Virus record (IMG/VR): IMGVR_UViG_3300017697_000030
Location: 1-42,456 of that record
Strand: one strand, 5' to 3'
DNA length: 42,456 nucleotides
DNA from: a virus
Part shown: one piece after another, positions 1-42,456 of the stretch
Numbering within the stretch: position 1 is the first letter of the stretch
Layout of the letters: every line of letters begins with the position of its first letter
Made by a program: the position numbers and the translations under genes
The notes under the pieces: generated by a model
The model's database searches: none
What the model saw: the letters and a program-made list of their open reading frames with translations, nothing else
Told to the model about the DNA's origin: nothing

Positions 1-1181
1 CCGAAGAGGTCGAGACACACCTGAGAAAGCGCGCAGAGCTCCAGCGTCGAGTAGTCACAGGCTACGAACACCGTGCCTTCTCGGGGCACATAGGCCTCTC
101 GTATTCCTCCAGCCCTGGGGATGTTCTGAATGTTAGGGCGAAAGCTGCTTGTCCTACCCGACTCCTTAAGAAGAGCGTAGGATGGGTTAAGCGGGTGCTC
201 TGTTCCCTGCTTGAGCACGGGAATGTAGGTAGTCAGTAGCTTCTCGGCGTTAGTCTCGGAGCCGAGCTCTGCTAAGAGTTCATCGCCGCTGTCCTTCAAC
301 ACCTGCCGAGCCGTAGACACAGCTCCCTTCTCAGTCAGCGGGGCTTCTGCTCCGCGCTTCTTGTAGGCAGCTTCTACGCGTTCTCGAAGAGCAGCCATGT
401 TCTTAGAGCGCTTCACTTCGCCTTTGACCTTACGCTCCTTCATCAAGCCTTCGTCGAGCAGCATCTTCTGAAGCTTAGCTACTCGAGGAGCTAACTCTTT
501 CTCCAGCTTGCTGACTTGGGCAGCGTCTGTCCTTATGCCCCAGAGTGTGATGAGGTGCAGCCCCCAAGCGGCGCACATCTGCTCGTCTTCATTGGTGACG
601 CCGTCGGGGCCAGCGTAGGGAGTGCCTTCCCACTCGAAGGGCTCTGCCTGTTTCTGGTAGACCTTGTATGTCCACTTGGCGTCATCGAGCGCATACAGGA
701 TCGCTTCCTCTGGCCAGTCGTCTAAAGGGGTCCCGTCGAGCTCGTGGTACCGAAGGCGCCAGACGTCCTCGCCTTGCTTGGTGCTGCTGAGGTCTACCTT
801 GAAGTGGTTGAAGACCACCTGCGCGAGGTTGAACTTAGCGGGCTTGCGAATGGCGTAGTCGAAGGTCAGCCTGCCTTGAGCAAGGAACAACAACTGCTCC
901 CGTATTCGGGTGTCCTTAATCCTGCCGGCGGCTATAGCTTCGAAGATTAACGGTAGCAGAGAGTCGTCCTCCGCGGCGAGAACGCCCAGGTCGTAGCTGA
1001 CGTTGTGCCCCACGAGCACTGTCTGGGTGTCCAACAAGGCGTGTCTGAACCACTCTAAGGACTCCTCTCTTAGCAGGATGTCTTCTGTCTCTCCATCGTA
1101 GGTAGTAAGGCACACGAGCCGAGGGGCTACGCAGCCTTGTTTTATGAGGTGGGTTTCTGTGTCGAAGGCGATGATATTCAT
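1..1181 (-). CDS. DNA polymerase, family A (C-terminus cut by window edge)
   Basis: Replicative DNA polymerase of the Pol I type with an N-terminal 3'-5' proofreading exonuclease. Only the first 393 codons are inside the window. Exo I is FDTET (residues 6-10), Exo II is GHNVSYDLGVL (58-68) and Exo III is YALDD (163-167). The polymerase part begins with SGRTSSFRPNIQNIPR (341-356), the usual GR.SS..PN.QNIP block, followed by motif A around D376 (CDYSTLEL). Motifs B and C lie beyond the left edge. The start is fixed because FDTET sits at residue 6. No SD precedes it, and a terminator-like hairpin ends about 10 nt upstream, which is odd for an essential gene. It is the last visible gene of the leftward replication block. 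Confidence 0.95.
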   Translation of the reverse strand, partial: MNIIAFDTETHLIKQGCVAPRLVCLTTYDGETEDILLREESLEWFRHALLDTQTVLVGHNVSYDLGVLAAEDDSLLPLIFEAIAAGRIKDTRIREQLLFLAQGRLTFDYAIRKPAKFNLAQVVFNHFKVDLSSTKQGEDVWRLRYHELDGTPLDDWPEEAILYALDDAKWTYKVYQKQAEPFEWEGTPYAGPDGVTNEDEQMCAAWGLHLITLWGIRTDAAQVSKLEKELAPRVAKLQKMLLDEGLMKERKVKGEVKRSKNMAALRERVEAAYKKRGAEAPLTEKGAVSTARQVLKDSGDELLAELGSETNAEKLLTTYIPVLKQGTEHPLNPSYALLKESGRTSSFRPNIQNIPRAGGIREAYVPREGTVFVACDYSTLELCALSQVCLDLF

Positions 1182-1190
1182 GCGTGTATA

Positions 1191-1230
1191 AAAGAAAACC
1201 CCCAGCAAGAGATTGCTCTCTCACTGGGGG
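1191..1230 (-). terminator. Intrinsic terminator or attenuator before the DNA polymerase
   Basis: Read leftward, a 7-bp stem (CCCCCAG/CTGGGGG) encloses a second 5-bp stem (AGAGA/TCTCT) closed by a GCAA tetraloop, followed by TTTTCTTT. It starts just after the stop of the ssDNA-binding candidate and ends 10 nt before the polymerase start codon. It may therefore lower or gate polymerase expression. Confidence 0.75.
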
Positions 1231-1248
1231 CAGGGGTTCCCATCCCTC

Positions 1249-1689
1249 TTAGTTCTCCTCTCCCAAGGTCGACCAGTAGTGCTTGCTGAAAACACCACCG
1301 CGCTTTGTGGCTACCTCCTCCACAGTGCACGCAACCTTTCGGCCTGAGATCAAGTCTCCGGCTCCATCCACCATCTCGTTCATGAAGGTCTCATCCACCT
1401 CGGTCTCGTCTGCGCCAGAAGCGGCGACAGCGAAAGCCTTGATATCAGAGAGAGCCATCTCGGGGTAATCACCTCCGAGACGAACTACCCAACTGGCGCG
1501 AGCACCGGGACGGATGCTTTCTGAACTGGTCTCTGTGACCGTAGACTCCACGATGAAGAACGTCTTGTTTCCGACCTTCGAGTTAGCGATCTTGCAGCGC
1601 TCGATCACAAGCTCATGGTCTCCTGCTGGCAGGAAGACGCCCTTCTGCTCCGAAGTCTTCACTCCTCCGATTCCACCGAATACACCCAT
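1249..1689 (-). CDS. Putative single-stranded DNA-binding protein (DUF669-like)
   Basis: 146-residue protein between the helicase and DNA polymerase genes, where many phages carry a DUF669 or gp2.5-type ssDNA-binding protein. It starts MGVFGGIGG and continues with alternating beta-strand-like stretches (GDHELVIERCKIANSK, FFIVESTVTET, ASWVVRL) and then DIKAFAVAASG, in keeping with an OB fold. The ATG at 1689 is preferred over the in-frame ATG at 1701, because GGAG lies 6 nt before the former and nothing suitable precedes the latter. The role rests mainly on gene position and beta-rich pattern. Its own promoter candidate is at 1763-1790. Confidence 0.55.
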   Translation of the reverse strand: MGVFGGIGGVKTSEQKGVFLPAGDHELVIERCKIANSKVGNKTFFIVESTVTETSSESIRPGARASWVVRLGGDYPEMALSDIKAFAVAASGADETEVDETFMNEMVDGAGDLISGRKVACTVEEVATKRGGVFSKHYWSTLGEEN

Positions 1690-1738
1690 TTCTATCTCCA
1701 TTACCTGTATCTACTTCAGGTTTCTATTTTTTATTTCA

Positions 1739-1758
1739 GGGTACCCATCTGGGTACCC
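1739..1758. repeat. Paired palindromes GGGTACCC-N4-GGGTACCC
   Basis: Two copies of the 8-bp palindrome GGGTACCC separated by ATCT, just downstream of the -10 box of the promoter candidate at 1763-1790. The position would suit an operator. A related GGGTACCC occurs at 8039-8046. Confidence 0.5.
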
Positions 1759-1762
1759 CCTC

Positions 1763-1790
1763 AGTATAGCCCGGTCGAAAGACCGCGCAA
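1763..1790 (-). promoter_or_regulatory. Sigma70-like promoter for the SSB/DNA polymerase genes
   Basis: Leftward TTGCGC (1785-1790), 16-bp spacer, TATACT (1763-1768). The spacer contains the small hairpin CGGTC-GAAA-GACCG. It lies between the helicase stop and the SSB start. Confidence 0.5.
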
Positions 1791-1793
1791 GTA

Positions 1794-3425
1794 TTAAAGC
1801 CAAGAAGCCGCCAAGATTTTCATGCGGTTGCCCTGAGTGTCTTGGATATAACGGGCTATCTCCCTGGCCTTTTCGATATCTTCTACAACGCTTGAGTGTT
1901 GTTCAAAGTAGTGCACATACACTTCATCTGCCTCTTGACCTACCCGGTGCGTGCGGCCTATGAGCTGCTCCAGTGTCGAGCCGTTGGGTAGGAAAGCGGT
2001 CAGCAAGTTTCGAGACCAGCGCTGCAGGTTCTTACCCGTGCCATGTGCTTTGACGGACATAGCGCAGTGGTGGGCGGGCTTGTCGGGTATGTCTTGTCCA
2101 GCACCGTAGGTAGTTAATCCCTCGTCTCTGAACTTCTGTAGCACCGCTTTGTGCTCACACCACACGATGGTAGGTGTCTCCGCTTGGTCGAGGAACTCTC
2201 TAACTCGGCTAATGAGATACTCGTTTATCCATACAGTACGCACGGGCGGGGCTGGTCTGTGTCTCACCTGAGCCCAGTCGTGCCAGGCTTGCACGAGCAC
2301 TCTGTCGGGGCAGCTGTCTTGCTGTGCCCACATGGCGACGAGCAGCGGGCTGTCTCTCCCTTCTCGGGACCTGCTGAGTACTCTCCTGACCTGTCGGTGC
2401 CAGTGAGCTCTGGCTTCTAACCACTGATAATCAGGTTCGCCGTTAGGCCAGACCCACTCGTAGTAGAACCCGCAGAGTAGCTGTCGGCGATAGCGCGCCA
2501 TGCTCAGGGCGTCTTCGATCTCTTCTCCACTGGGCGTGCACCAGTTGTTCTTGAGGTCGTTGAGTGCTCTTCTCACGTCCGCTGGTAGGGACAGGTCTTC
2601 CTTCTTCATGTAGATAGACGCGCCCGAAGAGACTTCTTGAGTCAGCGTCACTCCTGGGCACGTCTCGAGTCTGCGAAAGAAAGCTTGTCGGGCGGTGCCG
2701 CTGTACTGCATCGTCAGGGGGGAGAACCTTTGGCGCTCGTAGAGGTCTGCTTCTCCGCCGACATCTATGTTTGCTGCCCACACTTGCAGCTCCCAGAAGT
2801 CGAGGGGCACAGGAGCTCTCTCGCGCAAGGCCAGCTCCACGAGATGAGCATAGTCAGCCAAGCCCTTAGAAGTGAAGGTGCCGCTAAGACCCACGAACTT
2901 AGTCGACGGGTTGTTCTGGAAGTAGCGGATGACTCTCTTAGTGCGTGCCGCCGTGCGGTGTCGGAGGTGGTGGCACTCGTCGGCTATGATCAAGTCGGGT
3001 TTGTACTGCTCTAATAAACGAGAACCTGACGCTACCGATAGCTTGCCGTAGCTGAGCACTCTCAGCCCGGGGTGTATGCGGAAGTGGTCTCGGAACTTGT
3101 CGAGCTCTTTCCTCGTCTGGTTTACCAGCGAAGGAGGGACCAGCAGCAGCGGGCGTTCAGAGCGGAGAGCTGTGGGGGCAAGAGCGCTGATAAGGAACTT
3201 CCCGTGGCCCACGCCGATGGGTGCAACGAGACCGTTGCATTGTTGTAGCTCGTACAGAGCCTCGCTCTGGATAGGGCGAAGCGAGTACCTACCATTTGGT
3301 AGGGAGTACTTGTCTGTCTGGTCTGGTGCGTTCCCTTGTCTCGTCGGGAGGGCAAGGACGCGTCGCACTCCGGGCATGTGCTCAGCGGGGGCTCTCCTCT
3401 GGCGGAGACTTTCGAGAGTGCTCAC
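1794..3425 (-). CDS. SNF2-like superfamily 2 DNA helicase
   Basis: 543-residue ATP-dependent DNA helicase or translocase. Motif I is PIGVGHGK (69-76), motif II DECH (149-152), motif III SGTFT (181-185) and motif VI QLIGRTHRVGQ (from about 487), the last typical of SNF2 proteins. SNF2-like helicases commonly sit beside phage polymerases and probably act in replication or recombination. The GTG at 3425 is chosen because it overlaps the previous stop as GTGA and is preceded by GGGGAA; the ATG 72 nt upstream lies inside the neighbouring gene. The Walker A ends in K-F rather than K-T/S, a departure from the usual motif. Confidence 0.9.
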   Translation of the reverse strand: MSTLESLRQRRAPAEHMPGVRRVLALPTRQGNAPDQTDKYSLPNGRYSLRPIQSEALYELQQCNGLVAPIGVGHGKFLISALAPTALRSERPLLLVPPSLVNQTRKELDKFRDHFRIHPGLRVLSYGKLSVASGSRLLEQYKPDLIIADECHHLRHRTAARTKRVIRYFQNNPSTKFVGLSGTFTSKGLADYAHLVELALRERAPVPLDFWELQVWAANIDVGGEADLYERQRFSPLTMQYSGTARQAFFRRLETCPGVTLTQEVSSGASIYMKKEDLSLPADVRRALNDLKNNWCTPSGEEIEDALSMARYRRQLLCGFYYEWVWPNGEPDYQWLEARAHWHRQVRRVLSRSREGRDSPLLVAMWAQQDSCPDRVLVQAWHDWAQVRHRPAPPVRTVWINEYLISRVREFLDQAETPTIVWCEHKAVLQKFRDEGLTTYGAGQDIPDKPAHHCAMSVKAHGTGKNLQRWSRNLLTAFLPNGSTLEQLIGRTHRVGQEADEVYVHYFEQHSSVVEDIEKAREIARYIQDTQGNRMKILAASWL

Positions 3426-3700
3426 TCTTGTTCCCCGTGGAACACTATGAATAAAGGGGTGTGTTCCCCGGCGTAAGCTCCCTCGACGTTGAAGCACATG
3501 TGGTCTTCGGCGTCGGCCCAGCCCATCCCGTCCCTTATAAAGACTTCGACACAGGCGTCACGGTCGTAGACAGCGACGATGTTGTGCGATGGCCACGTGC
3601 TTGTCGTCCCCACCAGGGCATCGTCCAAACCGTCGCATAGCAGCGCCTCGGGTGAGTACTCTGCGAGGAACTCTCGTATGCGCTCAGAGCGAACCGTCAT
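3422..3700 (-). CDS. Conserved small phage protein of unknown function
   Basis: 92 residues with the pattern ALLCDGLDDALVG, IVAVYDRDACVEV and FNVEGAYAGEHTPLFI, which I recognise as a common phage family (lack of a known function is from memory). It sits between the zinc-ribbon gene and the helicase, overlapping both by 4 nt (ATGA upstream, GTGA downstream), so the three are probably translationally coupled. AGGA lies 7 nt before the ATG. No catalytic motif is evident. Confidence 0.8.
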   Translation of the reverse strand: MTVRSERIREFLAEYSPEALLCDGLDDALVGTTSTWPSHNIVAVYDRDACVEVFIRDGMGWADAEDHMCFNVEGAYAGEHTPLFIVFHGEQE

Positions 3701-3894
3701 CCTTGATTCCTGTCGTTGCTGTAGCTGTCTGCGTACCAGCCTCCGCCTTTCAAGGCGAAGGATGTTCGAGACACCACTCGTTTAGTTTTCCCCTCGCACT
3801 TTCTGCAGGGAGTTTCTTTGTCTCTCTCGTCTACCTTACGCATCTCTTCTGTGAGTACGTTGCAGACGTCGCATTGGTATTCGTAGATGGGCAT
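3697..3894 (-). CDS. FmdB-like zinc-ribbon protein
   Basis: 65 residues beginning MPIYEYQCDVC. Two CxxC knuckles (C8/C11 and C31/C34), then KRVVSRTSFALKGGGWYAD, match the FmdB-type putative regulatory zinc-ribbon family almost end to end. Members are thought to bind nucleic acid or partner proteins, but the role in phages is not established. GGAG stands 5 nt before the ATG, and the stop overlaps the next start as ATGA. Confidence 0.85.
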   Translation of the reverse strand: MPIYEYQCDVCNVLTEEMRKVDERDKETPCRKCEGKTKRVVSRTSFALKGGGWYADSYSNDRNQG

Positions 3895-3912
3895 AAGAGC
3901 TCCAGGGGAAGA

Positions 3913-3950
3913 GCCTCCTCCCCTCCCTCTACAGCAGGAAAGGAGGAGGC
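3913..3950 (-). terminator. Hairpin between nuclease and FmdB-like genes
   Basis: 14-bp stem with two G-T wobbles (GCCTCCTCC core against GGAGGAGGC) and a 10-nt loop. Read leftward it is followed by TCTTCCCC rather than a clean T tract, so it may be an attenuator or processing site rather than a strong terminator. Confidence 0.4.
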
Positions 3951-3968
3951 CGGGTTTCAGGTGGGCTA

Positions 3969-5603
3969 CTACCTGATGCCCTGAATCACGGAGTCTGCTG
4001 CTTGTACAAGCACAGTCTTACATGCCGCCCAGTAAGGGTTGTCGGAACTAACCAACACGTATCCCTTGAGGCTGCTGACCCGCAGAAGGCCAGCGACGTG
4101 ACTCTTACCTTCTCCGTATTGCATCTGGAGAGGTGTGGCCACCTTGTTGTTCTCGGCCACCTTAGCTACCAGCGGGTAGATGAGGTCCTCGAACGACACT
4201 GCGCCTTTGATTCCCTTTACGGGAAGGCAGTCGATGTAGACCGTGAGGCCTGCTGTCTGCTTAGCTGGCTCCTCCTCGAGGATGACAGGCTTGGGATCTG
4301 GAGCTTTCTCCTTCTTCTTCTCTTCCTTCTTCCTCTGAGCAATGATGTCCTCCGAGGGGCGGCTCTCGCCAGTCTCGTGGTTATACGAGCCTCTGTGGGT
4401 GGGGAGTGCTGACGCTCGAACAACGGAGCCATCCGAGTAGCTCAGCGTACCGTCGGAGAAACGACAGGCCTTCTCGACGTAGTAGAGACGGACACGTCGA
4501 AGGTCAAGCACCTTGCCTACGATGGTCTTCGCAGCAACCTTGCCTATGCGCTGGATGTTACGGTCTCGCATGTGGGCCAGCAGCGCCTTGGCTGCTTCGT
4601 CATATGCCACGGAAGAGAAGTTATCCTTCGAGGGAACGGGCTCTGTGAAGGCCTCTGTAGATGGGGCTGCCTCCACTACCTCGACGGCCTCCACTACCTC
4701 GACGGCCTCGACGGCCTCGACAGTGCGAGAGGCGGTGTCCTCGGACAAGACACCCGTGGGCACGGACGTCCCGTTCGTGGGAGCTGGTGCTGCGTTGTTC
4801 GCCTTCTTTCTATTCCTAAGTTCTTGGAGTCTGCTCATGTTCGTTTCCTTCCTTTCTTCCGGTTTCTTATTTCCGACTTCTGATATTCCTGCAAACGGGT
4901 TCATCTCTACAGCCCCCAGTGCAGCGCAGGTGTCTGCAAAAGGGCAGCCTCCGAAAGCTCCGCAGGCAGAGAGGGTCGGAGGAACCTCCTCTACCGAGTC
5001 CAGGTAGGACGTCTGCTTCATCTCAGTGGCTAAGGCTACGAGCTTAGCCCACTGTTCTTCTACGTGTTCCCGAGTCAACTCTACGGATACCAAGCGGCTC
5101 TCGGGAGCGCCCTTAGTCTTCAGCTGAATATGTGCAACGATTACCTCGTTAGCTTCTGTGTGCTGCTCTAACGCGTACTGAGCGTAGGCAATCATCTGGG
5201 GGTCTGTTCCCAGCTGCTCTTCCGTCTTTGCCCACTTCCATGCGGAGGTGGTCTTGTAGTCGACGACTACGGGGCAGCTGGGGTCCATCGTATCGTAGAG
5301 GTCTATGAACCCAACCAAGGGCGGGTCGATAGACTCCATGCGAAGCGAGAGCTCCACATGAAGGTCCGTAGATGTGGGGATGTACTCGATAGCCGTGCGA
5401 GCTATGCGGCCCTCACGTGTGTCAGGTATCTCCGTGCCCTTCGAGACATAGTCTTCGAGCAACTCGTGGACGGTAGAGCCCAGCAACATGGCCGCGGACG
5501 GCTCAGGTCGGGGGGCATCGGTGCACTTTTCGATGTACCACTTGCGTTTGCAGAGGCTGTACGTCTTAAACTGAGAGGCGCTGACGTGTTCTATAGTACT
5601 CAT
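3969..5603 (-). CDS. Cas4/RecB-like PD-(D/E)XK exonuclease with long C-terminal extension
   Basis: 544 residues. The N-terminal ~240 are a Cas4/RecB-type nuclease: SASQFKTYSLCKRKW with C18, LGSTVHELLE with H46, GFIDLYD with D101 and VVVDYKTTS with D115 and K117. C214, C220 and C226 can join C18 in a 4Fe-4S cluster as in Cas4/AddB enzymes. Residues 256-544 form a separate region beginning MSRLQELRNRKK, with a Val-Glu-Ala repeat (about 290-310) from tandem short DNA repeats, a Lys/Glu-rich linker and a final domain of unknown fold. Cas4-like nucleases make DNA ends for phage recombination or replication. A strong internal RBS at 4846 suggests the C-terminal part is also made alone. The start lacks a canonical SD and is preceded by GTACCCAC. 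Confidence 0.85.
   Translation of the reverse strand: MSTIEHVSASQFKTYSLCKRKWYIEKCTDAPRPEPSAAMLLGSTVHELLEDYVSKGTEIPDTREGRIARTAIEYIPTSTDLHVELSLRMESIDPPLVGFIDLYDTMDPSCPVVVDYKTTSAWKWAKTEEQLGTDPQMIAYAQYALEQHTEANEVIVAHIQLKTKGAPESRLVSVELTREHVEEQWAKLVALATEMKQTSYLDSVEEVPPTLSACGAFGGCPFADTCAALGAVEMNPFAGISEVGNKKPEERKETNMSRLQELRNRKKANNAAPAPTNGTSVPTGVLSEDTASRTVEAVEAVEVVEAVEVVEAAPSTEAFTEPVPSKDNFSSVAYDEAAKALLAHMRDRNIQRIGKVAAKTIVGKVLDLRRVRLYYVEKACRFSDGTLSYSDGSVVRASALPTHRGSYNHETGESRPSEDIIAQRKKEEKKKEKAPDPKPVILEEEPAKQTAGLTVYIDCLPVKGIKGAVSFEDLIYPLVAKVAENNKVATPLQMQYGEGKSHVAGLLRVSSLKGYVLVSSDNPYWAACKTVLVQAADSVIQGIR
4836..4853 (-). promoter_or_regulatory. Internal ribosome-binding site and ATG inside the nuclease gene
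   Basis: AGGAAGGA (4846-4853) lies 7 nt before an in-frame ATG (4836-4838) that encodes residue M256, exactly where the nuclease domain ends. It would yield a 289-residue C-terminal protein in the same frame. This SD is stronger than the one at the full-length start. Confidence 0.55.
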
Positions 5604-5612
5604 GTGGGTACT

Positions 5613-7817
5613 TTAATCTTCTGACATCCGCGCGTCAAGCCTAATAACCTTATCTAATGTGTCTATGTGCGCGCTTCCGCTCTCCGGGTCTTCGTAAGAG
5701 CGTCCCTCGGGCAGTGGTATTCCTGGCTTCACCCACTCCCTAATCCTAATGCCGTTTTTCTGTCGGCGGTTTAGGGGGGCTGCTCCGCACTGGACCAGCA
5801 ACCTACTCACCCGGTTAGTCGAGACCGTCAGGTTTCCGAGAGCCTTCGTACACGCATCGGAGATAGTGAAGATGTTGTCCCCCTTGCGCCCCAGCCAGTT
5901 GGCCAGGACGCTCAAGTAAGGGTCCTCGTTAGTGAACCTATCCTCCGCGATCTTTCGCTGTTCCGCTTCCATGGCTCGAGTCTGATGCCACTGCTCTCCT
6001 GCTCGGAAAGCCTCGACAGCCTCGGCCCATAGCTGCGAGCGGTTTCTCTTCAACCACTCAAGGTTTGTGTACTGGGTGACCTCGACAGGCCAGTACCGGC
6101 GTGAGCCCGACGGGTCTGTCAGAGGTCGGTCCTCGTTGGATGTAGCCACGATCACTGTGTGCCGCGGGAACTGCTGGACTGTCCGCTTATATGGCGGGCG
6201 ATACAGGTCAACCGGCGAGGAGATAAATCCCTTTACCTTCTCGGCGTAGGACTTCTTGAAGGACGCGAGCTCTGCGACTTCGTAGATCCAAGCACGAGCA
6301 AGGCCCATGAACGCGTCTTTGTTATTCAGGTTTAGCTCGGTGTCGTCGAACCACTCGGGGCCTGCCAGCTCCCTAAGGATAGTTGACTTGCCAAGACCCT
6401 GGCGTCCTATGAGCATGAGAACAGTGTCGACCTTACAGCCGGGGCGATAAGCACGAGCAACACAGGAGATGAGAAACTTGCGAGCGACGTCCCTGTAGTA
6501 GTCGGACTCCTCGCAGCCTATGCCTTTCTCCATCCAGGTGTCTGCTCTGTTGATGCCGTCCCACTGCAGGGAGTCAAGCCATTCTACGAGAGGATTGCGT
6601 TTATTCTCGCAACAGATAAGCTCGATAACATCGAACATCATCTGCCTGTTCGGCTCGAAGTTGTAGTGAGAGCCTATCCACTTACGAAGATCGAACGTGT
6701 CCTCGTCGCGATAGACACGGTCATCCCGCATGTTCACAAAGGAACGCTCGTTAAACCAGAAGCGACCCTGCCATCGAGTGTCGACTGTTAGGATGTGGTA
6801 CGTGTTGAACAGGTTGTTCCTGAAGTTACCGTCCCTGTTGGTTTGAAGAACACTGACGACAGCGGCCTGCTGCATCGGAGGAACGAACTCCCCGTCCCAA
6901 TAAGTGTGTCCGTCCTGCGCCGATGTGCACACAAGGTACGGCTGGCCGATGTCATTGCGCGAGACGAACGCGCTATCTGTGCTGCTGCCCTCATGGAAGG
7001 GGCACTGCAGTCGGACACGATGGCCGTCTTCTCCGAGCTCTGCGTCCACTAAATCACGCAGCGTCGTGTAGCCCTGCTCAGTCCAGTTATCGAGGAGGGC
7101 TACCTCCGAGAAGTTAGGGCGACGGGCGGGGCCTGCTGTGTTGATCCCCGCGAAGGGGCTGCTTTGATCCCAAGAAGACTCGGGGCCTGCTGACGAAGAG
7201 CCCGTGGCCCGGTCGAAGACAACAGCGGGGATGTCGTCGGGCACGCGGTAAAGAGGACCTCCGCTGTGCGTTACGCGAACCTCGACAGGCTGGCCCTTGT
7301 TATTAAAAGAACCAGGGGGCCTGAGCAGGCGTGTGCCTGCATCCGATGCGGACGTGTCTGCAAGAGCATAGCCAGCCGCGGTATTCACAGAGTGGATTAA
7401 CCACCGCGCAGCTAAGTTCATACGAGGGATGTCGCCGCCGCCACACTCCGTCCAGAAGTAGACGTGGTATCCGTAGCCGCTCATCACAACAACGGTAGGG
7501 GTGAGCTCCGCTCGCTCTAACATCTGGCTAAGCTCTTCCCAGTGCTCGGCGAGCAGGTCGTCTACCTCTTCTCGAGGAGACTCCGTCAGTATTCCTTTGA
7601 GCTCTCGAACACCCGGAGAGTCCGAGCCCAGCTGGTGGTGCAGGTAATCGACAGCGTCGAAGTCCATGGCAAGCACAGGGCAGCGGACTAAGTCGTCTTT
7701 CGTATGCGTAGGGGAACCGACGGGGAATAGACCCGTGGTTATATAGTCCTCCCCGTTGTGGGAACGGGAGGAGTACTCCGTCCCTTCGTCTGCGGGAGGG
7801 AGATGTGGGTACGACAT
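5613..7817 (-). CDS. Primase-helicase: Prim-Pol domain fused to VirE/D5-like ATPase
   Basis: 734 residues, the likely replication initiator and primase-helicase. The N-terminal half resembles an archaeo-eukaryotic Prim-Pol: MDFDAVD gives metal ligands D52 and D54, SGYGYHVYF (113-121) the conserved S..G.H strand, and GTRLLRPPGSFNNKG (161-175) a nucleotide-binding block. A possible zinc site follows (C272, H275, C297, H304). The C-terminal half is a VirE/SF3-type ATPase with Walker A GRQGLGKST (471-479), an acidic Walker B-like YEVAE and VIVATSNED followed by GSRRYWPVEV, the usual sensor/arginine segment. GAGG lies 7 nt before the ATG. It faces the origin-like region and is the first gene of the leftward block. 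Confidence 0.88.
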   Translation of the reverse strand: MSYPHLPPADEGTEYSSRSHNGEDYITTGLFPVGSPTHTKDDLVRCPVLAMDFDAVDYLHHQLGSDSPGVRELKGILTESPREEVDDLLAEHWEELSQMLERAELTPTVVVMSGYGYHVYFWTECGGGDIPRMNLAARWLIHSVNTAAGYALADTSASDAGTRLLRPPGSFNNKGQPVEVRVTHSGGPLYRVPDDIPAVVFDRATGSSSAGPESSWDQSSPFAGINTAGPARRPNFSEVALLDNWTEQGYTTLRDLVDAELGEDGHRVRLQCPFHEGSSTDSAFVSRNDIGQPYLVCTSAQDGHTYWDGEFVPPMQQAAVVSVLQTNRDGNFRNNLFNTYHILTVDTRWQGRFWFNERSFVNMRDDRVYRDEDTFDLRKWIGSHYNFEPNRQMMFDVIELICCENKRNPLVEWLDSLQWDGINRADTWMEKGIGCEESDYYRDVARKFLISCVARAYRPGCKVDTVLMLIGRQGLGKSTILRELAGPEWFDDTELNLNNKDAFMGLARAWIYEVAELASFKKSYAEKVKGFISSPVDLYRPPYKRTVQQFPRHTVIVATSNEDRPLTDPSGSRRYWPVEVTQYTNLEWLKRNRSQLWAEAVEAFRAGEQWHQTRAMEAEQRKIAEDRFTNEDPYLSVLANWLGRKGDNIFTISDACTKALGNLTVSTNRVSRLLVQCGAAPLNRRQKNGIRIREWVKPGIPLPEGRSYEDPESGSAHIDTLDKVIRLDARMSED

Positions 7818-8014
7818 GGAGGAACCTCAAGAGCGGCGTTGAGAAGGAGGTAGTAGTGTAGGGCACGCGCCTGAGCAGGGCAGGGTAAAGCCAGGGGACA
7901 CCTCTGCCCCCCGGCAACCCTACACCAACTCCCTCTCTCCGAAGTTGCCCTCAAAGACAGGTCGGTCGTGTTCGAGGACACTATCGGAGAGCGTCTCTCA
8001 ACGCAAGAGAAAAT

Positions 8015-8030
8015 ACACTAAATGTAGTGC
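8015..8030. promoter_or_regulatory. NrdR-box-like palindrome
   Basis: ACACTAAATGTAGTGC agrees at 13 of 16 positions with the published NrdR box acaCwAtATaTwGwgt. It lies about 200 bp upstream of the primase-helicase start and is one of at least five related sites in the window. Confidence 0.55.
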
Positions 8031-8336
8031 TTACCCTGGGGTACCCATGTGGTTATGGATAACTCGGCAGTAGGGCCCTCCTATATGCATACAAGCCAGA
8101 GCAGTGCAGCGATTAGAGCAGAGACCAAGAAGACACAGGCGCTCTTCGAGAAGAACAGAGGAAACACAGGGTACCTCACATCTTCTTTACAAGATTCAGA
8201 GCGACGTCTTTACAAGTCAAGAAAGATTAGTGAAAAACCAGGAGAATAAGAAAATCACTAAAAAATAAGAGCCCAAAGGTTTGTTGCTGAACAGCACGAT
8301 AAACACTAAAATCTATTGTATCGTCAACAGCAAATC

Positions 8337-8345
8337 TGTGGAAAA
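8337..8345 (-). promoter_or_regulatory. DnaA-box-like 9-mer
   Basis: TTTTCCACA read leftward fits the DnaA box TTWTNCACA. A weaker variant, TTATCCATA, is at 8054-8062. Chance matches to a 9-mer are common; the value lies in its position beside the repeat cluster. A partial NrdR-like site (CCCTACATGTGT, 8346-8357) directly abuts it. Confidence 0.4.
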
Positions 8346-8372
8346 CCCTACATGTGTATCAGATGTACGAAT

Positions 8373-8403
8373 CTGCCCAGCACTTTTTTTCTGTGCCGGG
8401 CAG
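8373..8403. repeat. Inverted repeat with T-rich loop
   Basis: CTGCCCAGCAC and GTGCCGGGCAG (one mismatch) flank a 9-nt T-rich loop. The arms belong to the CTGCCC(A/G)G family that fills 8373-8762. Read rightward, no T tract follows the second arm, so it is not a classical terminator. Confidence 0.5.
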
Positions 8404-8526
8404 CGACATTCCAGGTTTAAGCCCAGCTATGAAAGGCGCTGCCCATTACTGAACAGGTGTTCATTTGGCCCTGCCGGGCAGCGATATGATAGGTTTAAGC
8501 CCGGATGTGAGACTCTCTGCCCGGGC
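8395..8526. repeat. Two ~50-bp imperfect direct repeats
   Basis: Copy A starts at 8395 and copy B at 8473. Each begins GCCGGGCAGCGA, has AGGTTTAAGCCC about 9-10 bp on and ends in CTGCCC, so each can also form a hairpin through GGGCAGCG/CGCTGCCC-type arms. A looser third copy is at 8640-8698. Iteron-like protein-binding sites are the likeliest reading. Confidence 0.6.
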
Positions 8527-8657
8527 TGCCCAGCACTTTTCAACCAACAATCTATACTGACCGGAGTATTTAAATAGAGCAGAGCAGCTAATAGTTTATT
8601 TTATTTACTCCCGCCATATACTATAGACGAACGCTTTGTGCCGGGCAGCCCGGGCAG
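8517..8657. repeat. 20-bp inverted repeat flanking a 101-bp AT-rich core
   Basis: The left arm CTGCCCGGGCTGCCCAGCAC (8517-8536) and right arm (8638-8657) are inverted copies with a single mismatch. The interior (8537-8637) is visibly AT-rich, with runs such as GTTTATTTTATTTA, amid GC-rich surroundings. The shape suggests an unwinding element bracketed by initiator sites, but a small mobile remnant cannot be excluded. Confidence 0.65.
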
Positions 8658-8771
8658 CGGCTCGAAACACGTAGGTGCAAGCTGGGTTTTCGCTGCCCAG
8701 CAGAGCAGTAAAGCGTTTAGCTTATTAACCTGGTTCTACCTGGGCATCCACTGCCCGGGCACATTCTTTCC

Positions 8772-8800
8772 TTGACAGGATACCCTACATGTAGTACCTT
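8772..8800 (+). promoter_or_regulatory. Promoter with palindromic operator in its spacer
   Basis: Perfect -35 TTGACA (8772-8777), 17-bp spacer, -10-like TACCTT (8795-8800). The spacer holds the palindrome CTACATGTAG (8785-8794), part of the NrdR-box-like element, so a bound protein would block RNA polymerase. It should drive the zinc-ribbon/DUF927 operon starting at 8853. Confidence 0.65.
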
Positions 8801-8852
8801 CTACCCATGAGCACAATCAAAGCCTTCTTCCTCCCACAAGAGAGGTCCGACC

Positions 8853-9095
8853 ATGTACTGTCCTAAGTGCAACACCAACACACGGGTCCTCTCCTCCCGC
8901 CGACACGATCACCCGCGCGGATGCTTAGCCGCCCGGCTCGCCAGGGAAGCCGCGTCCTGGTTCACGATGGACTGGGTATCTCGGGAGCGTAAGTGCAAGA
9001 ACCCCGAGTGCGACTGGCGCGGAGCCACGATCGAGCTCCTCACGGAAGACCTGACCGCCGGCTGGCGGGCACGATACGCACGCCGGAACAAATGA
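8853..9095 (+). CDS. Small zinc-ribbon regulator, Ogr/Delta- or NrdR-like
   Basis: 80 residues beginning MYCPKCNTNTRVLSSRR, with a second knuckle CKNPEC (C48, C53) followed by DWRGATIEL. The Cx2C...Cx4C layout and the SR after the first knuckle match the Ogr/Delta phage activators (CPxC, xRxSR, CQNxNC). The same region also resembles the N-terminal zinc ribbon of NrdR, but there is no ATP-cone domain. It is therefore probably a DNA-binding transcription regulator. GAGAGG lies 7 nt before the ATG, and the gene overlaps the DUF927 gene as ATGA. Its own promoter carries a palindromic operator, so autoregulation is plausible. Confidence 0.65.
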   Translation: MYCPKCNTNTRVLSSRRHDHPRGCLAARLAREAASWFTMDWVSRERKCKNPECDWRGATIELLTEDLTAGWRARYARRNK

Positions 9096-10564
9096 GCGAG
9101 CTGCTCCCCTACCCGCCGGACATGTCCGCACTACCGGAGGCTAAGCACTGGGGCTGGACCGATGACCGCTGCCTCCAGTACCTGCACCCCGACGGCTACC
9201 TCACCGCTACCGGACTACCTCTCGAGTACCGACCACCCTCCCCGGGCCCCCGGAACACGACCGTTAAACACGCCGGCGGCGAGTACAACCGCTCCACCCA
9301 GGCGGGCACATGGGAGGGCTGGTTAGAGGCGGCGCACGTGGCGGCGGATTACCCGCATGCTTACAGCGCTCTCTACACGTCGATCGCCTCGCTCCTCCTG
9401 CCCATACTCGAAGTCGACAACTTCGGGATGGAGCTCTGTTCCATGACGAGCACGGGCAAGACCACTGCCCTTCACTTAGCGATGTCCGCCTGGGGAGACT
9501 ACTACGACCTATACTCCTGCTGGGGCGACGGAGCGAGCCACCTCTACAAAGAGAGCTGCCAGGGCAGCGTACCCCGGACTCGCGACGAGGCTCAGCTCGC
9601 AACAACCAAGTCTCTCAAGAACTGGGTCTACAGCGTATCCGCTGGCCGGTTCGGCTCTTCGCGTTGGCGCAGCACCTTCTTCTCCGCGGGCGAGACCCCT
9701 GCCGGAGACCGGACCAAGATGCCCGGTATCTACGCTCGGGTAGTTTCCCTACGCGGTCCGCCCTTCGGGCACGACACAGCCCGCGGCGGCGAGGCAGCGG
9801 AAGAGGTGAATCAGATCTGCCGTTACCACTACGGGCACTTGTCCGTTCGGATGGCAAGCTACATGGTCGAGTACCACGACCGTCTATACCCAGCGCTAAA
9901 GGCCGCTTTCATCGGACGGTTTAACGAGCTGGTGCAGCGGCAATCCTCGGGCGCTTTCCGGCGGCACGCCCGCTACCTCGCGGCGATCCACGTGGCCGGT
10001 GACCTGGCTCACTCCCTCGGGCTACCGAGACCGCGGAGCTCCCTGTCCCCGCCGGACCTCCTGTACCGCAGCGCTGTGGACTGCTCGGGATGCGCCGACC
10101 TCCCCCGCAGGGCATTCGTACACATGTGCTTGTTCCTTAGAAGCAGGCAGGAGAACTTCCTCCAGCAGACCGTCGAGGGCTACACATCCCACACAGCGCT
10201 GCGCTTCGATTACCCGACGGAAGATCTTGCTGGTATCTGGGACTACGACAACCCATCCTGGCAGAGACTCTCCGTACTCCGCGGGTTTCTACACAGGAAC
10301 AAGGCTTCCCTGTACACATGGCAGGCGCGATACACAGACACCTGGGAAGCTCGGGGCTACATCATCTCGGGCACGGCCCGCCACCTGAAGGCCGCAAAGA
10401 AGCTGCACCTCGCTAATCAGAATAGGAGGCAGCACACCTTCGCGGTTACACGGTCGCCGGTGCTGAACCTCTCGGGATTCCACGTGCAACGGGAGGAATA
10501 CGAGCGAGCGTTAGAGGAGGCTCCCACCACCCACCCCGTCCTTTCAGCGCAGTACCCGAGCTGA
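9092..10564 (+). CDS. DUF927-type ATPase (putative helicase)
   Basis: 490 residues. GTWEGWLEA and FGMELCSMTSTGKTTALHLA, with Walker A around G122-K123-T124-T125, then MSAWGD, reproduce the DUF927 core. RDEAQ (164-168) may supply the acidic Walker B residues, and GETPAGDRTKMPGIYARVV a later ATPase segment. DUF927 proteins are plasmid- and phage-associated helicase-like ATPases. The ATG at 9092 overlaps the upstream stop. Codon use looks more GC-rich at third positions than in the leftward replication genes, which could mean separate acquisition. It lies across the candidate origin from the primase-helicase, so the phage carries two replication-type ATPases in divergent orientation. Confidence 0.8.
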   Translation: MSELLPYPPDMSALPEAKHWGWTDDRCLQYLHPDGYLTATGLPLEYRPPSPGPRNTTVKHAGGEYNRSTQAGTWEGWLEAAHVAADYPHAYSALYTSIASLLLPILEVDNFGMELCSMTSTGKTTALHLAMSAWGDYYDLYSCWGDGASHLYKESCQGSVPRTRDEAQLATTKSLKNWVYSVSAGRFGSSRWRSTFFSAGETPAGDRTKMPGIYARVVSLRGPPFGHDTARGGEAAEEVNQICRYHYGHLSVRMASYMVEYHDRLYPALKAAFIGRFNELVQRQSSGAFRRHARYLAAIHVAGDLAHSLGLPRPRSSLSPPDLLYRSAVDCSGCADLPRRAFVHMCLFLRSRQENFLQQTVEGYTSHTALRFDYPTEDLAGIWDYDNPSWQRLSVLRGFLHRNKASLYTWQARYTDTWEARGYIISGTARHLKAAKKLHLANQNRRQHTFAVTRSPVLNLSGFHVQREEYERALEEAPTTHPVLSAQYPS

Positions 10565-10565
10565 C

Positions 10566-10660
10566 GTCCCTCGGGCGGAAGGAGGGACCCGATACAATGA
10601 CGCGGTTACCCCACCGGGCCCCGCGCACACGCTTTGCGCTAATGAGCGGAAGTAACCGCG
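10566..10660. terminator. Convergent inverted repeats, possible bidirectional terminator
   Basis: Between two convergent genes. GTCCCTC/GAGGGAC (10566-10588) forms a 7-bp hairpin. CGCGGTTAC (10601-10609) and GTAACCGCG (10652-10660) form a perfect 9-bp outer arm, and GCGC arms lie inside. No strong T tract follows, so termination is inferred from position and symmetry. Confidence 0.45.
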
Positions 10661-10674
10661 AACACAGTAACAGC

Positions 10675-11259
10675 TTATAGAACCGGGGTCGCCCAGCACG
10701 GCGGGTTCTTCTTCCCAAGTCTGATCACATGCGCTCGATCTAAGTGCACCCAGCTGTCCGAGATCTCCACGTGCTTGCGACCCAGCCTCACCGGGGCATC
10801 GACCTTCTTGGCAAGCCAACCCACCTCGGGCCACTTGTCCTGCACAGCCACCTCGGGCTTGTACCAGGCAGATGGTTTCTCGGGTAAGGCGAGCGTCACC
10901 ACGGGATGGTCACGGGGAACCAGCCTCTTCATAAGAGCCATACGCTCGAAGAGAGGGAGCTCACTCACCACGTCATGCACCACGATGTGGCCTGCTCGAT
11001 CCCTTCTCCGGGTACCCATCACCAGCGTCCCAAGCAGCAGCTCGCCCTCGAAGTTCATCGGAGCCTCGCGGAACCAGACGGGGTTGAACTTAATCGACCT
11101 TCTCAGTCCGTCGTATACCGTGCACCTCCCTACGATAACCGGTCTTCTCATACCCTCGGATGGAACCCACGGCTGCAACACCCACCCCTCGGGCAGTGAC
11201 CACGCTTCGGCCTTCTTATCGGGAGGACAGGGCAACGGGATATATCCTGCGCTCGTCAT
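10675..11259 (-). CDS. Hypothetical protein, faint nucleotidyltransferase/ligase resemblance
   Basis: 194 residues, not firmly recognised. The stretch NFEGELLLGT followed by IVVHDVVSELPLFERMALMKRL recalls the GEL and later strands of ATP-dependent ligases and capping enzymes. The adenylated lysine motif KxDG is missing (CTVYDGLRR sits where it might be), so an active ligase is unlikely; it may be a degenerate or divergent relative. GGAG precedes the ATG, which overlaps the next upstream gene as ATGA. It is the last gene of a leftward operon running from about 13759. Confidence 0.6.
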   Translation of the reverse strand: MTSAGYIPLPCPPDKKAEAWSLPEGWVLQPWVPSEGMRRPVIVGRCTVYDGLRRSIKFNPVWFREAPMNFEGELLLGTLVMGTRRRDRAGHIVVHDVVSELPLFERMALMKRLVPRDHPVVTLALPEKPSAWYKPEVAVQDKWPEVGWLAKKVDAPVRLGRKHVEISDSWVHLDRAHVIRLGKKNPPCWATPVL

Positions 11260-11534
11260 GCTTGAGCTCCCCCCTCTACACCGGGCAACGTGGCAAGCAC
11301 CGTAGCGTTGTAGATGTCCTCGAGAGCGGCCTCGAAGAACTCCAGAGCTTGCTCGCCCGTCAGCCCCGCGGCGTAGGCTCCCGCCCCTGCGATCACCATC
11401 GTCTCGTACATGAAGTCTAAGCAGTCTTCTCTCGATTCCGACATGCCGTACTTCATCAGGGTTTCTAACATCGCGTGTCTAATCTCCCGCGCTGTCTCTG
11501 ACTGCCCGGGCTCCCAGCTTTTCTTCTTACCCAT
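11256..11534 (-). CDS. Hypothetical protein
   Basis: 92 residues, mostly helical by pattern (EIRHAMLETLMKYG, ALEFFEAALEDIYNATVLATL), with an Ala/Gly-rich centre. No family recognised. It is coupled to both neighbours: its stop overlaps the next start as ATGA, and its start lies inside the last codons of the zinc-ribbon gene upstream. AGGTGGTG precedes the ATG. Confidence 0.65.
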   Translation of the reverse strand: MGKKKSWEPGQSETAREIRHAMLETLMKYGMSESREDCLDFMYETMVIAGAGAYAAGLTGEQALEFFEAALEDIYNATVLATLPGVEGGAQA

Positions 11535-11739
11535 GATTCACCACCTTCTTGTGTTGTTCGTCGGGATACACGCGGAGCTTCACGAAGCAGTGCTCCTCGC
11601 AGTTGTGGCACCATTGCGTCTCTGCGCTGCTGCCTGAGCCATACCAGTCGTCTGACTCACCTGTGTTCGGGTTAACCCACATGGCAACTTGGATGTCTTC
11701 GCTGCCGCACTCTACACACATGTATACTTCTCTCGCCAT
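11527..11739 (-). CDS. Small zinc-ribbon protein
   Basis: 70 residues (MAREVYMCVECGS...). Two CxxC pairs (CVEC near the N-terminus and CHNC in the middle) indicate a zinc ribbon that may bind nucleic acid or protein; no family assigned. The start overlaps the previous stop as TGATG and is preceded by AGGAGGTGAGTG, one of several nearly identical start cassettes in this operon. Confidence 0.7.
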   Translation of the reverse strand: MAREVYMCVECGSEDIQVAMWVNPNTGESDDWYGSGSSAETQWCHNCEEHCFVKLRVYPDEQHKKVVNHG

Positions 11740-12206
11740 CACTCACCTCCTACGAGGACAAGCCTGTTGCGGGGGACACCGGTCTTCAGACCCTTGGCCA
11801 TGCGGGCTGCGTACACAGCCTCTCGGACCGTGGGAATCTCCTCCTCGGTTAGCCAGACCTCACGGACCTTCGCTTCTGTGGAGCCCAGCCCCAAGAGCTT
11901 GGCCTGACGAACGTAGTCTGCGCCCCCGTACCGGTACTCCTTCCGGTCGGCGTATATCGCGCCGTCCCGGTATCTGTATCTCCGGGTCTTGATGTTGGAC
12001 CCGGTGTCCGGTCCAGTCTTCAGCTCGGATTCCTCGTTGGGGCAGGGCTCCTTCACCCTACGCACGAGGGCCATCTCGTGGACCTCTATGTCCGGGTATC
12101 CAGCCAGGGATTCTAAAAGCTCCTCTGCATCCCAAGTATTGGGGTCTCCCTCGCTGGAGTCGATGACTATGATTCCGCTGATGTTTATCTGATATACCTT
12201 TTGCAT
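11739..12206 (-). CDS. Hypothetical protein
   Basis: 155 residues, starting MQKVYQINISGIIVIDSSEG. The ATG at 12206 is preferred because GGAAG precedes it by 6 nt; the longer frame to 12263 lacks an SD. A beta-rich first half is followed by a basic Tyr/Arg segment (TRRYRYRDGAIYADRKEYRYGG) and a C-terminal region with WLTEEEIPTVREAVYAARMAKG. No known domain recognised. It precedes the zinc-ribbon gene with a TGATG overlap. Confidence 0.65.
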   Translation of the reverse strand: MQKVYQINISGIIVIDSSEGDPNTWDAEELLESLAGYPDIEVHEMALVRRVKEPCPNEESELKTGPDTGSNIKTRRYRYRDGAIYADRKEYRYGGADYVRQAKLLGLGSTEAKVREVWLTEEEIPTVREAVYAARMAKGLKTGVPRNRLVLVGGE

Positions 12207-12250
12207 TTCTATCTTCCTTCGTTCAAGTTCAGGGTTTCTAACAGGACTTC

Positions 12251-12568
12251 TCACTTGTCCCATTGCTTCAAGTGCTCGACTACTTCGTCCAGCGTGACGC
12301 GCACACCATGTGCGCTGTTAAGTTTTCGGTTGAGTCCAGACAGGTCATCAATCCACATCCTCACTCGCCGGGACTCTGGCTCGTCGACGGGCTCCTTGGG
12401 CTCGGCCAGGACATCCTCGACCCGACTCAGGACTTGACTGAGCACCTCCAGCTTGCCTTCCAAACTGTTTGCTCGTCTCTCTTCCTCGGACCCGTCCTCT
12501 GATTCCAGGAGCTCTAATCTAATCTGGTCTTCTATTTGCGCGAACGCATCCCACATAGCGTCAATCAT
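12251..12568 (-). CDS. Hypothetical acidic helical protein
   Basis: 105 residues rich in Glu and Leu with heptad-like spacing (EGKLEVLSQVLSRVEDVL), suggesting a short coiled coil. No family recognised. GGAGGTGAGCG precedes the ATG, which overlaps the upstream stop as ATGA. Confidence 0.65.
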   Translation of the reverse strand: MIDAMWDAFAQIEDQIRLELLESEDGSEEERRANSLEGKLEVLSQVLSRVEDVLAEPKEPVDEPESRRVRMWIDDLSGLNRKLNSAHGVRVTLDEVVEHLKQWDK

Positions 12569-12780
12569 CGCTCACCTCCCTTGTCGATTAAGCGCTGCGC
12601 TCGGTTGAGCCTTTCGACGACCCACTCGTCGCCGTCGTTGACCAGCTCCCAGACCATCGTGTCTATGTCTCCGTACTCGGTCAGGTCCAGCAGGTCCTTC
12701 ACGGATTCTCTCAGCTCATCGCGCTCATCCTTCAAAGCGTTCCACTTCCAAACAGGTATCTCAATAGTAGGCACACCCAT
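12565..12780 (-). CDS. Hypothetical protein
   Basis: 71 residues (MGVPTIEIPVWKWNALKDERDELRESVKDLLDL...), charged and probably helical. The ATG at 12780 overlaps the stop of the upstream 42-residue gene as TGATG and follows GGAGGTGAG; a GTG one codon earlier is less likely. Confidence 0.65.
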   Translation of the reverse strand: MGVPTIEIPVWKWNALKDERDELRESVKDLLDLTEYGDIDTMVWELVNDGDEWVVERLNRAQRLIDKGGER

Positions 12781-12908
12781 CACTCACCTCCCTTGACTTG
12801 TCCGCGACAAGCCTTCTTGTTCTTCTGCTTCTTCTTGTCGGGCATCGCGCCCGCCTTCCGATTGTGTGCGTGAACCGCAATCCAGTTTCGCTTCTTAAGC
12901 TTGGCCAT
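12780..12908 (-). CDS. Small basic conserved phage protein (42 residues)
   Basis: A short gene with the sequence pattern KLKKRNWIAVHAHNRKAGAM followed by DKKKQKNKKACRG. The N-W-I-A-V-H-A-H motif and trailing DKKK...NK.AC are familiar from small basic phage proteins of unknown function. Its charge suggests nucleic-acid binding, which is inference only. The start follows GAGGAGGTGAGC and overlaps the tail of the upstream gene by 14 nt; the stop overlaps the next start. Confidence 0.7.
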   Translation of the reverse strand: MAKLKKRNWIAVHAHNRKAGAMPDKKKQKNKKACRGQVKGGE

Positions 12909-13038
12909 TGCTCACCTCCTCATCCGAGAACTCCCTGTCCACGACTGCTTGAATCTCCCAGGACTCATCGACGAATCCCTTGTCTGCTAACTTGGAGAGG
13001 AGCTTTGAAATCTCCTCAATGATCTGTTCGGTTGTCAC
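12895..13038 (-). CDS. Hypothetical small acidic protein (47 residues)
   Basis: Starts at a GTG that overlaps the preceding stop as GTGA and follows GGAGG by 6 nt. The product begins MTTEQIIEEISKLLSKLADKG and is acidic with one amphipathic helix. Its stop lies inside the following gene. No family recognised; the tight overlaps on both sides support it as real. Confidence 0.6.
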   Translation of the reverse strand: MTTEQIIEEISKLLSKLADKGFVDESWEIQAVVDREFSDEEVSNGQA

Positions 13039-13385
13039 GCGACACCTCCGTTGACTCTGTCGATTACCACTTGAGCTCTTTTGCTCGGTTGCTTTGTGAG
13101 GAACCCCCTTGCTCTCCCTGCCCCGTAGGGCACGGGTCGGTCGAACTGGTCTGCTGTCGGGTCGAGCACCTCACCCTCCGCAGTCTGAATCCACCAGTGA
13201 ACGCAGTCTCCCATGTTCACGGACATCGGCTTCAGGCCAGCCGACTTCCCACCCATCATGTGGTACAGCGCTTCGCTTGCAACGTAGCAGTGACCAGTCA
13301 TCGGGTGGGCTCCCGCCTCGACCTGCTTCCTGAAGACGGGCTTCAGCAAGCTCGGGTCGAGTACCTGTCTAATCTCGTTAATCAT
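13035..13385 (-). CDS. Conserved phage protein with transglutaminase/papain-like triad pattern
   Basis: 116 residues. GHCYVASEALYH (C33), CVHWWIQ (H63) and GEVLDPTADQF (D75) follow the Cys...HW...D order of small transglutaminase- or papain-like thiol enzymes, then YGAGRARGFLTKQPSKRAQ. I recall similar phage proteins annotated only as hypothetical. The catalytic assignment is inferred; substrate unknown. AAGGTGCAGC precedes the ATG, which overlaps the upstream stop as ATGA. Confidence 0.65.
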   Translation of the reverse strand: MINEIRQVLDPSLLKPVFRKQVEAGAHPMTGHCYVASEALYHMMGGKSAGLKPMSVNMGDCVHWWIQTAEGEVLDPTADQFDRPVPYGAGRARGFLTKQPSKRAQVVIDRVNGGVA

Positions 13386-13759
13386 GCTGCACCTTCCTTC
13401 GACAGGCGCATCGCATCTGCGATGATTCCCTGCATTTGAGACACTGCCTGTCTGAAGTGGTTCTTTCGGATCATTAGGAGGGGGTCAATCATTCCGGGTG
13501 TCTCTGCGAGCGCATCCACGGCAGGTAGGACGTGGTGTTGCAGCAGAGCCGACAGAAGCGCGTGGGCCTCGCGAGGATACAGCTCTTCGATGTCCTCCTC
13601 TTTGATCTCGACCGTGTGCTGCTCCTCATCGAACTCGACTGTGACGTCCGAGCTTACGTCGACGGTCTCGTCGCCGATGCTAATCTCGCCGGTGACTTCG
13701 ATGGTCCTCTCGTCGGGCTGGATGTGCTTGTAAACAGTAAATAGTGTGGTTGCTGACAT
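13382..13759 (-). CDS. Hypothetical protein, first gene of leftward operon
   Basis: 125 residues. The N-terminal half has regular alternating strands (RTIEVTGEISIGDETVDVSSDVTVEF) and the C-terminal half is helical. No family recognised. The start is preceded by CGGAGTCAGCC, a variant of the CGGAGTCAAYC leader found before other operon-leading genes here. It is transcribed from the divergent region at 13760-13979. Confidence 0.65.
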   Translation of the reverse strand: MSATTLFTVYKHIQPDERTIEVTGEISIGDETVDVSSDVTVEFDEEQHTVEIKEEDIEELYPREAHALLSALLQHHVLPAVDALAETPGMIDPLLMIRKNHFRQAVSQMQGIIADAMRLSKEGAA

Positions 13760-13787
13760 CTGGCTGACTCCGCTGAGCTAAATAAAT

Positions 13788-13811
13788 ATTATAACTATTA
13801 TAAGTATTATA
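13788..13811 (-). promoter_or_regulatory. Three perfect TATAAT boxes at 9-bp period
   Basis: Read leftward, TATAAT occurs at 13806-13811, 13797-13802 and 13788-13793, each followed by a 3-bp spacer, 30-55 bp upstream of the 13759 start. Besides offering -10 boxes, the array would melt easily. Confidence 0.5.
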
Positions 13812-13859
13812 ACTATTTCGATTACTCTGGTGAGAAGGGGTGATTCCCGACTCACTCAT

Positions 13860-13887
13860 AGTGTAACAGGTCCTACATGTAGTGCAA
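13860..13887 (-). promoter_or_regulatory. Promoter with NrdR-box-like spacer for the 13759 operon
   Basis: Leftward TTGCAC (13882-13887), 16-bp spacer, TACACT (13860-13865). The spacer contains CTACATGTAG. The -35 and palindrome are shared with the promoters at 15843-15871 and 16142-16170. Confidence 0.6.
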
Positions 13888-13964
13888 GTATTATTTTATA
13901 TTCGCAGTACTGCGCTCTATTTGACAACATTTATTTAGAGAGACGTGCATGCGCGTCGATACTG

Positions 13965-13973
13965 TGATATGAT
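13965..13973 (+). promoter_or_regulatory. Extended -10 promoter directly before the 13980 start
   Basis: TG-A-TATGAT (13965-13973). A start site 6-8 nt downstream would fall on or next to the ATG at 13980, giving a leaderless mRNA; no SD is present. Confidence 0.5.
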
Positions 13974-13979
13974 CTATGT

Positions 13980-14468
13980 ATGACCGAAGAACAGACAGCG
14001 CTGAGCCCCGAGACCCCCGGTATCGAGGAAGTTCTGCGCATGTTGCGCGCAGATGCGATGTTTGCGGCGACCCCCGAACTACGGGCGATCTGTTGTCGCC
14101 TGTTATCTGCGGGCTACACTCCCCGAGACACCGCTTTAAAGCTTAAAATACCGGAGAGCGTTATCTGGGGCTGGCGCGGCGAGGACGATATCAAGCAGGC
14201 GATTAACGACGGGAAAGAGCATCGTCGTAAGGTGCTCTCATCCCAGCTCGAAGGCGCCGCGATGGATGCGCTCGACGCTCTCCGCGGTGTGCTCGCCGAC
14301 CCGGACGTCCCGGCCCGGGATAAGATCAAGGCAGCGGAGGGGATCCTCGACCGCTGCGGGATTGCGCCGGCTACCAAGGCCGGAGCCGACCAACCAACCG
14401 GACCTGTGATAATCGATGTTGACTTCGATGAGCGCCTGGCCCGGATCGTAGCCACGGGACAGACCTGA
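13980..14468 (+). CDS. HTH DNA-binding protein, small-terminase-like
   Basis: 162 residues. CRLLSAGYTPRDTALKLKI followed by PESVIWGWRGEDDI is a helix-turn-helix of the type found in small terminase subunits, followed by a helical region (LEGAAMDALDALRGVLADPDVPARDKIKAAEGILDRCGI) that also occurs in those proteins. A small terminase would recognise the packaging site, but the gene is 14 kb from the large subunit, so a regulatory role is possible. It has no SD and sits at the expected transcription start of an extended -10 promoter, suggesting leaderless translation. Confidence 0.65.
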   Translation: MTEEQTALSPETPGIEEVLRMLRADAMFAATPELRAICCRLLSAGYTPRDTALKLKIPESVIWGWRGEDDIKQAINDGKEHRRKVLSSQLEGAAMDALDALRGVLADPDVPARDKIKAAEGILDRCGIAPATKAGADQPTGPVIIDVDFDERLARIVATGQT

Positions 14469-14785
14469 TGCACTGCAAAGACCCGCTCGCCCTCGCCCGG
14501 ATGTCTGCCGGAGCGCCGGACTTCTCCGGTCCCGGATTCTCTGAAGCTCGTAAGATTATTCTAATCGCGCCGGACATTTCCCCGGACATCCCGCAGGCGC
14601 CGGACACCGGACATGCCGGATCTAACGAGCATCATCAGGAGCTGCTTAAGATTGCCGACCAGCTCGACGACGCCTCCGAGAAACACGCGGGCCAAGCTAA
14701 ACGGATTCGTGAGCTTTGCGCTAAGATGATGGGCAAAGAAGAGGCCCCGCCCGATAGTACGGGCGAGGCCATGGAGCTCGAGTAG
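14468..14785 (+). CDS. Hypothetical protein
   Basis: 105 residues. It starts in a TGATG overlap with the HTH gene and lacks a clear SD, so it is probably translated by coupling. The first half is Pro/Ala/Asp-rich and is encoded partly by repeated CCGGACA words, including one exact CCGGACACCGGA (14600-14611). The second half is a charged helix (HHQELLKIADQLDDASEKHAGQAKRIRELCAKMMG). No family recognised. Confidence 0.5.
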   Translation: MHCKDPLALARMSAGAPDFSGPGFSEARKIILIAPDISPDIPQAPDTGHAGSNEHHQELLKIADQLDDASEKHAGQAKRIRELCAKMMGKEEAPPDSTGEAMELE

Positions 14786-14792
14786 GGCAGGG

Positions 14793-14870
14793 CTACAGCC
14801 CTAAGAAGAACCAGAGCCCCAGCGCGAAGCAGACGAAGCAGGCGAGGAGCTCGACGTTAGCGGCGCTCAT
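14793..14870 (-). CDS. Membrane micropeptide (25 residues), paralogue of 18839-18913
   Basis: Encodes MSAANVELLACFVCF... ending GLWFFLGL: one hydrophobic segment spanning nearly the whole peptide. A second micropeptide at 18839-18913 shares the pattern EL...FVCFA.GL(W/Y)FFL.L, which supports both as real genes. GAAGG lies 8 nt before the ATG. It is convergent with the 14785 gene and last in the short leftward group 15800-14793. It probably inserts in the cytoplasmic membrane; function unknown. Confidence 0.6.
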   Translation of the reverse strand: MSAANVELLACFVCFALGLWFFLGL

Positions 14871-14994
14871 CTTCGCGCCCTTCGTCGGGTACGTTCCCAG
14901 TATGCAAGCCGCTTAGTATATTTAAAGTAGAACATGAGACCTCCGGGTAGTTTTGAATCTTGCCCAGGATATGTGGTGTAGGGTTATTGCTTGG

Positions 14995-15141
14995 CTATCC
15001 CATATCGAGGATGGAATAGCGACCGTCCAAGCCTCGGTCAATAATCCAGCTAAGAGTGCTGATACCCTTGGCTTCCGCACGCTCGATGAATGCGACGGCC
15101 TCGGCCTCGGTATAGAAGATGTCGATAGTTTTCCAGTTCAT
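14995..15141 (-). CDS. Hypothetical protein (48 residues)
   Basis: Begins MNWKTIDIFYTEAEAVAFIERAEAKG and continues as a mixed alpha/beta pattern; no family recognised. GAGGAGTAACT precedes the ATG. It follows the GP88-like gene after 14 nt. A longer frame to 15246 overlaps that gene and has no SD. Confidence 0.65.
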   Translation of the reverse strand: MNWKTIDIFYTEAEAVAFIERAEAKGISTLSWIIDRGLDGRYSILDMG

Positions 15142-15155
15142 AGTTACTCCTCGGT

Positions 15156-15800
15156 TTATTGTCTGTGATAGTCGATGTTCTCTACCGTCGGGTCCCAGCA
15201 GGCACGACAAGGGCCGCACTTGTTCCCGCGGGTACTGGCCTCGCACTCGAAGCCTTGTCCTGACTCCACTGTGGACGTCAGGTGACCTTCGAAGCTCTTA
15301 GGAGGCGTCTGGCCTACCATCGGAGCGGACAAGCGAACCACGAGGTTCTCAGGCCATGTCTCGCCAAGCTCAGCGCGCACAGCTTTAACCATGCGACTCT
15401 CTTTCGTGGGCATCCAGCACCGAACCCAAGGAGCGAGCCTCGCCACAGCTACCCACATGAGCAGGTGCTCTCTCGACTGGAGGTCTCCGCTATCGTGGAT
15501 GCGGAAGTAGGGGTCCGCTTCCTTCGTGTAGTGGCTGACCAGGCGGGCCATGGCCTCTACCCAGCGCGGATGTCCGAGCGCTTGAAAGCGAGACTCGAGC
15601 CCGTTCCTGACGTCAGGGTAAAGATAGTTACCACGGAACGCGTAACATTTAGCGCATACCGAGCCCGCTATTTTAGCCAGCTTGGCTCCTGTCTTGCAGT
15701 GCTCAGCAGGTATAGCGGTTGAATAACCGGGCATCTTAGAAGGTTTTCCTAAGCCTGACTTATGCCCGATAATATCTTTAGCTTCTTTAAGGGTTAACAT
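15156..15800 (-). CDS. GP88-family phage protein
   Basis: 214 residues with the pattern I associate with the phage Gene Product 88 family: KMPGYSTAIPAEHCKTGAKL, IAGSVCAKCYAFRGNYLYPD, PYFRIHDSGDLQS and GNKCGPCRACWD. The conserved cysteines suggest metal or Fe-S binding, but the biochemical role is unknown. The start follows CGGAGTCAATCA. It is driven by the NrdR-box-like promoter at 15843-15871. Confidence 0.85.
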   Translation of the reverse strand: MLTLKEAKDIIGHKSGLGKPSKMPGYSTAIPAEHCKTGAKLAKIAGSVCAKCYAFRGNYLYPDVRNGLESRFQALGHPRWVEAMARLVSHYTKEADPYFRIHDSGDLQSREHLLMWVAVARLAPWVRCWMPTKESRMVKAVRAELGETWPENLVVRLSAPMVGQTPPKSFEGHLTSTVESGQGFECEASTRGNKCGPCRACWDPTVENIDYHRQ

Positions 15801-15842
15801 TGATTGACTCCGTTAATCGTCGAGAGGATACCCGACCTATTT

Positions 15843-15871
15843 AAAATAACAGAACCCTACATATAGTGCAA
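15843..15871 (-). promoter_or_regulatory. NrdR-box-like promoter for the GP88 operon
   Basis: Leftward TTGCAC (15866-15871), 17-bp spacer, TATTTT (15843-15848). Overlapping it, GCACTATATGTAGGGT matches the NrdR box at 13 of 16 positions and is identical to the element at 16144-16159. Confidence 0.65.
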
Positions 15872-15957
15872 GCTCTAATGATATTAAAATAAACCAGCGG
15901 CTCTCTGCCCGTGTTATCTTTTCCCTTGCGCCGGCCTCCGCTCTGCTATAGGCTATG

Positions 15958-16047
15958 GCCTGAGTGATTGACTCCGCTCAACCGGCCCGGTGCTCAACCG
16001 GGTTAGCTCCGGTGCAGTCTCCCCGATTGCACCGGAGCTTTTATTTT
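15958..16047 (+). ncRNA. Candidate small RNA antisense to the shared RBS leader
   Basis: A locus of about 90 nt. Upstream is an extended -10 (TG-C-TATAGG, 15944-15952) with TTGCGC 15 bp before it. The 5' stem TGAG/CTCA (15961-15980) presents a 12-nt loop, TGATTGACTCCG, the exact antisense of CGGAGTCAATCA at the GP88 start. It also pairs over 9-11 nt with the ribosome-binding sites at 16223, 17726, 18762, 19601 and 13759. A CCCGG/CCGGG hairpin and a strong terminator follow. Alternative: the opposite strand is a decayed gene leader (CGGAGTCAATC without a gene). Transcription is not shown. Confidence 0.45.
16006..16047 (+). terminator. Strong intrinsic terminator
   Basis: Perfect 11-bp stem GCTCCGGTGCA/TGCACCGGAGC (16006-16016, 16028-16038), 11-nt loop, then TTTTATTTT. 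No protein gene lies upstream on this strand, so it must end a non-coding transcript or block read-through. Confidence 0.85.
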
Positions 16048-16141
16048 ACCGGACACCGGAGACTCCTCTTTAAAGAGCGACCGCTGACCGCTGACCGCTT
16101 GTCAATAAATGTAACTATTTTATTTTAGTGTATTTTATTTA

Positions 16142-16170
16142 TTGCACTATATGTAGGGTTGTGTTACTGT
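16142..16170 (+). promoter_or_regulatory. NrdR-box-like promoter for the 16223 operon
   Basis: TTGCAC (16142-16147), 17-bp spacer, TACTGT (16165-16170). GCACTATATGTAGGGT (16144-16159) overlaps the -35 and spacer. Confidence 0.65.
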
Positions 16171-16222
16171 CACTATGTGACGTACACAAAGCGCGTCGCA
16201 TCCATACAACGGAGTCAATCTA
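16169..16222 (+). promoter_or_regulatory. Structured 5' leader, shared with 19602-19650
   Basis: GTCAC-TAT-GTGACG hairpin, then CGCGTCGCA and ACGGAGTCAATC before the ATG. The leader of the 19601 gene has the same blocks in the same order (GTCAC-GGA-GTGACG, CGCGTCGCA, ACGGAGTCAACC). GACG/CGTC can form a second stem in both. Confidence 0.55.
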
Positions 16223-16537
16223 ATGTCTGTTTTAAAAGTTAAAGGTAACCTCTATGTTTCTATATGGAGTCCTAAAGTAGGGAGTGTGGATATCGGTCCT
16301 GGCTACCCTATGTCTCGTGCTTCATTTGCTGACGCAGTTAGACGTGCTCGGTACCTCTGGGACGAGATTCACAAGGCAGATTCAGACTTGCTAACTCCTC
16401 AGTGCCACTCTGACCTTATGCGGGGCGGTTTCTCTATCCTCATCGATGGCACCGACGAAAGGGGCTTCCACTATACGGCCTTTGAGTGGACGCCCTGGCG
16501 TGAGCTGCCCTACTACGCCGCTAAAGGAGGTGAGTGA
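16223..16537 (+). CDS. Hypothetical protein, tandem paralogue of the next gene
   Basis: 104 residues; the C-terminal part ILIDGTDERGFHYTAFEWTP closely matches ILFNGTDENGHLYDAMEWTP in the next gene, and both begin with LKV.G/W strands, so the two arose by duplication. No family recognised. Start after CGGAGTCAATCTA. First gene of a three-gene rightward operon. Confidence 0.7.
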   Translation: MSVLKVKGNLYVSIWSPKVGSVDIGPGYPMSRASFADAVRRARYLWDEIHKADSDLLTPQCHSDLMRGGFSILIDGTDERGFHYTAFEWTPWRELPYYAAKGGE

Positions 16538-16920
16538 TGCTAAAAGTTCAAGTCTGGAGCCACACCCTCGATGACTTCGACCCTTTCGTCTATGTCTGGA
16601 AAGACGACGGCTCGACTGGGGACCAGCTGGTGAGAGCGGTCCGGTGGGCTGAAGCTCTCTATAAAGTGCTGTCCGATGACCAGGTCATTCTCTTCAATGG
16701 GACCGATGAGAACGGCCACCTATACGATGCTATGGAGTGGACTCCTGGCCGCATTGTGGACTGCTCCTGCTGCTGTGATGAGGATGACCTCTGGCGCTCT
16801 GAGGCGCGTCAGATGGCTGGCATGGCCCACGGGAATCGTGGGCTGGCTGACTTCGACGGGCTGGAGCTCGACGGCCCCGACTGTTCCGATGACGATGACC
16901 ACCTGTGGAGCTACCGCTAA
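16537..16920 (+). CDS. Hypothetical protein, tandem paralogue of the previous gene
   Basis: 127 residues. It shares the GTDE.G...Y.A.EWTP block with its neighbour and adds a C-terminal extension with a cysteine cluster (CSCCCDEDD) and an acidic tail (CSDDDDHLW), possibly metal binding. The ATG at 16537 overlaps the upstream stop as TGATG and follows AAAGGAGGTGAG. Confidence 0.7.
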   Translation: MLKVQVWSHTLDDFDPFVYVWKDDGSTGDQLVRAVRWAEALYKVLSDDQVILFNGTDENGHLYDAMEWTPGRIVDCSCCCDEDDLWRSEARQMAGMAHGNRGLADFDGLELDGPDCSDDDDHLWSYR

Positions 16921-17132
16921 TGCCTAACTTTATCGACTATTCTAATCCGATTACTGAGGAACCCGAGTCGGATGCTGACCGCTTGCTACGCGCTATGCGA
17001 GAGCACCGCCGGGACTACATGAACGGGCGCCTGGATTCGCTGACCTGGATTCGCGCTCGCCGCATGATTATCCGGGAAGCTGAATACCTCGGGGTAACCG
17101 ATGATATCATCCGCAAGTTAAGCCAGTCCTAA
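16920..17132 (+). CDS. Hypothetical protein
   Basis: 70 residues (MPNFIDYSNPITEEPESDADRLLRAM...), charged and helical. The ATG at 16920 overlaps the upstream TAA stop, with GGAG 9 nt before it; a GTG at 16905 is possible but less well placed. Last gene of the operon. No family recognised. Confidence 0.6.
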   Translation: MPNFIDYSNPITEEPESDADRLLRAMREHRRDYMNGRLDSLTWIRARRMIIREAEYLGVTDDIIRKLSQS

Positions 17133-17170
17133 CCGCTCCGCTCACCGGACCGTCGGCCCGTCGCTTCTAC

Positions 17171-17193
17171 CCCGGAGCGCCGGGCTTTCCTTT
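17171..17193 (+). terminator. Weak terminator-like hairpin after the 16223 operon
   Basis: CCCGG-AGCG-CCGGG followed by CTTTCCTTT. A larger pairing with CGCTCCG at about 17134 is possible. Confidence 0.4.
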
Positions 17194-17267
17194 ACCCCGG
17201 ACACCGGACCTCTCCCTTACCCCGGACACCGGACCTCTCCCTTAGTACACACCGGACACCGGACCTC
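17192..17267. repeat. 25-bp tandem repeats with CCGGACACCGGA core
   Basis: Two exact 25-bp copies (17192-17216 and 17217-17241) and a degenerate third (to 17267). Each contains CCGGACACCGGA, at 17197, 17222 and 17252. The same 12-mer occurs at 14600 and 16049. Confidence 0.8.
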
Positions 17268-17361
17268 GAGATAATCTCGCAAGCTCGTGAACTTTTCACC
17301 AGACATAGGAATGCCCCCCGCACCTATCGGCACGGGGGGCGGCGTCTCTATCGACTCGCGG

Positions 17362-17529
17362 CTATTCAGACGGGCGGATGACCTTGCATATGTAGCGGTA
17401 GCCTCCGTGCTGGTCATCGCGGCGGTCCCTCACCCGTCGGGCTCGCCTGCGGTTTGCGTACGTGGTTTCGTATACGACCTTACCCGTCTTCTTATCAACC
17501 ACCACGTAGGGCGTGCGGGGGTCTATCAT
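17362..17529 (-). CDS. Small basic hypothetical protein (55 residues)
   Basis: Begins MIDPRTPYVVVDKKTGKVVY and continues with the Arg-rich NRRRARRVRDRRDDQ, suggesting nucleic-acid binding (inference). The ATG at 17529 overlaps the previous stop as ATGA, with GGAAGG 7 nt before it. No family recognised. Confidence 0.65.
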   Translation of the reverse strand: MIDPRTPYVVVDKKTGKVVYETTYANRRRARRVRDRRDDQHGGYRYICKVIRPSE

Positions 17530-17726
17530 TGCCATCCTTCCCGACGGGCGGAGGACTCTTCCCTGTCCGCCTTCCCGTCTCTCTGGGCCTGTAGCTCCGC
17601 CTCGATGTCCGCAGAGAAGGCATCCATAACGCGCCCTATCGCCTTCCTTCCCCCGTCCGTGATGGCCGTCGCCTGGATGGCTGCCATCAATGCCCAGTGC
17701 TGTTCTAACCGCTCTAAATAGTTCAT
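17526..17726 (-). CDS. Hypothetical protein
   Basis: 66 residues, helical (MNYLERLEQHWALMAAIQATAITDGGRKAIGRVMDAF...). The ATG at 17726 is chosen because CGGAGTCAACACG precedes it; the longer frame to 17768 would run through the conserved leader. No family recognised. Confidence 0.65.
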   Translation of the reverse strand: MNYLERLEQHWALMAAIQATAITDGGRKAIGRVMDAFSADIEAELQAQRDGKADREESSARREGWQ

Positions 17727-17795
17727 CGTGTTGACTCCGATTGATGTGATGCCTGAGTGCATCGTCAAGGCCCCCAGCCTCTCGACTGGGGACCT
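17727..17795 (-). promoter_or_regulatory. Structured 5' leader, shared with 18763-18828
   Basis: Read leftward: 10-bp hairpin AGGTCCCCAG/CTGGGGGCCT (17768-17795), TTGAC, 5-bp hairpin GATGC/GCATC (17748-17763), then CGGAGTCAACACG and the ATG. The same order occurs before the DUF932-like gene with one compensatory pair change. It also directly follows the DUF932-like stop. Confidence 0.6.
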
Positions 17796-17805
17796 TTCGC
17801 TGAAC

Positions 17806-18762
17806 TCAGACTAGCTCGAACTGAGCAAAGTCCTCCAGGCTGAACTCGGGGAGCTCGATGCCATCGACAGAGCCTCCAGTGCTGGCGAATGCCTTCGTCA
17901 CTGCTGTAGCGGCGCCTCCAATCCCGAAGCTGCTGCGCGTGGTAGGCACCACGCTATGCAGAGCACCTGTCACGGACTGGAAAGCAGACGCGAGGGTGCG
18001 GTCTCCATGGGCGTCATGAAGCTCGCCGCGGGTGCAAGCTTCCCAATAGTTCAGGGCTCTGCTGTAGAGCGTAGGAGTGATGACCTTGCGGCCCCGCAGA
18101 ATGCCGAGGTACGCGTAGAACATCAGGTCTGCACACGGGATGTCCGCCCACTCTTCGAGCAGGTCTATCAGGCCTCCAGCTCTGAAGGTGCACTTCCCTG
18201 ACGCTTCCACCAGATGCTTATGGACATTCTCTGCTATCGCTTCTGTCTGTCGGGCTGCCCATGCATTCTGGCCGCTCATCATACCGTTGGCACAGATGAA
18301 AGTATCCATTCCATCCGCGCCACTGGGGGCGATATTCTTATTGTACGAGCCCCGCAGCACCACGCTGATTCCGTAGCTCTCGTGCAGCTGACCGCTCTTC
18401 GAGCGGTAGGGATAGACGAGCTTCCCTGCCCATTCCATGCCTTTGGCAGCCGTCGCCCACGTCTCGTATAGAGGCGCAACATCGAGCTGCTCAGCGTACA
18501 GGGAGCGAGCCAGATTGATGATGTCTGACGCAGGCACGATATTGTGGCTGACCTTGCCGCTATCCTTGAAGGTATCCTCAGGGACAGGGATAGCTGCAAG
18601 CTCCGCGAAGCTCATCCGCTTGGCACCTTTGGCACCTACTATCATGACCTGCTTGCTTGGCAGGTCAGGAAGAGGGGCCGCCTTGACTAGGGGAGTATCT
18701 CCGAGGCTGAGCTTGTACATCTGATATGCACTGCTGGGGGCTGTAGTTGTTAGGACGTTCAT
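17806..18762 (-). CDS. DUF932-like phage protein
   Basis: 318 residues. HNIVPASDIINLARSLY, YGISVVLRGSYNKNIAPSGADG, FICANGMM and a late NYWEACTRGELHD segment follow the DUF932 pattern (ivPasdi, SydK, aG...vCdNg). Such phage/plasmid proteins are widespread and of unknown biochemical role. GGAGTCAATC lies directly before the ATG. The gene is preceded and followed by the two copies of the folded leader element. Confidence 0.65.
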   Translation of the reverse strand: MNVLTTTAPSSAYQMYKLSLGDTPLVKAAPLPDLPSKQVMIVGAKGAKRMSFAELAAIPVPEDTFKDSGKVSHNIVPASDIINLARSLYAEQLDVAPLYETWATAAKGMEWAGKLVYPYRSKSGQLHESYGISVVLRGSYNKNIAPSGADGMDTFICANGMMSGQNAWAARQTEAIAENVHKHLVEASGKCTFRAGGLIDLLEEWADIPCADLMFYAYLGILRGRKVITPTLYSRALNYWEACTRGELHDAHGDRTLASAFQSVTGALHSVVPTTRSSFGIGGAATAVTKAFASTGGSVDGIELPEFSLEDFAQFELV

Positions 18763-18828
18763 GATTGACTCCAGTTTGGTTGTGATGCTGAATGCATCGT
18801 CAAGGCCCCTAGCCCGAGCTAGGGACCT
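18763..18828 (-). promoter_or_regulatory. Structured 5' leader, shared with 17727-17795
   Basis: AGGTCCCTAG/CTAGGGGCCT hairpin (18803-18828), TTGAC, GATGC/GCATC hairpin (18784-18798), then GGAGTCAATC and ATG. Against the other copy, one C-G pair has become T-A on both sides, which supports selection on the fold. Confidence 0.6.
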
Positions 18829-18838
18829 ATCGCCACAT

Positions 18839-18913
18839 TCAGAGGATTAAGAAGAAATAGAGACCAGCTGCGAAGCAGACAAAGCTCAGAGATAGCTCGA
18901 TGTCCTTCCTCAT
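18839..18913 (-). CDS. Membrane micropeptide (24 residues), paralogue of 14793-14870
   Basis: Starts MRKDIELSLSFVCFAAG and ends LYFFLIL: charged N-terminus, then a single transmembrane segment. It overlaps the upstream gene as ATGA, with GAGG 7 nt before the ATG, so it is probably translated by coupling. Similarity to the 25-residue peptide at 14793 supports a conserved function such as membrane targeting or interaction with a host membrane protein (inference). Confidence 0.65.
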   Translation of the reverse strand: MRKDIELSLSFVCFAAGLYFFLIL

Positions 18914-19272
18914 CTGTAGTCCTCGCGGTCATCGAAGCAGGGCTCTCTCTGCGCTGCTATGCGCTTTCCTGCGTCGCATAGCTCATCCCATTGCAGGTCC
19001 GCGAGCTGCTCATAAATAAGGCCATCGTCCTCCTCATCCCCTGCGTCGTCAACGCGGGAGGCTACGACGTCCCAATCGTCTTGATAGACCGACAGGGCTA
19101 GATGGCCCTTTCTGTGCTCTTCGAGCGCATCCTGGAGAGCGTCGTCCAAGGCTTCTCTCGCCGCGTGCAGGCCTCTCTCTTGGAGAGCGCATCCGATATC
19201 GAACCCTGGTTGCTCCTCACCAGCTGGGAGGTCCTGACAGCGCACATATAGAGTGACCTTATAGCGTGGCAT
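18910..19272 (-). CDS. Hypothetical acidic protein
   Basis: 120 residues starting MPRYKVTLYVRCQDLPAGEE. The ATG at 19272 overlaps the previous stop as TGATG and follows GAAGGAGGTG. Beta-strand-like N-terminus, then helices (HAAREALDDALQDALEEH) and an acidic stretch. No family recognised. Confidence 0.65.
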   Translation of the reverse strand: MPRYKVTLYVRCQDLPAGEEQPGFDIGCALQERGLHAAREALDDALQDALEEHRKGHLALSVYQDDWDVVASRVDDAGDEEDDGLIYEQLADLQWDELCDAGKRIAAQREPCFDDREDYR

Positions 19273-19601
19273 CAGGCACCTCCTTCTGCGCTCAGTGGCA
19301 TCGAGTGAGCGCTTGCGTCCAGGTTTAGAGTGTCCTTCCATAGCAGGTCTAGCGTGCTCTCTACGTCTTCCCTCTCAGGGCTGATATTCCATACGACGCG
19401 GCGCACCGTATCGACAGACGTGTGCATCTCTCGGCATGCTTCCATGGGCGTCTTTCCGCATGTGTTCAGGAAGAGCGGCTGCCACCCTCCGATGTCTACG
19501 CGCAGGATGGCAGCCCACGGGAACCAGCGGTCCTCCGGGTCGTGATGCAGCTCGATGGACAGCCCTGAGCGAGGGCAGTGGATTGTAGAGGTAGTTTTCA
19601 T
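19272..19601 (-). CDS. Hypothetical protein, first gene of leftward operon
   Basis: 109 residues (MKTTSTIHCPRSGLSIELHHDPEDRW...) with aromatic-rich strands; no family recognised. CGGAGTCAACC lies directly before the ATG, preceded by a leader closely similar to that of the 16223 gene. Confidence 0.65.
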   Translation of the reverse strand: MKTTSTIHCPRSGLSIELHHDPEDRWFPWAAILRVDIGGWQPLFLNTCGKTPMEACREMHTSVDTVRRVVWNISPEREDVESTLDLLWKDTLNLDASAHSMPLSAEGGA

Positions 19602-19677
19602 GGTTGACTCCGTGGGTTGGTGCGACGCGTTCGGTGCGTCACTCCGTGACGTTAAGCCACTGCTGACGAGCCGTCAA
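19602..19677 (-). promoter_or_regulatory. Promoter and structured leader of the 19601 operon
   Basis: Leftward TTGACG (19672-19677), 17-bp spacer, TAACGT (19649-19654), then the GTCAC-N3-GTGACG hairpin (19638-19650), CGCGTCGCA and ACGGAGTCAACC. Strongly similar to 16169-16222. Confidence 0.55.
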
Positions 19678-19968
19678 TATCAGCGAGCGGCTTAGAAGGC
19701 TATTCGCTGCACTGCGCTGTCGTCACTAAATGTCACGGAATCTCAGAGGCTGGGATAGCTTGGCGCGTCCCTCCTGTACGGGTGTTCAGTAGATTAGGGG
19801 GGCACCAGGTCGTTCGTCCCTACCATTATTTGTCCGGCTTCCCTGCGCAGGGGGAGCGCTCCTCCCCAGCTATCCTGCATCCTCATCCTCCCCGTTCGGC
19901 CCGCCCTGACCCGGCCCGCCCGGCCCGATGCGTCTCGCCATCCGATGCCACCCCCACCCCCCGCCATC

Positions 19969-20004
19969 GGCGCCCTCCGGGCCCCTCCGGGGGAGCCGTT
20001 TTTT
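19969..20004 (+). terminator. Orphan intrinsic terminator
   Basis: GC-rich stem GGCGCCCTCCGG/CCGGGGGAGCC (one bulge, one mismatch and one wobble), then T6. No rightward gene lies within the preceding 2.8 kb, so it may end a non-coding transcript or shield the 20161 promoter. Confidence 0.65.
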
Positions 20005-20028
20005 CGGCGAGTATACTTTTTGAAAAGG

Positions 20029-20113
20029 GTTGACGTTTTGTCAACAAGGGGACCCTAAGCTGTTTATAAAAAATATCGAAAATACATTTTTAAGAACGCT
20101 TGACAGATTGTCA
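20029..20113. promoter_or_regulatory. Two TTGAC/GTCAA palindromes before the 20161 gene
   Basis: GTTGAC-N5-GTCAAC (20029-20045) and TGACA-GAT-TGTCA (20101-20113). Each includes a TTGAC -35-like half. Their place upstream of a gene with a ribbon-helix-helix-like N-terminus suggests operators. Confidence 0.45.
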
Positions 20114-20160
20114 GCCTGCCCTATGTGTAGGTGTGTTATGCTCCTTGTCGGAGGGTGCGT

Positions 20161-20748
20161 ATGAGCGGTAAGACAAAACCGGCCGATAAGCTGACTTTCG
20201 TGAAGGGAGACCCTGTAGCGGTGTCTGTCGAGCTGGACGATTTACTACTCGAACAGCTTGACGGTGTTGTGGCTCTGATGCGCAGCTGGCCTGCTGTTCG
20301 AGAGCTAGGTGTCGTGGTCACGCGCGAGACGGCTGCGCGTGTCGCCCTCACCCGCGGTCTTGCTTCTATGCAGGGCTCGACTGCGGTGAAGAACCCGACC
20401 AAGGCGCACAGCGCTCCGCAACCCGAGGCTCCCGAAGAGCCTGAGGAGCCTACTGGCGGGTTGGACTGCGAGTACGACGAGGACGGCTTTATCGTTCCTC
20501 CCGACGGATGGGAGCTCTCGCCCAACACGGAGCGCGTTCCCGCGGTCCATGTTCCTGCTCACGCGTACTACACGAGCCACGGCTGGGACCGCTACTGGGG
20601 CAAGAGCGGCCCCGAGGTCATGTACTTTTACTGGTCTAAGGACCCTGCCCTCCACGGGCTATCTGCCGCTGCCGGCATCCAGGTACAAGACACACCCTGG
20701 GGTCCCGGCCACTTTATCCCCCACAACTATGTACCCCCGGAGAACTGA
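20161..20748 (+). CDS. Ribbon-helix-helix-like protein with C-terminal domain of unknown function
   Basis: 195 residues. VAVSVELDDLLLEQLDGVVALM followed by RETAARVALTRGLASM resembles a strand-helix-helix (RHH) DNA-binding unit. A Pro/Glu linker follows (PEAPEEPEEPTGG), then an aromatic C-terminal half (YYTSHGWDRYWGKSGPEVMYFYW) not recognised. The ATG at 20161 is preceded by GGAGG at 6 nt; the longer frame from 20131 lacks one. Overlaps the next gene as TGATG. Confidence 0.6.
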   Translation: MSGKTKPADKLTFVKGDPVAVSVELDDLLLEQLDGVVALMRSWPAVRELGVVVTRETAARVALTRGLASMQGSTAVKNPTKAHSAPQPEAPEEPEEPTGGLDCEYDEDGFIVPPDGWELSPNTERVPAVHVPAHAYYTSHGWDRYWGKSGPEVMYFYWSKDPALHGLSAAAGIQVQDTPWGPGHFIPHNYVPPEN

Positions 20749-21173
20749 TGCCTTCTTACACCTTTAATGCGGTCGGCCCCCTTCCTGAGCTCTCTTGGTT
20801 CGAGGAGCGCTCTATCGGCGTGGCGTCTGTTCGCCGCGGCGGCGGATACGGCTCCCTCCGCCGGGACGAAGCGGTGCTCACGATCGAAGCGGACTCCCCG
20901 CTCGCTCTGGACTTGGCGGTAGATGAGCTAACTCATCGCGGTGTGAGCATGTCGGCGGCGGCCTCTGTAGCTATAGAGGCTCCTGCGGAAGTCGCGGCCC
21001 CTACGGGCGAAGCGCCCCTTGAGCTCCTCGACCTCTCGGTTAAGAAGCTCCGGGCAGCTCTCGCTACGGGCGACTATGACATGTATCTTGAAGCGCTTCT
21101 CGAAGCAGAGCAGGCGGGCAAGACCCGCAAGACTGCTGTCGAAGCGCTCGAAGAGCTAATCGCTGCTGGCTGA
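20748..21173 (+). CDS. Hypothetical protein with HeH/LEM-like C-terminus
   Basis: 141 residues. The last 50 (LLDLSVKKLRAALATGDYDMYL, then EAEQAGKTRKTAVEALEELIAA) follow the helix-extension-helix pattern common at the ends of small phage structural proteins. The N-terminal half is strand-rich. Its 3' end overlaps the convergent 21413 gene by 18 nt. Confidence 0.6.
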   Translation: MPSYTFNAVGPLPELSWFEERSIGVASVRRGGGYGSLRRDEAVLTIEADSPLALDLAVDELTHRGVSMSAAASVAIEAPAEVAAPTGEAPLELLDLSVKKLRAALATGDYDMYLEALLEAEQAGKTRKTAVEALEELIAAG

Positions 21174-21413
21174 TAGTCGCAAGGACAGCCATTGTTCTAC
21201 GATGGCGTCCGCGTCTCTTCTTTCCAGGTCTAGTATCTGCATAGAACCACCGGGCACATGGGCTGTGAGAGCTCCCGTGCTCGCGATTCGTATGCATATG
21301 ATCTGCGACAAGTCCATATAGGTGACTGCTCTATCGGAGCCCTCAAGGACTACGAGCGAAGAGTCGAGACAGCCAGAGGCGTCTTCTACCAGAAAGGTCT
21401 TTTGACTAGGCAT
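21156..21413 (-). CDS. Hypothetical protein, last gene of head operon
   Basis: 85 residues, mainly strand-like (KTFLVEDASGCLDSSLVVLEGSDRAVTYMDLSQ by segments). No family recognised. Starts in a TAATG overlap with the scaffold gene. Confidence 0.6.
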   Translation of the reverse strand: MPSQKTFLVEDASGCLDSSLVVLEGSDRAVTYMDLSQIICIRIASTGALTAHVPGGSMQILDLERRDADAIVEQWLSLRLSASSD

Positions 21414-22384
21414 TAGGACACCGCCGATTGCTGTGCAGCACGTCTAAGTCCGTCCATGATGTCGTCGAAGGACCGCACATCGCCCTTGCCCATGGCCTCT
21501 CCGCCGCTTCCAGTGCCCATGTTCATGAGGTCCACACTCGCGGGCACCTCTTCGGGCTCTACCTTCTCGGGTTCTCCGGGGACTTTGATCTCCGGGTGCT
21601 GAACACGCAGCATGGACAGAGCCACTTCGGGCTCTACGCCCATCATGGATATCTTGCAGAACGCGAGAAAAGCGTCGTCTCTGGCCTTGTCGAGAGCTTC
21701 GTCGTTGTACTCTTTATACAAGTCTGGAGCGTTCTTCTGAAGCCAGTTGTCTAGCTCCCCTGCTTCCTGATCTAGCTGGGCTTCTTGAGCCGCGGCTTCA
21801 CGGGATTCGATCTCCGCTAGCTTACTCTGCGCGGCATCGCGCTCGGCTTGCAGGCGCTCCAGGTCTACGGCACCTCCAGCCTTAGCTTCTGAAACGGCCT
21901 TCTCGAGTTCCTCGCGAAGCTTCGTCTCGATGCTCTCTTTCTCGGTGCGCAGTCCATCAAGCTCTTGCTTGAGAGTGCTTATTGGATCTTCTTCTCCGTA
22001 GAGCCACTTCTGCACGCGAAGCTCTTTTGATTTAAGCTCTTCTTCGCGATCGCTCAGCGACTTCTTAGAGTCAGCGAGTCCCTGAAACTTATCGTTGTAG
22101 CCTCGCTGCCAGTTCTTATACTTGGCTTCGAGTCCTGCAAGCACGGCTCCTTGAACATCACCGGGCAGGGCTTCGAACCATTCCGAGCCCTGCACGTCGG
22201 CGAGCTCTCCGGTCCAGGTATCCGCCGAGCCGCCACTGTCTTCTGTGGTAGGTGCTGAGTCTGCCGTGGTGTCGGCGGCGGTCTCGACGGAAGGTTCTGC
22301 TGGTGTTTCGACGGGCGCCTCTGCAGCAGCACCTTCCGGGGCACTGTCTGCAGAGGGCTCGACTGTGGTGTCATCTTCGCTCAT
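21413..22384 (-). CDS. Putative capsid scaffolding protein
   Basis: 323 residues: a disordered Ala/Glu/Thr-rich N-terminus, then WFEALPGDVQGAVLAGLEAKYKNW, a long coiled coil (about 105-215), a helical region, and a C-terminus ending RSFDDIMDGLRRAAQQS, which could dock to capsid. Composition, length and location in the head-gene cluster fit phage scaffold proteins, which assemble with the major capsid protein and leave the procapsid. Unusually, it is transcribed opposite to the capsid gene, which lies 8 kb away. Confidence 0.75.
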   Translation of the reverse strand: MSEDDTTVEPSADSAPEGAAAEAPVETPAEPSVETAADTTADSAPTTEDSGGSADTWTGELADVQGSEWFEALPGDVQGAVLAGLEAKYKNWQRGYNDKFQGLADSKKSLSDREEELKSKELRVQKWLYGEEDPISTLKQELDGLRTEKESIETKLREELEKAVSEAKAGGAVDLERLQAERDAAQSKLAEIESREAAAQEAQLDQEAGELDNWLQKNAPDLYKEYNDEALDKARDDAFLAFCKISMMGVEPEVALSMLRVQHPEIKVPGEPEKVEPEEVPASVDLMNMGTGSGGEAMGKGDVRSFDDIMDGLRRAAQQSAVS

Positions 22385-22397
22385 CTATCCTTACTCC

Positions 22398-22859
22398 TTA
22401 CATCCCTGGAGGCATCATGCCTGCCGGGTCGCCCATGGGCATCTCTTCCATAGGGGGTGCTTCTTCCATCGGAGGCATACCCATGTCTTCTTCCATACCG
22501 GCGTCGGCCTTCATAGCTGCTGCCTTTTCAAGCTGCATGCGAAGTCCGAAGTCCTCGGCCAGCCTCTCGGCGAGCTCTTCTGGGGTCAGCATGGCGAGGT
22601 CGTCTCGGTCTTGAGCGGCTTCCCACAGCTCTTGAGCTGCTGCGCTGTCGATTCCGAGGGCTTCTTCGATGGGAGAGAGATCTACACCTTCCATGTTCTC
22701 TTCAGCGGGCGCCTCTTCAGCGGGCGCCTCTTCGGGAGCGGGGGCATCGCCTTCGATGATCTCGTCTGCAGCGGCGAGCATCTTCTGGATGTCGCTGTCC
22801 TGCTCCATAGTCTCGGGGGTCTCTTCCATCTCTTCGCCAGTCTTCGGGTCAACAGCCAT
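22398..22859 (-). CDS. Acidic Met/Pro-rich protein of the head operon
   Basis: 153 residues, highly acidic, with short tandem repeats (PAEEAPAEE, from an 18-bp DNA repeat near 22704) and a Met/Pro/Glu-rich tail (EEDMGMPPMEEAPPMEE). Probably disordered at both ends. Similar acidic proteins accompany scaffold genes, but no family is assigned. AGGAG precedes the ATG. Confidence 0.6.
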   Translation of the reverse strand: MAVDPKTGEEMEETPETMEQDSDIQKMLAAADEIIEGDAPAPEEAPAEEAPAEENMEGVDLSPIEEALGIDSAAAQELWEAAQDRDDLAMLTPEELAERLAEDFGLRMQLEKAAAMKADAGMEEDMGMPPMEEAPPMEEMPMGDPAGMMPPGM

Positions 22860-22883
22860 GGGGGTCTCCTATAAGAATTATAA

Positions 22884-23114
22884 CTAAAGACTTTCGTCTT
22901 CTTCGTGGGGTTCAGACAAGTCCGTTGCGAGCTCGAAGGCGACCTCTAAGCCGTGCATTAGACGCATTTTGTTTGGGACTTTGCATCGGATCCCCGTAGC
23001 TCTATCCTCGACGAGGAGCATATCATAGGGAACCAGTTCTCTCACGGTTCTTAGAGACCTGGGCCACAGGCGAGCACGCCGCTGGGCTTCTCTAATGTCT
23101 ACTGACGTAGTCAC
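22884..23114 (-). CDS. Hypothetical protein
   Basis: 76 residues, GTG start in a GTGA overlap with the upstream gene. Basic N-terminal half (EAQRRARLWPRSLRTVRELV), acidic end. No family recognised. Confidence 0.6.
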   Translation of the reverse strand: MTTSVDIREAQRRARLWPRSLRTVRELVPYDMLLVEDRATGIRCKVPNKMRLMHGLEVAFELATDLSEPHEEDESL

Positions 23115-23635
23115 TGTCCCCAGCCTCCGGCGTTCTTAGAGGCGGAACCTACGTTCGCCTTAGCTGCTTTCTCTGCCTTAGCGGGGTTCTTGTTCTGAGC
23201 CAGCGCTCTACCTCTGGCCTCTCGGGCCTTTGCCTCGGACTTTTCTTTTACCTCGGCGATGATAGCTGGCGTAAGATGGTTGGCCTTCTTCTGGGCCCAA
23301 GACCTGTGCTTAATAGCGTCAAGCCTGTCTCCGTGGTCCGCCTTCGACTCAACGACCTTGTTGATCGTGTGTCCTGGGAAGCGCTCTTTGATGATAGCCT
23401 CGGCGCGATCGTACTTCTCGCGCGTGTCGCAGTACCCGAGGACGCCCATGTCTACGGGCACGAAAGACTTAATCCCGTCGCCCTTGACTCCGGGGAACTC
23501 CCCGTGGGACCAGTCGATTACACGAGCGCTACCGCACTCGGGGCACGGCGGGGGTCCCGCGCTCTTCTTGTAGTACACATGACCATCTACTGTCTTACAG
23601 TCGTCACATCTCAAACCGTTTGCTACCCAACCCAC
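23111..23635 (-). CDS. Zinc-ribbon protein with basic Ala/Lys-rich tail
   Basis: 174 residues. The N-terminus LRCDDCKTVDGHVYYKKSAG, then PCPECGS, is a zinc ribbon; the last 70 residues are Lys/Ala-rich (AKAREARGRALAQNKNP...). Starts at a GTG overlapping TAG. Encoded among head genes and possibly a minor DNA-binding virion or assembly protein (inference). Confidence 0.65.
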   Translation of the reverse strand: MGWVANGLRCDDCKTVDGHVYYKKSAGPPPCPECGSARVIDWSHGEFPGVKGDGIKSFVPVDMGVLGYCDTREKYDRAEAIIKERFPGHTINKVVESKADHGDRLDAIKHRSWAQKKANHLTPAIIAEVKEKSEAKAREARGRALAQNKNPAKAEKAAKANVGSASKNAGGWGQ

Positions 23636-23841
23636 TACAGTATCCTCCTCCTGGCACCTAACTGATATGAGATATCTACGCGTTCGTTTTCAGGAAGTTC
23701 TGACCACAGGCGCTGTCTCTCGTAGCTGTTTCGAACATCTGTCCGCCACATAGGGTGCGGCTTCCGAAGCTTCCACCGGTCTTTCTTATCGACGGTGGAA
23801 ACCAGCGGAGCTGTCAGGGGAAAGAAGCTCTCGGCAGCCAT
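23635..23841 (-). CDS. Hypothetical protein
   Basis: 68 residues (MAAESFFPLTAPLVSTVDKK...). The ATG at 23841 overlaps the upstream TAA as TAATG; the longer frame to 23889 is inside that gene. No family recognised. Confidence 0.6.
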   Translation of the reverse strand: MAAESFFPLTAPLVSTVDKKDRWKLRKPHPMWRTDVRNSYERQRLWSELPENERVDISYQLGARRRIL

Positions 23842-24260
23842 TATTCTTGTCTCCCTGCCCAGACGACACAGACTCGCTGGGACGCACATTTAAAGTCGAG
23901 GGCTTGGCAATATCCAAGGTCTCCGCCCACGATAGCAGTTTCTGGGTCAGGCTCATCACCTATTCCCATAGCGATGCAGTCACGTGTTTGATCTGTTGTA
24001 TCAAAGAAGGTGCAGTTAGCGCAGCGCATCGTCATGACGTTCTCGACGGTGTCGTTGAACTTGTCTGCGTATCGCTGCCAGAACTCTTCGTTCCCGCCTC
24101 CCTCGTCGAGACCTGGATTGGCTGGGCCATACTCCTTGGTGTCGAGAGCGTTCTGGCGGTTCTCGAGGTTGAGCTCAAGGTTCTGTGTAGCCTCGGGGCA
24201 TTGATCTGCTGTCTGAGCGTCCTGCCTGAGGGCTCCCATCATCTCGTCGTATTCAGCCAT
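23841..24260 (-). CDS. Cysteine-rich head-cluster protein
   Basis: 139 residues. The C-terminal half has MRCANCTFFD, GDLGYCQALDFKC and RVCVVWAG, a pattern I know from phage proteins encoded near the portal, resembling HiPIP-like Fe-S or zinc sites. The function is not established. TAATG overlap with the upstream gene. Confidence 0.65.
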   Translation of the reverse strand: MAEYDEMMGALRQDAQTADQCPEATQNLELNLENRQNALDTKEYGPANPGLDEGGGNEEFWQRYADKFNDTVENVMTMRCANCTFFDTTDQTRDCIAMGIGDEPDPETAIVGGDLGYCQALDFKCASQRVCVVWAGRQE

Positions 24261-24469
24261 TACTTCTTCTCTTTGGCTAAGGCCATTCGTTTCTTTGCAA
24301 CCATATCGTAGTAGTCGCCAGAGAGCTCTTTACCCTCTTTCTTTGCCTTCTTTACTGTCTCTGCCGTGCTCTTGATCTCCGCGGCTTGCGCGGTCGCTTT
24401 CCCCTCGGACATGCCCGCGGTGTACTTGGCGGGCACTCCCTTGTCGTAGGGCTGTGTTTTCTTTGCCAT
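24260..24469 (-). CDS. Small basic conserved phage protein
   Basis: 69 residues starting MAKKTQPYDKGVPAKYTAGMS, Lys/Ala-rich thereafter. The VPAKYTAGMS segment recurs in phage head clusters from memory. TGAGG precedes the ATG at 24469. Function unknown. Confidence 0.7.
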   Translation of the reverse strand: MAKKTQPYDKGVPAKYTAGMSEGKATAQAAEIKSTAETVKKAKKEGKELSGDYYDMVAKKRMALAKEKK

Positions 24470-24471
24470 GA

Positions 24472-24750
24472 CTACCTCAGATCTGTGTCGTGTTTCTTGC
24501 TTCCCTTGATGAAGCTGTTGACACGACCCATGGCCCACTGGTGCGGTGACATGCCAGGTCGAGAGCCTGAAGAGTAGTATGCACCCATGCCTCGACGGTA
24601 GACTTTCTTCAGCTTGCCCGAGCCGATGCCAGACTCCTTGGCTTTGTTGCTAAGAGTCTTTAGGGTCTTCTCGCTGAGCTTCTTACCAGAGCCTTGAGCC
24701 TCGTCTTTGAGGTTCTTCTTTTTCTTGTCGTATTCGTCTTTCTTAGCCAT
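24472..24750 (-). CDS. Conserved phage protein (DUF5824-like)
   Basis: 92 residues. KKVYRRGMGAYYSSGSRPGM followed by SPHQWAMGRVNSFI is a strongly conserved phage block I associate with DUF5824; role unknown. The ATG at 24750 overlaps the previous TAA as TAATG. Confidence 0.75.
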   Translation of the reverse strand: MAKKDEYDKKKKNLKDEAQGSGKKLSEKTLKTLSNKAKESGIGSGKLKKVYRRGMGAYYSSGSRPGMSPHQWAMGRVNSFIKGSKKHDTDLR

Positions 24751-25058
24751 TACCATTTCACCTTGTCGGCCCAGTAAGCGGCGCTCATCTTGCCTTTCTT
24801 GATGTTCTTGCCGTGGCGAGACTTGAAGCTCTTGCGCTTCTTCTTCATCTTGTCGGACTCGCCTTCCTTGGGCTTACCCGCGGTCTTGGCTCCCTGCTCA
24901 CCGAAGCGTATGATCTTAAACTTACCACCCTCACACGCCAGAACCATGTGGCTCTTCTTAGGGTGGTTGGGTGTCCTCTTAGGCTTGTTACAGCCTTCGA
25001 GATTGTGCTCCGCCAAGATCTTCTTCTTGCGTACAGCGGTGTAGTAGTCGTCAGCCAT
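24750..25058 (-). CDS. Conserved basic phage protein (DUF5872-like)
   Basis: 102 residues. SHMVLACEGGKFKIIRFGEQG, KTAGKPKEGESDKMKKKRKSF and SAAYWADKVKW make a well-conserved phage pattern. Strongly basic. Its companions at 24472 and 24260 often occur together, from memory, and may be virion or assembly factors. TAATG coupling upstream. Confidence 0.75.
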   Translation of the reverse strand: MADDYYTAVRKKKILAEHNLEGCNKPKRTPNHPKKSHMVLACEGGKFKIIRFGEQGAKTAGKPKEGESDKMKKKRKSFKSRHGKNIKKGKMSAAYWADKVKW

Positions 25059-25183
25059 TAGTACTTCTTAGAAGCTTTCTGCTTGCTCTTAATCGCAGCT
25101 ACTTGTTTAAGAGCGTCTTTACGGCTCTTGACCTTGCTGTTCTTTGTGGCTTTGTATCCACCAGGTACTTTCTTAAGGGGCAT
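25058..25183 (-). CDS. Very small basic protein (41 residues)
   Basis: Begins MPLKKVPGGYKATKNSKVKS and is Lys-rich to the end. The ATG overlaps the upstream stop (TGATG) behind AGGAGG, and its TAA overlaps the next start (TAATG); these couplings support it. Function unknown. Confidence 0.7.
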   Translation of the reverse strand: MPLKKVPGGYKATKNSKVKSRKDALKQVAAIKSKQKASKKY

Positions 25184-26148
25184 CATTCCTCCTCATCTAC
25201 GGGGGGACCGTAATAGTCTTCGTGGTTTGGGTCGTAACCAGGATGACCGGTGACGTTGATGACGCCTTCTCCTGCATCCATGAAGACTGACCCGTCGTCA
25301 AACTCAATCACCTCCACCCCATCAAACGCGCGGCTGGCGACTTCGTCGTAGTTATCTCGCGCGTTATCGAAGTCTTCGGCTGATGCTTCGTAGACTTCTT
25401 CGTCTGTTAAGTCTTGTCCCTCGTAGGGTCCGGCAGTGTGCGCGTAGCCAACAGCGTCGCCTTGTTTATTCTGCCGCTCGTCTTCTCTGGCCTCGGCTTC
25501 TTCGCGCATATACTGGTAGAACGGAGTGTTTAGCGCAGCCAGCTCCATCGCATCCGCGTGACTAAAGAAACTGCCTATAGCGCTTGCCTGTTGCTTCGTC
25601 AGTTGTGGGTATGCTTCAGGGGCCTGGGCTTCGCGTCTTTGTCTGTCTATTTCTTCGGCAGCGTCTCTCATGGTCCCGCTAAGCCTCTCCATCGGCACGA
25701 ATACTTCGCGGGTGTCTCCTTCGTCGGCGTCTACTTGAAACAGGACGCCCTTCCCGGGAACGATGTCGCTGATGTCGCGTATTGTTCGGGTACCGTAGTC
25801 AGTCGCGACTGTGTACTTGCTGATGTCCGACTCCTCTCCCCCGATAAGATACGGCGTTCTGTTCCCTCCTCGTACCTGGGTGCCTCCGAGTCGGTAGGGT
25901 ACGTCCGCTTCCTTTGCCGGCTCTACTTCGAAAGAGCCTAAGCTGACTCGTGCTTTTGGGATCTTGCCAGCTTCGACGTCGGTTAATATCTGCCGTTGCA
26001 CGTCCGACAAGTCCGGGACTTCAACAACGGGCGCCGGCTGTTGTGCCGTGCGTCTCGCTTTATCGAGTGCTTCCTGCGCAGAGGGTCCTCGCCGCTCACC
26101 GGGCGCTGCCCCTGCTGGACCCTCGTACATTTGGTCTAAAGAACCCAC
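25183..26148 (-). CDS. Hypothetical head-cluster protein
   Basis: 321 residues, acidic, low-complexity at the N-terminus, with a strand-rich centre (ARVSLGSFEVEP, RTPYLIGGEESD) and an acidic tail ending VDEEE. No family recognised. GTG start overlapping the portal stop (TAGTG), with GGAAGG before it. The position directly after the portal suggests a head or portal accessory role; no protease motif was found. Confidence 0.6.
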   Translation of the reverse strand: MGSLDQMYEGPAGAAPGERRGPSAQEALDKARRTAQQPAPVVEVPDLSDVQRQILTDVEAGKIPKARVSLGSFEVEPAKEADVPYRLGGTQVRGGNRTPYLIGGEESDISKYTVATDYGTRTIRDISDIVPGKGVLFQVDADEGDTREVFVPMERLSGTMRDAAEEIDRQRREAQAPEAYPQLTKQQASAIGSFFSHADAMELAALNTPFYQYMREEAEAREDERQNKQGDAVGYAHTAGPYEGQDLTDEEVYEASAEDFDNARDNYDEVASRAFDGVEVIEFDDGSVFMDAGEGVINVTGHPGYDPNHEDYYGPPVDEEE

Positions 26149-27875
26149 TATCCTTCCTCTCGGATGGGCGAGTCACCGCCTGCTGCCATGCTGTCTTCTG
26201 GGGCTGCCGGCTGAGCCTCTCCACCGCCCCCGCCCATTAGGGCTACGAGCTCTGGTGGTAGGCCGCCTTCTGCTCCCATCGGCGGGCCGCCCCCGCCCGG
26301 TGCGCCTGCTCCGCCCATCGCAAGCTGCTGCGCCATCTGGGCTTCTGCTTGCGCGGCCATTGCCACATCTTCCTCGGGCATGAGAAGTCCCATCGGGAGA
26401 CCGATGCCCTTCACGATCTCCTCGGTCAGGCGTCGACCGTCGACATTCGGGTCTTGCTGGAGCAGCGGGATGAGCTGAAGCAGTGTCTCTACCATGACTG
26501 CTGGGTTGGTCTTGATGGGGTTGTAGCTAACCATCTCGAAGTCTACTTCGACATCAGCGATGGTGGAGATGTCTACCGCGGCCCACTTTCGGTTGCCTGC
26601 GATACGGATCATCTTTTCGCCCTTCATGTACTTACGGCACAGGTAGAAGCACTTTGCAGCCATGTCTTCCATGGCGTCGTTGATGTGTCCTTCTCGCGTG
26701 GCCAGACGGTTCTTCATCTGGGCATCGATGATCGCCATTTCCGTAGCGGTTCGAGCTCCGACCACTTGCCCGCGAGCAGCTTCAGCCAGCGCCGAGATGA
26801 ACGCGGCGTCGTCTTCTTGCCGGGCTACGAAATCTTTCACGCCCTGCGGGTTCTGCGGGTAGGGCATCTCGTAGAACAAAGATCCCAGTGATCGCAGTGC
26901 TTCGGAGTTTTGCGGGGCGATGCCCACGAAAGATCCGGCTGATGCGGCTACTGCCTTGTTTAGATCTTCCTCACTAATGCGCCCGGCGTCGTAGAGGACT
27001 CTGGGAATCATAAGATAGGTGATACGCTTCATATGCGTAAGCAGATCGTTAACCGTCTCTTGCTGGGTCAAGACAAGCTGTACTTCGCTCAGCCCCAGAC
27101 AGTCCACGCCTGACTGGTTGAGGCTGAACATGGAGTAGGGGATGTAGTCAATGTCGTCTTCGAACACGACCTTGTCGAGCTGCCTAACGTAGTGCTTGAC
27201 CTTGTTGGTCTCTCGATCGTAGTACTCCCAGACTGTGATCCACTCGAAGGCGTCGCGAACGGCGTTGGTTTCACCGCGCTGCTTCGAGCCGAGCATCCAC
27301 TTCGGGAAGCGATCTGGCTGAACATCGTCCAGCTTCGCGTCGTAACGACCAGACTCCACACGGGCTTTGAACTCGGAGAAGGGGACGACGGTGGCTTCGA
27401 GCCAGTACTTAATGTCGTCAACGTCGCGCACAGTAAGATCGAAGAACACCGTAGAGGGATCGCAGACCTTCACTACGGGCCTATCTTCTGTCTTGTTCCA
27501 GCTGGTCTTGAAGATGCCTCGCTTACAGAGAACAGCGTCGATCAACGCTGTTGCTGCGCGTCTCCGCATGCGGTTGGAGCGGAAGACGTACTCGAGAAGT
27601 CCTGTTACGGACGGCGACTGGTCCTGGCTACGGGCGTTGCGCGGGTTAGCTGCCACCTGGGGGTTGGGTCCCAGAAGAGCAGAAACCGCAGTATCTGCGA
27701 TAGCATAGATAAGATTCTTAGAACACAGGTGAAGGTTCGTGTTCGTGTCGAGGTCCGTAGACCGCTGCGTCCAAAAGTCTCCCCGGTAGTACCGACGGGC
27801 CTTGTCGAAGATCTCCTTCTCCTGGCCCTTGTAGAACTCCAGGTGGCGATCGATAAGAACGGAAAGCTTAGGCAT
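26148..27875 (-). CDS. Portal protein
   Basis: 575 residues. The early region RYYRGDFWTQRSTDLDTNTNL by segments, the strand-rich middle (VVKVCDPSTVFFDLTVRDVDDIKYW), and the helical QQETVNDLLTHMKRITYLMIPRVLY followed by ATEMAIIDAQMKNRL are typical of phage portals, the dodecameric ring for DNA entry. The last ~70 residues are Gly/Ala/Met-rich and probably flexible. It follows TerL with one small gene between, the usual order. AGGAT precedes the ATG. Confidence 0.9.
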   Translation of the reverse strand: MPKLSVLIDRHLEFYKGQEKEIFDKARRYYRGDFWTQRSTDLDTNTNLHLCSKNLIYAIADTAVSALLGPNPQVAANPRNARSQDQSPSVTGLLEYVFRSNRMRRRAATALIDAVLCKRGIFKTSWNKTEDRPVVKVCDPSTVFFDLTVRDVDDIKYWLEATVVPFSEFKARVESGRYDAKLDDVQPDRFPKWMLGSKQRGETNAVRDAFEWITVWEYYDRETNKVKHYVRQLDKVVFEDDIDYIPYSMFSLNQSGVDCLGLSEVQLVLTQQETVNDLLTHMKRITYLMIPRVLYDAGRISEEDLNKAVAASAGSFVGIAPQNSEALRSLGSLFYEMPYPQNPQGVKDFVARQEDDAAFISALAEAARGQVVGARTATEMAIIDAQMKNRLATREGHINDAMEDMAAKCFYLCRKYMKGEKMIRIAGNRKWAAVDISTIADVEVDFEMVSYNPIKTNPAVMVETLLQLIPLLQQDPNVDGRRLTEEIVKGIGLPMGLLMPEEDVAMAAQAEAQMAQQLAMGGAGAPGGGGPPMGAEGGLPPELVALMGGGGGEAQPAAPEDSMAAGGDSPIREEG

Positions 27876-27884
27876 TCTCTTATC

Positions 27885-28040
27885 CTACGACTCGGTGGCT
27901 TTCTTAAGGGCAGTGGTAATCCTTCCTCGCCTGCCTACCGCCTCTTCTACCTTGGCCTTTGCCTTTGCAAAGTCTGCTGCGGCGGTGCCAGAAAACATTT
28001 TTCCGCCGTGGGTCTTCTTTGGGTCTTTCTTCTCTGCCAT
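27885..28040 (-). CDS. Small basic protein between terminase and portal (51 residues)
   Basis: Begins MAEKKDPKKTHGGKMFSGTA, then AADFAKAKAKVEEAVGRRGR. Basic, Ala/Lys-rich, no family recognised. It starts just after the terminase stop and ends 9 nt before the portal start. Confidence 0.65.
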   Translation of the reverse strand: MAEKKDPKKTHGGKMFSGTAAADFAKAKAKVEEAVGRRGRITTALKKATES

Positions 28041-28042
28041 GG

Positions 28043-29680
28043 TTACATCCAGTTCCTCGGGGGAGGCTTAAAGAGGTTTCCTGCTTCTTTAGTAGACTTG
28101 CGCTTGTAGCGGTCCAAGTCTCCTATAGTCAGCTGCCCAGCAGGGCGCTGGTCTATTTCCGGTTGGATATTAGCGCGTGTGAAGTGTCTGCGCGAGAGAA
28201 TGTCCGCCGCCATGATAGCCGTTCGGGCACGGTCGAAGTGATGCGTGGTACCGTCTTGGCCTTTTACGCGCTTATTATTAGTGCCGTCGTAGTTAACGAG
28301 TTGGTGCAACATGCCTCGGGAGATGATGTCTATCTCTTCTTCTCGCAGTAGCTGGACGAGCATCGCTTCTGCTTCCTGAATCCTCTTGGAGGTGGCGTAC
28401 CATCCGGGGTGGTTCCGATTCGTCCACAAGAGGCTCGGGCACTTCTTGTCTTTAAGAATGGCAATACAGGCCATAGCGTTGGACTCTACGGCTATTAGAG
28501 CTCCGTTGTAGTGTCCTTGCACCCGCATTAGTCTTGCGGCAAACCGTCCAGGGTCTTCTCGATCTTCCCAGAAAGCTACCTCTTTTCTTGTAACAGCGTC
28601 CCAGACAGTCAGCGCGCTCTTATCTCCAGAGCGACCGTAGCCCGCGGGGTCAGCCGTAATCAGGTAGGAGCTGTTGTTTTCTGGCATGTCTATGACGCAA
28701 CAACCCAGCGGGCCCTCAGGGGGATCTGGCTGAGACTTCGCCAGCAGCGGCTTTAAGACGTCAGCGGGCATGACGGGTGCGAGAGAGCCTAGCCAGCCAT
28801 CATACGGGTCGGAAGGGTACTTTGCGCAGAATAGCCGGGAGTCTCCTACGAACTCTGTGTTCAGAGCGCTGCGTCTGAAGGCCATGTTCTGAAGAGTCAT
28901 GCCGTCGTGCTGCGACATGTAGGTCTCTTCTTCAGAAGTGATGTCGGAGAGCGGAGCCTCTATGGCACAGCTGTTGTCCTTCCACCAGCTAAGAAACACG
29001 GGGTTGAAGCGACTCTTTCCCTCCAAGGCCATCTGCCACATGCGCTCGTGGTGCGAGCCTGCACGGCCAGGCGTCGACTCCAGTATGACGCGGGCATTGG
29101 GTCTCTTATTGACTGTCGGGAAGATATTGATAGCGGCCTTCTGCTGCCACTGTGCCTCACCAAACTCGGTGATGACGAGACGGTCGATCGAGCGACCGAT
29201 GGCTGGAGAGCGTCCGCCGGCTGTGAGGACCTTGATTCCTCCGCCGTGGCAGAAGTGCATCTGCGTAGTTCCTGCCTTCCTTCCCTTAGCCAGGGGCACG
29301 CGGACGTCGTCGGGGAGTCTTTTATAGGCGTATAAGATACGCTCGAAGATGTCTTCGGCTGTGTCTTGACGCTCTGCGATAAGCAGCCCCTTGACTCCTT
29401 CGAGGTACATGCAGTCGCGCAGCAGGAGCATGACGGAGATTGTGGTAATCTTCGCCTGGCGGAACTTGTTGACTATGTTCCAGCGATGTTCGTGATACGC
29501 GGCGATTAGCTGTTGCTGTGTGCTGGTAGGGGTCAAGAAACCGCTGGACTCGTCTTCTCTGACAATCTGACACATCGACACGAAGGCGTCGTAGGTAGCG
29601 AACATCGCCCGCACCTTGGACTGATTTAGTGATGCGTGTTGCGTGAGCTTTGCGCCATTCGGAAGGGCTTTTAAATCCAT
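28043..29680 (-). CDS. Terminase large subunit
   Basis: 545 residues: the packaging ATPase and nuclease. Residues 72-79 (KFRQAKIT) occupy the Walker A place but lack the usual GKS/T; VITEFGE (169-174) is Walker B with catalytic E172; LESTP (200-204) is the coupling motif. The RNase H-like nuclease has D344 (ITADPAGYG), E399 (VESNA) and D483 (HFDRARTAIM). It heads the leftward head operon. AAGG lies 7 nt before the ATG, with GTACCCAC between, a sequence also present before the 5603 start. Confidence 0.92.
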   Translation of the reverse strand: MDLKALPNGAKLTQHASLNQSKVRAMFATYDAFVSMCQIVREDESSGFLTPTSTQQQLIAAYHEHRWNIVNKFRQAKITTISVMLLLRDCMYLEGVKGLLIAERQDTAEDIFERILYAYKRLPDDVRVPLAKGRKAGTTQMHFCHGGGIKVLTAGGRSPAIGRSIDRLVITEFGEAQWQQKAAINIFPTVNKRPNARVILESTPGRAGSHHERMWQMALEGKSRFNPVFLSWWKDNSCAIEAPLSDITSEEETYMSQHDGMTLQNMAFRRSALNTEFVGDSRLFCAKYPSDPYDGWLGSLAPVMPADVLKPLLAKSQPDPPEGPLGCCVIDMPENNSSYLITADPAGYGRSGDKSALTVWDAVTRKEVAFWEDREDPGRFAARLMRVQGHYNGALIAVESNAMACIAILKDKKCPSLLWTNRNHPGWYATSKRIQEAEAMLVQLLREEEIDIISRGMLHQLVNYDGTNNKRVKGQDGTTHHFDRARTAIMAADILSRRHFTRANIQPEIDQRPAGQLTIGDLDRYKRKSTKEAGNLFKPPPRNWM

Positions 29681-29695
29681 GTGGGTACCTTAACA

Positions 29696-29704
29696 TGATA
29701 TAAG
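29696..29704 (+). promoter_or_regulatory. Extended -10 promoter for the 29726 gene
   Basis: TG-A-TATAAG (29696-29704), about 20 bp before the rightward ATG, in the 45-bp gap to the divergent terminase gene. Confidence 0.5.
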
Positions 29705-29725
29705 AGATCGAGAGAAGGAGCTGCT

Positions 29726-29881
29726 ATGGCTATAAGCCCTGAAGTTTTGAACACTACCTATCCAAACCCTGGGCTCAACCGGGCGGATTGGCGGAAGAAG
29801 AACCTGAAGAAAGTGGCTAAGAAGCTTCGCGCTAATGACCCTATGACGATCAAGAGCGGTCAGAAGCTGAAGACTTATTAA
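29726..29881 (+). CDS. Small basic protein whose N-terminus mimics the capsid protein
   Basis: 51 residues starting MAISPEVLNTTYPNPG, then LNRADWRKKNLKKVAKKLR. The first 11 residues match the major capsid protein start (MSISTEVLNTTF) at nine positions, but the rest is unrelated and basic. AAGGAG lies 5 nt before the ATG. It may be a partial duplication, or share a binding determinant with the capsid protein (inference). Confidence 0.7.
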   Translation: MAISPEVLNTTYPNPGLNRADWRKKNLKKVAKKLRANDPMTIKSGQKLKTY

Positions 29882-29899
29882 AATAAAACTACTAAATAG

Positions 29900-29928
29900 T
29901 TGCATCGATTATTTGAACGGTGTAGATT
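29900..29928 (+). promoter_or_regulatory. Candidate promoter for the capsid operon
   Basis: TTGCAT (29900-29905), 17-bp spacer, TAGATT (29923-29928). A DnaA-box-like TTTTCCACA follows at 29927-29935. Confidence 0.4.
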
Positions 29929-29949
29929 TTCCACAGCACCCGAAGTGTC

Positions 29950-30087
29950 GTTGAGTAGCCCGTAAGGAGCTCAACATAAAGGCGCATGCGGGCAGGCAAG
30001 ACAGCCCGGTCAGTTATGACTTTCAGGTTTTGTTTCTCGACTTCAAAGTCGGGGCGTAGAACTCGTTGTGAGCCTGCCGTCCCGCAT
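29950..30087 (+). ncRNA. Structured RNA leader upstream of the major capsid gene
   Basis: Hairpin GTTGAG/CTCAAC (29950-29975). A long-range stem of ATGCGGG (29986-29992) with CCCGCAT (30081-30087) is extended by CAGGC/GCCTG. An inner hairpin CGACT-TCAA-AGTCG is at 30038-30051. The 226-bp gap holds no gene, and the outer stem ends about 20 nt before the capsid ATG, so it may control translation or mRNA stability. Confidence 0.45.
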
Positions 30088-30107
30088 TTCAAAACAAGGT
30101 GCATTAA

Positions 30108-31166
30108 ATGTCCATCTCAACCGAAGTATTGAATACTACGTTTGCAGACCTTCGCGGTCCGCTCGTAAATTCTTTTGTTCGGAGCAATGAGCTGTTCGAT
30201 GCGCTGAACACCAAGGCTCGCATGCCCATGGAAGGCGGCTCGTTCATCGAGCGTTCCTTCAGTGGCGGTGCTCCAGCTCGCGGTGTCGGTGTATACGTCG
30301 GCGATGAGCTCCTCAACATGACCCGTCGCCAGCAGGTGAAGAAGTTCCAGGTGGAGCCTCATCGTCTCGTTGTCGCCGTCAACATCCCCAAGAAGGAACT
30401 CCAGATGAACAGCGGCAAGCTTGCTGTGGTTCGTCTTATCGAGGAGTACCCTCAGACGGTGATGGAAGGCGTCAAGGCTGACATCAACGCTTACATGCTT
30501 ACCGGCGCTAGCCGCGGCATCGTGTTCCAGACGGCTGAGCTGAAGGGTCTTATGACTCTGAACGGTCAGGTGTCGAGCGGTATCGGAACTGGTGTGACCA
30601 ATGGTCTACTGGACTTTGATACTCCCGCTAACCAGACGGACACGGTTCAGAACGTGGCAAAGAGCTCCAGCTATTTCCACTTCAACCAGAGTGCTGACAT
30701 CACCAGCTGGGCTAGCCACGGACTGACTCGTTTGCGTCAGGTTTACCGTCAAGCTGCTCACTATGCTGGCGGACCTGGCAAGGGACCAGATCTCTGCATC
30801 ATGGATGATGACACTTACGCCAACTTCGAGGCTTTCAAGCGCGATGCAGTCCGCATCCAGCTTATCGAAGACAAGACCGAGAAGAGCAACATGCTCGGAC
30901 TGGACCTTGGTGTGGCTAAGGTGTACTCCTCCCTGGACTTGGATCGGACCGCTTCGACCTTCTCTGGCGTAGCTAGCGACGGCGTTGCTTACATCCTCAA
31001 TACTGACTACATCGAGATGCCTATGCACGAGGCTCCAAACATCAGCGAGTTCAAGGAACGAGTTGGTGACCAGGACGTCGTCACAGCTATCTTCTCGATG
31101 CAGGCCAACCTTATCAGCACAAAGCTTCCGGCACAGGGTGTCGTGAGTGGCGGCGCTAGCGCTTAG
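30108..31166 (+). CDS. Major capsid protein (HK97-type fold)
   Basis: 352 residues. The pattern EVLNTTFADLRGPLVNSFVRSN, a strand-rich E-loop region with RQQVKKFQVEPHRLVVAVNI, a spine helix (VVRLIEEYPQTVMEGVKADINAYML) and a late P-domain/A-domain layout (DLCIMDDDTYANFEAFKRDAV) fits phage major capsid proteins. It forms the icosahedral shell. AAGGTG lies 6 nt before the ATG. A stop-adjacent decoration-like gene and a terminator follow, making a short, probably highly expressed unit. Confidence 0.85.
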   Translation: MSISTEVLNTTFADLRGPLVNSFVRSNELFDALNTKARMPMEGGSFIERSFSGGAPARGVGVYVGDELLNMTRRQQVKKFQVEPHRLVVAVNIPKKELQMNSGKLAVVRLIEEYPQTVMEGVKADINAYMLTGASRGIVFQTAELKGLMTLNGQVSSGIGTGVTNGLLDFDTPANQTDTVQNVAKSSSYFHFNQSADITSWASHGLTRLRQVYRQAAHYAGGPGKGPDLCIMDDDTYANFEAFKRDAVRIQLIEDKTEKSNMLGLDLGVAKVYSSLDLDRTASTFSGVASDGVAYILNTDYIEMPMHEAPNISEFKERVGDQDVVTAIFSMQANLISTKLPAQGVVSGGASA

Positions 31167-31175
31167 GAGGTCATT

Positions 31176-31697
31176 ATGGGAACTGTGAAAACTGACGCCC
31201 TTTCGGCAACGTACACTTCTGAGGCTTACCCCGTGGGTACTCGGTATGTGCAATCTGCTGACGAGGTAAACGCAGCCAACTCGACTCACTACGGTGACCG
31301 AGAGTGGATCTTCGTTTACAACGACGACTCTTCGGCTTTCGCTGAAGGTAACGTGATCATGCTGGATAACAGCGATTACGCTCCCTTCCACGGACTGCTC
31401 TCCACCGCGACACTGCATGTGTATCGGATTCTTGGAGTGGCGGCTCATGCGATTGCTGCAGGTTCTTATGGCTGGATTATCGCTAAGGGTGCGGGTGAAG
31501 TTCAGTGTGACGGTGGTGTTGCTCAGGGTGACCGTTTGGTTGCTCATGCAAGTACCGCGGGTATCGCTGATACAATCACTCTGAATGCCGATGCAACCAC
31601 CGACAACCTTGAGTGTGTCTTTGCTATGGCTCTTGAAGCCGATGCAGGGTCTTCTGCGGGAGACAAGGCCACTTGCTGGATCAACGGTGTGTGGTAG
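31176..31697 (+). CDS. Putative head decoration protein
   Basis: 173 residues, Ala/Gly/Thr-rich and almost entirely strand-like (GTRYVQSADEVNAANS, SYGWIIAKGAGEVQCDGGVA, GDRLVAHAST). The GW/I-AKGAGEVQ...GD pattern recalls small beta-rich capsid decoration proteins. It follows the capsid gene by 9 nt with AGGAGG before the ATG, and a strong terminator ends the unit. Confidence 0.65.
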   Translation: MGTVKTDALSATYTSEAYPVGTRYVQSADEVNAANSTHYGDREWIFVYNDDSSAFAEGNVIMLDNSDYAPFHGLLSTATLHVYRILGVAAHAIAAGSYGWIIAKGAGEVQCDGGVAQGDRLVAHASTAGIADTITLNADATTDNLECVFAMALEADAGSSAGDKATCWINGVW

Positions 31698-31719
31698 TTA
31701 GCTGATTCGTGATACATTA

Positions 31720-31754
31720 GGGTCGGGGCTCATTGGGCCCCGGCCCTTTTCTTT
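31720..31754 (+). terminator. Intrinsic terminator after the capsid unit
   Basis: 10-bp stem GGGTCGGGGC/GCCCCGGCCC (one T-G wobble), 7-nt loop, TTTTCTTT. The next gene starts 10 nt later, so its expression needs read-through or another promoter. Confidence 0.85.
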
Positions 31755-31763
31755 GGAGGGAAG

Positions 31764-33266
31764 ATGGACGTATCTCTTGGAGCTCTTCGCGAGCGTCTTC
31801 TGGAAATGCGAGCGTGGGATAGCTCTGGGTCTACGTTCGACAAGCGGGTTCGCTCTGCTTTGAACGTGGCTCTAGATCGTCTCGCGGGGGACGTTCCTGA
31901 AGCGCTTGTTCCCGACGAAGAGCATATCGTTCTGAACAAAGACACGGTCAGCGGAGATCATAACCTGGCGATTAACTACTACACAGATGACCGTATGCTC
32001 AAGATTACGGACACCGCTGGAGTCAATCTCGGCAACGCCTCCGTAAATGCAAAAGCGGCTACCTGGTACAGCAGCACGTTCAAGTCCGATGGGACTTGGG
32101 ACGGCATCATGCACCTGGAGGTAAAAGACACCGCGGGCACTTGGCACCGCAGGCAGTCCCGAGAGTGGTGGGTAGACGGAGAAGTTGTCTACGTTTCCAT
32201 CGACAGGCCTTGGCCTAATACGAACACGCTGATGACCTTTAGGATCTATCAGCCCGAGTTCTTCGTCAGCGACGATGTGATGCGCATTCTCGAGCCCATG
32301 AGGTTGTACGACAACACTCGTCAGCAAGTCTGGGCTATCGACACAGCGGGCGCCTATAGACAAGACATGGTGGATTTCCAGGGAGAGAGCACGGGCCGCC
32401 CCTATCGATTCTACCGCAACAGACATTTTCAGGTACAGGCGCCTCGTCGTGCTGCGCTGGCGCGTTTCCATCTGAAGTGGAACGGTCCCTGGCAACAAGG
32501 AAAGTTCTCCTTTGTCTACACCTATGTGTGGGGCAAGAGGGACGACGAGTGGCAGCAGTCTCCGATGGGGACGAACGACCCTGTCTGGGAGAGCGCGCCA
32601 TCGCCCGTGAGCAACGAGGTTGATCACGACTCTTTGAGCAGTGTCGGTAAAGCCATCAACATTCAGATGACGAACATCGATCAGATGACTGGCTTTGGGG
32701 TCACGGGGACTACTCGTAGATCTCACTCAGGATTCCGCCTCCGTATCTATGTTGCGCGCACGGACGTGAAGGAGTTCGGAGGAACAGCCACGGGATACAA
32801 CAACGTAGAGAAGTCAGGTGTTTATTACTTTCTCGCGGAGATTGACCCTGAGGACGTTACCCCTGACGCCAGCTATACGTGGGACGGCAGCGTCGTCCCT
32901 GACTACTATCGTCCGCTGAAGCACTCCACTGGGTACTACGCTTATAAGCCTTACCCTCATCAGGATGCTCGCTACGAGATCGACATGCGTGTCCTTAGGC
33001 TTCCGCCTAAGTTCATAGACGATCAAGACACCGCGCCGATTCAGCGAGACTCCGTGCCGGCGTTGTTGGAGCTGTCTCTATACTACTTGTGTCTTCAGGA
33101 CGGTGTAGACCAGAACGGCGCGCAGATGCACCTAAGAAGGTACGAAGAGCTGGCTAAGAAGTACCGTTTGAACTACGCTACACCAGGCAGGATTGTGGAG
33201 CCGGTGCCTCTCGGGGGACACTCCGGCAGAAGTCGATATGGTGTCTTCAGCACAAGCGACACCTGA
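31764..33266 (+). CDS. Virion protein, head-tail adaptor-like N-terminus
   Basis: 500 residues. The N-terminal ~50 (LGALRERLLEMRAWDSSGST, FDKRVRSALNVALDRLAGD) are helical and resemble adaptor or connector subunits that sit under the portal. The centre is aromatic and strand-rich with a possible fibronectin-like segment (FSFVYTYVWGKRDDEW, APSPVSNEV). The C-terminal helices (ALLELSLYYLCLQDG, LRRYEELAKKYRL) could complete an adaptor fold split by a large insertion. Assignment is tentative. Confidence 0.55.
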   Translation: MDVSLGALRERLLEMRAWDSSGSTFDKRVRSALNVALDRLAGDVPEALVPDEEHIVLNKDTVSGDHNLAINYYTDDRMLKITDTAGVNLGNASVNAKAATWYSSTFKSDGTWDGIMHLEVKDTAGTWHRRQSREWWVDGEVVYVSIDRPWPNTNTLMTFRIYQPEFFVSDDVMRILEPMRLYDNTRQQVWAIDTAGAYRQDMVDFQGESTGRPYRFYRNRHFQVQAPRRAALARFHLKWNGPWQQGKFSFVYTYVWGKRDDEWQQSPMGTNDPVWESAPSPVSNEVDHDSLSSVGKAINIQMTNIDQMTGFGVTGTTRRSHSGFRLRIYVARTDVKEFGGTATGYNNVEKSGVYYFLAEIDPEDVTPDASYTWDGSVVPDYYRPLKHSTGYYAYKPYPHQDARYEIDMRVLRLPPKFIDDQDTAPIQRDSVPALLELSLYYLCLQDGVDQNGAQMHLRRYEELAKKYRLNYATPGRIVEPVPLGGHSGRSRYGVFSTSDT

Positions 33267-33321
33267 TTTCTTGTTATGCTTGCTGTGCGCAATGACGCAT
33301 TAATCAAAACCAGAGGAACGA

Positions 33322-33792
33322 ATGTCTAAGCAAACGCAGGGATTGACTGCAATCCCGAGGCCCCAGCTGGGCGATCTAATGTATCGCCACACCCTTATTG
33401 GTCTTCGGGAGGAAGCCATGGTGGTGAGTATCAGCGGGCCAGAAACAGATCGCAGCATGTGGTCTTCTGTCATGATGACCAAGAACGGGGTCGAGTTCGT
33501 CGGTTCCGATCAAGAGCACCGAGGTAAGTACGACTGGGTACCGCTTTCTTGGCAGTATGACGAAGAGCGGAAGGCGTGGGTTTTGCCTAAGAACGCCGAG
33601 CAAGCTGTGTCGGATGCAAAGGCTGTAGATGCCAAGGACTGGGATCTACCTACTCCTGTAGCGGGCGAGAGGTACATGACCTGGAGGGCTCGTGCTCTTC
33701 GAGAGGTTCCTGGTCTTCGTGGAGCATCTGGAGCAAAAGACATCTTGTCGGACGCCTGGAAGGAGCGCGAGCAAGCCGCTCCTGCTAAGTAG
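33322..33792 (+). CDS. Hypothetical virion-region protein
   Basis: 156 residues, starting MSKQTQGLTAIPRPQLGDLM. Strand-rich centre and basic helical C-terminus (YMTWRARALREVPGL). No family recognised. GAGGA precedes the ATG; it lies between two large virion genes and ends 9 nt before the next. Confidence 0.6.
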   Translation: MSKQTQGLTAIPRPQLGDLMYRHTLIGLREEAMVVSISGPETDRSMWSSVMMTKNGVEFVGSDQEHRGKYDWVPLSWQYDEERKAWVLPKNAEQAVSDAKAVDAKDWDLPTPVAGERYMTWRARALREVPGLRGASGAKDILSDAWKEREQAAPAK

Positions 33793-33801
33793 GTAAGATA
33801 A

Positions 33802-35940
33802 ATGGCAGGACCTGCGAGCAACCAACCGATTAGCTTTATCGTCCCTGCGGGCGAAGAGCAGGTCCTGTATTCTGCCAGTGCGCTGTCTTACAAGGTTCAG
33901 AACCTGGAGCTGACTCCCGAGGGGACGCTCCGGTCTGTAATCGGCCCTACGCGCTACGAGCCTGATAGGACCGAGGATGAGGAAGGCACGACGCACGGAG
34001 CTCCGCACGGAATCTATCATGCGGGGCTCCTCGGCGGGATAGCCGATACCTTGATCGTTCGCATGGGGACAGAGCTCAAGAGACACGAGGGGTGGTCTCG
34101 GAGCTTTCGCACCTTGGTCACAGACCTGTCGAACGAGCACAGACCGATATATCCAGACCAGTTTACAATTCTAGGAAACGTCATCATCTGGACAAACGGC
34201 ATTGACCGAGCCAGAGCTATTGCTCACGATGGCATGGTGGTGCCTCTGGGTTTCGACCAGGCTCCGGGCCCTGCCTTTACAGAAGGTCCCCAGCAGCCTA
34301 ACCCTACAGACAGAGACACACTCTACTCAAATGCGCTGGGTTATTCTTGGCCGGGAAAGATCGGCACTATAGGGGATGTCCTTGACGGGCAGACGGGAGC
34401 TCTTCTTGCAGGTGGTTGGTATTACTACGTGCAGTGGGAGGACGTCTTCGGAAATCTTTCCGCGCTCTCTGCGCAGAGCGCCTTGGTTTCTGTAAAGACC
34501 CTGCAGGCAGATCCCTACACCGAAGGCTCAGCTGCGCTTGCCACGGAGATTGACGACCTGACCAGACAGTTTCTGGTAAGGGTGTCTGGTGATGCGCCCG
34601 AGCACGCAGTGGCTTTTAGACTGTACAGAACGCCCGACGTTAAGAACAAGAGCGTAGTTCCCCAACTACTTGCTCGGGTTTCGGGCAGCAAACAGTTCTT
34701 CTACCCAGACAACCTTCCCGATGCCGCCTTAGGTCCTGTTGCTCTTGAGACCGTGCCAGTCCCCGTGTTTCGCGTCATGTGTACACACCAGGGACGTCTT
34801 GTCATAGGGAACACGGTTGACGATCCTGGTGTGGTTCGCCGCTCACAGGTCGGTCTCCCGGGAACCTTTGCTGCGCAAGATTGGATCTACCCCGACTCCG
34901 GCGGGTCGGAAGTCACAGGGCTCGCCTCCCATAACGGTAAGCTTATTGCTTTTACCGAGAGCAGTACCTACGAGCTGGAAGATTTTGCTATACCTGTGCC
35001 GCTCGCTCAGGGAATCGGGTGTGTCGCGCCTCGATCTATAAAGGCGCTGCCCGACGGGACGTTGATCTGGCTTTCTCGCGACGGCTTCTACGGAATGAAG
35101 AACGGTGTGGTCAAGCACCTGAGCCGATCTATCAGCAGGACCATACGCAATTACATCAACAGGACGCGTATGCGGATGGCCGTGTCTGTGATAGATCCAA
35201 CGAGTGGAGAGTATCGTTGTGCATTAACTCCTGCGGGAGATGTGAATCAGTCCCTTCTTCTCTGCTTTGACGGAGCCCACTGGAAGCGCCAGAAGCTCGG
35301 CCTCCACATTGCCGACATCTGTCAGACGGATGACTACAGGCAGTTCGTTCTGGCAGCAGGCTCGCATCGGAAAGGCGCTGTCACGACAATAAAATCTGCT
35401 GCTCAAGTGGGCTCAGATAACTTCGAGCTCTCAACGAGTGTGGAGACCGTTGTCATAGACAAGAACGAAGTCTATGTCATGGACCGGGCAACCTCCGCTT
35501 ACAATCCTCCTGATAGAGAGATTATCTATCGCTCGGGTTGGATGCGCGGCGACAAGGTCGGTCTTACGCCGCTGCACATCCGTACTATGTACCTGGGTTT
35601 AGTAGACGCCTGGAACGGGAAGTTTACTATTCGATTCTACAGAAACGGTTCTTGGGCGGATGTTGTCAAGATGGAAGACGTCTTGTCCATCGGCCTGGAT
35701 GACGAGACGGGTGTTGTCGATGACATCACGGGTAAGGCAGTGCTCGGAGCAGCCAAGACACATGACCCTCGGTTGTTCTGGAGGCAGGTCCCGGTTGGTT
35801 TAGAGAACGCGTACTCCTGGGCTTTCGAGATAAGCGCGGACTTTCCTACCCGGCTGCACATCGCGTCGTTTGTTTTTGATATTACGACAGCCACGGCAGG
35901 TAATGTTCGCGGTCGAGTGCCTAAGCGCGACGATGTCTGA
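33802..35940 (+). CDS. Tail nozzle/tubular-B-like beta-propeller protein
   Basis: 712 residues. The N-terminus VQNLELTPEGTLRSVIGPTRY is the 'l..G.LR.r.G' opening of tail tubular B/nozzle proteins. Many blade-like repeats follow (GGSEVTGLASHNGKLIAFTE, RSIKALPDGTLIWLSRDGFYGM, QSLLLCFDGAHWKRQKL), as in beta-propellers. In T7-like phages this protein forms the tail tip below the adaptor. The final 100 residues are another strand-rich domain. Confidence 0.6.
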   Translation: MAGPASNQPISFIVPAGEEQVLYSASALSYKVQNLELTPEGTLRSVIGPTRYEPDRTEDEEGTTHGAPHGIYHAGLLGGIADTLIVRMGTELKRHEGWSRSFRTLVTDLSNEHRPIYPDQFTILGNVIIWTNGIDRARAIAHDGMVVPLGFDQAPGPAFTEGPQQPNPTDRDTLYSNALGYSWPGKIGTIGDVLDGQTGALLAGGWYYYVQWEDVFGNLSALSAQSALVSVKTLQADPYTEGSAALATEIDDLTRQFLVRVSGDAPEHAVAFRLYRTPDVKNKSVVPQLLARVSGSKQFFYPDNLPDAALGPVALETVPVPVFRVMCTHQGRLVIGNTVDDPGVVRRSQVGLPGTFAAQDWIYPDSGGSEVTGLASHNGKLIAFTESSTYELEDFAIPVPLAQGIGCVAPRSIKALPDGTLIWLSRDGFYGMKNGVVKHLSRSISRTIRNYINRTRMRMAVSVIDPTSGEYRCALTPAGDVNQSLLLCFDGAHWKRQKLGLHIADICQTDDYRQFVLAAGSHRKGAVTTIKSAAQVGSDNFELSTSVETVVIDKNEVYVMDRATSAYNPPDREIIYRSGWMRGDKVGLTPLHIRTMYLGLVDAWNGKFTIRFYRNGSWADVVKMEDVLSIGLDDETGVVDDITGKAVLGAAKTHDPRLFWRQVPVGLENAYSWAFEISADFPTRLHIASFVFDITTATAGNVRGRVPKRDDV

Positions 35941-35951
35941 GGAGAAATAAG

Positions 35952-37595
35952 ATGCCTTACATTTTTCCTAAAAGACAACTGCGAGCTCCTGATGTCTTAG
36001 ATCCAACAGAGCTGAATGAGGACTTCATTCCTGCTGTTGAGGTCGTGTGCGGCAAGCTAAACGCGCACAACATCGAGCAGACGTCTTCGCTTACTCTTGA
36101 GACGGACGGCTCCTCCACCCCTTACTACAAGTACTACCTGTCCGAGCAAGCTGCCGATCCCGGTTTTGGAGCCTCGGGGGCGCACACGCCGCCACGAGCG
36201 TCGGCTACTGATTATGAGCACATTATCAGAAACGACATGGAGTGGGACGCGATAGACTCGATGCGCGTTTCAGCAACAACCGGACTGTCCACGCTCTGGG
36301 TTACCGGTAGGGTCCAATATATCTGGTTGGGTTTTACCGCAGAGAATACCGAGCGAAGAACGATAACGGTGATAAACGCGGACGGTGACAAGGAAGCACA
36401 GTTAGTGTCTAGCACTATATCTGGACACCGGTGGAGTAAGGGAACAATACCCTGTCGTGTGCAGTTTGCTGTTCGAGTAAACGGGGCTGTCTTACCTCAC
36501 ACTGTTACAGGCAAGATCAATCCCTTTGAGCCTTCCGTGTTACCCGTGAAGGCTTTAAGTCAGCGCGTAGCCTCTTTGGATTCAAGCGGTAGCGCTGTAG
36601 CCGGTTCCCGGTTTCCTGGGCCCGGCATGGAGTGGGATAGCCAGGCGACTGCTTGCGGACCTGAGGTTTGCTCGATTCGTATAGGGACGGCGGTAGTTGT
36701 CCAGCCTGGAACGCACACGGTAGATATTGTAGCAAGAAGGGTCCCTCCTGTGGGCCAAGAGGTTTACTCAGGAACTGGCTTAGAGGACACGTCGAAGTGG
36801 GAAGAGAACTACGTCGCTGTCTTTAACAGATCGTTGTTTGTGCTGGACGTTCCTACCTTTCCTCCCACAGCTTCTAACGTAGTCAGCACGGTGGCAGACA
36901 CCTTTGATTCTGAGGAGACGATCAGCGCAAAGAGCCTCGGGTTAAATAAGATAGATGTTGCTCGGGACGCTCTGAACTCTCTTGAGGCAGGCTCTTTAGC
37001 CCGTGGGGCTTTGTGCAGAGATCACTTGCCTTCTGCTGTCGTAGCAAAGGCGACAACAGCGGTGACAGGAGACCCGGTGTCTGTGTCTGCCGACTACCCC
37101 GGCTGGTCCACAGCGACGAAGACTACCTCCAGCTCAGGGACAGGTTGGTATCTCCTGCGTGACGCGAGCTCTAATCAGCTTAAGACAAGCGTAGGGTTTT
37201 CCTTGGACACAACGTCTGTGTTTATTGTATTAGGAAACGCACACGTTCAGTCTCTACGAAACTCTACAACTAGCTCAGACCTGAACGAGTTCGGGTCTCT
37301 TGTTATTGGCTACGAAGACGCGGGCGGTGGTTTTCACATCATACCTGTTAGCGAGGCGTACATTAACCACTACGCAGCTCTGCACGGTTTAGTATCGACT
37401 GACCCTGATCATACTTTTAAAGAGCAGATCGACGTTCCGCTCTTTGCAGCTATCACCTCGGCGGACGTGTCTGCCGCAACGGGCGGCTCCGCTGTATCGC
37501 ACTTCGGCATCTACGCAGCGACGATGTCTGACGTCGGTCAACCCAAGCTGATGTTCCGTAGAGGTAACCTCAGCGTCATTCAGGTCATGGTGTGA
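35952..37595 (+). CDS. Virion structural protein, unassigned
   Basis: 547 residues, Thr/Ser/Val-rich and strand-dominated, with few charged runs. The N-terminal VLDPTELNEDF resembles VLDPDGHNDN in the next gene, which may be a shared attachment module. No enzyme motif seen; fiber, spike or tail-hub component are all possible. GAGGAG precedes the ATG. Confidence 0.6.
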   Translation: MPYIFPKRQLRAPDVLDPTELNEDFIPAVEVVCGKLNAHNIEQTSSLTLETDGSSTPYYKYYLSEQAADPGFGASGAHTPPRASATDYEHIIRNDMEWDAIDSMRVSATTGLSTLWVTGRVQYIWLGFTAENTERRTITVINADGDKEAQLVSSTISGHRWSKGTIPCRVQFAVRVNGAVLPHTVTGKINPFEPSVLPVKALSQRVASLDSSGSAVAGSRFPGPGMEWDSQATACGPEVCSIRIGTAVVVQPGTHTVDIVARRVPPVGQEVYSGTGLEDTSKWEENYVAVFNRSLFVLDVPTFPPTASNVVSTVADTFDSEETISAKSLGLNKIDVARDALNSLEAGSLARGALCRDHLPSAVVAKATTAVTGDPVSVSADYPGWSTATKTTSSSGTGWYLLRDASSNQLKTSVGFSLDTTSVFIVLGNAHVQSLRNSTTSSDLNEFGSLVIGYEDAGGGFHIIPVSEAYINHYAALHGLVSTDPDHTFKEQIDVPLFAAITSADVSAATGGSAVSHFGIYAATMSDVGQPKLMFRRGNLSVIQVMV

Positions 37596-37596
37596 T

Positions 37597-38409
37597 ATGA
37601 CGGTTATTACTCCGTATAACTACGTCGACGGGAACGTCCTTGACCCTGACGGGCACAACGACAACGTGTACTCGAGGCAGGCAGGAAGGGGCATCCAGTC
37701 AGAAGCTAATGGCGGTCTGAACTCTTTTAAGGCGGACTTTGCTGTTAAGAAAGAACATGTCTGGCCTGAAGAGGCCGTGCGTATACGACAAGACTCTGCT
37801 CTGGAGACTATAGATATCTTCAGCGACGCTCACGCAGACTCTGGAACTGCGAAGTACCGCGTAGTCGCCGGGTGTGCGGTAAAAGTATACGTGCCCTACG
37901 CGGCTACCTTGGCGCTTTGGGAGTGGTCTGTGTTTATCAGCCAGGCCAGGTTCTTTGTTCATCTTCAGGATCAGGTGTTCAGCCCAAAAGACGACGGGTC
38001 CGTGGCTGTTGCCGCAGTAACGTCTGAGCCTAACATTATCATTCGAGCTCGTTTGACGGACAGCGCTGGCACAGTGACGAACCTCCCGCACTCTAAGAGA
38101 TTGTTAGCACAGACTATCGGGTTTGATGACAAGTCTCCGTCCGGCTCTCTTCCGGATTCTTACGAAGATAGAGCTGCCCTGCACTTTGGAATGCACCATC
38201 TTCAAGAGTCTGTGGCCGCGGGGTGGCATGAGCTTTCTCTGACTGCTCATCAAGAGTTTGTAACTCACGAGGTAGACGACGATTCCCGAGAACTGTTCCA
38301 AGCAGAGCTTGCGCGCTCTAGAGGGCAGACCACGGTTAATAGAGATCACGTCTTTTATCAGAGAGCTAGCTTCGGTATTCGAAACGCACGCGTGCTCACT
38401 CTTCTCTAA
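37597..38409 (+). CDS. Virion structural protein, unassigned
   Basis: 270 residues. N-terminal YNYVDGNVLDPDGHNDNVYS is followed by strands (FDDKSPSGSLPDSYED and others). It starts 1 nt after the preceding stop with only a weak SD, so coupling is likely. Probably a partner of the 547-residue protein. Confidence 0.6.
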   Translation: MTVITPYNYVDGNVLDPDGHNDNVYSRQAGRGIQSEANGGLNSFKADFAVKKEHVWPEEAVRIRQDSALETIDIFSDAHADSGTAKYRVVAGCAVKVYVPYAATLALWEWSVFISQARFFVHLQDQVFSPKDDGSVAVAAVTSEPNIIIRARLTDSAGTVTNLPHSKRLLAQTIGFDDKSPSGSLPDSYEDRAALHFGMHHLQESVAAGWHELSLTAHQEFVTHEVDDDSRELFQAELARSRGQTTVNRDHVFYQRASFGIRNARVLTLL

Positions 38410-38442
38410 TCGAATACAATATATTTCCTGTTGGAGGAGAAT

Positions 38443-39051
38443 ATGCCTATTACTGCTGCGACTGTAGGAACTATCGCTGCCCTGGGGGCGGCTGAGGCGG
38501 CTGCTCCGTTAATCGGGCAGGGGATCGCCTCTTTAGGAGCTGCTGGGAGAGAGCGTCGAGCGATGTTTCGTGAGGCGATTGCTCGCAGGCAATCGGGTAA
38601 GTACGGCATGTCCCGTGCAGAAAAGGACCAGCTTCAAGAGGACCTTGCGGGCACTCCCTCCGCGGGAGACACGACGGGTTCCGTCGGTGTAGGCGTCGGT
38701 CCATCTGCTGGTCGCTTAGCGGCTGCTAATCAAGCTAAGCTTCGCGAAGCTATGGATATGCGAGCCAAGGCGCGCGGCAAGGTTAACGAGCTGTCTCAGC
38801 AGAGGGCACTTGCTCAGAAGACAGCAGACGATCAGTTGATTAATCAGCGTGCGCTTGATGCGCAGAAGCTCGGCGCAGCGATCGCAGATACTGCAGTAGC
38901 CGCCGGCACAGGCGCTTACGCCGACGTTAAGGAAGGGCGAGAAGCTCGTGCGAGACAAGGGGTCGAAGCTATCCTTGAGCTAGACCCCGCTGCGCAGGCG
39001 GCAGCAAAGACCGCGGCGAGTACAGCGAGAGCCGTGGGAGGAGTAGGGTAA
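38443..39051 (+). CDS. Ala-rich virion or assembly protein
   Basis: 202 residues. An Ala/Gly-rich hydrophobic N-terminus (GTIAALGAAEAAAPLIGQGIAS), then helical, basic segments. GGAGGAG precedes the ATG at 38443. Similar composition is seen in internal virion proteins that enter the host envelope, but no family is recognised. TAATG overlap with the next gene. Confidence 0.6.
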   Translation: MPITAATVGTIAALGAAEAAAPLIGQGIASLGAAGRERRAMFREAIARRQSGKYGMSRAEKDQLQEDLAGTPSAGDTTGSVGVGVGPSAGRLAAANQAKLREAMDMRAKARGKVNELSQQRALAQKTADDQLINQRALDAQKLGAAIADTAVAAGTGAYADVKEGREARARQGVEAILELDPAAQAAAKTAASTARAVGGVG

Positions 39052-42000
39052 TGTCTGAAGTAGACAGGCTAAGGCAACAAACGTATGGCGGAAGCGCTTC
39101 GACTCCCGACCCATCAGATAGGTCTGTTGGCAGGTACGACCCTGAAGTAGGGAAGTCGATTCGGAAGCTGGAAACTGAACAAGGAAAAGATTACGCGAGG
39201 CTTGAAGAGGGCGTCACGGAAGCTGAAAAGGATGTTCTCGAGGCTCAGGTAGATCTGGCCCAAAAACTTCTCGATCATAAAGCTGCTTTAGAAAGTCTCG
39301 CTCAGAAAGATTCGGAGGACTATAACGACAACGTCACTAAGCTCAAGACGGAGCTGATTAAGGCTCGTGCGACTTTAGCAGACAAGCGCACTGCTTGGAA
39401 CACAAGAGCTGTTGACACAGCAAGAAGAGCCGGGTCTGACGCATCTGTTGCAGGCAAGAACCCTGCCGCGGCTGCTTGGACCTCTGTTTCTGACGGACTT
39501 GTAGGAGATCAAAGCACTACGGTGTTAGATCCCCAGCTTCCAAGAACTCTTAACGATATCAAAGCCGCTTTTCCTTACGGCGTAGATTTCGACAGCAATT
39601 TTAATTTAATTAGCTGGGGGTCTATTACAGATTACACGACCCGTTCGTCCATCCAGGCTCTTTTGGAAAGAGCTCAAAATGTAAAGCTTGGTTTAGACGA
39701 CGCTGAGAGCTCGTACAATGATTTTGAAAGACAGAGAGGTGAGTTAGAAACTCTGCTTGCTACGCCCACCGAGACTTACGGCGCTACGCCGGAGTCACGG
39801 AAAAAGCACTATGAGGATGTAACAGAGCAGTACAACAAGCTGTACAACGCTATTATCGGCACAGACCCTTACGAAAGGGCTCGGGATAGGCTGTATAGAA
39901 AAGAAGACGAGCAGTACTTTACAACGCAACGAAGAATTCGACTTGACAAGCTGTACGACGTCTACACGGGAGGCGAAGGCACCGCTTCTGCCACCGATAA
40001 GCTGAAGCTGGGTCAGGCCATACAACGTCTTGAGCAGACAGGTTGGCGCGCAGATAATCGTCCTGGTGATAACGTCGGTAAGACATTTGACGACACCGGC
40101 GACGGCGTCGTAGATCGATACATCGCGACGCCCGATGACCTCAAGGCCATCCTTGAGTGGGATACTCAGAAGAACCGCGGCGCGGGCAAGTACGGGGTTA
40201 AGCGGGGTTCAACAGGTTCCTTAGTTCGTTTCGAGGTGAAGGCTACGCCGCAGCAGCTGGCTTCCATACGAGATGAAGATAATCAGTACTATTACGTTGT
40301 CGGGGAAGACGGCCAGAAATCTTACCTGTCGCCGTCGGAAGCCAAGGCTGTGATGGCCGCTGCTCCCAAGCCTGCTCAGGCTCGAGCAGTAAAAATCACG
40401 GTAGAAGGGCGAGAGCCGATGAGCGGCATCCGGCTCCCCAACGGCCAAGTTATGGTTTACAAAGGCGACAAGCTCTCCGAGATTCCGTCTGCAGCTTTAA
40501 AGAGCGCTACTGTAGAAGACGTCGGTTGGTATTCGTCAGAGCAGACCGTGGCGCTGCAGTCTAGCAGCCCGCCGGCACAGGCAGATCTTGTTAGAGCCGA
40601 TTCTCCTGAGCCGGTCTCTTCTCCTGTTCAGCGGACCCCAGAGGCTCCTCCTACGACGTTTACTCGCGAAGGCGAGAAGATGAAGATCCATGCCACCGAC
40701 CAGATGACGTACCCTGCGGGGTCGATTCGTCTTCGCGGTGGGGAGACCATCTCTGCAGATCAAGTCGTGGGTCCCGTCCAGTTGTTCGCTTCTCTCACGC
40801 AGGACTTTGGGCTCACAGGAGATCAAGGCTCTTATGCGAAGTGGAAGGGTCTTCAGGCTCAAGGAAAGGTGCGTGAGTTTGTCTCTGGCGGAGCTCTAAG
40901 CAGGGGTCCTATCGCTTCTCGCATCCTCGGCGGGCTCCAGTTTGACACCTACGGAGTAGCGGGTAGACAAGCTCTTGACAGTATTTTCGGGAGACAACCG
41001 AGTGCTGAAGATCGCCAGTTCGTCGAAGACCCGTCCGCTGTGTCCGAAGAAGACCTGGACGAGGCAGCCGGGCTTACTGATGAAGCGCCCGCAGGCGAGA
41101 CTCGAAAGGAGCGACGTTCTCGCAAGGAGGAGATGAAGGAGCAGATGCGGCGCAGCGCAGAGAGGGATGAGTTGCCTGAAGAAGCGCTTGAAGAACTCCC
41201 TGAGCCTGTTGAGCCCGTCGACTTTGAAGAAGGAGAAGACGCTCCTCGTGCAGACATGTTGACTGAGCCTCGTGTAGACCCTGACGAAATCTCAGTAGAA
41301 GATTTAGCCCTTACAGAACAAAGGGTTCCTGAAGATACGATGGCTTCTCTTGCCACAGATGCCATGGCTAAGAAGAAAAGAGAAGAAGAAGCGTTGGAGG
41401 TGCCGCCGGCACGATCGTCGGTAGGTGAGCTAGACGAATTAGACGCTGCCGCTAAAGAAGACGCTCGTATGGCGGCTATAGAAGAAGGTCGTGAACTGGA
41501 CAGGGCTTATAGCGAAGCTTTAGCCGATTGGGAAGCAGCTGGTTCAGACCCGGCCACGAAGCCTAAGAGACCCGTTAGTGTGGTAGATCCTGCGCCAGAG
41601 CCCTCTGTAGAGGAGTCCGAGGAGCCCTTTGTTCCTGCTGAAGAGCCTATCGGTGACGTGCCGGAGGAGACGCCACGAGCTCCGCTGACAGAGAGACAAA
41701 AGAGGAAGGCGGCTCGTATTCTTAAGAGAGGCGATCTTCCTGTCATCAAAGGAGAGCCTGGGAAGCCTGCTATGAGCGACGAGGAGGTGCGAGCGGCTCT
41801 TGAAAGAATCGATGCTCGCCCTAAGCTGCCTCCAGGTTCTTTAGATATAGAGAAAGACTTTAGTGACCTGGACGAGATGGAGACGGCCTTTGGCACCACG
41901 CGCAAGAACCCGTCTCCAGGTCTTCGTGCTTTGATATCTTTCGGTGATAAGATCAACAGCGACAAGACCTTGGCGGAGAGGATGAGGGCGAGCCGCGCCA

Positions 42001-42107
42001 AGAGTCCTACGGCTAAGATAGACGCGGGTGATGAAATCGTGCCCTCTGCAAGCGCTACTCCGGTCAACCCTGATAAGGGATCGACGGTTCAGGAAGAGGA
42101 GGAATAA
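39051..42107 (+). CDS. Large coiled-coil virion protein
   Basis: 1018 residues. The first ~120 form a coiled coil (LEEGVTEAEKDVLEAQVDLA and following), with another helical stretch at about 205-300. The last ~350 are very acidic and Pro/Glu-rich (EALEELPEPVEPVDFEEGED) and probably disordered. No lytic or enzymatic motif found. Size and position after the tail genes suit an internal virion (ejection) protein; a tape-measure role is less likely since no transmembrane segments stand out. Confidence 0.6.
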   Translation: MSEVDRLRQQTYGGSASTPDPSDRSVGRYDPEVGKSIRKLETEQGKDYARLEEGVTEAEKDVLEAQVDLAQKLLDHKAALESLAQKDSEDYNDNVTKLKTELIKARATLADKRTAWNTRAVDTARRAGSDASVAGKNPAAAAWTSVSDGLVGDQSTTVLDPQLPRTLNDIKAAFPYGVDFDSNFNLISWGSITDYTTRSSIQALLERAQNVKLGLDDAESSYNDFERQRGELETLLATPTETYGATPESRKKHYEDVTEQYNKLYNAIIGTDPYERARDRLYRKEDEQYFTTQRRIRLDKLYDVYTGGEGTASATDKLKLGQAIQRLEQTGWRADNRPGDNVGKTFDDTGDGVVDRYIATPDDLKAILEWDTQKNRGAGKYGVKRGSTGSLVRFEVKATPQQLASIRDEDNQYYYVVGEDGQKSYLSPSEAKAVMAAAPKPAQARAVKITVEGREPMSGIRLPNGQVMVYKGDKLSEIPSAALKSATVEDVGWYSSEQTVALQSSSPPAQADLVRADSPEPVSSPVQRTPEAPPTTFTREGEKMKIHATDQMTYPAGSIRLRGGETISADQVVGPVQLFASLTQDFGLTGDQGSYAKWKGLQAQGKVREFVSGGALSRGPIASRILGGLQFDTYGVAGRQALDSIFGRQPSAEDRQFVEDPSAVSEEDLDEAAGLTDEAPAGETRKERRSRKEEMKEQMRRSAERDELPEEALEELPEPVEPVDFEEGEDAPRADMLTEPRVDPDEISVEDLALTEQRVPEDTMASLATDAMAKKKREEEALEVPPARSSVGELDELDAAAKEDARMAAIEEGRELDRAYSEALADWEAAGSDPATKPKRPVSVVDPAPEPSVEESEEPFVPAEEPIGDVPEETPRAPLTERQKRKAARILKRGDLPVIKGEPGKPAMSDEEVRAALERIDARPKLPPGSLDIEKDFSDLDEMETAFGTTRKNPSPGLRALISFGDKINSDKTLAERMRASRAKSPTAKIDAGDEIVPSASATPVNPDKGSTVQEEEE

Positions 42108-42109
42108 CC

Positions 42110-42456
42110 ATGGACGAGGAAACGACAGACGAGGGCGGGGCAACGGCAGGGGCAGGGGCAACGGATGCCGCGGAGCTCCTTGACTTTTGGGACGATGTTC
42201 CCCTTTACGAAGATACGTCTGACACTGTCGATCCGTCTGTCGGTACGGACACGCCTGTCGACCCGCCTGCCACCGCTCCTGTCGACCCGCCTGCCGATAG
42301 GCGCGCGCCCGCCGCTCGACCTTCTGGCCAAGCAACAGGCGGACGATCGCTTCCTTCGCAGCCTGCCGCTCCTGCCGCCGAGCCTGCCGCCGCCGCCGCT
42401 CCTGCCGCCGAGCCTGCCGCCGCCGCCGCTCCTGCCGCCGAGCCTGCCGCCGCCGC
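42110..42456 (+). CDS. Acidic repeat-rich protein (C-terminus beyond window)
   Basis: The first 115 codons of a gene starting MDEETTDEGG, with GGAGG 7 nt before the ATG. Includes LLDFWDDVPLYED and DTPVDPP/APVDPP repeats, then tandem Ala-Pro-Ala-Ala-Glu-Pro decapeptides running into the edge. Low-complexity linker of a probably large virion protein; identity unknown. Confidence 0.65.
   Translation, partial: MDEETTDEGGATAGAGATDAAELLDFWDDVPLYEDTSDTVDPSVGTDTPVDPPATAPVDPPADRRAPAARPSGQATGGRSLPSQPAAPAAEPAAAAAPAAEPAAAAAPAAEPAAA
42368..42456 (+). repeat. 30-bp in-frame tandem repeat at window edge
   Basis: Three copies (the last missing one base) of a 30-bp unit starting GCTCCTGCCGCCGAGCCTGC at 42368, 42398 and 42428, encoding APAAEPAAAA. 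The array reaches the window end, so copy number is unknown. Confidence 0.9.

Follow-up and report, generated by a model that had tools for sequence, protein, structure and literature searches.

The described systems closest to the locus analyzed here are the P2/P4-type phage protein Ogr, which activates late promoters from upstream sites at about -55; the stoperators of cluster A mycobacteriophages, which are asymmetric and are bound by the helix-turn-helix repressor of these temperate phages; and the bacterial regulator NrdR. In S. coelicolor NrdR, the DNA backbone is held by R12, R26-29 and R37 and the bases are read by D15 and R17, the D15A variant binds more tightly and less selectively, two GC pairs are needed in the box, and the ribbons kink their box sharply (PMC9110341). 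NrdR is described as needing an ATP-cone together with two boxes; these have to be helically phased, with a spacer of 14-17 or 24-27 bp, and a single box is reportedly not bound (PMC12051234). A literature search found no description of a phage-encoded NrdR-type regulator.

In this work, we analyzed a family of NrdR-box-like palindromes in a viral record of IMG/VR. The window, that is, the whole stretch of DNA analyzed, has 42,456 bases, of which 13.5% are intergenic by our own gene calls. The phage collection, searched with its first 25 kb, yielded no near relative, and a search of the window for tRNA and Rfam families gave no matches. An earlier note on this DNA had described five such elements, at 8015, 8782, 13870, 15854 and 16144, all of which are present at these coordinates. 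The features concerned, with promoters as predicted from the sequence, are the following.

1794-3497, 3969-5603 and 5613-7817, minus strand: helicase, PDDEXK nuclease and VapE-like genes of a replication operon
8015..8030, minus strand: palindrome ACACTAAATGTAGTGC, 13/16 to the NrdR consensus, upstream of the VapE-like/nuclease/helicase operon
8373..8722, no strand: non-coding repeat region with 51-nt direct repeats and inverted repeats
8772..8800, plus strand: promoter TTGACA-N17-TACCTT with palindrome CTACATGTAG (8785-8794); the zinc-ribbon and DUF927 genes lie behind it
8853..9095, plus strand: NrdR-type zinc-ribbon gene (80 aa), the proposed regulator, from profile and fold matches to NrdR
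9093..10564, plus strand: DUF927 primase/helicase-like gene downstream of the zinc-ribbon gene, in the same order in relatives (start placed near 9093; the listed ORF opens at 8993)
13860..13887, minus strand: promoter TTGCAC-N16-TACACT, TGT before the -10, with palindrome CTACATGTAG (13873-13882); genes 13759 to 10675
15843..15871, minus strand: promoter TTGCAC-N17-TATTTT, TGT before the -10, with palindrome CTATATGTAG (15857-15866); GP88-family gene 15156-15800
16142..16170, plus strand: promoter TTGCAC-N17-TACTGT, TGT before the -10, with palindrome CTATATGTAG (16147-16156); genes 16223 onward
20121..20130, plus strand: weak copy CTATGTGTAG upstream of TGT-TATGCT, in the promoter of gene 20161-20748

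The core CTAnATnTAG occurs in exactly five places in the window (8018, 8785, 13873, 15857 and 16147), all of them intergenic, against 0.063 copies expected in the window's intergenic DNA (Poisson P ~8e-9, a generous value, the core having been picked after the sites had been seen). Two further results are independent of this P value: (i) CTAnATnTAG ranks first among 256 comparable two-fold cores, with five intergenic copies against at most two for the others, and (ii) the published 16-base NrdR consensus, with up to three mismatches allowed, is matched at four palindromic places against 0.34 matches expected from shuffling, with both strands counted, one of the four, at 13732, falling inside a gene. 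With up to one mismatch allowed, CTAYATRTAG is found nine times against 1.93 expected, and the one-mismatch matches at 2604, 16260 and 28913 are in coding sequence. The motif is thus commoner in the window than expected by chance, and the match at 28913 is the sole exception to the claim that the late half carries no copies. When recomputed, the agreement with the NrdR consensus was 13 of 16 positions at 8015, 15854 and 16144, the value given previously, and 11, 10 and 9 at 8782, 13870 and 20118, respectively. None of the strongly conserved NrdR-box bases (C.A.AT.T.G) is missing from the core, which also retains the 9-base spacing of the two GC pairs mentioned above. Two weaker copies had also been proposed, of which the one at 20121 is credible and intergenic, whereas the one at 8346 (CTACATGTGT) agrees with the consensus at 4/16 positions and forms no real palindrome.

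The -35 hexamer TTGCAC, said to be common to several sites, belongs to exactly three of them (13870 and 15854 on the minus strand, 16144 on the plus strand), which have the layout TTGCAC-palindrome-TGTTAnnnT in common. Since TTGCAC is a weak -35 (3/6 to TTGACA), these three are best taken for promoters of the extended -10 type. At 8782, the palindrome fills the downstream part of the spacer and abuts the -10, and over the sites the distance from the palindrome centre to the -10 varies from ~5.5 to 13.5 nt. As far as transcription units can be predicted from the sequence, the six sites precede most of those in the early region, on both strands. The picture of a promoter-linked family therefore stands as regards its non-randomness and its NrdR-box core, but 8015 has no clear -35/-10 pair, so that the promoter there is only putative and its strand was assigned from the downstream operon. 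The palindromes at 8015 and 8782 flank the repeat region, which appears origin-like and may act as such.

The phage's own zinc-ribbon protein had been named as a candidate binder of these sites, and it is the option that we favor, on the grounds of its predicted NrdR fold and several of its contact residues. The 8853 product matches the Pfam family Zn_ribbon_NrdR with E=3.5e-4 and 20.9 bits, below the cut-off of 27.2 bits, and the same family is matched by all ten of its ten aligned homologs; a profile of these homologs had NrdR as its top five matches among PDB sequences (E 0.006-0.0095). When its AlphaFold2 model (pLDDT 77) was compared with the PDB by Foldseek, the top ten matches were all NrdR (probability 0.96-1.00; the next at most 0.38), with modest E (~0.01-0.2) and TM (~0.45 by query length) values because the protein carries an insert, of ~24 residues, that is absent from NrdR. 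The zinc-binding cysteine pairs are CPKC and CKNPEC in the phage protein and CXXC twice in the homologs. Contact residues were mapped by hand, guided by the PDB-profile alignment and with the numbering of PMC9110341: R12, R17 and R37 of S. coelicolor NrdR align with R11, R16 and R56 of the 8853 product, and two arginines of the NrdR RRRR (26-29) with R44 and R46, whereas the D15 position is occupied by Ser. By sequence, profile and fold searches, then, the 8853 product is predicted to be an NrdR-type zinc ribbon. No ATP-cone was found anywhere in the phage record, and no site has a partner box: with offsets of 30-33 and 40-43 bases scored around each site, the best scores were 9-12, against a 95th percentile of 13 for random positions in the window. 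Because an ATP-cone and paired boxes were both sought and not found, the 8853 product falls outside the NrdR family in its defined sense; as proposed here, it would work like a stripped-down NrdR.

Relatives were found among viral contigs with a two-row alignment, whereas neither the 8853 protein alone nor a probe made of the VapE protein found any there. In the close relative G002 (17 kb), all four sites that fall within its contig, 13870, 15854, 16144 and 20121, are kept, and the core at 16144 is CTACATGTAG, perfectly palindromic. This contig ends before the ribbon gene, and its agreement is weak evidence of selection because it is ~98% identical around the sites. A more distant record of 70 kb, G004, has a terminase 77% and a portal 72% identical to those of the window and a ribbon, 51% identical, upstream of a DUF927 homolog. 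In G004, G005, G006, G007 and G009, whose ribbons are 51-53% identical to the 8853 product, CTAnATnTAG occurs exactly once per record. In the aligned promoters of G005, G007, G009 and G004 (L079, L081, L083 and L084, respectively), the motif is located between the hexamers of TTGACC-N17-TATTAT, which is the promoter of an ATPase-ribbon-DUF927 operon, and in G006 at the corresponding distance upstream. Conservation of the motif, on which the earlier note had made its case depend, thus holds for four sites in the close relative and for one box in each of five distant ones.

Other forms of the ribbon go without the box. In the ribbon of L082, V stands in place of R11 and S in place of R56, and the homologous promoter contains no box; L098 and L103 have ribbons without R11 and R56, and the box is absent; and in L104-L118, with more distant VVDSR-type ribbons without R56, the operon promoter has no box and mostly carries a GYGGTA element after the -35 in its place. 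Judging from these sequences, it is one form of the ribbon that has the box in its operon promoter. This co-occurrence is consistent with the ribbon binding the box, but it is not independent evidence, because the box-bearing members may share one ancestor. We also observed that the VVDSR signature of L104-L118 is the more NrdR-like one, yet the box is absent there.

Several candidate sites were rejected. Box-like sites at ~9.0-12.0 kb in L106, L107, L108, L112 and L116 fall in a shared stretch that reads as conserved coding sequence (...PLHLV..., from our own reading of the frame), and the NrdR-consensus matches in G013-G015 were no commoner than in a reversed control. The full promoter pattern gave single matches in viral contigs other than G002, and those in L005 and L063, in apparent coding sequence, were attributed to chance.

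Taken together, these results make it quite probable that the palindromes are operators of some regulator. That the 8853 ribbon binds them and represses early promoters, including its own, in which one CTAnATnTAG palindrome sits, has in our judgment about an even chance. As to binding, dimerisation, repression and its timing, we infer the following. The 8853 protein would bind single boxes, probably as a dimer, and would repress early promoters on both strands, where it would occupy the DNA between the -35 and the -10 and bend it; with no ATP-cone, it would not sense nucleotides. A repressor fits better than a position-strict activator because of the variable distance between palindrome and -10. 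Negative feedback is to be expected because the ribbon gene stands behind one of the boxes, and the level of the protein would follow from this feedback, which would act as a brake or shut-off of the early genes. Such a role is more likely than a lysogeny switch, which is not indicated because no integrase or serine recombinase (resolvase) was found in the record, itself possibly incomplete.

Against the 8853 protein as the binder stand its score below the Pfam cut-off, its insert and the missing ATP-cone, besides the VVDSR ribbons of L104-L118, whose operon promoters have no box; against its regulon as drawn here stands 8015, with no recognisable promoter. With somewhat less assurance still, at slightly under even odds, we suggest that this phage family has made the DNA-binding half of NrdR into a separate repressor of early genes that is blind to nucleotides and acts on single boxes, and that the regulon grew from one autoregulated operon, as in the G004 group, to about six promoters in this phage. 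If true, a viral ribbon that acts on single boxes would reveal the part of NrdR that is sufficient for recognition, a small regulator would be added to what is known of phage transcription control, and NrdR studies would gain a nucleotide-independent protein for comparison.

Other explanations of the sites were weighed against this one. The palindromes might be operators for a different phage protein, for example the one encoded by 20161-20748, or for an undetected repressor. The promoter of that gene contains the weak 20121 site, the gene itself has been retained in G002, G003 and G004, and the N-terminus of its product reads like a ribbon-helix-helix, with a strand-helix-helix order in a low-confidence model. 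The product, however, matched nothing in Pfam and nothing meaningful in the PDB, none of the other sites is as weak as the copy at this gene, and near the homologous genes in G003 and G004 there is no CTAnATnTAG, TTGAC/GTCAA repeats being found instead; we regard this explanation as unlikely.

Just as unlikely is binding by a host regulator that is not NrdR, perhaps a repressor of the TetR or GntR type, whose operators the phage would carry. Many regulators of these types bind palindromes of 14-16 bases in promoter spacers, but this would leave unexplained why the zinc-ribbon operon has the box both in the window and in the G004 group. Moreover, when bacterial genomes were scanned for the full promoter pattern, 13 single, scattered matches were obtained, which were not read individually and were taken as chance because the organisms are unrelated.

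A promoter cassette might also have been duplicated, with the palindrome hitch-hiking or forming part of what RNA polymerase recognizes. Three of the promoters are indeed alike beyond the palindrome (TTGCAC, TGTTA), but 8782 and 8015 have the palindrome alone in common, and in another register, and in the G004 group it lies in an otherwise different promoter; this, too, has a low probability. Finally, repression of the early promoters by host NrdR in response to dATP, the control by the host dNTP state that had originally been suggested, is very improbable despite the complete set of conserved bases in the core and the three sites at 13/16, because the boxes are single where two are required (PMC12051234), with no partner scoring above 12 against the background percentile of 13, and because the phage record has neither an ATP-cone nor a ribonucleotide reductase large subunit, the box-linked genes being replication and accessory genes and not ribonucleotide reductase genes.

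The 8853 ribbon thus remains the regulator that we favor, and the proposed arrangement can be set beside the known systems. As with the stoperators, one short site is repeated at many places in a phage genome, but here the site is a palindrome, and the record yielded neither an integrase nor a resolvase. Ogr/Delta of P2/P4-type phages is likewise a small stand-alone phage zinc protein, and the window's copy has a comparable CX2C...CX4C arrangement; its homologs, in contrast, have CX2C...CX2C, NrdR scores better in every search (14.6 bits for the 8853 product against Ogr_Delta, with a cut-off of 26.3), and the phage site lies in the spacer of early-region promoters instead of upstream of a late-promoter -35. 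With NrdR (PMC9110341, PMC12051234, PMC12176259), the phage system has in common the zinc-ribbon DNA-binding domain, most of the contact arginines as aligned by hand, the core bases and a site overlapping the promoter. It differs in that the protein has no ATP-cone, a ~24-residue insert and Ser for D15, and in that its boxes are single instead of paired and precede genes for replication and accessory functions, not those for ribonucleotide reductase.

The region at 8373-8722 is origin-like: it is a non-coding stretch, flanked by two replication operons of opposite orientation, that contains the following repeats:

within 8373-8722, two 51-nt direct repeats, TGCCGGGCAGCGAYAT..AGGTTTAAGCCC
within 8373-8722, inverted repeats, CTGCCCGGGCAG

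A possible short leader reading frame (8809-8867) begins near the point where transcription from the 8782 promoter is expected to initiate, and it overlaps the start of the zinc-ribbon gene. In the related contigs L098, L102, L104 and L108, the gap between the ribbon and DUF927 genes holds a conserved hairpin-like stretch (TTTAGG/TTTGGG ... CGTCCG ... CGGGCGG), possibly a structured RNA or a terminator. At 16005-16039, between the two outward-facing promoters with NrdR-box-like palindromes, the window also carries a strong hairpin with a T-rich tract after it; tRNA and Rfam searches of the window gave no matches.

TTGAC-N5-GTCAA-type inverted repeats lie upstream of the possible ribbon-helix-helix gene (20030-20044 and 20101-20115), and the viral contigs G003 and G004 have many copies of TTGTCAA/TGTCAAG, both at the equivalent position and upstream of the GP88-family gene. 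The ribbon-operon promoters of the more distant VVDSR group (L104-L118, about 3920-4000) share TTGACnnNGYGGTA, and TTGACGCAGYGGTA is present at two promoters of contig G027 (62393- and 53768-); these elements possibly constitute another operator family. Finally, the L085 record, in which no ATP-cone was found, encodes a 69-aa phage protein (10001-10207) whose NrdR ribbon is almost canonical (RVIDSR...RRRRRC).

Follow-up and report, generated by a model that had tools for sequence, protein, structure and literature searches.

The window, the whole 42,456-nucleotide stretch of viral DNA analysed here, is a linear IMG/VR fragment whose two ends cut through a family-A DNA polymerase gene (PolA, 3-1208) and an ORF, respectively. 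The record has matches to a terminase large subunit (28043-29680) and a portal protein (26148-27875). PICI satellites are without a terminase large subunit and portal of their own; since both genes are present here, the record represents a phage and not a satellite.

A 1035-bp gap (7818-8852) separates a VapE-type helicase gene on the minus strand from a plus-strand pair consisting of a small zinc-ribbon-like ORF and a DUF927 helicase gene, whose start codon overlaps the stop codon of the ORF. The initial annotation had described a gene-free kilobase at this place, and indeed the only ORFs in the gap are two small ones, of 98 and 66 aa, for which a PHROG search gave no significant match. An Rfam search returned two matches, both far below the gathering scores, and no RNA family fits. 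The features of the locus are as follows.

5613-7817, minus strand: VapE-type helicase, proposed initiator (Pfam PF05272, E=1.1e-77)
8018-8027: palindrome copy with one mismatch (CTAAATGTAG), VapE side of the gap
8337-8345, minus strand: DnaA-box-like TTTTCCACA, one mismatch, not above chance
8373-8762: putative replication origin, ten iterons CTGCCC(A/G)G(C/G), often followed by AC, around an AT-rich core
8373-8381, plus strand: outer iteron CTGCCCAGC, VapE side; matches position 5980 of the relative L168, with GGCAGATTCG identical
8398-8444: 47-bp module 1, GGGCAGCG ... CGCTGCCC, divergent, CTGCC centres 40 bp apart
8476-8522: 47-bp module 2, ending in TCTGCCC
8517-8536, plus strand: left arm, two tandem iterons CTGCCCGGG and CTGCCCAGC, then AC
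8537-8637: AT-rich core of low GC with zero iteron sites, proposed unwinding element
8638-8657, minus strand: right arm, two tandem iterons CTGCCCGGG and CTGCCCGGC, then AC, on the minus strand
8652-8698: 47-bp module 3, across the AT-rich core from modules 1 and 2
8751-8759, plus strand: outer iteron CTGCCCGGG, DUF927 side, its end 13 bp short of a TTGACA hexamer
8785-8794: palindrome CTACATGTAG, probable operator, within the spacer of what may be a promoter for the DUF927 side (TTGACA at 8773-8778)
8853-9095, plus strand: small zinc-ribbon-like ORF, 80 aa (weak NrdR zinc ribbon, below cut-off)
9092-10564, plus strand: DUF927 helicase (Pfam PF06048, E=5.2e-11)

The VapE protein matched PDB 7pds (title 'The structure of PriRep1 with dsDNA', protein name 'Similar to D. 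nodosus vapE') using phmmer (E=2.8e-42) and Foldseek (E=3.6e-25), and its more distant Foldseek matches include the SaPI5 primase-helicase (7ola). By homology, the gene next to the array is predicted to encode a Rep-type self-loading helicase. Confidence in its AlphaFold model is high from roughly residue 312 to the end. Over the final 120 residues the model has helix-helix-strand-helix-helix followed by four short strands, an order which, read by eye, is that expected of a winged-helix-like C-terminal domain. Because the N-terminal half was modelled with low confidence, the primase assignment rests on the motifs LAMDFD and SGYGYH, which by eye resemble those of archaeo-eukaryotic primases, and on a weak PHROG primase match (E=0.0019). 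The DUF927 protein matched PDB 8tch, a 'Pathogenicity island protein' (E=8.3e-14).

Iterons and the AT-rich core

A 20-bp inverted repeat with one mismatch and a spacing of 101 bp had been noted in the gap, and it withstood a shuffle test. The arms, CTGCCCGGGCTGCCCAGCAC at 8517-8536 and GTGCCGGGCAGCCCGGGCAG at 8638-8657, are complementary at 19 of 20 positions and separated by 101 nt, whereas inverted repeats found under the same conditions (at most one mismatch, same span limit as observed) in 300 dinucleotide shuffles of the gap did not exceed 16 bp. Each arm consists of two tandem 9-mers CTGCCC(A/G)G(C/G) followed by AC. The arms are four of ten iterons, not a stand-alone inverted repeat, and the iteron-like repeats reported nearby turned out to be stronger than claimed, as they also make up the arms. 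Within 385 bp (8373-8759) there are ten copies of CTGCCC or GGGCAG, in both orientations; none of 1000 shuffles of the gap had more than four, and no other stretch of equal length in the record does. Multiple copies of a short iteron are clustered in noncoding DNA here, as in SaPI/PICI-type iteron origins.

The sites are regularly spaced. Three divergent pairs, GGGCAGCG ... CGCTGCCC, span 47 bp each, and position 8587 is the symmetry centre of the six innermost sites. A 51-nt stretch from 8472, at module 2, is 78% identical to its counterpart in module 1.

The DNA between the arms is AT-rich, as the initial annotation had it. The GC content is 50-60% over most of the record and 35% in the 100-bp interval 8532-8631, which ranks sixth among the AT-richest separate intervals of the record. 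It is 30% in the 70-bp minimum at 8537-8606, which has six iteron sites to its left, four to its right and none inside.

A DnaA-box-like 9-mer is present at 8337-8345 as had been reported, but with at most one mismatch allowed the record has 18 such boxes where chance predicts 14, and no counterpart is visible at the corresponding position in L168. The DnaA box was therefore rejected, and a role of host DnaA is unsupported. The detrended cumulative GC skew of this fragment has its maximum at 7898 and its minimum at 26,423, and its sign largely tracks the gene strand, with C-rich third codon positions. A minimum at 26.4 kb speaks against an origin at the array, though gene strand confounds the skew. 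We dropped GC skew as an origin test because it largely follows the gene strand and the record is incomplete.

The gap also contains a palindrome, CTACATGTAG, which with at most one mismatch occurs seven times in the record versus 0.66 expected; none of 100 shuffles reached seven. Five of the seven copies are intergenic (8018-8027, 8785-8794, 13873-13882, 15857-15866 and 16147-16156), and those at 8785, 15857 and 16147 lie, as read by eye, within the spacer of a possible sigma-70 promoter. The copies look like the operator set of a phage regulator, and the one at 8785-8794 is probably a regulator operator separate from the iterons. The divergent gap 15801-16222 carries a 37-nt inverted repeat (84%; 15835-15871 and 16142-16178), the halves of which are mirror-image promoter-like segments each holding this palindrome. 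Two other repeats were seen in the record: CACCGGA occurs five times in the gap 16921-17286, more than in shuffles, and 30-bp tandem repeats (GCCGCTCCTGCCGCCGAGCCTGCCGCCGCC) occupy 42365-42456 inside an ORF, where they are cut by the record end.

Comparison with other VapE loci

Searches of IMG/VR for close relatives with the single proteins VapE and DUF927 and with one module pattern returned nothing. One diverged relative, the 56-kb record L168, was found through the neighbouring DEAD/ResIII-type helicase gene, and a search with a two-sequence VapE alignment returned L168 only. Its PolA, helicase and exonuclease are 71%, 64% and 50% identical to those of the window, and its VapE is 57-58% identical over the whole length. 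Directly upstream of VapE, L168 has 11 CTGCC-type sites with the consensus CTGCCAAGCAC; the exact iteron occurs five times in the 56-kb record, every copy within the cluster. The array surrounds an AT-rich core with 13% GC in its 70-bp minimum, and the 39-40 bp spacing of divergent sites is found there too. When both loci were placed in VapE orientation with one offset, 6 of the 10 window sites superposed on L168 sites (within 2 bp, orientation kept), a result equalled in 4 of 20,000 random placements. In each locus, two divergent pairs separate the core from VapE and a third lies upstream of the core. The exact strings of at least 9 nt common to both are AAATAAAATAAA, 12 nt in the core (minus strand, 8595-8606 in the window), and GGCAGATTCG at the outer site. 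The layout is conserved and the iteron sequence has changed.

No DUF927 relative was detected in the L168 record. Because L168 keeps the array all the same, VapE is the constant partner of the array. An L168 ORF at 5430-5663, which also borders the array, is weakly similar to the zinc-ribbon-like ORF of the window (E=1e-5). The two have opposite orientations, so this gene appears to have turned round with respect to the array.

With a generic VapE alignment, 160 distant loci were retrieved, on phages as well as on bacterial contigs; they served only for a neighbourhood statistic. Among noncoding gaps, with near-duplicates removed, 25 of 48 directly downstream of VapE were iteron-positive versus 7 of 212 other gaps (Fisher 1e-15). 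This enrichment supports a general link between VapE and iterons, located downstream as in SaPIs. Upstream of VapE, 1 of 17 deduplicated gaps was positive, and that one was L168. A very ordered iteron array was seen in the gap downstream of the VapE gene of locus L045, where 3143-3386 carries TGGGACA 12 times in a regular pattern. That iterons flank the AT minimum as a general rule of VapE loci was rejected, since this was so in 15 of 27 cases against 13.8 expected.

L228 and L229, two relatives with a more divergent VapE (36% identical), also belong to the PolA/VapE lineage; they were selected by eye after the gap statistic. L228 has four exact copies of AGAGATAMACAC upstream of VapE, three on one side and one on the other side of a core with 23% GC. 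L229 has CGACAC eight times upstream of VapE, once before and seven times after the AT minimum. Like SaPI/PICI-type origins, the window, L168, L228 and L229 all have two iteron sets flanking an AT-rich region.

Alternative readings of the array

The initial annotation had called the inverted repeat a likely origin element. This is still the best-supported reading, given iterons around an AT-rich core, an adjacent gene for a SaPI-Rep-type helicase and a layout conserved in L168. The iterons might instead be operators of a regulator for the divergent vapE and zinc-ribbon/DUF927 operons. They do lie between divergent genes, the outermost site stops just short of the TTGACA hexamer, and many origin proteins also autoregulate. 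However, the palindrome CTACATGTAG, distinct from the iterons, suits that role at the two ends of the gap as well as in other intergenic gaps, and ten sites in 385 bp around an AT-rich core, in regularly spaced pairs, are an excess for promoter control. Moreover, L168 keeps the array though its far-side gene is oriented oppositely, and repeat arrays recur beside VapE genes of unrelated phages. We consider that the array is unlikely to be a set of operators. It is quite unlikely, too, that the array is an origin whose iterons are bound by the DUF927 helicase, as a protein of the SaPIbov1-Rep/Cch type. SaPIbov1 Rep, a replication initiator that loads itself, is a DUF927 protein (PMC7581432), and the DUF927 protein of the window matches 8tch and is encoded by an operon that starts beside the array; yet the array is conserved in L168 with no detectable DUF927 relative in that record, and VapE adjoins it in both.

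Arrays of inverted sites are also known at centromeres and packaging sites, so a partition (centromere-like) or packaging/recombination site bound in arrays was considered. We regard this as very unlikely: the conserved neighbour is a replicative-type helicase, no partition gene was found among the proteins scanned, which were part of the ORFs, and the terminase and portal genes lie more than 17 kb from the array. A long inverted repeat in noncoding DNA might also have entered the gap as a mobile or selfish repeat, and the initial annotation had named recurrence of the unit at unrelated loci, as a mobile element, as a point against an origin. No such recurrence was found: the unit is present once in the record, and a search of 50,697 phage records for a DNA match to the window found none. 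One module pattern had no exact match in IMG/VR, and the layout is kept at the same place in the diverged relative L168, all of which makes an inserted repeat extremely improbable.

A candidate phage origin

On architecture, conservation and homology, an origin is the most likely function of the array. More specifically, the element is very probably the replication origin of the phage, an iteron origin of the SaPI/PICI type at which the VapE helicase would open the DNA. VapE is favoured as the initiator over the other flanking helicase, the DUF927 protein. We infer a scheme in which VapE subunits would bind the 9-bp iterons through their winged-helix-like C-terminal domain, and oligomers would assemble on either side, collected by the tandem iterons of the arms and by the three modules, in each of which divergent sites are paired at a distance of about 40 bp. 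Between the two iteron sets, the 101-bp AT-rich core would then melt and VapE hexamers would load on the opened strands. Synthesis might be started by the primase part of VapE or by another factor, and the phage's own family-A polymerase would elongate. It is also conceivable, though rather unlikely, that this is one origin with two initiator-type helicases, the VapE primase-helicase and the DUF927 helicase flanking a single array; each might load on its own side of the core, or the two might load at different times during infection.

At SaPI and PICI origins, iterons flank an AT-rich melting region and are recognised by Rep (PMC6092414, PMC7581432). Like these origins, the array consists of short iterons in both orientations, placed as two sets with an AT-rich core between them; the gene adjoining it is a homolog of the solved PriRep helicase (7pds), and the other flanking gene carries DUF927, like SaPIbov1 Rep. 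Against an origin of the SaPI/PICI kind, the array lies upstream of vapE in both the window and L168 and not immediately 3', whereas SaPI/PICI origins are downstream of rep. Also unlike those origins, the array contains modules of divergent sites paired at about 40 bp and has a gene of each helicase family at its flanks, and the record carries a terminase and a portal, which makes it a phage and not a satellite.

The putative origin of SCCmec Cch2 has three 5-nt iterons downstream of the gene (PMC7581432). Like Cch2, VapE is proposed to be a self-loading-type helicase with a C-terminal dsDNA-binding domain recognising repeats beside its own gene, but here there are ten 9-mers, in both orientations, upstream of it. 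In tailed phages such as Corynebacterium phage StAB (L003, 5315-5620), a VapE-type helicase gene likewise has an adjoining iteron-rich noncoding gap; there the array is downstream of vapE, and the iterons (GTTGTTCCA) are different. The alpha protein of phage P4, with ori/crr, and the plasmid pRN1 (the subject of PMC4234260) provide primase-helicase fusion initiators that act at their own origins, as is proposed for VapE; P4 differs in using two separate elements. A literature search found no paper dedicated to the Sfi21 phage origin.

On this reading, a SaPI/PICI-style origin would be placed in a tailed phage that is not a satellite. Iteron arrays beside VapE-type genes in many phage and bacterial contigs suggest that such arrays go with the helicase family and are not peculiar to satellites. 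With its site map conserved and its iteron changed, the pair formed by the window and L168 would offer a natural experiment on the code by which these helicases recognise DNA.
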